Shown: piece by piece, positions 1 through 64,000 of the stretch
Layout: every line of letters starts with the position of its first letter
Position numbering within the stretch: the stretch's first letter is position 1
Assembly (NCBI GenBank): GCA_963969595.1
Contig: OZ018408.1
Span: forward strand, 33,790,108-33,854,107
DNA: 64,000 nucleotides
Origin: Neckera pumila
Taxonomy: Eukaryota; Streptophyta; Bryopsida; Hypnales; Neckeraceae
Reading direction: 5' to 3'
Position numbers and translations under genes: made by a program
The notes under the pieces: generated by a model
What the model was told of the DNA's origin: nothing
Database searches by the model: none
What the model saw: the letters and a program-made list of their open reading frames with translations, nothing else

Positions 1-33
1 GTACACTTGACTCACATTCATATTCATTAACTT

Positions 34-172
34 CCAAATGTAGGATTGTCATTGATTTTAGAGTGAGAATCTATGACAACTGTACATGCCTTAACTTCAC
101 AATAAGTGAAGTTCAGGCATGTACTTGTGTTATAGATTCTCATTCTAGAATCAACAAGGGTCCTACATTTGG
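34..172. repeat. Foldback element, about 139 bp, hairpin-forming
   Basis: The two halves (about 34-98 and 108-172) are near-complete reverse complements around a short centre; the outer arms read CCAAATGTAGG and CCTACATTTGG. No coding potential. This could be a foldback MITE or a long hairpin precursor for small RNAs; the sequence cannot tell these apart. Confidence 0.75.
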
Positions 173-336
173 GTGGTATTAGGTCAGCGGTTGATATTGG
201 GTATGTCTACCTTAGCTAGTTCCCACTCGGTATAACATACATTCACATAAATCATTAATAAAAAATAAACTATCTTAATATTCGCTTAATCTCTGAAACC
301 AAGTTCTATTCATCACCATACACAGATTTCCCATTA

Positions 337-744
337 AGTTAGGAGGCTCTAAAAGCGACCCTTTAAAGGCTGAATCGCTTTTTTCATAGGTTTGCATGAT
401 TAGAAATATTTTTAGCTCATTTTTCAGAGAAAGCAAAATAGATGCCGGATGCAGCACAAGTGTTTTCATATTTTTGAAGCATTTTTGAATTAGTTATGAA
501 TTTTCAAAGATTTCTGTTGTAGGTACCTATTTGTGACACCTAGGTCTCCAAATCCGTTCCCTTGCAACTTCTAAAGTGATTTGAGGAAATCAAGGTCAAT
601 GATTGACTCTTGCAATAGAAAACTAATTTTTCCTTGATGCATTCAATAACTACAGTGGTCCATTCAAGGATCACCTGCAATCCATTCTACAACTAATTAT
701 AGGGTTGGTTTGAAGGAGAGGGTCGCTTTTACAGCCTCCTACCT
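337..744. mobile_element. TA-flanked MITE, family A copy 1
   Basis: This 408-bp element has terminal inverted repeats starting AGKTAGGAGGCT and running through AAAAGCGACC, with TA on both sides. Its interior is shared with copies at 5781-6192 (reversed), 20072-20581 and 28812-29224. It has no ORF. The TA flank suggests a Tc1/mariner (Stowaway-like) relationship, but TA could be part of the terminal repeat. Confidence 0.75.
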
Positions 745-1001
745 TAGGCGTTAATCTCATTCCTCAATATACTTCTCTCAGCAAATAGACATCAGACTTT
801 CACACACATTTGCCACTAAGACTAAGACTCATAACATAGACTGCACTGTTAATTTCCATTAGCCAAATTGAACATTCACATGAAATTATTCCATCTACCG
901 TATTCATCATCTCATTTCAAATTGGAAACAGGCCTCACTTGCAGTGCCTGCAATAACTTCCGGCTAAACTTCCAATAATCCACTTGCACTTTACAAATTA
1001 A

Positions 1002-1140
1002 GGGCCTCTTCACACTATGGCCGTCCAAGTCGAGAGTCCGTCGTTTCTACCAATCATATTGCAGGGTCCGTTAGTTCCACGAATCATATTGCAAAGTTCC
1101 ACGGCCTCTCGACTTGGACGGCCATAGTGTGAAGAGGCCC
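1002..1140. mobile_element. Tourist/Harbinger-like MITE with TAA target duplication
   Basis: This 139-bp element has inverted repeats of about 35 bp, beginning GGGCCTCTTCACACTATGGC. It is flanked by TAA at 999-1001 and 1141-1143. The 3-bp TAA/TTA duplication with G-rich termini is the PIF/Harbinger signature. It is non-coding, and the near-perfect arms suggest a fairly recent insertion. Confidence 0.8.
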
Positions 1141-1483
1141 TAAATCAATCATGTAAGCACATACACATAGACACCAATTTGGTATTAATTTTTTTTAAAT
1201 AATATTAAGCCGAATTGGTGAGTAAATCACTGTTACAGATTTTTCAGTACTTGGTGACTGGACACATCTGCACAACTACGACACTAGAATTCAATTCTTC
1301 ACCCCATTTATAGCCTCATACTTTCTCTCTTTCTTAACCCCTAAATGCCCGAGGCACCCAAATGTGGTGTTTGCAAAACTTTGAAGTTAAATAAAACCTA
1401 ACCAAGTTGCTATTTTTAGTAGTTTATATTTTTTTAAAGTTCTTCTTGAAGTTTTGTGAGCATAGTAAAATTTTCAATTATGA

Positions 1484-3891
1484 CTAGTTGTCTTTTGTAA
1501 TGGAAAAGGAAGTCAATTACTACTTGTCTTTAAGATGTAAAAGGAAAATGACTGAATATGAACTAATAGATGAAGGATTCTAAGAGTTGTGAGTAGAGTA
1601 GATAGGAAGAGCAACAAATTGTCTTAGCATCGGTTGATGATCGAGTCTCATGTCTTTTCAATTGTTTAAGGTAGACAATTTGTGGTAGCTCTCTCTCTCA
1701 CTCTCTCGATCAATTTTCTTGTGTCAAAACTATTGTAAAACTTTTGTATGCTGTGAACTTCTTCAATCTGTAATACAACTCGTCTTTTAAAAACTAATTG
1801 TCCAGCACAGTAGTGCTGTTATTGTATAATCTTACGATCCAGTGATTGGATCTGTGCTTTTTGATAAAATATTGTTGTGTGTGTGTGTGCCTGACTAATT
1901 GTATTATTTTGTTGTATTAAATCCAGTGAGCGGATTGTAATTCTTAAACTTGTGATTGTAACAACTTGACGAGTTAACTTCTGGATTCATTTCTGTGTGT
2001 GTACTTGTGTGAGCAAAGTCGCTGTGACAAATTGTTTTGGAGTTATAAAATTAAATCAGTGAATAGATCATCTCAATTGTCTGATTATTTTACCTTGATT
2101 GTATTTGACGAATTGACTTGTGCATTTTCAATTAGTAATTGAATTAATTGGGAGCTAATATTTCCACAATCAAGATCCAGTGATTGGATCCGCTGAATTG
2201 TGTGGAAGAATTAACAAATTGTTTAAGAACCCAATGTTGGTTCAAGTTGAATGTTAAGTTAAATGAATGCTTGTACTTGTGAACTGAATGTCGAGTGGCT
2301 GTGACAAGTTGTAAGTGTATTTTTGTGTGACTAATTGTAGCGTTTGTATTACTGATGGTTTTCCCATTCAATTGAGTCACCAATCTAGTCCTGAGTATTC
2401 CCAGTGAATTTGAACCTCTTTGGTGAGCATGTGTTAATTTACAATTAGTCGTTAGAGTTTGTGCCTGGCTTCGGGGACGACAATTCGTCAACTTAAGAAA
2501 TGGAGAATCCAGACAAATGGAGCGACTACAACTTGTGAGCATGGAAGCAGACAGATGCCTGAGGTGAAGAACCAATAGCAGATCAGCTGTACTAGGTGAG
2601 TTGGTTCTTGACTAATGGTCTTCTCTTCTAGAATTAAGCACACTGTAATAAAATGTTAAAATTTTAATTGAAGAATAGTGAATGAAGCCTGTATTAGTGG
2701 GATTGGGATCAATCCTGATAATAAAATTAATTATCTAGTGCATCCGACAAAAGGAGCAGTAAGACAAATTGTTAAGTAAATTATTCAAACAATGACTGTG
2801 GAAATACAAATTAAAGTAAAATAGTGAAATTGTGATTATGAATTGGAGTATTTGAGTTAAAAGATCTGAATTGAGAATGATCTGAGCTTAGTTTTGGGTG
2901 AAGAAATTAACAAATAATTTGTCATTGAAATTGCCATGAATTAATGGTTATAAAATTAAATTAAAATTGTGTCTGTAATAAAGATGAATTAATTAAATCT
3001 GGAAATTGTTGCAAGCATAATGCAAACAATTTGTATGTAATTGTTAAGTATTGAAATTGAAGTACAAATGACGAGATTTCATAAATTTGAGTTATATTAT
3101 ATTAAGACTAATTGATGTGGACTATGTGTGAGAAGCTGTGTCACTGACAAAACCGTGAAGATCTAACAACAGATTGCAGACGAGTTGTTTTCAAATGGAG
3201 ATTTGAATTCTGAATTGTGTTATATAAATTGTAAATGTGAAATTATGTAGCGATTGAATGTTTGTAAATGTGATTACTTGCTTATGTCATGGGAAGGATC
3301 TGTGATGACAAATAGTAGACTGTTGCAGAAACTATCACTGAATTGAGAAGTTTAATAGATAAATTTGTTAACTTGAGTCCATAAATTGGAAAATCAGACA
3401 AGTTGTTAAGAAACCAATAGTGAGCATCAAACTGAATTAGTAATCAGGAAGACCCAACTTCTGTGGAGATGGCATGGGATTGAAGTAGGAAATTGTTATA
3501 TGACTAGTTGTCGGGCCTGTCAGTACCACAGACTATTGAAATTCTTAAATAGTACTGGGAGATGTAGTGAGTGACTAGTAGTCAGTAACTAGTGGAGGGA
3601 TCTGCAATACCATTGGTCTGGGAACCAATTTAGTTTGGTATACTGGTAATTAACCCCTTGTGCCTACATTGGTTTCTTGGTTTTATATGAGTTGTGTGCC
3701 TTGACAAATTGTTTGAGAATGTGCAAATACTCGTTGCTGATTGCATTACACACTCATGCCCTGCATTAGATAGAGACAAATTGTTGTAGGACTGGGACTG
3801 GTTTCTACTCATCTAAACTAGTAATCAGGCTAGCTAAGTAGTGACTGGACAAATTGTTATGGTAAAAAAGCTTCATAGTAATTAAGGAATC

Positions 3892-3938
<47 letters not shown>

Positions 3939-4220
3939 AATTGTTGCATTTAAAAGTCTAGATCATGCATGACAAATTGTGGTCAAACCTGACAAATTGT
4001 TGAAAAAAAACTCCCATAGAATTCTATATAGGACTGGGACAGCATTTCATGTGTCCATAGCATTATTTAACGAACTGGCCAACAAATTATACCTTGGGAA
4101 TAAGAGTGTATTCCTTGTGTTTGTGAAAAATCATAATAAATCTCATTTAAATCTGAATTACAAGTGACTTTAGTCACAATACGTTAGACTATTTGACCAT
4201 TTCCTAGATTTTGAACCCCT
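1484..4220. other. Nested insertion with repeated GACAAATTGT motif
   Basis: Boundaries are approximate, set where similarity to the 45-kb relative stops. The segment carries at least nine copies of GACAAATTGTT or one-base variants (for example 2026, 2763, 3397, 3703, 3774, 3848, 3971, 3991). It also has GACTAGTTGTC-like forms and a twice-repeated GATCCAGTGATTGGATC. No gene is supported. It may be a retrotransposon untranslated or LTR region, or a DNA element with subterminal protein-binding repeats. Confidence 0.4.
3891..3935. repeat. (TA)n microsatellite
   Basis: An almost uninterrupted run of about 22 TA units lies inside the nested insertion. Confidence 0.9.
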
Positions 4221-4804
4221 ATACTATAGTCTCTAGTGTTTTGCGGAGATAGCAAAACTTAGACTACAAGTTTCCAAACACCCGATCTTGAAAATAAATG
4301 ATAGTGATTTTTCTATTCATGATTTTGTACAAGGATACTCAATGCAATCTTGACTTCCCGCAATATTGAGAGCTCTCGGAAATGAGCCTCAAATACACTA
4401 GGTCTTGGAGGAAAATTTGCATTCAAAATTCATTTAAAAAAATTATAGAGTAGATTTTAAGAAGCTGTAAATTGATTAGGGTTATACAAGTTAGGCTTGT
4501 TAACCTTGATTTTTTTGGTCACCAACTTTTTAGATTTGACTTGTGAAAAGAGGGTTGAAAGACTTTACACCACTTTCGCAGTTTTAACACTCTCATGGTC
4601 AATCATTATAACCTTTTGCTCCATAAGTAATATTGATGTGTTTTCTTTTCCTATGAGATCTCTTACATGTCTAGTTTGAATTTGTACGGTTACAATTTAA
4701 AAAAAGTGATTCCACTTATCAAAATGTTGGCATTTTGTTCAAGTTAGAGAAAATTCCAAGAAACTCAAAACAAGCCTTGGGCATTTAGGGGTTAACTCTT
4801 AAAG

Positions 4805-4990
4805 GACAAAGAGGTGACCCAAGAAATCATCCTTTTTCATTTACCGTGTGACAGCATCTACATTAAGAAAATCCAAAAGTATCTATTGGAAATCAAGCTA
4901 TTGTAGAAGATCTCCCCTTTGCACGACAAATTTTGAAGATGAATAGTTGCACTTCTATCTTGTACAATTTGATGCTGTGTCATCCATCAA
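4805..4990 (-). repeat. Dispersed repeat family D, copy 1 (reverse)
   Basis: The sequence shares blocks (AATCATCCTTT, GATGAATMGTTGCACTTCTATC) with 54690-54870 in the same direction and with 15290-15500 and 50140-50370 in reverse. It has no ORF, and the parent element is not recognised. Confidence 0.5.
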
Positions 4991-5780
4991 CCACATAATG
5001 AGCTCCTCATCGTTTAAGGTTAATTCAACAAACTTCCATTCATCTATACATTTCCCAAACTAGGACACAACCATCTCCATCATGCACACACACTCATAGA
5101 CAAACAACATCATTTATTTTCACTCTTGAACTTGAACTCACACAAGAAAGAAGAAAAATACGCAGCACCACTCGGTTGGGACATGCATTGGAACTCTCAT
5201 CAGTGGGTGAAGAAAAACTGGGAGACAACCACTTAAGGTGGAAGCACCCAAAACCGTCAAAATTAAGCAATTCAACATAGTTGGAGGCAGCTTTTCCTAA
5301 AATTCTTCTTCTTGGTAGTATTGGTGAGTGAAGATCATGAACATTCCAAAAAAAATTAAAAAAATTTGGATGTGGTATGTAATTTCTATGATTTTTCAAA
5401 GAGACAACTCCCAAGACCACTGAAATTGTTACATAGGTGGACCCAGAACTAAAATCAACAAAAATCAGATGAAAACAAATGAGAGTTCGGTATGTGTCCT
5501 TCAAATGCGCCAGCCAATCAGAGCCAAGTATTTCAAGAACACATTAATGAGAAGTCTAGGAACAAAAATAGTCACAGTCTAAAGTACAAGAATGGGAGCA
5601 GGGACGCTAATGATCAATTACCATTCAAAGGAGTTAACCCAACCACCAACCAACTTGAACCTGCACCACCAAAACTACAAATCCAAATTGGACACTTCTG
5701 ACAACCCAGTTGATTTACTCACACTTGCACACTATCAGATTTGGAACTTCATCCACAGCTGATAGCTCATTCAACAATTA
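4991..5780. other. No gene recognised
   Basis: AT-rich sequence. The longest open frames lack codon structure or family resemblance, and I see no strong repeat. Confidence 0.5.
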
Positions 5781-6192
5781 AAGTAGAGGGCTCTAAAATT
5801 GCATGGATATTACAAACCACCCCTATAAATGGTTGTGAAAAGGACATGAGGTGGTTCTAATAGTGAACGCTATAGTCATTGAATGAATTAAGGAAAAAAA
5901 CATTATTAATTGCAAGAGCCAATCACTCTCTTTGCTTTTGCCATCTTTCTTTAGAATTGCAAGTGAACGGCGGTTTATAGAAGACCTAGGGTCATAAATA
6001 GGGACCTACGACACATCTCATTTGAAAATTCATAACTAATCCAAAAATGCTTCAAAAAATATGAAACGACTTGTATTTGATTCCTCATCTATTTATCTTT
6101 CTTTGTAAAATGAGCTAAAAGTATTCCCATTCAAGGAACCACATTAAAAGGCAAGCCAACCCTTGAATAATCAAAGTCTGAGCCTCCTACCT
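5781..6192 (-). mobile_element. TA-flanked MITE, family A copy 2 (reverse)
   Basis: The interior (ATTCATAACTAATCCAAAAA and AAATGAGCTAAAAGTATT blocks) is the reverse complement of copy 1. The ends AAGTAGAGGGCTCTAAAA and GCCTCCTACCT are flanked by TA. Length is 412 bp. Confidence 0.7.
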
Positions 6193-6300
6193 TACACCCC
6201 AAATTGGTTGAACTCATGTCTCACTCCAACTTGGCTCTACTATCCATTGACTTAGCAAAACTGCCACATCATTCTATTAGATTTCTAAAGGAAGCACAAC

Positions 6301-6417
6301 AAAAATGACTCCCACATTGCTCAAATAGTACCCCAAAACTACCAATTTGGAACACAAACTAGCAAAAATGACTCCTACATTGGTCAAATAGTACCCCAAA
6401 ACTACCAATTTGGAACA
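6301..6417. repeat. Two-copy tandem repeat, period about 64 bp
   Basis: The block AAAAATGACTCCYACATTG through CTACCAATTTGGAAC occurs twice in succession with few differences. Confidence 0.8.
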
Positions 6418-7359
6418 AATAGTCTGTCAAAAACTAAGCAAATACACACAAGTGTACACCCAAAAGTTTATAAATTTGCTCCAGTTTAACTATCGACAAA
6501 TATTAGTGATGAATATAGTTTTTTTTTCCATCAAGTAAGTTGGTCTCGTAAGGAGGTCTTGTCACGGAGATCAAAATTGCAATACACCTTAACCTTGAAA
6601 TGCCTAGGAGGCCCAAAAATGACATTTCCTATCTCTTAGAGATAGGAAAAAATAATTTTTCATCCAGTTTTTTTAAAGACTTCGTCGAGCACCTTTGCAA
6701 GGTGGTGTTGGAAATCCTCTCTTTGTGGTATTGTTTGCATTTTTATGTAGGATAAGATGAATATATAATGTATTTTGGCAACTTCAAGCTCTTTGCTCTT
6801 GATGTGAATTTGAGCCATAGAAATGATGTTTTAAAAAAAAAATTTAGACCAAATAACAAAATGAAAATAATAAGGTTTGGTTTCTACTCTAACTTGAAAC
6901 TTTGAACAATTATAAAATTCAACATTTTATTGCGATATGAAATTTGGACCTACATCTTAAATTTTAAATTGAATTAAAACAACATTGAAACAATAGAAAA
7001 ACAATATATAGTGTCGTGCAAACTTGTTTCAATGCCTTGTTGAGATAATGATCATTGAAACAATGAATATTCAAACAACACCTTTCTGTATCAATAAAAA
7101 GACAATGGTTTTATTGTTGTTGAAGTGATACAATGACCATTGAAACAAAACCTTCTTCTATCAATTAGAAAGCAATTGTTCACTATTGTTGAATTGATGC
7201 AATGACCGTTGAAACAATAGAAAACAATGCAAAAGACAATACCTTTTTGTCTTAAATAAAAAAAACAATTGTTGATTGTTGTTGAATTGAAAAAAGAATT
7301 GCATTTCATTTAATAAATATTGTCAAAATGAAGCAAATAGAACTTCTACAGCATTACAA
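6418..7359. other. No gene; AT-rich with small repeats
   Basis: A perfect hairpin (TTCCTATCTCT/AGAGATAGGAA) lies at about 6626-6648. A degenerate tandem array rich in ACAATGACCATTGAAACAA-like units spans about 7087-7300. No coding region is supported. Confidence 0.5.
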
Positions 7360-7835
7360 AAAAAATTAGCCTTTGGGAGGTTTGCTTCCCTTCACAAAGG
7401 GGTTGTGAGTTCTCCGCAATGGAACTCACACCTCCTTTGGTCATTATTCATGAATAGTGACAACAATTACAAATAATAATAAAATATTAAAAAAATATTA
7501 AAAATATTAAAAATACTAAAATTGCAATAAAAATGAATAAAAATGAAGAATAAAATTAATTCAAAAATTAATTAAATAATATTCAGGCTAACGAGGATAA
7601 CTTTAGCCACATCAGATCTAGAATTTTTTAAATTTCCATATTTATTTTAATAATTATTAATTTTTTCAATTTTTTTTACTATTTTCTAAATTGTATTATT
7701 GAATTGTCACAACCAAATCAGGCCCTGTAGTTTGCTGATCAAAAAATAAAAAATAAAAAAATTTCCCCTGTTTATTTGGCTAACGTTCCGTGCTGTCCAG
7801 GAACTCATAGACCTCCCGAGGGCTCATTTTTCTTG
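7360..7835. mobile_element. MITE-like element, family B copy 1
   Basis: Imperfect inverted ends (ATTAGCCTTTGGGAGGT versus the complement of ACCTCCCGAGGGCTCATT) enclose AT-rich sequence with a GGCTAACG/TAGCCACATCAG core. The general design matches 51985-52287 and 52955-53257. Boundaries are approximate. Confidence 0.4.
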
Positions 7836-9145
7836 TAATGAGTTGTGGTGTTTATCAAATACTATTCAAATGTCACATGTTGTCCAATAAAACTTGATTG
7901 ACTCTCTAATGATAGTGTCCTAATGGATCAATCTCAACAAGAATTGATTGTCATGGTAAGGCAAATACAAATAAAGACATATTTTCAATGTGTGATGCCA
8001 ACTTTGTGGATAAAATATGAAAATAACCAAATTGGACGGGCTCCCGCATCAACAATCCCATCCACCAACCTTCCATTAGATTCCCCACCTCTCTGCTTAT
8101 ACAACAAATCATCGGGATAATGCAGACCAGTTATAGGAGGCAATGTTTGAGAAAAACTTGCAAAATAGCTGTGGGAGTCTGAGATACAAATGTAAACTCA
8201 GATTCAATTTAGGATATACATATTTTCTTTTCTAAAAATTCTTTACTATTATTTTGTTCATCTATTTCAAAATATTTGTTAGAATTATTGTTTAATTTTT
8301 TGCTTCAACAAGCAATTATAATATTGTAGTTTACCTTTGACCATTTCTCTGGCAATGATATCTGGTGGTCACTTTTGTATCACCATTGCAACATTGGAAG
8401 AGTTTGTCATATTGATCTTCCCAATATTACCTTTTTGCTGCTCCAACTGCTCAATCCGTTTTAATTTTTCCCTCAGTTCCCTCAACTTTCTCTTCTTGCT
8501 ATTGATGACTAGACCAAACTGTAGAGAAAGTATAGGGCAATGCTCAACAATAAGGATATTGCCCAACAGAAATCACGATTTAAAGAGGAGATAAAATTGG
8601 ATGAAACAATGAGCCGGATGAAAAATTTGTAATCCCCGATTACGCGGTTTTGCCCATGTAATCGGGGATTACGGCACAGAAGCTTTCTGCTAATTGAATG
8701 GGACAGGAACCAAGAGTGGTTTATCGGAAAATTTTAATATGGATTCAACAAAAAAATTCTTGAATAGTAGTGGCATCGCAACTTTTGAGAACAATGTAGT
8801 ATAAGCAAAATGAAAGCAAATCGAGCAAAATTTAAGCCCTAACACACCATTTAAGCTCGTGAAGACAATGGACTACACGAGCTTTCACTCATTTAAATGG
8901 AGCTCAACTTGGCAAAACAAAGGCATCAAGGATTCCTTTCATGTCAATTCAAAGGTTCTCAAGAAGAATATTATGGTTGTACAGCACCTTTGGGAACATA
9001 TTTTGCTGAAACAGAAACTTCTCATTCTTGAGTTGCTCATTTTTTTCTAAAAGTGCTTTATTTTTGGCCTCCATCCAGTCAAAACTTCAACATTTTTCCA
9101 AATACTCCACCTGCGAGGTTCATAGAATAGATGAAACCAGGGCTT
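7836..9145. other. No gene; perfect 15-bp stem at 8629-8672
   Basis: Only short frames are present. One minus-strand frame (8369-8566) has a coiled-coil-like Lys/Glu/Leu stretch but no family match. Positions 8629-8643 and 8658-8672 are perfect inverted copies of GTAATCCCCGATTAC with a 14-nt loop. Confidence 0.5.
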
Positions 9146-9418
9146 TTTTTTTGTTTTTTTGGTGCCAGATTGCACCAGAAAAAATTAATTTGGTTAATGG
9201 CAAAAAACAGTGAAGTTTTTTGTCCGAAAACTTCAAATTAAAAAAAAAATCTTGGATAAAATTACCAAATTGTGGATGAAAATATAATTTTATACATGTG
9301 ATATGTACTAATGTGATATTTTCTACCCAATATGTGCATGAATGTTGAAATTGGGAGGACCACTATAACATTTTATATTGCTACTTTGGCACTTCATAAA
9401 AAAATGAAAAAAAAAATA
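9146..9418. repeat. Dispersed repeat family E, copy 1
   Basis: About 270 bp align with 19752-20035 in the same orientation. Shared blocks include GAAAACTTCAAAT, GATATTTTCTAYCCAATATG and ACTTTGGCACTTCAT. It is an unrecognised non-coding repeat. Confidence 0.7.
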
Positions 9419-9510
9419 TGTGGAGGAAACCATCAATCATCCATTACAAAGATTGTCAACAAAAACAACCATGGTAATTGTGAAAGTGATGGGATTTTAG
9501 CAAATGATAT

Positions 9511-10524
9511 TGATAAGGCCAAAAACAACTTCAAACAAGAGTGACGTTGTGAGCACCGTAAGTTTCTAAATTTCCATGAAACAGAGAACCTAGCACGTTG
9601 CTAGTGATATTTTCTGATGATCCATTGAGGGAAAGATTTGTATCTTTTGTCTTGAATCTCAAAAGATAACTACACAACATGACTCGGCACCAAGCTTTAT
9701 CAATACCCATCGTCTCCAAACAAATGCACATTATAATATATAGACCTTTGCAATATCCCAGCTTGCTCTGGCTGGTGTGGCATTGAGCGGTGGCGGTTAA
9801 TGCTTGGAGAGGATGAATTAACCACGTTTAGACACCGGCTATCCAATCTGCCCACAAAAGTCCCATGAGACCATTCTCCACCGTTTCTGAGAGTGCACAT
9901 CGGCACAACAGAAATGGTAGTGGGGCATCCACATTATGAATGCTCTCATCACACACAAGGAGGCCAAAGGCTTGTGGTGGCCTCTTACTTGGAAACAAGG
10001 CATCTTTACTAATCGAATCCTGTGGAAGTTTGTTGTAGTTAGTAGCATAAGGACTGTGCTACGGACGTTTATCCTTTAAACCCTATAGATTGAGTGTAAT
10101 GATGCAATGTTCAATGGTGCCAAGTGGCGCTCGGCAAAACTCCAACAACGCATCTGGCTGGGGTTGATTGCTTACGGTAGAGTTGAGTGGGAGGCCGCAT
10201 ATACCTTAGATGGAAAGCACCCTGAGCGTGGTGCAGCCACTAAATCAAGGTTTGAGTTTAGATGGGCGCATAATGATATATTTGCTACTATGACATATGG
10301 TTTGCCACATTGAGCTCTCACTAGCACGTGGGCCGGCTTCGTGTTCCACTCCCCCTAGGCGCTTTGCGCCTTGGAGGGGCGGGAACCGCCCCTCTTCTGG
10401 CACTTGGCTGTACTTTATTGTCTTTGTGTCTTTGTTGAGTCTTTGCTCGTCCCAGGCTGCTTGCGGCTAGGTCCATATTCTTATTTTTCTTGTAGTAAAG
10501 GTTCTCTTTACTTGTGTCAAAAAA
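9511..10524 (+). pseudogene. 5'-truncated L1-like LINE, decayed ORF2 C-terminus
   Basis: From 9870 one frame reads through to 10313 with four stops. It shows the C-terminal zinc-binding (zf-RVT-like) signature of plant L1 ORF2: HRF-EC...AQQKW, then a Leu/Trp-rich segment, IECNDAMFNGAKW and VEWEAAYTLDG. A 3' region with two GC hairpins and an A-tract follows. The 9-bp AAATGATAT occurs at 9502-9510 and 10525-10533, fitting a target-site duplication that defines the insertion. A further frame change lies just upstream of 9870. Not functional. Confidence 0.7.
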
Positions 10525-10567
10525 AAATGATATAGGAATATCATAATTACAATAGGGCATTGCAAAG

Positions 10568-11093
10568 GTTTATATATTATAATGAAACAATCAATACCTT
10601 AAATGAGGCTGTTTGTTTGTTTGTTTGTTTGTTTGTTTGTTTGTTTGTTTGTTTGTTTGTTTGTTTGTTTGTTTGTTTGTTTGTTTGTTTGTTTGTTTGT
10701 TTGTTTGTTTGTTTGTTTGTTTTGTTTTGTTTTGTTTTGTTTTGTTTGTAGCGTGGACAACTTCCTGACCGTGCATCCCCCGGCCACATGCTTGGTACCA
10801 TCGGAAAGCTCTCGCCGAAGAGGGTGCACGGCTTGGTTTTGTGGCGTTTGGAGCGGTGGTGCAAAAGTTATTGAATTTCAAAGTATTTATTGATTAAAAA
10901 ATTAGAAAATTACTTTTACTTTGATTTTGGTGGCGTTCTTGCTACTGGGAGTGGAACCGAGAGTTAGAAAGTTGCTTTTACTTTGATTTTGGTGGTATTC
11001 TTGCTTCTAGGAGTGGAACTGAGAATGGAACCGAGAGTTAGAAAATTACTTTTGCTTTGATTTTAGTTGTGGCAACGCCACAGGGCACACTAG
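10568..11093 (+). mobile_element. Helitron-like element 3' end (5' end uncertain)
   Basis: The segment ends in hairpin GTGGCAACGCCAC (11069-11081), an eight-base spacer, CTAG at 11090-11093 and then T. This matches the Helitron 3' rule (hairpin, CTRR, insertion before T). Upstream lie a GTTT microsatellite and three degenerate copies of a roughly 65-bp unit (AGAAAATTACTTTTACTTTG...GGAGTGGAACCGA). A related, hairpin-less segment lies at about 17690-17880. No Rep/helicase gene is present, and a 5' TC terminus was not found, so the left boundary is a guess. Confidence 0.45.
10611..10746. repeat. (GTTT)n followed by (GTTTT)n microsatellite
   Basis: About 27 GTTT units are followed by about five GTTTT units. 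They create artificial open frames on both strands made only of VCLF or NKQT repeats. Confidence 0.95.
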
Positions 11094-12837
11094 TAGGATA
11101 TTAAATTTGCATAATCACAATGATCCTTGGAATGGCATGAAAACAATGGCCATAGTAACTACATTATTTCTATATTGTTTTTGGTAATTGAAACAATCTA
11201 AAACAATGACACATTGTAACAATGAAAAATCAACACCCTTCCTAATTTAAGATGTAGAATGGCAACCTATTGATTTTTTTAATTATAATATAAGATATGA
11301 TTTATATTTTTATACCATGATATTATATACTATTATATTCACCCATAAAGAATTTTCTTAGCTAATTTATGTTGATGTGATTTTTCTTTACTTTACTCCT
11401 AAAATCCTCAAAAAATATCAAAGTAAATTAAGATTTCCCACAAAAAATCTGAAAATTTTATGACTTATAGATGACACGTGGTTTCATCTTAAAAAATAAT
11501 ATTTGAAAATTTCAAGAATAAAAATTTACAACATGGGAACATACAGAGTGTAAGGATTTTTGCAATTTAATTTTGTGGTCATAGGCCCATCCTTTTGAAG
11601 TAAATGAAATGTAGAGGTGAGGACAAAAGATGCCAATGTTTTTTTTAAAACAGTCTTTTTCCAACTCTTGTTCTATTCCTTTCAAAAAATTTGGACACTA
11701 GAATTATCCATTAAATCACATTGGTTCATAATGACATGGTGAACTCCTTTTGAAAGTCATCAACCTCAATGGTGCTAGAGGCACTAAAAAAACATTTCTA
11801 TGATTGCTAACCTGTCATCACTTGTGGTCTCTTCCACCTAATTTACTCGGTTATCCTCACTAATTTTTGAAATTGGTTCACTTAAAATTTATGTGCTAGT
11901 AAAAGGGAGTTGTCTTCTAGGTCAAATTGGCATAGCTCCAATTCCCAATGGTTTGGGAACAATGTCACCTGCAAATGATATTCTGCTCCTAGTATATCTT
12001 TTCTGCCAAGGTAAATCTAGTTTTGGATTTACAAGTAATATTGTCATGCCTTGTGCTTGCCTTCAATGACTTCAAGAGTCATCTTATCTATATTGAATCT
12101 CAAAGCTCGAGTATTAATTGAGTCATCTAATCATGCACTTGCTTAATCATCATCAAGATAATGTTGAGCTAATGCTTGATTACATGACTGAGCTAATGTT
12201 CAATGGCTCTGAGATTCAACATAGATAAGCTAATTATTTTGATCAAATGCTTGTTATATACCTCCAATAGTGGACTCCGAATACAAACACAAAATAGACT
12301 TATTCACAAGAACGTTTCACAAGGTGCTCATTTTATCCAACCATAGAGAGAGATCCATCTCCAAAGAGTGTCTCTTGTCCTTAAAATAGACTAAGCCTTC
12401 TTTTCTACCTTTAACTTTCAATCCTTGATTCTATCTAGAACCATCCACTAAAGTAAAAGTCCTAGTTATATATCTCCAATCAAATCTTATCCAGATCATC
12501 TCTTATTCAAATCTAGATCTTCTATTTGGAATGATCTATTCTAAATTCCAATACACTTGTCTTTATGTGGAAGTTGTCTAACTCTAGTGCATTAGTCATC
12601 CAAGTAGAGTTGTCTAACTCCATTGCATAAATCCATCGTTTGGAGATGTCTATCTCCAAGCACTCTCGTGCCTTTGTCATCCAACTAGAATTGTCTAACT
12701 CTAATGTATAAATCCATCATCTGGAAATATCCATCTCTAGGCAATCTTTGTTTGTCTACTAGTGCACATTTCAGCAAGAATTAGTTCATCCATCAATGCA
12801 TTCATCCATCAAAGGATTGTGACAAGAATCATAAAAT
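11094..12837. other. No gene; probable gypsy 3' flank, inverted and tandem repeats
   Basis: An inverted repeat (CTTATCTATATTGAATCTCA-type arms) spans 12083-12106 and 12206-12229. Degenerate direct repeats built on GTCATCCAAGTAGAGTTGTC and TCTGGAGATGTCYATCTCCA occupy about 12596-12740. The interval just beyond the gypsy fragment may contain its 3' untranslated region or LTR, but I could not define LTR ends. Confidence 0.4.
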
Positions 12838-13580
12838 TGATCATTGCCTTTAATGACAAACTAGGGTAATCTTTCCAAAAATCAATCTTTCTTTCCTAAG
12901 AAGCTTCATCTTCAAGGTAATTCTTCTACTTTATCAACAACCTTTGGAATCATTTATTTCTTAGATGTTGCATATCAAGTTTCAGAATCCTCTTTGGTTC
13001 CGCAAGTAATGCTCCTTCAAGCTCAGGCAACACGTGGCTGGGATTAGAAACATATTTCTACAAAAAACTCACATAAAAAACATTGTAAATCTAGGCAAAT
13101 TCAATTTGTAAGTCACTAGTCTTATGTGTTTGAAAATTTCAAATGGACCACAAAATCAAAGAGATATCTTCCTTGACTTACCAAGATTCAATCTTAATTG
13201 TTGAGGTGCAATTTTCAAAAACACTTTATCACCTACTTCAAACTCATGATGACTCCTTTTTTTATTAGCATAATATTTAGCTCTATCTTGAGCATGATTT
13301 ATATTCAATTTTACAGATTCAATGACTCTATTCAAATCCCTTATCATTTGATTTACACCTTCAACCTTTGAATTAGGATTTGATAGAGAAATTGGGGTCC
13401 TACATTCTTGACTATTTAAAGCAAAGAATGGATTGACACTGATATTGCTATGAGTTGTATGGTTACAAGAGAATTATACCAACTGTAGCCATCTTATAAG
13501 AATGTTGTTTCTTATCAATATACATCCTAAGCATATTTTGAAGAGTTCAATTAGTTTGTTCCATTTAGCTACCAGTCTTA
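12838..13580 (-). pseudogene. Ty3/gypsy integrase C-terminus and chromodomain-like tail, decayed
   Basis: Read on the minus strand, the order is: the end of the integrase core (TLQNMLRMYIDKK); the GPY/F-module approach (DRAKYYANKKRSHHEFEVGD, KVFLKIAP); SHVLPELEGALLAEPKRIL; and a chromodomain-like tail with RLLIK, KNYLEDEAS and IDFWKDYP. Several in-frame stops and frame changes interrupt it. Reverse transcriptase, protease and gag are absent. This is a 3' fragment of an old retrotransposon and not functional. Confidence 0.8.
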
Positions 13581-13889
13581 GGGTGATACAATGTATTTAG
13601 TCAAATTTTTGTTCTACATAGTTTAAAAAGAGATGACGAAATTCACTTATAATCTCTAAAGGTTGGCCATGATTCCCAAAAATATGTTTCAAGCTTAATT
13701 TAGCTACACCAGAAGCAATGACTGTGATAACTATAGGATAAATTGAGGAGATTTTGTCAATCTCTCCACTACAACAAAGATGCTATCATACCTTGTTGAA
13801 ATTCTAGGTAGGTCCACAAAAAAATTCATAGTGATAATTTCTTATTTTAAATTTAGAACTCCAAGAGGTTGCAAGAATCCCATTACAAA

Positions 13890-14170
13890 AATTTCAAGTC
13901 TCAACAAGGCCGCTAAGCCTTGTCCCCCCCGTGGTGCAATTAGGGGAAAAAAAATTGAAAATTTGAAATGTGATGTGGTTGCATTTCAACCACGTCAGCA
14001 TTGTTAGTGCCACGTCAGCGCCATGTCAAATTGAATTTTTTTAAATATTTTTTTCGAAAAAAAAATTAATGATTTTTTTTTCAATTCATTTATTTATTTA
14101 TTTATTTCTGTAATTGCACCTCGCGAATGCCAAAAATCACGCACTCGCAGTCTTATTGATGCCTGAACTT
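13890..14170. mobile_element. MITE-like element, GTGCAATTA-ended family C, copy 1
   Basis: An outer GTGCAATTA...TAATTGCAC pair encloses runs of A/T and a GATGTGGTTG...CCACGTCAG core. 43685-43960 has the same design. Ends are approximate. Confidence 0.45.
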
Positions 14171-15289
14171 TTTCATAATGCTAACTTTTAATTATTTGAA
14201 ATTGAATGGTTCAAATGATTTAGACTTTAGAGTAGGTGTCAATCTACACAACAAAATATAATAACTTAATCCTTATTTAGAATATATTTTTAGCAACCAA
14301 TTTTGATCATGAAATAAAAGAAGCTGATAATTTTTTCTATATATATTGGAATGATATGAAACAGGCTTTGCATGTAATCAGAATGATTAGCATCTATTTT
14401 AAAAAACTCAAGATAAAACTCCAAATTACGAAGTCAATAGTAGTTGGTTAAATTGTCAAGAAGCCCAAAGTGAGTTCCTTAGTCAATTAGGGATAAAATC
14501 ATCAAAATTATTTTTAGTACAAATAAATAATGAACCATTTAAAAAATACAAATACAAATATTTCAACTATATCTCCACAATCAAGTCAAAAAAATCATTA
14601 CCATTTTTTTTAATAAATGATTACGTAAAACCAAGAAAATATAAAAATATCAATAAAATATGTGATTTTGTTTCACATGTTTTTCTTTTGGAAAATTTAG
14701 AGCTAATGAGTCCACTTATCTTTGAGAATTTCTTGAATTTTGGAATGCTTTAAGGCTAAGTGGCAATGCTTTAACTTTGAGTTATATATCAATTTGTCGA
14801 GGATTTAATTTTATTCTCAATTTTCTTTTTTACAACAATGTTAATTAATCCTAGTATGCAACTGAATGCTAATATTGTATTGTCTTATGTACAACTGTCT
14901 GCAGTCTATTCAAAGCCAATAGAGCTCATCAAATTTAAGGATGTTTCTACTAAGCAACATTGAATATATATATATATATATATAATTGTGCTTTCAAAAT
15001 GTATTGCTTCAACTGAAAAAGTAACTTGATGTAGGAAAGTGGTTATCATGGCGTTATAAACTTGAATAGTTGAATACAAAGGGTCTTGCTATAGTAAAAG
15101 GTGTACAAAAAACATGATCATGAAGAATGCAGTGGAAGAATGCATCTACAATATAGCCCGGAATGTAGTCAATTCATGGTAAAATCTGAGAAGTGATTTA
15201 AAGATGAAACATGGACACACTAATTGTTTGTTGCAAAATTTAGGACAACATACTTGAAAAATTAACCCAAAAGGTTGCTACAAATACCA
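14171..15289. other. No gene recognised
   Basis: AT-rich sequence with a short (TA)n run near 14965-14983. No long frame or RNA gene is visible. Confidence 0.5.
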
Positions 15290-15500
15290 AGTGTCAATGG
15301 ATGACAAAGAATCCTTCTTTGTAGGCAAAAGTGCAAATGTTCATTCTTGAAATCTTGTGTAAAGAGGGGAGATCTTGCACAATAGTTTGACCTCCAAAGA
15401 ATGCTCTTTTTTCTTAAGCAAATGATTCATTGATTCACACGGTATCCAAAAGGATGATTTCTCCAATGACTAGTCCAACTTTCTAGGGTTAAATAGACTA
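15290..15500 (+). repeat. Dispersed repeat family D, copy 2
   Basis: It aligns with 50140-50370 in the same direction through TGTTCATYCTYGRAAT, TTTGACCTCCAA and AAAAGGATGATTT...GACTAGYCCA. The copies at 4805 and 54690 are reversed. Confidence 0.55.
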
Positions 15501-15625
15501 AGATCTTATAGCTGGATTCATCAAAAAGTTGAAAAAGTTGAAAAAGTATTTTAAAGTACTTTTGAACCTCGATATACTTCAAAACTCTAGAAGTTAATGA
15601 TATATAGCATTCCAATTTTCATTAA

Positions 15626-16199
15626 CCCCTAAAGTCCCATTGTTCTATTAGGGGACAAAATGGATTTTGGGCATGCTCTTACAATCTCAATGTTTGTTGT
15701 AAATTTTTGAAGTTTTTGCGAATATAGAAAAACACATGAGCTTTTTGAGAATATAATTTTTATTTCCATCACTATCCAAGATCAAAAGTTATGGCACAAT
15801 AAGCCCCAAATTTTTTCATGAGTAAAACTTAAATGTATTATTTTCTTTTGAATTTGTTTCTGTAGACTCTCAACTCAATTCTTCAACATTAAAAACTCAA
15901 AATTCAAAATCCATAGTGCAAAAATTTTAAGTTTAAAAGATTAAAAGCTAAGAAATCTAGTTGAATGAGCAAGGTGCATAAAAATTTGTTATCTTCACTT
16001 TAAATAAAAATATCTTGCAATCTATGCTGTCAAAGTTTTTAATATTTCTTTCACATATTTTTACAATAGTCTAGTACAAAAAGATCCTACGGTTAGTATG
16101 CAAAAAAAAAAAAAAAAAAAAATCTTTAAAGTTCTTTGCTCTTTGCAATAGAAATGGTGGTTTTGAGTGTTTTTTTATGAAACCTTGGGACTTTAGGGA
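15626..16199. mobile_element. TTAA-flanked MITE, 574 bp
   Basis: The terminal repeats are CCCCTAAAGTCCCA and TGGGACTTTAGGGA, with TTAA at 15622-15625 and 16200-16203. It is non-coding and includes an A21 tract near 16102-16122. The sister copy at 27362-27936 is 575 bp long. TTAA duplications and CCC termini fit a piggyBac-type origin. It ends only 80 bp beyond the stop of the BET gene. Confidence 0.8.
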
Positions 16200-16279
16200 T
16201 TAAATTATATTAGAATAGTTTTCAATAAAAATTAGTACTTATAAAGTAAATATTTTCACCAAATATCTTATCACATACA

Positions 16280-17461
16280 TCAATTTTTTGTTGTTCTTTT
16301 AGACTGGTTACTAGATCCATTACCAGACTCTTTTCTAGAATCACTATCAGAATCACTATCTGAGTCCGAGTCACTACTGGAATCACTATTAGAACTAGTA
16401 TTTGAATCATGAAATTCTATTTTATCATCATCACTATCAATAATATTAACATATTCATCTTCTTTAATATTTCCTTCACAAATTTTCTTTTTGTTTTCTT
16501 TTGATTTTGCTATTGTTGAAGATTTATTGTTTGTACCAATTCTTGGCTTCTTATTACGGCTTTTCTTCCAATTTGTCACTAATCGATCTAATTCCCACAA
16601 TGTTTTGGTATCAAGATCTTCAACTACAACTTCAACTTCATGGTCACCATTGTCCTCACCATTAGCAAGGATTTGCATCACTTGTGTAATCTTTTGTTCG
16701 GGAAGCATTTGAAGATCTTCCGTTAGCTTAATTTGTTCGTCGTATGTCATTGGCCTCTTACTCAAGTCGTGCCGGCTTGGTTTTGGTAACTTTGGAGAAC
16801 ATTTTCTTGCTACATATTTATTATTAACTTTGGGTTTGGGATTCCATCGTTTTTCAAATATATTTGATAATGCTTTTGCCATCTTGTATACATCATGATT
16901 TGCATTATTGTAAGTCATTGCATTTGAAAATGTGAGCCTCACATCGAAAGCAAAATCTTCGGGATTTCCATAACAACCATCACGCAACTTTTCATTTATT
17001 GTGCCCAAATCCATTGGATTTCGGATAATCAAAAGGTAATCGGGAATGCATAACTTGACGGGATCAACACGCTCATTGAACACCCATCCATTCTTGTGCT
17101 TCATCAATGTTTTTAAGATTACCAAACAATGCCCCATTATTCCATCATAGCTAGGATTCACCCTTTTTCGCTTTCCAAGTGTCGTGAGTTTTGTCACACT
17201 TGATTCATCATCCCAATTCATAAATTTGTCATTACAATAGAATGAATTTGATTCTGGTACGCGTTTGGAGTGTTTATTAAACTTGACATCTTCATGGTAT
17301 GTTTGTGGTACTTGGAGAATATTCATCCTTGGATTGATATTTGTTAATGCGTCGAGATGTGCTTTCATTTTGTTTTTTAGTTTATGTCTTTCATGTGCTT
17401 TGAGCCTTCCAATGTTCACATTCATAGTTCTAATATAGAATAATGATTTTCTATACAACAT
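16280..17461 (-). CDS. BET/GTE-type bromodomain protein
   Basis: 393 residues from the first ATG; an ATG at 17425 gives 381. A bromodomain lies at about 105-210, with the ZA-loop WVFNERVDP, the NPMDLGTI motif at 148-154 and the acetyl-lysine-binding Asn in TYN (185). A NET domain follows at about 236-301 (RPMTYDEQIKL, ELDRLVTNWKK). The tail is Ser/Asp-rich. This is the plant GTE layout: nuclear readers of acetylated histones that promote transcription. The frame is uninterrupted over 1.18 kb, whereas plant GTE genes normally have several introns. A retrocopy is therefore possible, but no poly(A) tail or duplication is visible. A TTAA MITE sits just 3' of it. Confidence 0.85.
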   Translation of the reverse strand: MLYRKSLFYIRTMNVNIGRLKAHERHKLKNKMKAHLDALTNINPRMNILQVPQTYHEDVKFNKHSKRVPESNSFYCNDKFMNWDDESSVTKLTTLGKRKRVNPSYDGIMGHCLVILKTLMKHKNGWVFNERVDPVKLCIPDYLLIIRNPMDLGTINEKLRDGCYGNPEDFAFDVRLTFSNAMTYNNANHDVYKMAKALSNIFEKRWNPKPKVNNKYVARKCSPKLPKPSRHDLSKRPMTYDEQIKLTEDLQMLPEQKITQVMQILANGEDNGDHEVEVVVEDLDTKTLWELDRLVTNWKKSRNKKPRIGTNNKSSTIAKSKENKKKICEGNIKEDEYVNIIDSDDDKIEFHDSNTSSNSDSSSDSDSDSDSDSDSRKESGNGSSNQSKRTTKN

Positions 17462-17953
17462 AATTATATGATAAATTAGACTAAGTATGTAATTAACATA
17501 TCATGAATGTTTGGTATTTACCAATATTATATACACAATATATATATAGATTTCATTACTAAATGTCATAAAAGTAGTATAATAAGAATATATAGTGGAG
17601 TTTGATTTTTGTAAGAGTAAAAAAAAAAGAAAAAATATTCAAAAAGTAAAAAATGATTTTTTTTAGAAGATATATATCTGTGCTTTAAATGAAGCTATTT
17701 GTTTGTTAGGGTGAGATCTCCAAAACTGTACGTCTTTTGGTAACATTGGAATGCATTCTACGAGGAAAATGCACGAAATTTGCTTTGTGATGTTTGGACC
17801 TACAATGTAAAAGCTATTGAACTTTGAAGATTTTATAAATTAGGAAATTATTTTTTACTTTTACTTTGATTGTATTAGGGTGTGAGAGTGTGAGACTTGT
17901 GCTCCAAAGGAGATGATTCGGGCAATGCAATTTCAAGTTTCTAAGTGGGCCTA
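17462..17953. other. No gene; partial relative of the 10.6-kb repeat
   Basis: Positions 17690-17880 resemble 10600-10930 (AAATGARGCTRTTTGTTTGT, then AAAGYTATTGAA and TTACTTTTACTTTGATT). This segment would be the 5' flank and promoter side of the BET gene. Confidence 0.4.
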
Positions 17954-18270
17954 AGGGAGGAGGTTCATAAAGCGCTCACTTAAGTGCTGAAACTGAATTT
18001 TGGGGAGATGATTGAAATATTTTTTAGTACATTTTCCTTCAAAGACAAATGACATTGGCATCCATCCCAAATCATTTCATGTTTTTTGGAGCTTTATAGA
18101 ATTAGTTATGAATTATTGAAGTTCAAATTTTTGACGCTTCGGAGGGCTCTAAAATCGCCCACCTCCACAAATGTTCACGGCTTGTACATTGCAAAAGAAA
18201 CATGTACAAGCAGTGAACATTGAGGAGGTGGGCGATTTTAGAGCCCAAGCTGTTTAAGAACCTCCTCCCT
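17954..18270. mobile_element. TA-flanked MITE with internal long hairpin
   Basis: The ends AGGGAGGAGGTTC and GAACCTCCTCCCT are perfect inverted repeats flanked by TA. Inside, 18144-18189 and 18202-18246 form a second nearly perfect inverted repeat beginning GGGCTCTAAAATCGCCCACC, with a loop of about 12 nt. The inner arm starts like the family A terminus, so one MITE may be nested in another. Confidence 0.7.
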
Positions 18271-18576
18271 TACTATGTTCAGACAAGAATGTGGAGCCTC
18301 CGAATACAGAAAGAGGACAGTCTCGCAGTTGAAATTGAGCATCCAGACACCGGTATAGAGTGTTCTCAATCATTTTATTGTTCTTTGTAGCTAAGTTAGT
18401 TTGAATGAATTTCATGGTGAAGAATCGGATGTGGAGCATTCAACTTCTTGTGAAGTGTCCAGAAACTACACCTGATCCAGGTCAGTGTTGCATGGGTATG
18501 CGGTATTCCTGCGGGAAAATCTTTGATTATGGTTCATTTAAAATATCCGATTGATGTCCTCTACCAAAATTCTGAC

Positions 18577-18936
18577 TAAGGTAACTACATCTAAAATCAA
18601 CCGTGTTCTAATTGCGACCCCTATCTAGGAAGGACTGACATGTTGCTTGAAGTATGTTCTACTGTCAATGATGAGTTAGGTAGGCTTAATTGGTCGCTTT
18701 AAGAGCATACTACCTTACCCGTATTTTGGCCTTATGAAAAAAAGATAAGGAGAACCAGAACTAGTACCATTCTAGAGCAGTGTTGATTGGCCACCTAAGG
18801 TCGTATGCTCTTAAAGCGACCAATTAAGCCTACCTAACTCATCATTGACAGTAGAACATACCTCAAGCAACATGTCAGTCCTTCCTAGATAGAGGTCGCA
18901 ATTAGAACACGGTTGATTTTAGGTGTAGTTACCTTA
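18577..18936. repeat. Long near-perfect inverted repeat, 134-bp arms
   Basis: Arm 18577-18710 and arm 18803-18936 differ at only a few positions and are separated by 92 bp. The outer ends are AGGTAACTACATCT after TA. The inner ends resemble the family A terminus (TAAGGTAGTATGCTCTTAAAG), so each arm looks like a small MITE and the pair lies head to head. The locus could transcribe a long double-stranded hairpin. Confidence 0.85.
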
Positions 18937-18975
18937 TACATTCTAGTTCTAGCCTGTAAGGCTTAGCTGAGGACC

Positions 18976-19094
18976 AAAAGACTTTTTTTTTTTTCTTTTT
19001 CATTTTGAAACAAGAGGGGGTTGCCTCTGCATTGAAAGAAGAAGAAACTAAAACCTTAAATCCAAAAATGGGGGAGACCTGGAGAAAGGTCGAG
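18976..19094 (-). mobile_element. 119-bp retroposon insertion with 10-bp target duplication
   Basis: A poly-T head followed by about 100 bp is flanked by GCTGAGGACC at 18966-18975 and 19095-19104. The layout is that of a severely 5'-truncated LINE or SINE copy inserted in reverse (poly-A on the minus strand). Confidence 0.7.
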
Positions 19095-19133
19095 GCTGAG
19101 GACCCTCTGCCGGGGTGAATTGCCCCTCTCATT

Positions 19134-19512
19134 AGGGCCGCGCACATGGAGCCAACGGAGGCCGTGCGACATTGCAGGTGAGGGCGCGGAAACGCGGGTT
19201 TGCCCTCACCTAGCCCTCACAGGCAGAGCGCAAAACTATGAGACCTGTGCCCTCACGGGTTTTTTACTGCGTATTTTACCGAGGTGAAGAAAACTTCGCA
19301 ACCTACTAGCAACTTCCTCGTCTCTTCGTCGTCTCTATTCTTCGACAACTTTCTTGTCTCTCTCCTTCAGCATAGACGGAAGGACTTTTTTTTTACCCGA
19401 GCTGGTTACCAAAGCGCCAAAGAAGGATTTCCACAAACCTTCGGGGTGGGGGCCCGCTTGATCAAGTTCGACGCCTAACGGAGCCCTCACCGGTGATCAT
19501 GTGTGCGGCCCT
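19134..19512. mobile_element. GC-rich MITE-like element
   Basis: AGGGCCGCGCACATG and CATGTGTGCGGCCCT form 15-bp inverted ends with one difference, flanked by ATT on both sides. The GC content is clearly higher than the surroundings, with repeated CCCTCACC/GGTGAGGG blocks inside. It has no ORF of note. Confidence 0.6.
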
Positions 19513-19751
19513 ATTGCCCCATGTATTGGGGATGAGGGGAGCTCGCTCCCACATTTGCTCCTGCAGCTCCCACACTATTGCTTCTTCTCCCATCAGCCTT
19601 CTGTGCCTGAGTTCAGGTAAGTTAGGTCAACACTGCTTGAGATTTTGGGGTTAGGGTTTAGGCTGGGGTTTTGAACTTGAAACCTTTGGATAGTTCAGAA
19701 TATTCGTTGGCAAGGCAACATTGTATTAACGTGAAAACTCCAAGCCAATGT

Positions 19752-20035
19752 TTTTTTTTTCTGGCAATTTGGTGCAAAATTGCACCAAATTTTGTGGCTT
19801 GGCACCATGCCTATAAAAAAAAATGGTACTAAAAAGGTGGAAAATTGCCAGAAAACTTCAAATAAAAAAAACATCTTAGATGAAATCGCCAGGTTGTGAA
19901 TGAAAATTGAATTATGAATATCTGATATGTTGTAATATGATATTTTCTATCCAATATGTGGATGAATGTTGAAATTTGGAGCACCATTATAACATTCAAT
20001 ATTGCCACTTTGGCACTTCATTAAAAATGAAAAAA
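19752..20035. repeat. Dispersed repeat family E, copy 2
   Basis: Same repeat as 9146-9418, here with an additional GGTGCAAAATTGCACC hairpin near its start. Confidence 0.7.
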
Positions 20036-20071
20036 AAGACCCTGCTCCAAGCTCCATTTGCAAAACGGGTA

Positions 20072-20581
20072 AGGTAGGATGCTCTAAAAGTGACCATTTA
20101 AGGGCTGGTCCGCCTTTTGCGTAGGTTTGCATGAATAGACATATTTTTCACTCATTTTTCAGAGAAAGAAAAATGGATGCCAAATGTAACCCAAGTCGTT
20201 TCATATTTTTTGAAGCATTTTTGAATTAGTTATGAATTTTCAAAGATTTTTGTTGTAGGTACCTCTTTTTTATTTTTTGGAAATAAAGATGGCCATTAAA
20301 ATCCCAAAGGGGGAAAAGGTACAATTAGTCCGGCTCTCTGGGCCGGAGAAGTCTGGGTAGGTACTTATTTGTGACCCTAGGTCTCCCAAAATGAGTTTAT
20401 TAACAACTTCTAAAGTGATTTGAGGAAATCAAGGCCAATGACTGGCTCTTACAATAAAGAATACTTTTTTCGGGGGGTCAATCAATGACTAAAGTGGTCC
20501 ATTTAAAGACCAACTCATATCTATTCAGTACCATTTTGTAGGGTTGATTTGAAGAAGCCTTGCTTTTAAAGCATCCTAACT
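20072..20581. mobile_element. TA-flanked MITE, family A copy 3
   Basis: The ends AGGTAGGATGCTCTAAAAG and CTTTTAAAGCATCCTAACT are flanked by TA. It is 510 bp instead of about 410 because of a 92-bp insertion at 20265-20356. Confidence 0.8.
20265..20356 (-). mobile_element. 92-bp retroposon fragment inside family A MITE
   Basis: A T-rich head followed by GGCCATTAAAATCCCAAAG and a GC hairpin (CCGGCTCTCTGGGCCGG) is bounded by GTAGGTACYT at 20255 and 20357. That sequence is present once at the same place in the other family A copies. This is consistent with a reversed, 5'-truncated LINE or SINE tail. Confidence 0.65.
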
Positions 20582-20762
20582 TACATCAATAGTGGATGAA
20601 GTGCTTAATTGCTTGGCTGCAACTTAGATACTTACGTTGACAAAATTGCTCCCAATTGAGATTTGAGTTAGGATTGATGAACGCTGTTACTTAGTGGCAT
20701 TGAATGTGCTAAAATACATATTGTTGATGATATTGGATGCAAATCTACATTTTGGGATTTAA

Positions 20763-21312
20763 CCCCTAATTGCTCAAGCGACCATTTTATGGTCGCTGCT
20801 TGACTTCCAGCAAAATTTTCGGGCAAAAAAATAAAATGATTTTTTTATTTTTTTATTTTTTTTTTGCAAAAGATTGGGTTGTCTATCAATGTTTATACTC
20901 AAAACTCAGATCGCTACGGTCAAACAAAAACTATAAGAGAAATAGCACAAAGTGTCTAGATATGTCTAGTGTTGAAAAACTTACTATATGGGAAAAGTAT
21001 TGGTGTTCTCATTACTAGATCTCATGCATTTTTTCACAAATCAATTGAAACCACAATTTTGACCAATCCAAAAAATTCAAATGCTAAAAATAGAAATTGT
21101 ATTTTTGGTGAATTTTTGAAGTTATACCTTCAAAATTCATTTAAAAAAAATCTAGAAATAATTTTATAATTTTGACCATACGGATGCTTTCTACTTGTTG
21201 TGCTTCACATTATCTTCTTTGGTGTGTTTTTGTGTTTCTGTTGATGTGCAGGGAATTTCAAACTTATAACAACTCTTCTTTGTTTTCATTCATATTTTCA
21301 CCATCAACATAG
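20763..21312. other. Possible left part of a TTAA element; no gene
   Basis: TTAA at 20759-20762 is followed by CCCCTAATTGCTCAAGCGACC-like sequence and a small hairpin. No matching right end is found before the 20.5-kb element begins, so this may be the interrupted target or an old fragment. Confidence 0.3.
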
Positions 21313-21334
21313 AATTAGGCATTTTTGCACTTGG
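21313..21334 (+). repeat. Left terminal inverted repeat of the 20.5-kb element
   Basis: Begins AATTAGGCATTTTTGCAC. A second GCACTTGG follows at about 21348, in the same orientation. Confidence 0.75.
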
Positions 21335-21613
21335 GGGGCGTGCGATTGCACTTGGCTAATACACCATCCAAAACAATCAACTTGAAATGTCGAGGGGGGG
21401 CATATTTTCAATAACATCAATCATTGTTTGTAAGGAAAATTGTTCAATGAATGTTTGTTAAATTTTCCATACTTTATAATTACTTTATGAAAACCTTTCA
21501 TACATTCAACTCCACACTATTTAGAAGGCACGTTACTATGCACTTCACATTCGTGCATGTCTACATATCTAAAACTAGAAGGTCAAAAGCACTCTGCAAA
21601 ATACAATGCTTCA

Positions 21614-22348
21614 CTAATACATATTCAAATCATTCTGCAAACGTTCGTCATCTAGGTCCTCCATTTGCATTGCTATGTATTCCAAAAGATGTGGTTTTGC
21701 GTCATGTGGAATGATCACTGTCTTCTCTGTTTGTACACCATATATTGTAACGTTCGAACCTACAATGTGACCACTTCTCCCTCGACGAGCGACATCCATC
21801 CATGAATATATAGCGGCTTCTTTGTCAATCCAGGAAAAATTCTCACCAGATGGTTCCCACATTGATTCCAAGCAGTTTGTATACCTCACTCTGTTACTAC
21901 GTGCTTCTTCCTGTGCTCCAGATCCCATTGTAGGCCAATACCACAGGACCTTCATCTTCGAGGCCCTTCTTCCCTGACCAAATTCAAGCACCTTCCCTAA
22001 AAAAAAAGGTACCCCTTCTCTTACTTCCGTCCTCTCTACAGTGAGAGCTACATATTGGCCAACAACAACGTCATTCTCTGGATTGAATGGAGGGAAAGGA
22101 TCTTCATTTGCATCATCTGGGGTCTCTGGTACAACTTCATTTCTTCGGCCTCTAATCCTCCCTCCTGTCACTCTCCGTGATGCTTCCGGTGGAGGTCTAT
22201 CTTTGCGGGGTCCAAAATACCCCCTCCTCTCAGGATTTGGCATTGTCGCCATAATCAAGTCAACGGCTACACTATCGGTTCCGTTCCCATCCGTGCCGGC
22301 TACTGCGTTTAAACTCGTACCTCCTTCTTCGACATCCGGAACAATACA
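21614..22348 (-). CDS. C-terminal part of the DUF7869 protein (frame-shifted exon)
   Basis: The frame is open from 22348; the first ATG is near 22252. It encodes a basic Arg-rich linker, then a compact module (VVVGQYVAL, PFFLGKVLEF, MKVLWYWP) resembling the small barrel-like C-terminal module of DUF7869 proteins, and a short acidic tail. The preceding 779-codon frame stops at 22309 in a frame one base away. A 50-nt GT-AG interval (22352-22303) would join the two frames exactly (GAG, then GTA GCC GGC), but this is short for a plant intron. Otherwise it is a frameshift mutation. I read it as the same gene as 22309-24648, not a separate protein. Confidence 0.65.
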   Translation of the reverse strand, partial: CIVPDVEEGGTSLNAVAGTDGNGTDSVAVDLIMATMPNPERRGYFGPRKDRPPPEASRRVTGGRIRGRRNEVVPETPDDANEDPFPPFNPENDVVVGQYVALTVERTEVREGVPFFLGKVLEFGQGRRASKMKVLWYWPTMGSGAQEEARSNRVRYTNCLESMWEPSGENFSWIDKEAAIYSWMDVARRGRSGHIVGSNVTIYGVQTEKTVIIPHDAKPHLLEYIAMQMEDLDDERLQNDLNMY

Positions 22349-24648
22349 CTACCCTCGTTCTGGTTCAAGACGTTGCTGGGCCAAAACGGTAAATCATGGA
22401 AGCCTTCTCTGCTCCGTCCTGGGAAGTCCTCCAAATAGTCTTTGAATTCCTTTGTTTCGTCCATGACTTCCATGTCCCTCATCCGATTGTGGCCTCTCAA
22501 CACCATCTTCTCTTTATATGCTATGAACTCGTCCAGTGCTTTCAATTCTCTTTGATCAGCTGGGAACACCTCTGCGAGGTCAGGTTTCTCTGCTACGTTT
22601 GGTACTGAGTTCAAACACAAATGTCCTCCTGTTGGGCCCCACTCATCTGAGCAAAACTGTTTATGTTGCACACGGACCAACCCATTTTCCACGTAAAATC
22701 TCATATGGTGTGGAAATGTTATGCCTGTGAGTTGTTCCCCTCCTCGTAGCAAATGCGGTGTGATGAATGCTTTCCAATTTCGAATATGCTCAAGTTTGTG
22801 AGCACTCACAAAAGCCTCTGTGTACGACGTTCCTTTCTCCACCAGCTGTAACATCTCATCCAATGTATCTATGTCTTTCCTCTTTAGTACGTTGGATATC
22901 ACACTGAATCTCTGATCAATATCCTCATGCGTGTGGCCCACTATCAGAAAACAAAGATGCACTTCCTTGAAGAAACCAAGCCCAACCAGTGCAGCACACA
23001 TGGCGAACATGTAGATGTTCTTGTTCTCCCTCGTGGTGTTGTCCGCTTGAATCCTCAACGTTGGCGGCAATGATCCCTTGCGTCGCTTCACGTCGCATAT
23101 GACGTTCATCACTGATGTTATGACTTGATTGCTATCGTGCTTGTGGTGAGCATCTATCCACACGTCTGCATCCATGCCAATCCCATGTACAAGTACACCA
23201 CACAGATGAGTCTTCACAAATCGAGATTCAATATTCTTCACAGTCTGCCTCATCTTTGGTATCATGGTCGTATTTTGATCCATACCATCCACAATTAAAC
23301 ACATGAAAATGCCCGGAGTGATCATGGCAGACCTCTTGAACAACCAATAATCTCGCCTCTCTTCCATTTGATATCGGATGTGTAGCACATACAACTCTTT
23401 TATCTTCACCTTTGCTATTGCATTTGTTGTAGACTCCATCCCACACTTATATTCCCAACAGTGATAGCACTTTGAGAATCTAGAGAAAGGCGGTATTTGC
23501 ACGTGCGGGAATTCCGTGCGCCAAAGTCGACGGAAAGAACTCATTGACAATTCCGATCCATCCACTAATTTCTTCACTTCTTCATTCACGTACCGAAAAA
23601 CATCCAACTTTGTCGTATTCATGGGCAATAGAATCAATGGTAACACCGCATTGTCCATCTTCCTTCGTATCGAGCGATGTGGTTGTTGACATCCAGCTTC
23701 ATTCACAAAAATGTTGAGGCTTTCCCTAGTAGCTGACATTTTCGCACTTTCCCTTCTTTGGCATGTATTTCCATGAACGGCTGCCACTCTGCCGTATACA
23801 ATATGTGATGTCTTCAATTGCTTGAAACGCCTCTGGGAATAACCCAACGCTGCGGCATAGCATGCATTGCAAACCACCATGCCATCCAACTTTGTCACGT
23901 ACTTGTCTCTTGTTGACCCCTCTATGCGAGTGTAGAAAGCATTCAGCATTTGTAAAATCCACGTACTCCTTGCTTCGTACTTTTGACCCCAAGCCATATA
24001 CCGTTGATCCAAAATATATTTTGGATCCACATCTTGTAAGCAATTGCGTTTGCAAGCCCCTTTATCCTTTGCGAGCAAGACACTTTCAAGAGTAACTTTT
24101 ACACTAGCTGATTCCCCCCTCTCTCTTGGATTTCTCAACCTCGGCCTTCGATTTGCCATTGAATAATTCCTCCTTGGCGTATCTAGCGGGATCCCTTCCA
24201 CTCTGCTTCCATTAGGAGTACTTCCTCCAGATCCTTGCGTCGTATGAGAACTTCTTTCCGTTGTGCTCCTTTCACCATGACTTGGCGAAGTCATGTTAGA
24301 ATTGCTAGCATTCCCTTCTATGTCCTGAAAATCAAACTGTGGTGTCTGGACAGGAGGAAAGGAGAAATTCTGCGCCTCCCTCGAATTACTATTGTTTGTT
24401 CTCACTTCTGAAGGATGTGGCATGCGGACCAAAGATTGGCGCCATCGTATGACCTTCCCTATACAATCGCCTAGTAACTTCCCCACCACCTCACCAACCC
24501 ATTTGGTTCCATCTATTGCATGTGTAACACGAACCGCAACTTCAAAAGGACATAACTTCACTTGGTGAAGTTCCATACCACATGTAATACTCGTATCCAC
24601 TACACCAACACCGACAACGTTACCATTGTCCTCAATAAGTTGAACCAT
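22309..24648 (-). CDS. DUF7869 protein, candidate transposase of the 20.5-kb element
   Basis: A 779-codon frame. The N-terminal segment (VVGVGVVDTSITCG...WVGEVVGKLLGDCIGKVIRW) resembles small domains seen in plant CACTA-associated proteins (weak). A Cys-containing region follows (CYHCWEYKCG). The C-terminal half has the DUF7869 hallmarks: VDGMDQ (residues about 454-459), QADNTTRENKN and VGHTHEDIDQRFS. These three acidic blocks are spaced as in RNase H-fold DDE/D nucleases, so strand transfer is a reasonable inference, not shown. An in-frame extension upstream starts at a well-placed ATG (24819-24817) and is broken by one TGA at 24708-24706, 37 codons later. The gene is therefore probably damaged. 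Confidence 0.75.
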   Translation of the reverse strand: MVQLIEDNGNVVGVGVVDTSITCGMELHQVKLCPFEVAVRVTHAIDGTKWVGEVVGKLLGDCIGKVIRWRQSLVRMPHPSEVRTNNSNSREAQNFSFPPVQTPQFDFQDIEGNASNSNMTSPSHGERSTTERSSHTTQGSGGSTPNGSRVEGIPLDTPRRNYSMANRRPRLRNPRERGESASVKVTLESVLLAKDKGACKRNCLQDVDPKYILDQRYMAWGQKYEARSTWILQMLNAFYTRIEGSTRDKYVTKLDGMVVCNACYAAALGYSQRRFKQLKTSHIVYGRVAAVHGNTCQRRESAKMSATRESLNIFVNEAGCQQPHRSIRRKMDNAVLPLILLPMNTTKLDVFRYVNEEVKKLVDGSELSMSSFRRLWRTEFPHVQIPPFSRFSKCYHCWEYKCGMESTTNAIAKVKIKELYVLHIRYQMEERRDYWLFKRSAMITPGIFMCLIVDGMDQNTTMIPKMRQTVKNIESRFVKTHLCGVLVHGIGMDADVWIDAHHKHDSNQVITSVMNVICDVKRRKGSLPPTLRIQADNTTRENKNIYMFAMCAALVGLGFFKEVHLCFLIVGHTHEDIDQRFSVISNVLKRKDIDTLDEMLQLVEKGTSYTEAFVSAHKLEHIRNWKAFITPHLLRGGEQLTGITFPHHMRFYVENGLVRVQHKQFCSDEWGPTGGHLCLNSVPNVAEKPDLAEVFPADQRELKALDEFIAYKEKMVLRGHNRMRDMEVMDETKEFKDYLEDFPGRSREGFHDLPFWPSNVLNQNEGSVLFRMSKKEVRV

Positions 24649-24705
24649 CCCATTAGCAGACTGGGAGATTCCATTGGTAGGTTCATTTACTCCATCTTCA
24701 AAAAG

Positions 24706-24819
24706 TCAACCTCGTACCACACGCACGAGCCTTTCCCCCACGCTCTTTTGTTCTATTCCGACCACCGTACTGCCTATGACATGGAATGACACCGGACTTC
24801 CAAAAGCTTGTGTTGCCAT
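24706..24819 (-). pseudogene. N-terminal extension of the DUF7869 gene ended by TGA
   Basis: ATG at 24819 (G at -3 and G at +4) opens 37 codons in the same frame as the 779-codon frame. TGA at 24706-24708 follows, then 19 further open codons to the next ATG. This looks like the original start with one nonsense change. Translation could restart at 24648. Confidence 0.55.
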
Positions 24820-27361
24820 TTCATTTAATCAATTGTACGCAAAAATATTTCACTTGCTCATAAATAGTCCGCTTGTTTTGTCTTCGCGATCAATTGTGTA
24901 CACTGTATTTCCAAATGAATACAAGAAATTCAAAACATGCCTAGTATAACTTTCAAAAAAATAAAATACTTGCAACAACATCAATGAAGGAGTTCCTTTG
25001 ATACTAAAATTTAACAAGAACCATATGCTAATTCTTCTTCATAGCTTTGTATTTTCTATTTCATGAGTGTCATTTCCCGTAGATGTACAACATTTCATAT
25101 ATTCCTCCAACAATTTCAATCAACCTGAGAATTGAGTACTACACTTCTTACAAAACATGAAGGTCCTATTTCACAACACAAAATCCACCTCCATGGTAAT
25201 TGGATCATAAAATTTTGCAGTCCTACGAATTCTATAATTCAAGCTCTACTGACACGATAAACAAGGATAACATTTTGAAGTGCAACAATTTCTAGAAAGT
25301 CGTAGGGAGTTGTTCAAAATTAATTTGTATCATGCATACAACCTCATCCTCTGTTATATTGGGGATACAATTTTCAATTCTCAACTTCCATAGTTCATTT
25401 TAATCCCTACATATATCATGGGGCCTGTAAATAATCTACATGTGCTGTACTATATGTATTCAACATTACATCTTTCTATGAGTTCTTCCATTAAATACCG
25501 ATTACATTATGCATTTGAAATAGAAATTGTCCTTATTGTGCAACTCAAATAAAAATTGAAAGTACTGTTTTCCCTTATCAAAGGAATTTCTCCATGTGTT
25601 TAAAAAAAATAAATTGAAAACATGGTATTGGTAGAGATGAGAGCCACCCGCCATTTTCGATGAACACTGCATACGGTTCTTAGTTTTAGCATTAGAAATT
25701 CTTTTTGCCCTACTAAGTTTGATGTTCCTTCTATTAGGAGAGGAAGAGCACATCATGAAAACTGACATCACCTTCACTTTCATCAAACAATTTTTTTTTT
25801 ATTATTTATTCTATTCTTCAATGATTTTGTTCTTAATTTATTACTTCTCCACGAAGGTTGGCCACATAAAATTCTATCAGCATTATAAAATAGGCCCAGT
25901 ATCTTCTGAGCAGTACATAAAAATAAGAAATCCTTCACCAAATCAATAGTACCCAAAAGCTTTACCGCAACTGAAAGATTTTATTATCTACATTTATGTT
26001 AGTCATTAGCATTTTTGAAGAAAGAAATGACTGAAGAATTCAATTTTTGAGGCTTCTCCACCATTTGCATTGCATACAAAATAAACAAAACTCTTCATTT
26101 TCAATCCTTCAGAGATTGTTATATACAAATAATTTGAAGTTAGAAAAGAAAACTATACTATTAATAGCTCTAATATCGAATTAATACACAACAATCCCAA
26201 ATATGTGAGTCTCCCAATCATCAAATCTGTCCTTTTCTACAAAAGAACAGATATTTTTTTGAAACATGGCATTCATAAATGAATTCCAAAATTTAGAGTT
26301 AAAAAGATTCTGCAATTTCCTACACAGCAAGATTGTCCTTACCTTTCAAATCACTAGTTTCAATGCAATGAAGGAAAGTTTAATATATAGTCAAATATAT
26401 AATGAACTCTACAATAAACAATTACAAAATACATAAAATACTTTTCTTTTCTTAAATTCTTGGAGTGCCTTTGCAGTAACTTCTTGGACTTCAAATAGCA
26501 TTACCTTCGCTCTTGATCACCAACTGAACTATAAATTATATTCCCGTATGCATATATGTTTAACTATTCCTATAAATAGTTTACAATATTTAGTCCATTA
26601 ATTGAGATCAAAGAAGAGCGTTCTAAATCCAAAGAGTGAACCGTATGGATTATAAGACTCCAGCGGTTGTAAAGACTCATACTCTATAATGATTACTGTA
26701 CTATATGTTGCTTCCCTTGAAGAAGTTGGATACACAAAATAGAAGTGCATTCTTGGGTTGCTAAGGACAATATTGTTGTTTCTGCTTCATGTCTAATAAA
26801 CAAAATTTCAAAAAAACAAATAATTCGTTTGCACTAGAGCATAAAAAAGATACCACAAAAACTATTCGAATGTCTACAACTCCTCTTCAAATTGCTAATT
26901 CTTTGAAGATGCACCCATGAGAGATAGTAAAAAGTAATTGGGCTATAATAGTGCTCACTGTATTAATTCAACAAATTAATAAAAAAAAATCCATCTTATA
27001 CATTCTGTTCACCTTTTTCTTTTTATATGAACTTCTCAAACCTTGCAACTCGGAGTTTTAGTACTACATGGCCAAAATGGAATTAATGGAACGAAGAAAA
27101 TTCACAATTACATTTTCATGTTACAAAAATTTCAATTAGATCATTCTATTATTCCAAAACTTAAATTACTATATATTTTTCAATAAAAGAAAGAAAAATA
27201 AGACTTCAAATTCAACATCCTATGTAAAAGTTACTTGAAGGAGGCAAACAAAAAAATATGCAAGCCATGAAAGGTTCATACTCACAATTCAAAACACCAC
27301 GCAATAAAATGTACAAGCACAAACCTCCTAGAATTTAAAATGACACATTCTTTCTAGGTAC
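24820..27361. other. Gene-free AT-rich interior of the 20.5-kb element
   Basis: No frame with coding character, RNA gene or clear terminal repeat. It may include 5' untranslated sequence or introns of the leftward transcript. Confidence 0.45.
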
Positions 27362-27936
27362 CCCCTAAAGTCGTAAAGCCCTTTCTCTTTCAAAAATCAC
27401 TGAAAACTGCTCCTTTTTTTGCTTTCAACTTCAACATCATAAAAATATTTTTACTTTAACCTACCGACAGGATCTTGTACTAAACTTCTTACAAATCATG
27501 TGGTACAATTTCTGTGATGTTAGACTTTAAGGGTTGACAGATATCAGCATTCAAATTGAAAGAAAAAGTTATTTTCAAGAAGATGCTTTCATTGCCCTGA
27601 AAATAAGAAACTCTGTAACTTTCAAATCACTAATGAAAATGAAATGAATCAAAGCTTCCTCCTTAGACAAAATTATAATCTATTAGAAAAAAATAATGAA
27701 AAAATATTTTTAAATTTTTTCAGGATTTTTTTTGGTGCCTGGTTTCCCCCACTCTGAGGTTATTGTAGCATAACTTTTGTTCCTGAGCATTGATTGAAAT
27801 AAAGATTACATCCCTTGAAAGCTTATAAGTTTTCATACCTTGTGGGAAAGTTTAAAAAGTTTTACCAAAAATGAAGTTCATAGAAACCTGCCCAAGATCC
27901 ACTTTGTCCCCTATAGGGAGAATGGGACTTCTAGGA
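27362..27936. mobile_element. TTAA-family MITE, 575 bp, nested
   Basis: Its right end is followed by TTAA at 27937-27940. The ends CCCCTAAAGTCGTAAAG and ATGGGACTTCTAGGA match the 15626-16199 copy, and the length is the same within one base. The left TTAA is lost (GGTA), so this is an older copy. Confidence 0.65.
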
Positions 27937-28811
27937 TTAATTGAATTGTTATTTGTAATTGTGCTCAAATTCTTAATTCTTATTTGTAATTGTTTACCAG
28001 CCTTGCATTGTTGTGAAAGTCAAAACCCCTAAAGGGCCAATATGCATTTCTGGTCTACATACAAAATTTAAGAAGGTATGTGTACCTACAGATTTTCAAA
28101 TTGTAATCCCAAATTCTAATGAAAAAGTAGGGATGACGAGTATCTTTTATATGCACTACATTTGTTGACATTTGGAAATACAAGTAAAAAATTAATGCCT
28201 CATATGTTTTTTTTTATAAATAACTGGCTAAACTGGGTAGTCCGGACAGTTTTTAAAATATCACTTTTCCGAAAACTAATATCCACTTTTGGTCTTCAAG
28301 AGTTATAAACACCACAAATGTTTGAATCATTCCATTTTAATCAATCAATTTAAAGTCTTCAGGATTTCTCATCTGCGGACAATTATGAATTCTATATTTC
28401 TGAAATAAGCTTTCAAGCCCATTATCGTACATTTGTACTCAACTTACAATATTTTAAAAAACAATAAACTCATAGGATGAAGATTGTTTATTACAACATT
28501 GCATTTATTGGGATTGTTATTTTTCAATTCTATAATTAAACTCTTAATAATTCAGTATTTTGAATCAATCTCTACAACTACCTATTTCCTATATTTCTTG
28601 CAAATACGTTGTACTTGTACAATTCCAAATGATGTGAATTTTCAAAAAAATAGGGCCAACATGTATTGGAAAAATAATAATAGGCTCAAATTTTTTTCAT
28701 ATAAATGTGAGCTTGTTGAATTTTTGTTGCCCTATTTTTTGCCAGGCCCAAAAAAATTTGCTCAATCCTAAAGTTACATATAGCAAAGACAGTTTTTTCA
28801 ATGTAGTGGTA
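27937..28811. other. Gene-free AT-rich interior
   Basis: Nothing coding or structured is recognised between the two nested MITEs. Confidence 0.45.
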
Positions 28812-29094
28812 AAGTAGGATGCTCTAAAAGCGACCATTTAAGAGCTGCTCCGCATTATCTGTAGATTTGCATAAACAGAAATATTTTAAATTCATTTTCC
28901 AAATACAAAAAAATGGATGCAGAATGTAATATACGCGGTTTCATGTTTTATGTAAGCATTTTTTGAATTAGTTGAAGATTTCCTAAGATTTCTGTTGTAG
29001 GTATCTATTTGAGACCCTAGGTCTCAAAAAATGCGTCTACTTACAACTTCTAAAGAAATGAAGGACAATTATTGGCTCTTGCAATAAAGAATAC

Positions 29095-29125
<31 letters not shown>

Positions 29126-29224
29126 ATGACTACAGTGGTCAATTTTAAAACCAACTCATATCTATGAAGTACCATTTTATAGGATTCATTTCAAGAAACC
29201 AGTCGCTTTTCGAGGATCCTACCT
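28812..29224. mobile_element. TA-flanked MITE, family A copy 4, with a G21 tract
   Basis: The ends AAGTAGGATGCTCTAAAAG and GTCGCTTTTCGAGGATCCTACCT (fewer shared inner bases) are flanked by TA. Positions 29103-29123 are 21 consecutive G. The copy at 20072 has six G at the equivalent position. Confidence 0.75.
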
Positions 29225-30026
29225 TACTTGTTCAAAACATGACTGTCAAATGAGCGTTCTCATTTGAACATTAGTCAAAGTTTCATAGGAGTTAAAATTA
29301 TTTCAAAAATATGTTTTACCTTAAACTTGCTCAGTTCTATAGAATGAAGTTCACTCTTCCACAGCCCGAGAACCTTCCACAGAACGGAAAAGAACCAGAC
29401 CAGAGAACGCAAAAGAACCAGAGCAGAGAACGCAAAAGAACCAGAGCATCATTCGCGCAACAAAATCGCACAACTGCAAGTAGTGACGAAACCCTAATGC
29501 AAGCAACTGCACTTCTCCGAATCCAGAGTACCTGTTCACTAGGAAACGAAATGTACACAGACTGACTCTCTTTCGAGATTCCCGTACTTTGCGAAGAGAG
29601 ACCCGTGAGAGATAGGTTCGACAAGACATTTTCTTTTGAAATTCAAGTTCCACAGGCAGTCTAAAGAGATAGGTTGAAGGAAGACTTCGGAGTACTGATC
29701 ACAGACGTTTCGCAACTCAGTTTTTAGTTTTTAGTTTTTTCAATTTTGCGACAAGTCCACGCTCAGGTGAAACCTCATGGTCTTTCAACTGGATTGTACA
29801 TTACTTTTCTTCTTATACTCTAAATCCTATTCGCTTCTTCTGAAATCCTGTTTGACTAACGACCAATTCACAGAATTCGAGCCGCACCGTGAGTTTGTTG
29901 TTTGCGGAGAACGCGTGCAGCACAGACATTCAATCGGTGGAGCACAAGTCGGCAAAAGAGAAGGTGAGATTTCCAAATCCTATAAGTCTAAACCGAATTT
30001 GTGAGATTCTTTTTTTTTCTTCGGCA

Positions 30027-30068
30027 ATGAACAGTGAACCTCCGCGCGCACGGAGGTTCACTGTTCAT
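30027..30068. repeat. Palindrome 1 of a tandem pair
   Basis: ATGAACAGTGAACCTCCG and its exact complement enclose the six-base loop CGCGCA. It nearly duplicates 30092-30129. Confidence 0.95.
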
Positions 30069-30091
30069 GAACAAAAAAAAATTTCAAAAAT

Positions 30092-30129
30092 GAACAGTGA
30101 ACCTCCGCGCGCGCGGAGGTTCACTGTTC
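30092..30129. repeat. Palindrome 2 of a tandem pair, 38 bp perfect
   Basis: GAACAGTGAACCTCCGCGC is followed immediately by its full reverse complement. The unit has the same sequence as palindrome 1 apart from the centre. Confidence 0.95.
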
Positions 30130-31750
30130 CTCGAGAAGGGGGGCGCGAGAGTTTGTTCTGAAAGTTGAAAACAAAAAAGAAGAGTGAGTGTGAGTTCTAG
30201 GGTTACCTGCGCCGGAGGTCGACTTCTTCACCGCTGCTGTCACCCGTCGCCGCACGCCCGTCGCCCGTCGTCGCAGCTCTGGTTCGTCGCCGCAGTTGCG
30301 GTTGCATTTCTGAATCCGGCACTCTTAGGCGTCCTGTGAGATCGGGTGCTGTTCCGTCATTGTTGCCTTGCAGATGGACAAGGTGCCACCTTCACAAGAG
30401 AAACACAGTTTTTTTCAACTTTGCTCGTTTTGATCACATTGTTCTCTGAAAGCTTGTTATGTGAAGCTCATTGATCTGTAGAGTGAGAGAGGACAGATTA
30501 GAAGCTCGCAGGAAGAGCAAGAACGAGAGAAGGAATTTGGTGAGGTCAATTCAAAATTTTGGGTGTGTCAGGAAACAAGCACTCCGATACACTACGAAAT
30601 TTGAAATAACAGGGCACACAAGTAGGTAGACTGAGATCTCTTCAAATAATCACATTTGGCAATTGTCGATCACAGTGAGGTCGCTGGTAACTTAGTGACA
30701 GAGAAGGTAAGGTCAAAGAGTTTAGAAATCATCACCTGAAATTTCGAATTCAATGGTGAGATTTTTAGGTGGGGACGCTGAAGTGGAGGGCGCCGGAGCT
30801 TCTTCACTGCATTTGCGAAGCAGATCCGAGCTTCTTCTTCAAGCCGGCGGAAGTTTACAAGGGGTCGCAGAAGGGGTCGCAAATTCTGACGTGCTAAAAG
30901 TGTTCTACGAAGTTGGACAGTAGACCCATAGGTATGCTGATGTATTTACGAAACTAAATCTATGTGCACCAATTCTGCTTCGTAATCCCATTTCTTGAAT
31001 TCTTGAATATTCTATCAAAATGTGACTCCAGAAGACTTTTACGTCACCAACCTAAAACACTAATCTAAAACAATAATTCTAAGTGTCATGAGAAGACTGC
31101 GCATGCTAGTCCTTGCAATGTAAACCAGAAGGTGGGGAGGTACATGAGCCAAGACGTGGCTGACTAGATTTTTCAGGCAGGTGGGCCAGTTCTTCACGTT
31201 GGAGGATTTGGCGAGGAATTTGCAAGGGCCGAGTGTGTTTGTGCAAAACAAGTTGACAGCAGATTAAAAAAAAAACTGCTTGCGGAAGGTGCTGAGACTG
31301 TGGACGTTATTGGGAAGTTTGCAGGAATTGGGGTGCTACGGTGGAGGGTTTCCGTGTGACTGTCCTGGTCAGGAGCCACTCGCTACTGGGTCAGACCTTG
31401 GAATTTGTCAGTGAAAAAGAGAGGACGACTGTGCCCTATCTAGGATTAGGTAAGAAAAGATCTAAGTTCCCATTTCAGAGTCCGCTTCAATGGCACATTT
31501 TCACGAGAATTTGGAAGAGAACAGTACAGGATTCACGTCATTGGAAAGGCCCTGCTTACGTAGCCGCCACCTTTTAGACATCAATGAAATTGTTGTAGTA
31601 ATACGTTGCCAAAACAATGTATCCAAACTCGTAATTCTTCATCATTTGTTTGATGTTTGTCTTGGAAAACGGATTACAGGATATAACATTCCCTCTTACA
31701 GTACTTGTGGACAGATTTTTGGTGGATACAGGAGTTTCCATTCCGTGTAA

Positions 31751-34700
31751 CTCTATTAGAAAAGGTTAATCCCTGAACGTCTCAATCCAACTTTTGGCAC
31801 TTTTTTGCTTGTATCTTACCATACGAACATCATGCACTGGAATTTCATGAATTTCATCATTAAGGAGGGTTTTCTTTTTTAGATTCAAGTATTACATTGC
31901 ATGAATGAGAATTAAGCTGGACAAAGCCGTGCCTCAAAGCCTTCTATTAAGTGTCCAAAATTTGGACATCTGAGTGATTTAGGGTTAAAAATATTATCTC
32001 AGGGTCAAATTTTGAACATGAGAAGGAATTGTACACGTAATTGATGTTTTAATATGCTTTATTTAATTGTCATCCATGAAGAATCCCTGTGGTGAAATAA
32101 AACTTTGATTAAGAAGTTATTTGAGATATTAGAGACCTAGACGGGGTTACTAAAAATTACTTACATTGTCCTTTGAAAACTTAAATGTGACAAGCTTAGA
32201 ACCTTAGGTATTGTTCGTGAGTATAGAAGGAGAAAATGAAGACCATTCCTACAAGCTTGGAATCCACTCGTTGCCGCTTCCTCTACATTTGTGTTGGAAG
32301 ATGTTAGGTTTTCCACATCTGCTAATTTAGAATTGCCACTTCCATGTTTTTTTTTCTTAATAGAATTGAACCTTCGTATGTCTGATTTCTTTTGGTTTTA
32401 ATCTATGAAATCAATGAATAAATTTGTATTTACAAATGAGAAATTATGTTTCTGGTGTTGATTAAGTTATCTACTTGGTATTGTGTACAATTATAGCAAA
32501 GAACAAAAATCTTTAGGCTGTTAGGTAATGGTACTTGTTTCAAGCTTCTGTTGCTAGCCATTCAATCAATGAGTCGTCCATTCAATAGTTTTTAGTGGAT
32601 TGTAATTAATACCATAGAATTGCTTTGAATTTGAAAAGAACTAAAAATTTAAAAAAAATTCTAAGAATGTTATTGAAATGCAATCACTTTACTATTTTCA
32701 TTGAGAGAAGGCAATTACTATATTCATGGCTAATAAATAATTTAGATATTCAATTTGGCTATTATTTTAGGCCATCAATTTTCAGTTAATTTTAAGTTAG
32801 GACGTTCTTTAGGTCACCTTTTTACAGTTGAAGTTAAATGTGGGTTGGTGTACAATTTCGAAATTTATTCATTTTTTTTTTCCTAAAAGACAAATTAAAT
32901 TTGCAGTGAGTATTATTTAACATGTATCCTCCTCAAAAATCCATAGTTCCTATAGTTGTACCTTTCTTCCTCTAAAACAAAAAACTTATATGTTTAGACC
33001 AATAGGATGATCAAAAATATATAGTTTGTTGTTATTTATACTTTTTACGTTTTTGATGAATTTCCATCCGTGACAAATGTCAAAGTCCAAAGAATAATGA
33101 ATTCATTATTATTTCATTCAGAATTATAAATGGAAATGAAAAATAAAATTAAAGTTAACATTATTATTTTGATACTACAAATAATGAATTGCATTTGTCG
33201 ATGGTGTGATTATGCTAATTGACGTTGAATGTTCCGGTTATAGAACAAAATAGGGAATATTTTCAAGTGCCATCAGAAGCATTTGTTGAGCTTATAGTGG
33301 ATAGTATAAACTTCTATAGAACATGTTTTTAGAACCTTGTACTCTATGATGTAATTGAATGCTATTCAATGAAGGAATCTTTAAAAATTGATTAGAATTG
33401 ATAATGAAAATGCATTTGCAAAGTGCATGATTACTTCTAGACAAAAAAATGAAGAGTTACATCCTGATTGCATGAAAGCAATAAATTTTGATTGATTGTA
33501 GAAGCCTCCTTCACTACTGACTCAATAGAAAAGGGATATACATGTAAATGTTGTGTACACTTCTTTATAAGGATATTTTCATGGCTATTTAGAAGTGCAA
33601 TCTTTAAAATGAAATTATCTCATATTATTCAAATAATATGTTTTGGTATGATGTATTAAAACCTATGTTGTTTTTATAAATTTAAAATTAGTTGATCCAT
33701 AGAAATTAGAGCACATTTGTTTTTGTCTTACATGGTTTTATATTTTTAACTAGTGCCCCCAACATAAATTATTGGATTCAATTTTTGGATTTGTGGTACT
33801 CAATGAAAGTGTTATTACTTTGTTCAATGATCATAAAATTGAAGGTCATCCAAGAATGTTTTAGATGTTTAGAAATCTTATTACAAGACTGAGATTATTG
33901 CCAACAATTATTTTTGAATGCGTTATGATCAAAGGCATTGCTTTAGTTCAAGTAACTAATGATGCAATTGTTTTTGTGAAGTAGGTTTGGAGAAAAAGCA
34001 ATTTTAGGAGCTTTACATGAAGGTTTTCTGCAAAACTAAGCTAGGTAAACTTCTTGCATTGGTTTAGAAATCAAAACCTCAATTTACCTTCTAATCCCTT
34101 GCAAATGCAGAAGATAAAGGAATGATCAAAACTCTAGCTTGTAGTCCAATTTATAGGAAATTGATGTAATATTTGAGACAGCAGTTGGCAAGTGGAGTAG
34201 ACCGTGATTATTAATTGACATGACCTTGATACAGTGAGTTTGTTGATGAATTGGTAAGCAGATTTGCAACTTTGCACGTAGTGAAAGATCAAAAGTGGTA
34301 GATGAAAAACATTTTAGCAATTCATGTGCTTCTTCATAGAATGCCATTTGACTATTATTTATGAAATTCACAATTATCAAAAATATTGTAGAACTGTATA
34401 TATAATTTCCACACCACATGTGACGTGTTTTTGAGGTTTGTTTGTACACTACCATGCTTTGTTTCATACTATGAATTTTGTGCTTCTTAAATGTCTCGTG
34501 CCATCTACATTGATCAATTTTAATTAAACGCTCCAAGATTTGAGTAGTGTCTTTGTTTTTTGAAGAAGTGGGCTTCAGGTGTTTGGAAAATAAATGGACT
34601 TATTTTATGTGAAGGTAAATGAGTGTGGGCCTTTCACTCCTCAGCAAAAAGATTTCAAAGGAAATTGAGGGGGAAAAGTTCGAAGTGAATATGGCTGTGA

Positions 34701-36774
34701 GAGGTACCTCAACTGATTAAGAGAACAAAGATCTTGGAAACTAAGTGTGGAAGCTTTGAAATCAAGAAGAGGAAGAGCGTTTGGATCAGGTATTACTCAG
34801 AATTTCTTGCTTATCCTTGCTCGGTTTTTAAGTGAGTACTGCATTATTAAATTGTAGAGGTCTATAGCAATGGTATTCAATTTGAAAAACAGACTTCTAA
34901 TGAGCGATATATAGCACCTGAAATTCAATAGTCCAGTAGAATGTTGTTTTAAAATTCTTGAAGAATTATTTTGAAAATGATGTCTACAAAAGGAATGTTG
35001 TGGAAGATGCTACAGCAAGACAATAGAACAAAGAGAACTCAATAATTTTTGGAGAATACAAGTTGTGATTTCCCCCTGAACGTCTATTGTTTTCATTTGC
35101 TTTGTTTTAGAGTGAACTGTTTCCGGAAAGCCATAATGATGGTAAAGTGCAGATGAATTAAAACATCCAAAAATGTCAAGTTCTCATATTTGCTTTACAT
35201 AATCAAAGTAATTACATAATGCGTGGGTCCTTATTATAAATACCATTGGAACTAATTTTAATGTGTTATTAGAATGAAGTATGTTGGGTTAGTAGATTGA
35301 GGTATTTGCTCACAAGAGGGAATGACATGTGTAAGAGCATAATAGTACAAAGGTGTAGGTCTCTATATAGAAACTGGTGTCATGGAATCTTAAAAAATAA
35401 AAGAAATGAAGTTGATTATGTAGATGTTTCAGATTCTTGAAGAAAAATCCATTCTGTTGTTTCACAATCATATGACTGAATTGCCATTTCAATTGTATTG
35501 TTCAGAATTGAAGTTTGTGCATTGCTTTATATATGTAATTGCTGATTGTTTTGCTTCACTAGTAGGAGATAAAGTATAAGTCTCTTTTAAAATACCTCAA
35601 TGTATAGAGGTTTGAGTATGTGATTGGGAAATAATTATAATTTTTTTTCCAGAACGTTGTTTTACTAGTTTTGAGAAGTTGCTTTTCTTGGAACTTGAGA
35701 ATACTTGCTAGTGGATGTTGAATAAAATATTTTGACTATTGGAAAAGGAAGTATTGAGACTCTTTCCATGAATGTTAAAACAAAAGGATTAGATTTTTAT
35801 TGGACAAGTAGTTGGTCTGTGTAGGTATGTATGAGTGAGAACTGAAATCTTAATTGTTTGCAATTAAGATTGGAAGACTGAATAGAAGAATAGGAATTTG
35901 AGTAGTGGCATGGTTATAGTTTATGAACTAATGTGTGAGGAACTTCATATTATACAGAACATACAAATTCAAATGTGGAGATCACTTATGTTATTATTCA
36001 TTTATAAAATTGATATTATGGTTCATTATGAAATTTGAAATATATAAAAGTAGTAATGTTAGGCCTATCACATAGGAAAACAGTTTTTGCAACATTACTT
36101 ACAAGCTTAGAACATTTTGTACCATTGAATGTAAGACATGTATAGTATATTGAGAGTATGGAACATATGTCATTATATGCAAAGTCTGTAAGTGAGTAGG
36201 TACACATTTTTATATTTTTGCATTAGTTCAACGGCATTACTACATTTACTCAAGCATTGATCTGTGATTCTGTAGAAGTTAATTTTGATTTTGCCTTTTG
36301 CTTTAGTGCTTGCTTTTACTTTATTTTATAGGCTTAAAATAATATACAAGGACAACCATGAGGATATTTACATATAGTTATATTCGAAGTTGTTACATAT
36401 GTCTTTCAACATATTAGTTGTATTATAGATTGAAGATTGAAGATTCATTGTGAATGTACGGAAGAAGTAACTGGATTATATTATTTGCATGTAGCACGAA
36501 TTCTTCAAAAAAAGATTATATTTTCCTATTGTGATTGGAGCGGGTGAAAGAAGTAAGAGTTATTAGTCATTATTTTTTCTAAAAACCTTCATGAATAGTA
36601 AGAACATGTGAAGAGAGTGTGTTCTTTTGAATCACTGAAAGCTTTACAAGAATACAATCATGTGTGAAAGAACCATTAAAATAAAATTCTTGAATTCATT
36701 GATGTGCTTGTTACAACTGTTATAGTCATTCCAAACTAATAAACGGTACGTGGATTTTTCATTGCTAAGGCATC
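31751..36774. other. Gene-free AT-rich interior
   Basis: About 5 kb without a supported gene. It may contain a 5' intron of the rightward transcript: just before the ATG at 36775 there is a pyrimidine-rich acceptor-like TTTTTCATTGCTAAG. Confidence 0.4.
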
Positions 36775-39700
36775 ATGGCACCAAGGGTGCATTCGACATG
36801 GTTGGAGCATGGATGGTGGATTGTAGCAAACGGTTCCGAGAAACCAACTTTATGGATTACGGAGTTTCCAATGAAAGCAGATCAATTTTGGACTGCTCTA
36901 GCTACCTCACGTGGAGTCATTGAGCGCTTCGCAGGCACCGCTGAAGGAGGAATGACAGTGTCTGTTACCAACATCGAATTGGTACTGGAGAGGTATAAAT
37001 TGAGGAAGAAGCTACTTCTGTCACCAGTTCCAGTGGAGCTCCTTCTTGTTAACTCTCCTATAAGCGGTTTGAGGGCTTTGGCAAAATTTTGGATGACTAT
37101 GCCAGAAGACGTGAAGGTTCAAAGAGAAGTTCGTGTTCAAAAATTCAAAGAATTCACCCCCGAACAAGCTTTGCAAGCACGGATTCGGTATAGGGATATG
37201 AGTGCCTATGAAGAACTTCGAAATACTAATCCTGCTGCTGCCGATGCAAGAGCTCCTCTAGCCGAACCAGAGGACACGGATGAAACGTACCGGCTTCTTG
37301 TAGTTCCTTTACAAGCCAATTGGATTCCAGTGTCTAAACGGAGTCGGAAGCGTGCTGCGGGCGAAGCAGAGAATGTAGAAGATGGGGGGGATGCATCTGA
37401 AAGGCAAAGAATACATCGTCAACGTCTTCTATCTACAGCAGTAGATGATGTAGGTGAACCCATGGTTGAGAGTGAAACTCAACAACATGAGGAGGGTAGA
37501 GTACAACAAAGTGCACCGGACATGCCACCATCAGAAAATGTAGAGGTGGAAAGGGAATCAAATGAACCTCTGAACACTGCATCTGATAATGTCGTAATAG
37601 GTGAAGAGGTCTTTCCCTCGGAAGTTCAAACAGCAGATGTAGGTGGAGCTCGAACTACACTCACGGAAGTGAGATCTGGGTCAAGGGCTCCAAGAGTTGG
37701 CTCTGGGAGTCGTATATATCAATCAGAAGTTGCTATGTCCAGAGGAAACACTTCAACATCTACTAGAGGTAGAGGACGTGGTGCTGGTAGTAAACGTATT
37801 GGCGGTAGAGGACGTGGTGAAACTGTAGCCGGAATGGAGGACTCTGCCGGAGAACCAAGAGGACGTGGTGCTGACAGAGGACGTGCTATTGGTAGAGGAC
37901 GTGGTAGATCTGTAGCCGGTGTGGAGAACATTGCTGAAGAACAAAGAGGATGTCGCACATCGGAAACGGGGATAGAGGAAGAGCAAAGGATGCAAACTCG
38001 CAATGCTGTCCGAAGACATCGTCAAAGAGCAGCCTCGCAAGGACCACCTCCACAAGGCAATGACGGCGAAGATACTATTGATGAAGATGAATCTTCGACG
38101 GGGGAACTGGAAGGGGAGCCAGAGCAGGAACCTGCAAGTGTATTGGAGAGAGGACATGCAAAATCAACAGTGACTTTTCCAACGGAGGCGCAATATAAGG
38201 ATGGGTACATATGGGGACATGATATAGTATTCCATGCAAGTATAAATAGCATTCGGAATGTAGCAAATGCAGAGACGAATCACAGAGTGCTCATGGACTG
38301 GCGTGTCGATGAAATATACGAGCGCCTGAAAGGATCAGATGCTGATGGAGTGAGTGCAATTACACTTCGTCCCATTGCATTTTTATACGAGAATACCAAT
38401 GAGGAAGGAGAGAAAGACTTGGTGGAGATTGGTTTCAGTCGAGAAGGTGCTGTCCGGGAATTTGAGTTTGCATTTACAAAACACTGTCCTGAGAATGCAG
38501 AGAATCCATCGCCTTCCATTAGTACAATGAGGACTCGATGGCTGCAACGGAATATCGTGTGGGAGCCAGTGGATGGGCAACATATCGTAGCTGCATGTAA
38601 ACGAGCTCAAGGAGAAAACGAAGAGGGGAAGATGTCTGATGAGGAGTACAGGAAGCGGTTTGCAAGGGGGAAAGCGAAGTTTGTAGTGTATAATAATCCA
38701 CAATTTTACATTGAAGCGTCGGTCAGAATAAATGCAAGGGAGTTTGACCGGAAGTTTTTCAGCACGTATTACGAAAATATCATAAAGCTACGAGATATTT
38801 GGAAAGCTTGTGGGAGTCCTAGTGCAGTTTTAAGAATTGATGACGAGCACAGAACCAAGGCACTGACAATGGCAGCGAGTGCATTGCACTTGAGTCAGGA
38901 TTTACCAAAGCATATGTCGCTTGGGGCGCTGTCAAAGAAAATGATTGACTATACACGACATGCTTGGAATGAAGACGAGGAATCTTACAAGGGGTTCTTA
39001 AAGGTGTGTAAAGATTATGAAGAGAGGAAGTTGTTTTTCAGCAAGAAGTCGGAGAACAAGTGGAAGAAGCAAGCAAGAGAAAAAAATCTTGATGTCACAG
39101 TGGATGGAACCTTGCAAAGGAAGAGGATGGAGAAGACATGGTTTAGACCTTTGAGCAGAGTTTCGAAGGAGACTTACGTACGTATAGTGAAACGAATGGT
39201 AGCCAAAGATGTGGTGAACGGGAAGCGCGGTGAACAGAATTACTACTTCAATAGTGCTGCTTCTGCGAATCCCCCAGTAGGTACCGTTGCATATGCAGTG
39301 GATCGTTTGCAAAGGAAGGATGCGGTGAGGAATCAAATCCGCTACTTGATGGTCGAAGCAGGGGATGAGAATCCATCATCGATGATGGAGTTTTTTGCCA
39401 TAGATGCCAGCAAGTATGGAGATGAGCATGGAAGTCAGTTCAGCTTAATGGGGAAGACACTGAATCCTGAAACTAAGATGTTGTGGAGTTCACCTACTGT
39501 ATCCACGGTTCAGTCGCTGAATAGTCATGTGAATCTAATTCCAGCGTTTGTGAGGCAGCACTTTACAGATATCAAAGAGGGCCGCAAAGGATATGCAGGC
39601 TATGGTCGGGATGTTGAAGATGTGTCAAATGCGCGTTGGGATTGGCAAGTGAAGTTCTCTACTGTGCAGCATCAAGAGAGAGAAGCAGTACATCACGTGA

Positions 39701-41292
39701 GGTGTAGAGGAGGGTTCTTCGAGGACAAATACGTTGAACTTGGTAAACCGTGTCTATGGATTTTTGATTGTAGACATGGAGGTTCAGAAGGTGTGGACGC
39801 AGCATGGTCCAATGATGACTACAGCAAGGTTGTACAACAACTTCAGAAGTGGATGTCTTCAATTTTACGATGGACTGCCATATTTCTCTTTCCAGCAGGC
39901 ACAGAATTTGACGAAGCAATGAAATCGAAGTTGGCTTTTCCAGATAACTTGTACTGTATGCGAGGTTCGTGGATATTTCAACCGCAAACCGTTTCTTCTT
40001 ATGTTCATGATCTGCGGCATGGTGCTCAAAGCGTACGCAAAGTGCAATCCATGGGGGACATCGCCATCATCATGCAATATCCTAGTGAGTCTGGACCTGA
40101 GGACAACCTTCCAAGAAACACAGACTATTTGAATGTGATGTTTCAGGACTCTTGGAGTACAGAAGTTATGCCGCGAGCGGAGGACAAGCTTGAGAGGACA
40201 CCAATGGAGTTGAAGAGGATGGTGCACATGTATCTACCACCTAATTGGGGACTGGTGACGTTGGGGATCACAGTAGCTGTGCCAGGGATTTTAGAGACAG
40301 GTTTTGTTGGCAGTGACATTATCATCATGGAAGGCGGAACGGCTCGTACACAATCTGTGTACAATGCATTGCAGCGGATGTACGGAGATAAAATGGTGAT
40401 GGTAAACAGTACAAGCACAACAGCCGAGCGCAGGTCCTCGCAGAGATCGTCACCTGGTCTTGGGCCTTCCGAAGCAAATGCAAGTATACCCCGTGGTAGG
40501 CTTGAAAGAGTAGTGCAATCATCAAGTGACTCGCCAGATAGAGAAGAGAGATTTGAAGTGCGTGAACGGGAGAAGAGGAAGGGGAAAGCGATTGCCGTTG
40601 ATTCTGGAGCTTCATCAACAAGTAACGATGCTAGTAATCCAGATCGCACACACACAGATGATTTACCTAGTGGTGGCCGAAGCTTGGGCTCAAGGGACAC
40701 CGATGCTGAAAGCGATGCCCGCGGAGACTTAGCAGATATCATGGAAGTAGAAGAGGACCCGACATATGCGCCTGGAGAGAATGCTGGTGATTTGGAGAAT
40801 GAAGAAATAGAAGGTGTTGAAACGGACGTGGGGGAAATTGCTGGTGACTTGGAGAACGAAGAAGTAGAAGGTGTTGAAACGGACGTGGGGGAAATTGAAG
40901 GTACACCTGCCAGAACAGAATCCTTGTCAACGTTATCACCTTACAGCTTTTTGAATTATGAACCGTTGCTTTTAGGCGAGGACTGGTATTTTTATGATAG
41001 GGAGAACATACGACATGTTCGTCATGGTAATGATGAAGGACCTCACACATATGAGCGAGTGAGTTCTATCTTGGAAGCACCTACTCTATCCCCAACTTTA
41101 TCAGAGGGAGTACCATCGCCCATTGCAAGTGCTATGGTGGATAGGGCATTGCAATACGCCTCTCCTCCTCCACTGAGTCCAGTTGGCGGACAAAGTGTAA
41201 ATGAAGAAACAAAGACAGTTCGTGGAGGAGAAGCGGAAGACTTGACACATTCATCACCACACGTATTGGAGACACCAGATGAAGCAATTTAG
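36775..41292 (+). CDS. 1505-residue ParB-like and methyltransferase-like transposon protein
   Basis: A single intact exon with a good start context (A at -3, G at +4). Order: an unrecognised N-terminal domain (1-190); charged linker; RG-rich repeats (about 322-390); and a ParB/Srx-like region (about 495-650) with VDEIYERL...LRPIAF, VDGQHIVAACK (DGQH at 600-603) and a following GKAKFVVY strand. A Lys-rich helical region comes next, then a segment ordered like class-beta amino-methyltransferases: LWIFDCRHG (998-1003) where DPPY is expected, FLFPAG, RTPMELKRM (1141-) like the TQKP-ELL helix, and a degenerate Gly motif ending IIIMEGG (E1186). The catalytic DPPY and FxGxG are not preserved, so it is probably inactive as a methylase but may bind DNA or nucleotide. 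The acidic tail has a duplicated unit. Function inferred only. Confidence 0.8.
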   Translation: MAPRVHSTWLEHGWWIVANGSEKPTLWITEFPMKADQFWTALATSRGVIERFAGTAEGGMTVSVTNIELVLERYKLRKKLLLSPVPVELLLVNSPISGLRALAKFWMTMPEDVKVQREVRVQKFKEFTPEQALQARIRYRDMSAYEELRNTNPAAADARAPLAEPEDTDETYRLLVVPLQANWIPVSKRSRKRAAGEAENVEDGGDASERQRIHRQRLLSTAVDDVGEPMVESETQQHEEGRVQQSAPDMPPSENVEVERESNEPLNTASDNVVIGEEVFPSEVQTADVGGARTTLTEVRSGSRAPRVGSGSRIYQSEVAMSRGNTSTSTRGRGRGAGSKRIGGRGRGETVAGMEDSAGEPRGRGADRGRAIGRGRGRSVAGVENIAEEQRGCRTSETGIEEEQRMQTRNAVRRHRQRAASQGPPPQGNDGEDTIDEDESSTGELEGEPEQEPASVLERGHAKSTVTFPTEAQYKDGYIWGHDIVFHASINSIRNVANAETNHRVLMDWRVDEIYERLKGSDADGVSAITLRPIAFLYENTNEEGEKDLVEIGFSREGAVREFEFAFTKHCPENAENPSPSISTMRTRWLQRNIVWEPVDGQHIVAACKRAQGENEEGKMSDEEYRKRFARGKAKFVVYNNPQFYIEASVRINAREFDRKFFSTYYENIIKLRDIWKACGSPSAVLRIDDEHRTKALTMAASALHLSQDLPKHMSLGALSKKMIDYTRHAWNEDEESYKGFLKVCKDYEERKLFFSKKSENKWKKQAREKNLDVTVDGTLQRKRMEKTWFRPLSRVSKETYVRIVKRMVAKDVVNGKRGEQNYYFNSAASANPPVGTVAYAVDRLQRKDAVRNQIRYLMVEAGDENPSSMMEFFAIDASKYGDEHGSQFSLMGKTLNPETKMLWSSPTVSTVQSLNSHVNLIPAFVRQHFTDIKEGRKGYAGYGRDVEDVSNARWDWQVKFSTVQHQEREAVHHVRCRGGFFEDKYVELGKPCLWIFDCRHGGSEGVDAAWSNDDYSKVVQQLQKWMSSILRWTAIFLFPAGTEFDEAMKSKLAFPDNLYCMRGSWIFQPQTVSSYVHDLRHGAQSVRKVQSMGDIAIIMQYPSESGPEDNLPRNTDYLNVMFQDSWSTEVMPRAEDKLERTPMELKRMVHMYLPPNWGLVTLGITVAVPGILETGFVGSDIIIMEGGTARTQSVYNALQRMYGDKMVMVNSTSTTAERRSSQRSSPGLGPSEANASIPRGRLERVVQSSSDSPDREERFEVREREKRKGKAIAVDSGASSTSNDASNPDRTHTDDLPSGGRSLGSRDTDAESDARGDLADIMEVEEDPTYAPGENAGDLENEEIEGVETDVGEIAGDLENEEVEGVETDVGEIEGTPARTESLSTLSPYSFLNYEPLLLGEDWYFYDRENIRHVRHGNDEGPHTYERVSSILEAPTLSPTLSEGVPSPIASAMVDRALQYASPPPLSPVGGQSVNEETKTVRGGEAEDLTHSSPHVLETPDEAI
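40783..40896 (+). repeat. In-frame 57-bp direct duplication in the 1505-residue gene
   Basis: Two adjacent 57-bp copies encode AGDLENEEIEGVETDVGEI-type acidic 19-residue units, with only a few differences. Confidence 0.9.
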
Positions 41293-41800
41293 TAATTGGA
41301 GGTCATTGTGGTGCATGTGACGTTACTATAGGATGTATAGAAGTGTGGTTTTAGGGTGTGTTTGTTTTGAAAGTGTCGGTAGATGTTGAAGTGGTTTTTT
41401 TATGTGTTTTGTGAATGAGATCTTTGAAATGAGAGGATATGGGTTATGTCTTCAATATAATTTTGATTACCTAAATAAATTTTCCTGTGATTAGTGTGAT
41501 TTTTTGTTTTTCATGTGTTATTGGCAAAAAAACGATATGATATGATTGTAATTGCACTTCACTGTATTGAAAAATTAAAATATAGAGAAAAAAAAAGGAA
41601 GAGAGATAAGACAAACATGTATTCTATACTTGTTCAGCCTAAAAGTAATGTAGGAAACATCCCCATACAAAATTTGTATGCATAAGTGAAGCGGTCAAAG
41701 ATTTAAAAAAAGCAAAGTATTCTTAAAAAACTTTGGGGTACTCAACTTTTCAACAAAAACAATTTTAATGAATAGTAATGCATACGGTCAGTGCACTTGG
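41293..41800 (+). other. 3' flank of the 1505-residue gene, inside the element
   Basis: AT-rich. It contains AATATAA and AAATAAA stretches that could serve as polyadenylation signals, and runs directly into the right terminal repeat. Confidence 0.4.
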
Positions 41801-41822
41801 CCAAGTGCAAAAATGTCTAATT
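41801..41822 (-). repeat. Right terminal inverted repeat of the 20.5-kb element
   Basis: The complement of the left end with one mismatch. With the adjoining inner GCACTTGG (41793-41800) it forms the palindrome GCACTTGGCCAAGTGC. Confidence 0.75.
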
Positions 41823-42642
41823 TAGTGTTCATCCTGGAAGTGTGTTTATTGGATTTGGCACCTGCTCAAAGAGTCACATGGAATCAAATGCAATTGAATG
41901 ATGTGCATTGTGTGGATCTTCATGCCTCTAAGGTGACTTCCTAAACTTAAATGATTTATAGGAATTACAAGACCAGGTGCTAATACCATGGTTTTTCAAT
42001 GGTAGTCCATGTTTTAGATTTTCTTATTATATTTTCAAATTTATAGAAAAGTTGAGTACGTTAAAGGCCTTGATGTTTTTCATTGTAATGTATTTTGTTG
42101 GTAAATTTTTTGTATTGGTTTAATAGATTGTGCAAGATTATACATGCTGAGGTTGTCATGGGGAAGCATCCTCAACAATTGTCAAATCCAAAGAATGACA
42201 TTAGAAAACTCTTCTCTAAAATATCAATGTCTGCAATCCCTTCTTGCAAATTGTCAACTACAGTTTCTCTCTTATGGTAAGTATACACTGAATTCATTTG
42301 ATTGGCAATTTTATGATTTATTTATCAAAGATTATATGATGTTCATGCTTGTTTTCATTACATTTTAGGTTGAAAATACGAGTGGTGAGGATATTGAGAA
42401 GCTAAAATGTTACAAAAAAAGCCAAATATTTTAAAAGAATGAAAAAGGTCATTCCTTGGTAAGGTCATGTTCAATATTTTTTTATTGAATGTACAAATGT
42501 TAACAATTTACATTTTAATGATTTTAAATCTCACTTAAGCTTTGAATTAAATAATACCATACATATGAGTATTCTGTGTTATGATGAAATGATCTTAGAG
42601 ACATAGTTTTTTCATTTTGATTCAGAGATTTCAGAAGCTATC
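41823..42642. other. No gene recognised
   Basis: AT-rich flank outside the giant element. No strong frames or repeats. Confidence 0.45.
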
Positions 42643-43684
42643 CCCTAAAGTTCCATGACTATGTTTTCATCAAAAACTCTCAAAAACTGCCAGTTTTGGT
42701 ATAAGTACCAAATTTTTGAAAAAAACTTTTTTTGTCATATGTAATCATAGGATTTTGTAGTATGCTGACTTGAGAACATGTGGTAAAAATTTCAGAAATT
42801 TTCACTATGTGGATTGCAAAATATAAGCATTCAAATTCACTGAAATCATTTTTTTGGCCCTACAAAAAATAGAGCAATTGCACTTCACAAGCTCACTTTT
42901 CTATGAAAAAATGTCCAAAATGTTGGTGCTTCTTTAAATTCATTTTCCTAAACAAGTTGGCTACATGTTTGAAGAATTTCACATCATTTGGATTTGTACA
43001 ACATATAGGAAAATTTGGTACTTATATAAAAAATGGTAACAAAAATTTCACTTATATGTTGTACAAATTCCACTTATTGTCATTACCGCAAGAGCTAGGG
43101 GAAAAACACATGCTCCATCAATGAAACTTCTTTAAAACAAATCCAACCTACCTAAAGCCGCTCTAAAACATACTTTTAAAACCAATCAACACCATTGCCA
43201 TATAATATGCTGGATCAGTCATCTTAAATAAAAGAAAAACAGAAAACAACCAACCACTCCTAATTGAATAAGAAATTGTTTTAACATCCGTCTTCATTGC
43301 ACATATAATGCATATCCACATACTTGTTAATCTTGGTCACTTTTAATTTTGGTTACTTGTAACTAAAGTGTCTATTCTCGAAAGGGAAGAGTAGTTTTGC
43401 ATCAATGGCCCTTGATCCACTGGACACCGGCTCATTGTCATTACAAACAGACATTTTATTCATGCCGGCCTTCTTTAAAAACCGGAGTTTTTATCTATTC
43501 AGGAAAAAATTAGTAAGTAGAAAGAAGTAGAGAATGATTTAAAATACAAATTTGTTAAGAATTTAGTTATGGAATTGAAAAGTGCCAATCCCAATGGTTG
43601 CAATGTTGTAATAACAATTTATATCCTATGATTTTATTTTTTTCTAAAAATATTCAAAATTGTGTTAAATAAACATTAGGAAAA

Positions 43685-43960
43685 GTCTGAGGCCTCAAAG
43701 AAATTGCCAGTGTAATTTTCGGCACCTCCAAGGTGCAATTATAGAAAAAAAAAAATGGGAAAAAAAATTGAAAAAAAAATTGAAAAAAAATAAACAATCT
43801 GATGTGGCAATGATGTGGCACTAATCAGCACCTAAATTTCTAAAATAAAAAATAACTATTATTTTTATTTTTTTCCATAATTGCACCGCAAGGGTGCAAA
43901 CTCAAGACCCCTTTAAGGGCTGAAATTTTTGTAATGAGACTTTGAAGTTTATTTTAGAGT
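43685..43960. mobile_element. MITE-like element, family C copy 2, nested
   Basis: GGTGCAATTATAG...CATAATTGCACC inverted pair with A/T runs and GATGTGGCA repeats, as at 13890-14170. The Pu/Py outer ends are approximate. Confidence 0.5.
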
Positions 43961-44169
43961 AGAGATTCGATAGCTATCCGCAATCAAAAATTGCTCATAA
44001 CTTTCATCTCATTGATAACAATGGAATGATTTAAAGCTTTCCATATATATTATACTATCATATTACTAAAATCAAAGAGACCTCTGTAATATCACATTTA
44101 TAAGTAATATGATATTACAGAAGTAGAGTAGTCGTGAGGTGATATTATAGAGGATTGACAGAGGGATAT

Positions 44170-44194
44170 TATATTATAATAATAATAATATAAC

Positions 44195-44224
<30 letters not shown>
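44170..44224. repeat. (TAA)n microsatellite
   Basis: A run of TAA/AATAATA units, preceded by an inverted repeat GTAATATCAC...GATATTAC (about 44086-44120). Confidence 0.85.
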
Positions 44225-44226
<2 letters not shown>

Positions 44227-45188
44227 GGATTCTAATCTTCGTATAGCAAAACAAGCACCAGTTGTTTGTGTAAAGCTAGAAAAGCAATTTCAAAATTTTG
44301 TTTTTGAAAAAAATAATTTGTTCTGATCTGCCGGGGTTGCCTATTTACGGAAAAAAAATAATACATTAGCTATAACTTTTGATTCATATTCCCAAAGTTC
44401 ATGAAACTTAGTGCACATGAAAGATATTCTTTGTCCACACCTTCTATTAGCCTAATATACACAAATCCTCATTCACACCAGCTAGTCCAAAATTTCTATG
44501 TTGCTAAAATCGCATATTGTCTAGTCTTTTAGGGGTTAACATTTTAATTCAAACTTCTTTTCAAAACTATCTTTTTTGATAAATTGTGTAAGTGTGTACA
44601 CAAGTCTATAACAAATAGGAATAATTAGAGGCTTTTGAAAATAAGCTTATACATTTCTATAGTCTATAAAATATGATACATTGAGTTTTTAATGAAATAA
44701 TATATTCTATATGTTTCTAAATGATGAAATAGAGTTTATTATTTAGTTTTTATGAAAAAGTGAAATATTATCCAAATTCAATCAACAAATCAAATTTATT
44801 TAAATTCTAATAGATAAAAGCATTGACTATAATATACTTTGGATTTCAAAAAATTATGTCTATAAGATTATTTCATGAAAATATAAAATATCTAAAGATA
44901 AAATTAAAATATCAAAGTCTTGTTTCTTTTAATGGTAGGATTTATAATGAATCCAACTTAATCAATTAGAAAAACATATACTACATAATATTATTTGATT
45001 TAAAGTTTAATTTTGATAAAAAATTAATAATTAAAATGTAAAATCTTAATATATATATATATGCAACTAAAGAAAAATTGAACAAGATCATATCAAGAAG
45101 AGGCTTTTTTACTCTTTTAAGATTCTTTAATCTTATTTTGTATACCCCCAATCCAAAATGATTTTCTTGTTTGACAAAATGTTTTGGA

Positions 45189-45788
45189 TTAAATCCTAAA
45201 TGTCCAAGACCTTTTCTGAGCTTCTAAAAAATTTGTTCTAAATTGAACAAAAAGCCAACATTTTCATAAGTTGTATATATTTTTTTGAACTGAAACCGTA
45301 CAAATTTAAACTAGACATGTTAGAGATCATTATAATTTTGATCATGAGGGTATTAAATTGCAAAAGTGATTTGAAGTCTTTCAAGCCTCTTTTCACATGT
45401 CAAATGTAAAAAGTTGGTTGCCAAAAAAATATGAAGCTAAAGGACCTAACATGCATAATCCCAATCAATTTATAGCTTCTCAAAATCTACTCTAACAATT
45501 TTTTTAAATGAATTTCTAATGTGATTTTTTCTCCAAGATTTAGTTTACTTGAGACTCATTTCCAAAAGCCCTCAATACTACAAAAAAATCAAGATTGCAA
45601 TGGACACCTTTGCACAAAATCTTGAATAAAAAAATCATAATCATTTTCAAAATCAAATTTTTGATGCTAAAACTAGACTTCAAAAAGGATTTTTCAAAAA
45701 TATAAAATATGAAAAAAATAGAAATTTGGTTAGGTTTTATTTAATTTCAAAGTTTGGTTGACAACAAAATTTGGTGCCTTGGAATTAA
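45189..45788 (-). mobile_element. TTAA-type MITE, 600 bp, relative of the 3.45-kb element (reverse)
   Basis: Reverse-complemented, its left 100 bp match 1345-1440 (AAATAAAACCTAACCAA) and the remainder matches 4225-4790 (ATTTGACWTGTGAAAAGAGG, AAAATGTTGGCWTTTTGTTCAA). It shows the element without the 2.7-kb insert. Outer TTAA and CCTAAATGTCCAAG ends are partly mutated. Confidence 0.7.
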
Positions 45789-46400
45789 GGTTGAGAATAA
45801 CGTTTTTGAAACCTATTTTGAATTGTGTATAGAAATTGATGCACTCCTATTGTCTTAGAACTTTGGAATTGTGGAGCATTAAAGAATGGGATTTTTTGGT
45901 CATATTGAAGGAGCATCATTGGTCAATTATTTCTTCAAATCTTGTGTTGTTTGTTGTCATTTCTACACTAGTGCTATCTACAACGTATTTCCATTGATGT
46001 CAAAGTAACTAAAAATAATCACTACAAAAATTTCCAGATTTGCAAATATGTACTATATAATAATTCACTTGCTGAATCAACAAGCTCCAAAAATGAATAG
46101 TGTTGAAGCACACAACCTACATTCGGCCATTAGGGTGAGTGAGAACAAAACATGAGGTGAATAAAAAATTTGATTGGCTCCAAATTGCAAATTTGTGAAG
46201 AATTAGGGAGCAATGTGCTCTGGTAACCGTGATTTGTCAACACTTGTATAATTTTGTCATTTAGCTAGCTTTTGAAGCGGTTTATTTTCATCATCAAATC
46301 TCTAAATTTAAGATTTCTTGTAACTATTTAAACTACTCTGGGATTCACTTCTAATGATGAAAATTTCAAATTCTAATTATGAAATGGTGAGAAGTTCGAA
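45789..46400. other. No gene recognised
   Basis: AT-rich spacer before the GC rise that marks the DnaJ promoter. Confidence 0.4.
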
Positions 46401-47193
46401 GTTTATTTCGAGGGGATGCCCTTGTGCATAGAGGTCAAGTTCACAGATGATTGCTTACCAGCAACTCCAAGACAAAGGAACATTCACGGTCACGCGTTCA
46501 CACCTCCCATTGGAAACCAGATATTTCAGCACCACCATTTCTTGGAAGGGGAAAAATATCGTCGGTCAAAGTCTAGAAGCTTCCGGCATCCAGAATACGA
46601 AGGCACGGATCCACGATGCGCCACCTGTCCCCCCATGACCTGGGTGGGTCCATGGCGGGCTTCTAGGGTGTTCTTAAGGGGGACGGATGCCAATCGTCAG
46701 CCCTCCGATGCCCTTCACGGACGGCGGAGATGAGCCGCCTGCCTCTGAGTATGAAATGAAGCAGTTGGAGCGGGTTCATCGTGTCCGTCGGTTCCGTGGC
46801 CAGTTGCGAGGACGGACGGTCCAGATGGGACTCTGTGGAGCCTTCTGGTGTGTTCCTGAAGAAGGCTCCAGAAGACGACTGAAAGGCGAGTATCAGACAT
46901 TGGAAGACCTCCCTCGTGAACTAGGGTTGGGTCATAACTCTTTTTCATCAACGCGCTTGCTCTTCGGCGTGCGACCTCTGCATCCGGCGCTGCATTTCTC
47001 TATACAGACTTCGATTCTTTGGCGGTCTCGGCTTCTTCATTTTTTAATTTTTTGAGTGGCACTTTGCTTGAAGAGGAGAGCGCACGCGCACAAGTTGCGG
47101 AGACGAAGCTTTGAGCGAGGCGAGGAGAGTTGGATTTTGAGGGTTTCGTTTTTTTGTTTTTGGACAGCATTTGGTAAGAAAAGGCTTGCAACG
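46401..47193 (+). promoter_or_regulatory. Promoter and 5' UTR of the first DnaJ gene, heat-shock-element-like sites
   Basis: The region is markedly GC-richer than its flanks. GAAGCTTC at 46576-46583 and TTCCTGAA at 46853-46860 are inverted GAA/TTC pairs of the heat-shock-factor type. The second lies within GGAGCC...GGCTCC inverted sequence. J-protein genes are often heat-inducible in plants, so the sites are plausible but unproven. Open frames here (for example 46416-46733) have no conserved content. Confidence 0.45.
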
Positions 47194-49681
47194 ATGTTCG
47201 GGCGTATGCCAGCGAAGAAGAGTGATAACTCGAAGTATTATGATACCCTCGGGGTGTCAAAGACCGCGTCGCAGGATGAGCTCAAGAAGGCGTACAGGAA
47301 GGCGGCAATTAAGAACCACCCGGACAAGGGCGGAGATCCGGAGAAGGTACGTTGTTTTTATTTTGGAAAGAAAGCAGGTTGTTTTTCTCGGAGCATTTTG
47401 GTTTTGCATTGTCGGCATATCTTGGATGGTTGTGAGGATTCGGGGAGGTTAGGTTGATGATCCTTATAAGGAATTTTATGTTGTTTATATTATGTTGTGG
47501 AGAGTATGACCTCTTTATTTGTCTTTGATACACGTAAGTTTCCTGCTAGAAGCATGTAGTGAGTAATCTTGCGTCAAATATCAGGAGTATGGGAAGTTTT
47601 ATTTACAGACAAATGTTGCTGCAGTTTAAGGAGCTTTCCCAGGCTTACGAAGTGTTGAGCGACCCGGAGAAGCGAGATCTGTATGATCAGTATGGAGAAG
47701 ATGCTCTTAAGGAGGGAATGGGAGGAGGAGGTGGCTCACACAACCCCTTCGACATCTTTGAATCGTTCTTCGGCGGTGGTGGCAGCCCATTCGGAGGTGC
47801 GGTTATTGATTCAACTTTTTCTAGACTTTAGACAGGTGTTCCGCAAATTCTGCAGTCCTGTCATTGCCTTTTTTCTGTTCGGAAGAATATTCAGAGGTCT
47901 GAGGCGAATTGGATTCGATTTTCCTAATTTGGCAGATTCACCTTTTTCAGGCGGGAGTGGTAGGGGCGGAGGTAGACGACAGAGAAGAGGAGAAGATGTC
48001 GTCCATCCCTTGAAGGTGTCTTTGGAAGACCTGTACAATGGCACTTCGAAGAAACTGTCTTTGTCTCGGAATGTTATCTGTTCCAAGTGCAAAGGGTAAG
48101 TTTCTGATTAGAGTTATGGTTTTGATTTTCAATTTAGCGTGAAGGCCACAATCTGCCTGCCAAAAAGTTACGCCAAGTGGTTACCGGTGAAACTGACGAG
48201 AGCAGGATATGACATCGGAGAATTGAGAATTTCTAGTGATATTCTTCTGACACCTTGCAATATCCTCTTGTGGCAGTTATTCTGCGTCCAGTTTGCAGTG
48301 ATAAATGACCTAAGTGAACAGGTCACCCTAATCAGTTTGGACAGAGTCTTTCTAGGACCTAATCGCTCCTGTAGTGCTGGATACTCGAATTTCCTACCCC
48401 TCGAGGCTGAGGTTTGGAGCATTTGAGTGAGACTTGAACTGAGGATGAGTATGCTATTATTACAAGAGGTCTTTTTCCTCAACCAAGACGTTGGTTTTTC
48501 AATTGTGCAGGAAGGGGTCGAAAACAGGCGCCTCTAGTCGCTGTGCAGGCTGTCAAGGTTCAGGCATGAAGGTGTCAATTCGCCAGCTTGGCCCTAATAT
48601 GATACAGCAGATGCAGCACGTGTGTCCCGACTGCAAGGGCTCAGGTACTATTCTGCTTACTTCTGGCTCAAGAACCATGGGTTTGAGGCAATGTCTTTTT
48701 GCTGGTGTGAGTCCCTCGGATGTTCCTTTATTGTGCTTCTATCGACTGCTTACATGGTCAATCGTGACGCAGGTGAGACAATCGTCGAAAAGGACAGATG
48801 TGGGCAGTGCAAAGGTCAGAAAGTCGTGCAGGACAAGAAATTGTTAGAAGTTCACGTCGAGAAGGGAATGCAGCACGGGCAGAAAATCACCTTCCAAGGC
48901 GAGGCCGATGAGGCGGTACGTCCCGACAAAACGCCACGCGTTTGGTAAATTTTATGGTTGTTCTCCTGTTCGACTATTCATCGGTACTCAAATTTTCATG
49001 TTTTGTCTTTGCAGCCGGATACTGTGACGGGTGACATCGTCTTCGTTTTACAACTAAAGGAGCATCCCAAGTTCAAGAGGAAAGTGGATGATCTGTTTGT
49101 GGAGCACACTCTCAGCCTGACAGAAGCTTTGTGCGGGTTCCAGTTTCCTCTCACACACCTAGATGGAAGACAGCTTCTGATTAAGTCCACTCCCATGGAA
49201 ATCATTAAGCCAGGTATTTAATCTGCAGCTGTAAATTTACTCAAAAAACTTTTACTCATAGCCCGTTTAGATCTTTTTCCCGAAGTTTGTTGCACTGCTT
49301 GTGATCATTGGGCAAGGAGCAACATCGGAAACTGAATGGTGTGATTCTGGTTGCCATGCAGGTCAATTCAAGGCTATTAATGATGAGGGTATGCCACATT
49401 ATCAGAGGCCTTTCATGAAGGGCAGGCTGTACATACATTTTTCAGTGGATGTTCCTGAGAGCGGTTCTCTGTCGCTGGAGCAAATTGCGAATTTGGAGAA
49501 AGTTCTTCCTCCTAGATCAAGCAGTCAGATGACCGACATGGAATTGGACGAATGCGAAGAGACCACTCTCCATGACGTGAACATTGATGACGAGATGAGG
49601 AGGAAGCAGTCGCACGCACAGGAAGCCTACGACGAGGACGAAGAATCGTCTGGCCCTCGCACTCAGTGTGCACAACAATAG
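47194..49681 (+). CDS. Type I (DnaJ/Hsp40 class A) co-chaperone, gene 1
   Basis: Seven exons: 47194-47346, 47625-47796, 47951-48095, 48511-48644, 48773-48915, 49015-49213, 49362-49681. All introns are GT-AG and the 1266 nt give 421 residues. J domain with HPD at 42-44; Gly/Phe-rich linker; four zinc-binding CxxCxGx(G/K) repeats (152-159, 168-175, 195-202, 211-218); substrate-binding C-terminal domain; CAQQ CaaX box at the end, predicting farnesylation. It delivers clients to cytosolic Hsp70 and stimulates its ATPase. Closest plant family: ATJ2/ATJ3 (ANJ1). Start chosen at the first ATG, which gives the usual N-terminus. Introns are AT-rich, unlike those of the downstream paralogue, which has identical exon phases. 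Confidence 0.95.
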
Positions 49682-51984
49682 GCCTGACGTGCATACGTAA
49701 CTGGATCCGCTGACCTAATCGTACATGAGTCGATTTTCTTATCCATGACACTTTGTTAGAAGTAGATGGTAGGTTGATTGCTTTAGGCGAGGGCGTCAAA
49801 ATTGTACGATGCCCATGAAAGTAGGTGAACACGATGACGCTTATCTAGTGTGGGAATATAATGATGAAAGTATGTTAAACTCGCTAGATTACCGAATTGA
49901 ATTGAGAAGCGTATTGACTCCATCTCAGAGAGCATTGCATTTTGCATGAGTGGACTCTTCTGTCCCTTGAATGAACGTTGAAATGCATAACTTTTGGGGG
50001 TGTCATTGGGCGCTTCCGTATTTGGTGCGCAAATGCCTGTTATCCACACCCTTGAAATGATATTAGGGGTCGAATTTTCCGAAGGAAGAGAAAACTCCGT
50101 CTGAAATATTTGGGCTGACTTTTGACTTTAGCCCTGTAAGGTCGCTGGGGATCAGACTGGGCTGACGAGAATCTTTCTGTGTACGAAGTGCATATGTTCA
50201 TCCTCGGAATTTTGTGCAAAAAAGGTCTCACAGGAGTGTGACCTCCAATGAGAGCTTTTGTTTTTTTAAGTAGATGATTCACATTGTACTAAAAAGGATG
50301 ATTTTCATAGTGACTAGCCCATTCTTACACGGTCAACCCTGGAAGGTCTAGTCCATGACCTCTGACTTTAAAATTCACTCTCAATCCCTTTGTTTGGGTT
50401 TGCTAATCCATTTGCAATCTAGCATGAGTGAAGTTTTTTAAATTCATTTTTTCGAGATGAAGTCAAATGTCTACTGCAAGTTATAAAATTTTCAAATTTT
50501 TGGGAAAAGATTTGAAATTATTGAGGATTTTCTGGGAGTACTAGTAACAATAGAATATAGAATAATTTAAACAAAATTTGAAACTTTTACCATAGATGTA
50601 TGACAGTGTATAACATCATGATATGAACCAAAATATTTTTGTCATTCTAAAATTAGAAAATCTAATTGTGGTTGTAGGCCCTAAGTCTATATTGCTATAA
50701 AATATTGAAATCTTCAAAATCTTCAAAATCTTCCAATTAGAAGAGAAACTAAATTTGATAAGCTTTATTTAATCATTCAACAAATATCCTTTCTATGGCT
50801 AAAATTCACATCAAGAATAAATAGCAAAAAATGATCAAGATAAACCTCAAGGGTCATCCATAGATTAAATATTTATTTTTTGAAGAAGTAAAAAAACCCA
50901 AATGAAGGAATTTGCAATTCTATTCATTGAAATGAACTCAACCGAAGCAACTTTAAAAAAGTATTGGATGAAAAGACATTTTCATCCATCCTACTATCTT
51001 AATTGAAGTCAACCCAAGGACATTTTGCTTCCTCAACAACACTTTAGAATTAATCTAGAAAAGATATTGTTCCAGTGACTAAATTACTCACCAAAATACT
51101 CCAATTATTGGACCATTCTAGAGTTAATAATGAAGTCATCCATTAGATCCTACAAGGACATTGCGACCAAAAAGTGGCAAATGGATGACTTTCTAGGTCA
51201 ATGTAGAAATGAAGAATGCACCTAAATTGGTTCAAAAATCATATCATGTTTAGCAAAGTACATTGGTAATAGGTCTCGTCCTTGTAAGGTTAATACACCA
51301 TTCCTAGCCAGTGGTTATAGGAGCTTGGTGGTCATATCAAAGTGATTATATGTACTATACTTGAAGATGGTAGTCAGATCCACATTTTTTTCTAACAAAT
51401 CTTAATTGGAGTGGAGAATGCTTACATTCTAAGCATTGGCAACAAAATTTTTTGTAACTACTTTAAATTTCTAGTTGATTTGGTGTAAAGTAATTCTAAA
51501 AATAAATGTCCAAAATTGAAAAACCATTTTAACCTCTAGTCCTAAATATCCCCTCAAAGAACAATTAAAGGTTTGGGCAGGTTCATATAACCTCAATTTT
51601 TGAATTAATTTTTTTAAACTTCTTTTGTATAGGGAAAAATATATTAGCTTTCTAGGAATATAATTTTTATTTCAATCACTGCCTGGGAGCAAAAACTATG
51701 CCATTTTAGCTCAAAAAATAGTTTGCCATCCGTAACAACAGAAAAGACAAAAAGACTAGAAATGAAATTTTTTAAATTTCTTTTATATAGATCATATTTT
51801 TGTCTACATAATCTTTTTTTATTTAGTCCATTTGGATTTGCGGTGTGAAAATTATGGGAGTCATGTTTTCAAGCAATTCGAGTATCTTATTCAAAAAATA
51901 ACTTATAGGATTCATTTTTCAATTCAATTTTCATAATTTTATGAAAAAAGGTCCAAAATGGTCAATTTATTTGCTAGAATAATC
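49682..51984. other. 3' flank of DnaJ gene 1 and AT-rich repeats; no gene
   Basis: 50140-50370 is repeat family D (as at 15290). From about 51540 the sequence resembles the interior of the TTAA family (compare 51610-51710 with 15720-15820). That similarity resumes at 52390-52600, after an inserted MITE. Confidence 0.5.
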
Positions 51985-52287
51985 TTTAGATGGGTTTCGG
52001 GGGGCTTGGAGGGCCGTTTGAGGCCCGTTCTCCAATCGACAAAATTCAGTGAACGTCGGTACGGGCGTGTCAGAAAAAAAATTTCCTTCAAAAAATTTAA
52101 AATTTAAAAATAAAATTTTACCAAAATATCATTTTAAGCAAAAAGAAAAAAAAAGAAAAATTAAAAAAATGATGTGGCAGTCGTTGTGAGATTATTTAGT
52201 TGTCAGTCAGCTAATGTAGCTGCATTCCTATAGTCTGGAAACGCAGGGGGAACTTGGAGCCCTCCCAAACCCCCAAATTCCTTCTAA
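51985..52287. mobile_element. MITE-like element, family B copy 2
   Basis: The inverted ends (GGGTTTCGGGGGGCTTGGAG against CCCTCCCAAACCCCCAAATT) enclose AT tracts and GATGTGGCAG. It is inserted into a TTAA-family element whose two parts lie on either side. Confidence 0.55.
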
Positions 52288-52954
52288 TGTTTACCATTGG
52301 GATTAATGTGTTTCAATTCATTTTTAGACCTACTAATGATTTTGATTTTGATTTGATTATATATCTAGTTTTATTAAATAAATTTCTAATGAATGAAAAT
52401 CAAAGGTTATTTTTTCTAAGATTCTTAATTCAATTCTTCAACATAAAAAATTAGAAATTCAAAATCTACAGTGCAAAAATTCCAAGTTACAAAGATTCAA
52501 AATCTTATGATCAAATCACTTAAGGTGCAAAAAAAACCCAATTTTCTGCACAAATGCTATGGAGTAATATTTTGCAATCTATACAACCAAAGTTCTTTAA
52601 CATTCAAAATAATTTCAATTCCAAAATTTATCATGTCCAATGGATTACATATAAAGCTTAGTTCTAATTATAAGTCAATATAAATAGATTATTTTATCCA
52701 TATTCACTTCAAAAAAAATTGATCTAAGTTAGTAAGGTAGAGCCACCCGTACCCGACAGAATAAGGAATTCTAACATGATTTGGAGTCGTGAAGGCAAAA
52801 CAAATATTTTTTAGAGATACATCGATAGAAATGACAAAGATTACAAATAATTTGGTAATTTTATTGTTTGAATTGAAATTACTAGGAATTTTGGGAAGCA
52901 AAAAGTGCTTTGGACAAATGGCCAACGTCTAGACTCTTCCAATGTCAATCATCA
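52288..52954. other. No gene; part of a TTAA-family element
   Basis: 52390-52600 parallels 15840-16060 (TCAATTCTTCAACAT, AAAATCYAYAGTGCAAAAAT). Confidence 0.45.
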
Positions 52955-53257
52955 TTAGAAGGGATTTGAGGCCTCTAAGAGATTGCGAGTTATCCTGCGT
53001 TTCCAGACTGCAACAATGCAGGATAACTGTTGGCTAATGTGGCCAAGACCGTGCCACGTCATTTGAAACAGAAAAAAAAGAAAAAAAAGAAAAAGAAAAT
53101 TGCTCAAAATGATATTTGGGGAAGAAATTTTTTTTTTTTTAATTTTTAAATTTTTTGAAAAAAAAAATTCTAACAGCATTACTGCTGGTTCATAACAAGG
53201 GAACAGATTGCTAGAATAGGCCTGAAACAGCCCTCTGGAGGCCTCAAATCCCTTCTA
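52955..53257. mobile_element. MITE, family B copy 3, 19-bp perfect ends
   Basis: AGAAGGGATTTGAGGCCTC (52957-52975) is exactly mirrored at 53238-53256, within ATTAG...CTAAT. It also contains an inner GTTATCCTGC...GCAGGATAAC hairpin and a CCACGTCAT motif. Confidence 0.8.
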
Positions 53258-54870
53258 ATGTCAATAACTTTTTTCCTAATCATTATTTCCTACTTTCTTT
53301 CTTACAACATGGGACATGTATTATGTATTTATTAGTTCCAATCTTGAAAAGGGAAAAAAAACATTCTAAGCTTGGTCAAAAATATGTGCACCTATAGGTC
53401 GGGAATGGGTCACTGGTCAAGAATGGGTGGCTCTACCTTAATATGTAGATAAAGGTTCTAATGTGGATTCAGAGTTTTGTTTCAAATTCTTCATCTTGGG
53501 AAGATAATTGAAACTCAAAGTTTACTATTGTATAGTCTTGATTTGAAATTTTGGAAATTTAAATCCATAAGTGAAATCAAAGAACTCAAAACATGACATT
53601 TTTAACTAATGAGGTTGTTGGAGCCCCTTCTTTAGAGTGTCACTTATTGTAATACAATTGAAACTTTTATTTTTCATTGGTTCACAACGTAGAAAAACCT
53701 TCCATTCTAAATTTTATATAATAATGAAAAGCCCCCTTGTCTTGGAGTTCAAGATAATTATAAAAAGATTTGAGATGCAATGAAATATAAGATTAATGCA
53801 AATACAAAAAAGAAGCAACAAGTTTATACATTTGTTTCAATATAAAAATGAAATATTTCCTCCTATTTCCTAAGAAATACATAATATTGCATACAACCAT
53901 CAATCCTCCTCTTGGTGGGAGGTACATTCTTCTTTGGAATACCCTAAGGCAAGATTATTAGTTTGATTAGTCAAATACACCATTGGCATATTGACTAGTC
54001 TAGGCCAATGTTGGAGAGGCTACCGTGGATTTGGAAAAATGACAAATGGAGGTATATTCTTTTCTAGGAAATCCTAAAGGGGACTATTAGTTTAATTAAC
54101 CAAATACACTACTAGTTTGCTGACTAGCCTTGGCAGTCCTAGAGATGCCACTTTAGATTTGGAAAATCACAAAAATAACCCCGACATCGCTAATTATTTT
54201 TCTTGTTGACTTTGAGACAAAATCTTATTTGTTTTTTTGGTGTGTCTACCTTTATATTAGAAAGAAAAAGAAAAAGTTCATGAAGTTGTCAAAGAATATA
54301 TATTATAGGATATATAAAGTTTGAAAATTTTTGAATGGAGTTTGATAATTTCAGATAATATTAAATGGATGAAAATTATAAAGTGATGGATGGATGAATG
54401 AACATAATTGGACAATTTGTCTAACCTACTTGCATTCAAGAGGCCGTTTAGGGTTGCCGCTAAAAAAACCAAAATAATTATTGCCCTATATTAGAGTTAA
54501 TTGTTTACGTTCATCTTGTGTTTGTTAAAGGTGTTAGAGGAAGGTTTAATTGACTAAGAATAGTCCAAAACAAAACAAGGCACCAAAACCCATCAAACCT
54601 GGGTTTTGGTGCTCCAAGGAGTTTCATTCTATGTTTTTTCCAAACTCCAACTCCTGGTCCCGCATTATATACACTTTATGATTAACCTTATAAAGATGGG
54701 CTAGTCCTTGCATAAATCATCCTTTCTGATACCATGGGAATCAATAGCATAAAAAAAATGAAAAAACACCCCTTGGAAGTCAAACTACTTTTGAAGATCT
54801 TCCCTTTTCATAACAAAATTCCCAGGATGAATCGTTGCACTTCTATCCTATTGGACACTTAGTGTGTGCA
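53258..54870. other. No gene; AT-rich, family D repeat at the right
   Basis: 54690-54870 is repeat family D in reverse (as at 4805-4990). The rest shows no supported feature. Confidence 0.45.
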
Positions 54871-55766
54871 GCAGCGTTACAGGGTTATAAGTAACCCTAT
54901 TGTCACTGTAATGAAGATTCTACAGTAGAGAACTCCACCGGCGGAAACGTCCTTGCCGCGGAAAGTGTCCATACAGACAATACCCGCCCTGAAACCCGGA
55001 AGGAACTGGAAATATCAATTAGCCGCCCGACAAAACATGTGCAAAATGAGCCAGGAACTTACTAGTAAACGGAAATCAGACACACACCGGCCGGACCCAC
55101 CTTAATCCGAGTTGGCAAACCGCCGCCCTCACCACTGACCGTCGGATGCCACCCGCATAGGGCCGAGATGAGCCCCCGCCCAAGGGAACCCAATGAAGAG
55201 CTCCTGACCGTCGATCCGGAGCCCGGGTCGCGGACGGCAGGGATGGCGTCCTGGGCGGCAGGCCCCTATGTGCGGACTGCGGACGCCCACAGGGAAGGAT
55301 GACCGGAGGTCCATAGAAGGTGCTGGAAGTTCGTCGGAAGGAAAAGGAAACAGGAAAGGCAAGACGACTACTGAGCAAATTGAGCTGCCTGCCTGCCTTC
55401 ATCGTGTTTCACTTTGTTAGGGTTGCAGAAGGCGCCTTGCCTCGCCCCCCGCAGTTCTCCCCGCAGCCTCGCTTCAGAAATTGTTGCTGGGACTCGCGTG
55501 TCCGCTCGACAGGACCGACCTCGCTTGCAACAATCGGGCGCTGCAGCAGCCGGATTGCTTGTTCGGACGCCATTCCGCCCGCCATTCCGCCCGCCCGTGA
55601 TTTCGGCCCGGCCCTCGTTTGTTGCTCCGCGACGCTGCGTTACGTGGTTGTGAGGGACCCGTACGCTGTTGTTTGTGCATCTGCAACTCCGATTGCGCTC
55701 CGATTACTGGATTGCTCGCCTCCTCGCTCGCTCCGTTTTTTCCGTCGGTAGGCGCGGTTGGCAGCC
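54871..55766 (+). promoter_or_regulatory. GC-rich promoter and 5' UTR of DnaJ gene 2
   Basis: There is an abrupt change from AT-rich to GC-rich sequence with CCGCCCGCC-type blocks and many CG dinucleotides, continuing to the ATG. The several open frames on both strands are composition artefacts. The transcription start cannot be placed from sequence. Confidence 0.5.
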
Positions 55767-58728
55767 ATGTTCGGGCGCATGCCAACGAAGAAGAGCGACA
55801 ACTCGAAGTATTATGACGTTCTCGGGGTTTCGAAGACCGCGTCGCAGGATGAGCTGAAGAAGGCGTACAGGAAGGCGGCAATTAAGAACCATCCCGACAA
55901 GGGTGGGGATCCGGAGAAGGTAGGGTTGTGGCGCCCATCGTAATTGAATTGAGTTAGGCCCGTGGGGTTGCGTGGTGCGGGCTCATGAGTGAGAGTGTTG
56001 CGATCCCGTGCGTGTTGTGTAGAAATGTTTCCGACATTACGCGACGGGCGATGTATGGAGTGCATCTTTGCTTGGTTGTACGTGCGGTGTTCCTCGGCTT
56101 TGCCGTTTAATTGACTACGGGAAGCTATTCTTGGTCTGATGTAAAATGTGCCGCGAAGGTGATAGATACTGGTTCGGCGGAGCCGGGAATGGTGTCGCTA
56201 CCTCGGGTGGTGCGTGTTTGCGTTGAGTTAACGGGTGGCCTCGTTTGTGCAGTTCAAGGAACTCGCTCAGGCTTACGAGGTGTTGAGCGATCCCGAGAAG
56301 CGTGATTTGTATGACCAATATGGAGAAGATGCTCTCAAAGAAGGGATGGGTGGAGGCGGTGGATCCCACAATCCGTTCGACATCTTTGAGTCTTTCTTCG
56401 GTGGTGGCAGCGGTTCGTTTGGAGGTACGCTGGTTGTAGACTTGGACGCAGTTTATGGATGGTCTGAGCACCGCCTCGAATGTAAATGGTTGAGCATTTT
56501 CGTTTCGAAGCGGGGTTTTCTGAAAATTGATGTGCTTGGCCTGTTCCAGGCAGCAGCGGCAGGGGTGGCAGACGACAGAGAAGGGGAGAAGACGTTGTCC
56601 ATCCCCTGAAAGTTTCCCTGGACGAACTCTACAACGGAACATCGAAGAAGCTCTCTTTGTCGAGGAACGTCCTCTGCTCGAAATGCAAAGGGTAAATCTC
56701 GGTGCCACTTCCAGTTTCGTGTTGGATGGGAATAGTTCGTAGGGTTATGTCGAGATGGAGAGTGGGCACTTCCGAGGGTGTTCTCATTCGAACTGAACGC
56801 TTCTTCTGAAGTCGAAGCGTGCGGCCAGAAGCTTAGGTTAAACCATCGTCTGTGTGAACCCCGGTTGAATCAGCGTTGTTTCACACATTGAGCTTAATCG
56901 CAGTTTGGTCGGGACGTTATTTTTCCCTTTTCTCGGATAGCGTCCATGATCAAGGACTTGATTCCCCGCAGCGATGGTGAGAGGAATAGATTAGGGTTCG
57001 TTCACTGCGGGAACGATCTCATGAGCATTAGTTGTCGAGCGCTGGACGTGTGGACGGTGACCCAAGCGAATTTCTACCCATCGACGTGTTGCATTGAGAT
57101 GGTTGCGACTTCTCGTTTCTATATTCGACTGTATGGCGCTTGGAATGTGCGAGTGGACTATGCCGTGAACGTGTGGGCGTATGCCTGGCCTGGGTGATCC
57201 CGTCGTTTGAGTGCAACGGCTGGAATTCATTTCGCAAGTCTGGGAAGCGTCTCTTTATTGATTGGCAGGAAGCTCAAACCTAGGCCAGATGATGTCAATC
57301 GTTGTTGTGTTGAATTTTGAGGATTCCGTGTTTTGAATGATGCAGGAAAGGATCGAAGACCGGTGCATCCAGTCGGTGCGCGGGTTGTCAGGGTTCGGGC
57401 ATGAAGGTTTCGATCCGGCAGCTGGGTCCCAACATGATTCAGCAGATGCAGCACGTGTGCTCCGACTGCAGAGGCTCAGGTGCTGGAACTTACCTTGATA
57501 GCCAACTGCTTGTACGGGAGGTCGAGGAGTGTGAGGTGCATTGCTTAGTGGTTGTTCGTGTCCGTGACTGAAGAAGTCGTTCCTGTTGTGCAGGCGAGAC
57601 CATCAGCGAGAAGGACAAGTGTGGGCAGTGCAAGGGTCAGAAGGTGGTGCAGGACAAGAAATTGTTGGAGGTGCATGTGGAGAAGGGTATGGTGCATGGC
57701 CAGAAGATTACGTTCCAAGGCGAGGCTGATGAGGCGGTACGTACTGTTGCGACACGTTGGTGTGCCTGTGTGGATAGGGGGCGGTGTCTTGCCGGTAGCG
57801 ACATGCCGGGGGTTTGGGGTTTGAGGAATCGTCATGTTGAGGTTTTCTTTGGAAGCCTGCAGCTGACAGTTGGATGGGATTGTGCGTGGTGTGCAGCCTG
57901 ATACGCAGACCGGAGATATCGTTTTCGTTTTGCAACAAAAGGAGCACCCGAAATTCAAGAGGAAAGGAGACGATTTGTTTGTGGAGCACAGTCTGAGCCT
58001 GACGGAAGCGTTGTGTGGTTTCCAATTTCCTCTGACGCACTTGGATGGAAGGCAGCTCCTGATCAAGTCGAACCCCGGGGAAATTGTCAAGCCAGGTACT
58101 GTTCGTGTACTCCTCTCTTTACTTTGAATGTCATGGATAGATGGCGTGTACCTCTGTCGTGCATGCTTCGATAATTCGTCGGCACTAGTTACGGGGAAGA
58201 GTGAAGGTGCATGCCATTCGTGAGCGCCTCATCAAGAATTCCCTGCCTCCAGGGTATCTGATTTCTGATCGCAAATTTAGTTGATTTTAGTTGGTGAAGG
58301 GCAAGGGTCGTGTGGCGCGACCGAAGAGCGCTGTGTCGTTCCCCAGGATGCAAACGGTTCATCAGGTGACATAGGTTTGCTGACGTGTTCTTTTGCTGCG
58401 AGCAGGTCAATTCAAGGCTATCAACGACGAGGGCATGCCGCACTATCAGAGGCCTTTCATGAAAGGTCGGATGTATTTGCATTTTGCAGTGGAGTTCCCC
58501 GAGTCAGGCTCTTTGACAGCGGATCAGTCCGCAGCATTGCAAGCTATTCTACCTCGTAGACCAGGTAGCCAGTTGACGGACATGGAGTTGGACGAATGTG
58601 AGGAAACGACACTAATTGATGTGAACATTGAGGATGAGATGAGGAGGAAGCAGCAGCAACAGCAGGAGGCATACGATGAGGATGACGAAGATTCCTCTGG
58701 GCCTCGTATTCAGTGCGCCCAGCAATAG
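55767..58728 (+). CDS. Type I (DnaJ/Hsp40 class A) co-chaperone, gene 2
   Basis: Seven exons: 55767-55919, 56253-56424, 56550-56691, 57346-57479, 57594-57736, 57897-58095, 58406-58728. All introns are GT-AG and the 1266 nt give 421 residues. Same domain order as gene 1: J domain with HPD (42-44), Gly/Phe linker, four CxxCxGx(G/K) zinc repeats, substrate-binding C-terminal domain, and a CAQQ farnesylation box. Exon phases match at every junction. Lengths differ only in exon 3 (one codon fewer) and exon 7 (one codon more, with a Gln run). Introns are GC-rich, in contrast to gene 1. Cytosolic Hsp70 partner of the ATJ2/ATJ3 family. The tandem same-strand arrangement indicates local duplication. 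Confidence 0.96.
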
Positions 58729-59428
58729 GCATGTAAATGCCATTTCTTTTGTTCATTTGTTGTGGTTATGGTTTTCGGACGTAGGAAAGGCGTTTGGTTT
58801 TTTTTACAGACGACATTACTTCATTCCCTTCGTATTTGGTTTTGCGGTCAGGTGACCATTTCTGGGTTAGGTATCAAGAGCGGCCTATAGTTATACCCTT
58901 AACTGATATAGCGCGTGGGGCTGGACATCGAAAACCACCTGCTTGGTATACAATGTTGATTCTGATCTGCCCTGCAACCGTTTTCAATTTTTACGATATC
59001 TGTGGAAATTCACGGAATCCATACTACTGGAGTGAACCCTTACAGAAGATAAGATATCTACGAGAATCAGCAGTTTTTTTTTGTTGAATACTCGCTTCGA
59101 ATGTTGTGTCCAAGAATTGTTTCCAGCTTCGTATTGTTTTTTTGTTTGTCGGATGCTTACTTCAGGCTTGAGGCATTCTCTTAGTTCATTATCTCGTCTC
59201 TCATGTGTATGGTTCGTTTTTTATGTAACATCTGAGATGGATATACTCAACCCTCTTCAGCGACTGTTACGAATGTGCTTCTTGAGCATTTGTTCAGAAC
59301 TTATTGTGTGGGTCGTTCAAACAGATGTGTGCTAAACAGTAGCATTTCTCAGGATATGAGCTCTTGTAGAGTGCCATAAGTGGGTTGGGTGTAGGTTGAA
59401 TTGTTCAAATTTCATAAAGTTCCTGCAC
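58729..59428 (+). other. 3' flank of DnaJ gene 2; no further gene
   Basis: Transitional composition; short frames at 58794-59335 lack conserved content. Confidence 0.45.
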
Positions 59429-59526
59429 TGGTGGAAAGCTGGTCTTGAAGCACCAGAGCTTGGTGCTACTGGCCTCTAGCACCAAGCTCTAGTGCTCATT
59501 GGTGCTCCGGGACCAGCTTTCTACTA
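59429..59526. repeat. 98-nt nested hairpin
   Basis: Outer arms TGGTGGAAAGCTGGTC and GACCAGCTTTCTACTA pair imperfectly through GAAGCACC/GGTGCTCC. Inner arms AGAGCTTGGTGCTA and TAGCACCAAGCTCT pair perfectly. The size and imperfect stem resemble a microRNA-type precursor or a tiny foldback MITE. Confidence 0.7.
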
Positions 59527-62500
59527 GTCTTGGTGCTAGGATGTTGCTTGAATTTTGTTTGTGACATGAATGTTTTGTAGAACAGTGAAAAGTAGTTGAA
59601 AAGTAGTGTCTACTTTCCTTTTGAGTAACATCAAAGTGGTTATAAATTTGGATGGATGCTAGAAATCTTGCTTTATGTCAAATGGTACTTTGATGATTGT
59701 TGCCAAATATCACAGTAGATTCTAGTTCGTGAATTTGATGTTTAGGTTTTATATTTGATCTTCCAATAAGTGCAATTTGATAGATTTCTAAATTTTCATA
59801 TATAATTGAGTTCTTTAAACATGTAATGGATTCAATGGGCTAACCATTCTATTGTAGTTTGGTTTATTTACTTTGGCTATAAAGAACACTTTATTTTGAT
59901 GATTGATTTAAACATCAAAATGTAGTTTTAATTTTTTTTTTTTAATGCATTATAGTCCTCTATTTAAAACGATTCAAAATAGTTTTTTTTAGTTAATATG
60001 AGCATTTTGGCTTGAGTTGAATTCTTAAGGATTCACCAATTTAGTTTTTATAGGATTGAACCATCAAAACTTTCTAAAATCGTACTAATGAGATTCTAGG
60101 TCATTTCCAACTATCATAATATTAGACATTACAACGAGTTGACAATAGCCATGCACCACTGGGTTCAAATTCCAAGCTCTTGAGACCAATTCTAAACTCT
60201 CAACCAAAATGAGTGTTCAAATCTTTTGATTTTGTGGATTATACTAAGTAAAAAATATTTTTTAGTTAGATAAAAAGAAGGCTATGACTTTCAATAAAAT
60301 TGTTGCTGTTAATCAAATATAAGCACGTATTTCAATAATTGTTTTTGTTGTGAACTTGGAATTAGAAATATATCATAGAAAAAGATTACTATTGTAGATA
60401 TATGTGGCCTTAGAAACCAATCAAAAAACATGAAACTTTAGAATTGACTTTCTTCAAATAAAAAAATATTATATTAGCCATTGGCTAAACACATAAGCGT
60501 AGGGAAATTTTCACAGCTTTTTACAAATGACTTCCTAGATATTTGACTTAAAGAAGGTGCAATACAAAAATGTGAATAACCAAATGAATGCAAAGATAAA
60601 GATAATTTTATTCAATATTGTGTAGAAGTTCAATAATTTCTAAAAATGGATACTTCCTAAATAAAACTTCAAAAAATCAATAAAAAATCATTGGTTATTT
60701 TTAGAATATTTTAGAATATTCTAAAAATATTAATGAAGCAAAATATTCTCAATATATGTGTATTATTCTATATTCCTTCTCTACATATCTTTTGAATTCA
60801 TAAGACTAATATAAGAATGTGTAGAAGAAATCTCAAAAACTTTCACCACATAGATTGCAAGATATTTATGTTCAAAGTGAAGAAAACTATTTTTTGAGCA
60901 CAATATGTGACTAGATTATTTGACTTTGAATCTTCTTAGCTTAAAATTTTTGCACTACAAGTTTTGAATTAAAATTATTTTTGTCGAAGATTTTCCTTGA
61001 AAGTCTGGAAAAGGAAAATTCCAAAAAAAAATGCTTGATTTTCATTCTTTAAGGAATTATTAAGTAGAAGTAGGTACAAGCTTCAAGGAAAAAATAAATC
61101 ATCAATAGCTTTAAAATGGAATTGGAATTTAGTAATCCCAATGGTGAGATTGTTCAAACAATCATACTTAAACTTGCAAAGTTTTATTTCTTCAATTGTG
61201 AAAGTTGAATGAAAAAATGAATCTAATATGATATTTTCTCAAAGAAATTCTATAATTGCCCACAAAACAAGAAACTCCATAACTTTTATATTACAAATCC
61301 TAATGGAATGAATCAAAGCTTTCCATGTAGAAAATATAACCTATGAAAAAAATAAATAAAATTTTTTATTTAAATTCTTTTTGGATTTTTTGCTGTGTGG
61401 TTTCACTCATTTTGAAATTATTGTAGCGTAATTTTTGCTCACAAGCACTAATTGAAATAAAAATTGTATTTGTGAATCAAAGCTAATGTGTTTTTTATTC
61501 TTTAAAAAATTTGAAAATCACCTCAAAAGTTGACGTGACACGAGCCTACCTAAAATTCATGTTGTCCCCTTTGTGGACAATGCAAGTTTAGGGGTTAAAT
61601 GCAAAGATCATAAATATTGACTACATAATAGATGGGTTGAGCTATTAATACAACCTCTCGGCATAGAAAAAAAATTCATAATAACTTTTTTTTCAAAAAT
61701 TATAAAAACGTACTTTGAAGTACATATATGATACATCAAGGTACTATCTATCAAAATGATACTCATATAGTCCAAAATAGTATAATGATTACATAATATT
61801 TTTGTATTATCTAACTTGCAAGAACATCATGCATTGAAAATTCATGTATTAAATAAAGATGATGCATTGAAGCACATCAAGAATTAAAGATGTATAATTA
61901 CATTCGTATAATTGCACTATTGAAGAAATATTTCAAGAATTAGTACTGGCTACGAATCAATAATTCTATAGTAAACTAGTGAACGGGTTTAAGGCCTAGA
62001 GATTGCAATACACAAGTTAGGGAGCTTACTTTATTCTAACTAGAATTGTATTGATTACTTCCGACTTCGATCTCAAAAATTTCATGTATTATTAGCATAT
62101 GGCCCATTTATAACGAATTTAATGAACAAATGTGAAATTGTCTTTTGTGCAAATTTTATTGAGCTAAATTTAGCTTATTAATTTTTCTTAGCTTAAGATT
62201 AAGAAGCTGGTAAAGGTTAGATTTTATGTTTCTAACCACTTACATTGTTAGGTAGCATTTGAATTGCTTAATAATGTTATGTTTATAGATGCAAATCTAT
62301 GTAGAATATTGTAGATGATTTTATTTCAGAAAATAAAATTTGGATGAATAGTTTGTCTTTGAGCAAGTCCATTTGTTGTTCAAAATTAAAGGTGGTTCAT
62401 TATTTATTGATTGATGGATAAATATAAAGCTTGGGGGGAGGCACACACATGTAAATCTTGTTTAAATGTGTATTCAAGTGGTATTTTTTGGCATCTTATA

Positions 62501-64000
62501 AGTAATATCCTTAAAATGGAATTATCCTAAAATATTTTAAGAATATTTTAATAATATATTCCTGTATGATTTGTAGAATGTATAATGCTTTTAAAAATAT
62601 ATAATGTATAGGCCCAAGAATTTTTCTTACACTAGTATCCCTTAGAATGCAAAGTCTTTGCCACCTCTTCCTAGAATTCCTTGTTGGTATATAATTTTAA
62701 GTTTTAATTATAGGAATTTTTCAATGCTTTTATAGGTAGAAAAATATTATGTTTCATATTATTAATGGTACTAAGTCACTAACAACAAAGCTAGTGGTTG
62801 TACAAAAGGAAGATAAGTTTGAATTTGAACTATTATAATTAAAAAAAAATTGATACAACTTATCAAAATGTGGGCTTTTTGTTCAATCTAGAACAAATTC
62901 CTACAAGTTGAAAAATGGCCTTGGGTATTTAGTAATTAAAGTCACTTCAATAATTTTATAATTTCATCTTCACTAATTATCAATTATTTTGGTGTTTCTT
63001 TAGTTGATTAATGGATATTAATGGAAATAATATGATTATTTTAGTTCCCTTTATAGTGTTTTAATACCTTTTTCATATATTTTAAAACTCAATGTTTAGA
63101 ATTAATTAGTTGAATTTGAAATTTTGAATTGGTACTCTAATTGCTTCTTCAAAATTAAAACAATAATTGATCCAAATGGCAATTCAAAAATTTAAAGCAA
63201 AATTGAAAAATATTGAAATGGCATGAAAAGAATGCTATTTGAATATTGATTCATTAATAGATTGAAACATCATTATAACAATTGATAACCAATGGAAAAT
63301 ATTTTTCTTTTATGATGTTCACATCAAAATTCAAAAGTGTATCAAATTCTAAGAGACAACAAATCCAAAAGCAATAGTGAAAGACCAAAAATTCACCAAA
63401 GATTTTATTTGCAATAGCAAAGTCAAGTTAGATGTATTCAATTATTGAAGACAATAGTGTAGTACATAGAATTTCTTACACTATTTGTGCCAATTTCCAC
63501 AAACATAAATAAAGGAAATTCTTGGAAACAACAAGTCCAAAACGATTGCAATGTGTACCTTTCACTTTACAAAGATCAAGGACATGACAATGTACTGAAA
63601 AGAGGCCAACCCTCTTGTTCCTCCATTTCTTTCTACCCTTGCCTGAAAAATTGAGAGCTGTTTATTTTATCTTATTTTTTAAATCCTCCTCCCCCTCCAA
63701 TGCCATTGACTTTAAAAAACAACTTTGGATACGGATACAGATATATAGGAACAATATAAATACAATACGGGATACAAATACATGATATAGATACGAGTAA
63801 GGGATATATCTCATAGCAAATGCCAATCCCACCTAAAAATTACAAAGGGGTGGGATGGAGGTGGGACAATTTTTTTTAATTTAATTTAAATTTTTTTTTG
63901 AACTTATTAGGGGGATGAAAAAAATTCAACTTAATTTTTATTTTTTTTGAGCTCATTATCACAATGACAATAACAATGAGCTCAAAAGAGGTAGAACTGC
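59527..64000. other. AT-rich gene-free end; TTAA-family remnant near 60.8-61.6 kb
   Basis: 60840-61593 aligns in blocks with 42790-42830 and 27590-27936 and ends in AGTTTAGGGG followed by TTAA at 61594-61597. 62820-62940 recalls the right end of the 1338-4791 element. No gene, RNA or array is supported. Confidence 0.45.

Follow-up and report, generated by a model that had tools for sequence, protein, structure and literature searches.

A two-gene element with AACA ends

The 64,000-nucleotide stretch of the Neckera pumila genome analysed here (the window) contains two long open reading frames (ORFs) on opposite strands, which raises the question of whether they travel together as one mobile element and, if so, by what means. 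As the initial annotation had observed, no ORF in the window is larger than these two (22309–24648, minus strand; 36775–41292, plus strand), and each faces its own end of a segment bounded by inverted repeats. The same annotation had placed the termini at 22-bp inverted repeats with one mismatch and had seen TAG flanking both outer sides. These repeats are genuine (21313–21334 and 41801–41822; two matches in none of 100 shuffles), but the true ends lie 7 bp further outward: the 15 copies with readable ends remain identical over this distance up to a terminal AACA, so the element spans 21306–41829 (20,524 bp, ends read across copies) and the target-site duplication is 4 bp. TAG itself falls within the inverted repeat and is ruled out as a target-site duplication, with 3-bp duplications in none of 13 copies and 4-bp ones instead. 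The features that define the two ends are as follows.

21302–21305, plus strand: left target-site duplication, CATC (4 bp, copy comparison)
21306–21334, plus strand: left terminal inverted repeat, AACATAGAATTAGGCATTTTTGCACTTGG, conserved inward from AACA in all 15 copies whose ends could be read
21325–21355, plus strand: TTGCACTTGG twice in direct orientation at a spacing of 21 bp, in the left end (also present in an end alignment of 13 copies)
41792–41809, no strand: perfect 18-bp palindrome in the right end, TGCACTTGGCCAAGTGCA, an inverted pair of the TTGCACTTGG motif
41801–41829, minus strand: right terminal inverted repeat, AACACTAAATTAGACATTTTTGCACTTGG (copy comparison)
41830–41833, plus strand: right target-site duplication, CATC (4 bp, copy comparison)

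The terminal inverted repeat of the element, AACANNNAATTAGRCATTTTTGCACTTGG, is 29 bp long, with 25–29 identical positions in nine copies. Sixteen copies were inspected at both ends; AACA terminates all 15 readable ones, and the sixteenth, a 1.7-kb remnant, lacks the outer 7 bp up to AACA. Perfect 4-bp duplications flank 11 of 13 copies in the main test and two further copies, C1s (ACAT/ACAT) and C3s (CATA/CATA), giving 13 of 15, the exceptions being C4a (TCAA/CCAA) and C6s (GTTC/CTAC). Among the 13 copies tested, none had a duplication of 3, 5, or 6 bp and one had a duplication of 2 bp. The duplicated sequences are mixed (CATC, CTTT, TCTC, AAGG, and others), and the ends are asymmetric: on the left TTGCACTTGG occurs twice in the same orientation, on the right as the inverted, palindromic pair.

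The gene pair recurs in a mobile family

When the 18 contigs (339.5 Mb) of the source genome were searched with the ends and both proteins, as had been proposed, many copies sharing ends and both genes emerged. The 201-bp left end matched at the best 40 of 111 candidate places and the 201-bp right end at the best 40 of 109, and among these listed matches 39 of 40 on either side start at the first base of the query. Pairing ends by hand from both lists, with partnerless end matches omitted, yielded at least 29 elements: 14 of 19.7–25.6 kb, 14 of 9.1–12.9 kb, and one of 1.7 kb. As the best candidates alone were scored, copy counts are lower bounds.

All nine long copies read hold both genes, divergently oriented and often with stops in the reading frames. 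The initial annotation had held that occurrence of the two genes elsewhere, independently and without these ends, would speak against a single unit. Among the matches listed, 40 of 62 second-gene places are paired with a DUF7869 place in divergent orientation, 11.3–18.6 kb apart (three genome searches pooled; 35 of 52 without the third), and use up 40 of the 58 listed DUF7869 places (best 58 of 710 candidates); two more neighbours lie ≤30 kb apart in another orientation. The same lists contain 22 second-gene and 18 DUF7869 places that are partnerless, and at least one place on the partnerless list (C2:46590558) does contain second-gene reading frames on reading. That 18 of the 58 DUF7869 places have no second-gene place within 30 kb would suit a chance neighbourhood, or two nested elements. 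However, the nine long copies carry both genes between shared ends, and the 40 divergent pairs are spread across three subfamilies (A, B, and C), compared with 0.64 neighbours expected by chance; we regard coincidence or nesting as a negligible prospect. The element is a two-gene transposon, one of a mobile family with common ends, target-site duplications, and a recurring gene pair, and the suggestion that it moves as one is supported by these ends and by the pairing of the genes in the long copies.

The subfamilies are linked at their ends: one subfamily-B element has a right end, and another a left end, about the same as in subfamily A. Within subfamily A (leaving aside C9, a copy near-identical to that of the window), coding sequences are 88–97% identical and the rest mostly 80–95%, with identity down to 46% in the central 2 kb, the fastest-diverging part. 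For tested pairs of more than 250 codons, dN/dS was 0.13–0.30 in both genes (0.54–0.62, on few changes, for the window–C9 pair); by this sequence measure, both genes show purifying selection. The short copies (six read) have in common with the full element ~0.5–1.3 kb of the left end, 0.7–1 kb of the right end, and small inner pieces; their interiors are of three kinds, largely unrelated to one another, and none of the six has an ORF of ≥200 aa.

The DUF7869 protein is a probable DDD transposase

22309–24648, minus strand: main ORF of the DUF7869 protein, a probable DDD transposase (Pfam match at residues 475–668; D454/D457, D536, D576/D578)
21614–22348, minus strand: DUF7869 protein, C-terminal portion; in the window copy its frame differs from that of the main ORF, and in C9 it belongs to one ORF

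In the window the DUF7869 ORF is interrupted, giving 798 + 244 aa between stops where C9 has 1071 aa; the two copies are ~98.7% identical in DNA. The structure model follows the RNase H order and D454/D457, D536, and D576/D578 are conserved, with E575 also nearby (31 of 37), making the protein a probable RNase H-fold recombinase with a conserved D-D-D and predicted catalysis. Of 42 relatives, 39 match the DUF7869 profile; the seven other families listed at an E-value of 0.1 were weak, with one member each, and none was a transposase. A literature search found no publications on DUF7869, an unnamed family that now gains a likely job, as a transposase whose DDD core is conserved. Within the coding sequence, a perfect palindrome of 22–28 bp (24006–24027 in the window) is present in eight of the nine long copies read; it may have arisen by chance and been held in place by coding constraint.

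The second protein has a ParB-like fold by model

36775–41292, plus strand: second gene, 1505 aa, with a ParB/sulfiredoxin-fold domain at about residues 472–680 (ORF, predicted structure)

The reading frame of the second gene runs uninterrupted for 1505 aa in the window copy, and its product had been annotated as ParB/methyltransferase-like. The first half of that description stands: ParB-N/Srx folds take ranks 1–19 in the fold comparison (Foldseek alone was not significant), and in its predicted structure the protein has the ParB/sulfiredoxin fold, in common with ParB/Noc/KorB proteins and sulfiredoxin. A GxxR box is the mark of CTP-switching ParB proteins, whereas this position reads DGQH in 18 of 18 second-protein rows. 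Also unlike ParB/Noc/KorB, the second protein belongs to a eukaryotic transposon and has no visible ParA-like companion: a scan of ORFs read without introns found no third ORF of ≥250 aa between the ends.

The methyltransferase half fared worse, finding no support from Pfam or NCBIfam scans of the protein, from Pfam or PHROGs scans of 17 relatives, or from a PDB sequence profile. In the Pfam scan of the relatives 13 weak families appeared, the best (E 0.002) a beta-helix repeat, and one relative came near a KDZ-associated cysteine cluster (E 0.12). Alignment with eight methyltransferases by hhalign gave a probability of 0.15%, and T4 Dam and RlmJ appeared in the fold search at E 4.8 and weaker only. 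Among the 18 rows, DCRR or DCRH replaces DPPY in all 13 that span this site, and FxGxG is absent from all 10 that span it; the model of the putative methyltransferase part, mostly at pLDDT <60, is too poor to judge. The weak hhalign match does cover a stretch resembling methyltransferase motif X. An accessory protein described for Ectocarpus Sola-1 (PMC12477816, accessible portion) likewise favours an active ParB–methyltransferase marking the element that encodes it, a role proposed for algal transposons, but given the motif replacements, the hhalign score, and the absence of a methyltransferase among the families listed for the 17 relatives, we consider such an enzyme quite improbable here.

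A central palindrome persists in gutted copies

30092–30129, no strand: central perfect 38-bp palindrome, GAACAGTGAACCTCCGCGCGCGCGGAGGTTCACTGTTC (palindrome scan, genome-wide count)
30029–30066, no strand: second copy of the central palindrome, differing from the perfect site by one mismatch (repeat and palindrome scan)

In 14 long elements, a palindrome of 38–44 bp lies at 0.31–0.45 of the length. Seven of the nine long copies read have a perfect version, 38–44 bp long in six and 30 bp in C2a; those of C5a and C3b contain mismatches. Genome-wide (339.5 Mb), 41 places match it with ≤3 mismatches and none matches a reversed control; 39 of the 41 are inside the 29 paired elements, and the remaining two have an unpaired right end at distances of 7 and 12 kb. 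Forming a conserved island within the fastest-changing central part, the palindrome is kept in 14 of 14 long and 12 of 14 short elements, and is missing from the tiny one. This retention in most copies, even gutted ones, suggests that it may be part of the transposition machinery, a cis site and a candidate target of the ParB-like protein. Counting against a universal role, the palindrome was not found at subfamily B or C places, and 10.7 kb read from the centre of one subfamily-B copy contain no perfect palindrome of ≥20 bp with >30% GC; at >35% GC, there is also none of ≥30 bp with ≤2 mismatches.

The base composition around the palindrome bears on two other readings. The cumulative GC-skew minimum is 160–833 bp away from it in nine long copies and 694–1383 bp in five short ones (median 689 bp over these 14 copies, C3s excluded, versus 3210 at random positions). 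Part of the GC skew in the long copies comes from coding sequence; in seven copies tested, the non-coding halves show the same change of sign in GC and TA skew around the palindrome. Outward transcription would give such a change, and the palindrome sits between divergent genes in the region that diverges fastest. All of this would fit a bidirectional promoter with the palindrome as its core or operator, autoregulated by the ParB-like protein and without a role in transposition. Set against this is its presence in the 12 short elements, the six short copies read having no sizeable ORF and largely unrelated interiors, an objection that is itself qualified by C3s, one of those six, which lacks the palindrome (18 mismatches). 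We hold a promoter role to be a reasonable possibility, if not the one we favour. The skew minimum, the large palindrome, and the modelled ParB fold could also indicate a replication origin or partition site, through which an extrachromosomal form would be kept as by ParB and parS and would re-enter the genome by means of the DDD enzyme. This we find unlikely, as transcription explains the skew equally well, the GxxR box is replaced, and the two genes are the sole long ORFs, with no replication protein or ParA-like partner seen among ORFs read without introns.

Relation to described transposons

CACTA/EnSpm and PIF/Harbinger elements have 3-bp target-site duplications (TNA in Harbinger), and neither fits, none of the 13 copies tested having a 3-bp duplication. 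Ginger1, in the accessible text of PMC2836005, is similar in its 4-bp duplication and integrase-like DDE fold; Ginger elements there start with TGTNR and Ginger1 targets CCGG/CCGT, whereas the moss element starts with AACA in all 15 readable copies, uses varied sites, and is far larger. The Sola superfamily, as described in the available parts of PMC10741241, PMC9033089, and PMC3627910, combines a DDD transposase, 4-bp duplications, and terminal inverted repeats of variable length; it is known from the moss Physcomitrella, with sizes sometimes >15 kb (PMC10741241, PMC9033089). The moss element agrees in its inverted repeat (29 bp, within the 11–1124 bp given for Sola), its 4-bp duplication in 13 of 15 copies, and, by model and conserved D residues, a DDD transposase with predicted catalysis. 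Sola2 elements differ in having AT-rich duplications (PMC3627910, same portion), those of the moss element being mixed.

The closest precedent is Sola1-1_Ec32 of Ectocarpus, in the accessible portion of PMC12477816 a 21.5-kb giant Sola-1 DNA transposon that carries, on the opposite strand, a gene whose 1104-aa product is a ParB-like/methyltransferase protein, similar proteins being cited for green and red algae. Size and opposite-strand gene with a ParB-like domain are about the same in the moss element, so its two-gene plan has a precedent, although the initial annotation had not recognised the pair as a described family. The Ectocarpus protein is described there with an N4mC/N6mA methyltransferase domain, whereas in the moss protein this part shows neither a detectable match nor a catalytic motif, and that portion of text does not mention a central palindrome, which the moss element has. 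In the literature searched, neither a central palindrome for such transposons nor a second protein without the methyltransferase motif was found described. Likened through these published descriptions rather than by transposase sequence, the element is probably a giant Sola1-type transposon; it extends the ParB-type accessory gene of algal transposons to a plant genome with many copies.

A model for mobilisation

We consider it likely that this is a giant two-gene DNA transposon, most plausibly of the Sola1 kind, with a DDD transposase and a ParB-like accessory factor. The DUF7869 protein would cut at the AACA ends and join them, with a stagger of 4 bp, to the target DNA. Its putative binding sites are the TTGCACTTGG motifs, paired directly on the left and in inverted orientation on the right. 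The ParB-like protein may act as an accessory factor for palindromic DNA, the central palindrome first, and help to mobilise the 20-kb element by spreading or bridging that brings the far-apart ends together; alternatively, it might control the two outward-reading genes. We infer catalysis, end binding, and palindrome binding alike. More tentatively, a centromere-like internal palindrome and the element's own ParB-type clamp might work as a cis/trans pair that is obligatory for moving a eukaryotic transposon of 20 kb. Such a clamp would load mid-element, far from the ends, and gather or mark the element, obliging even gutted derivatives to retain the site. Among the six short copies read, one is without it, which weakens this proposal. 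Persistence of the palindrome in most gene-less copies makes it testable whether a ParB fold can be a eukaryotic transposition factor.

Other features of the window

A direct repeat of ~0.4–0.5 kb, 79–87% identical in pieces, links 20068–20559, just outside the left end, with 28808–29200 near the centre of the element and is perhaps an older dispersed repeat. To the left of the element lie a long TGTT microsatellite of ~34 copies (10610–10749) and a Bromodomain-BET protein encoded in a single ORF (16280–17461). To its right, the ORF list contains two adjacent DnaJ-like genes (~47100–49700 and 56200–58700), similar to each other and split into exons, which are probably a tandem duplication.
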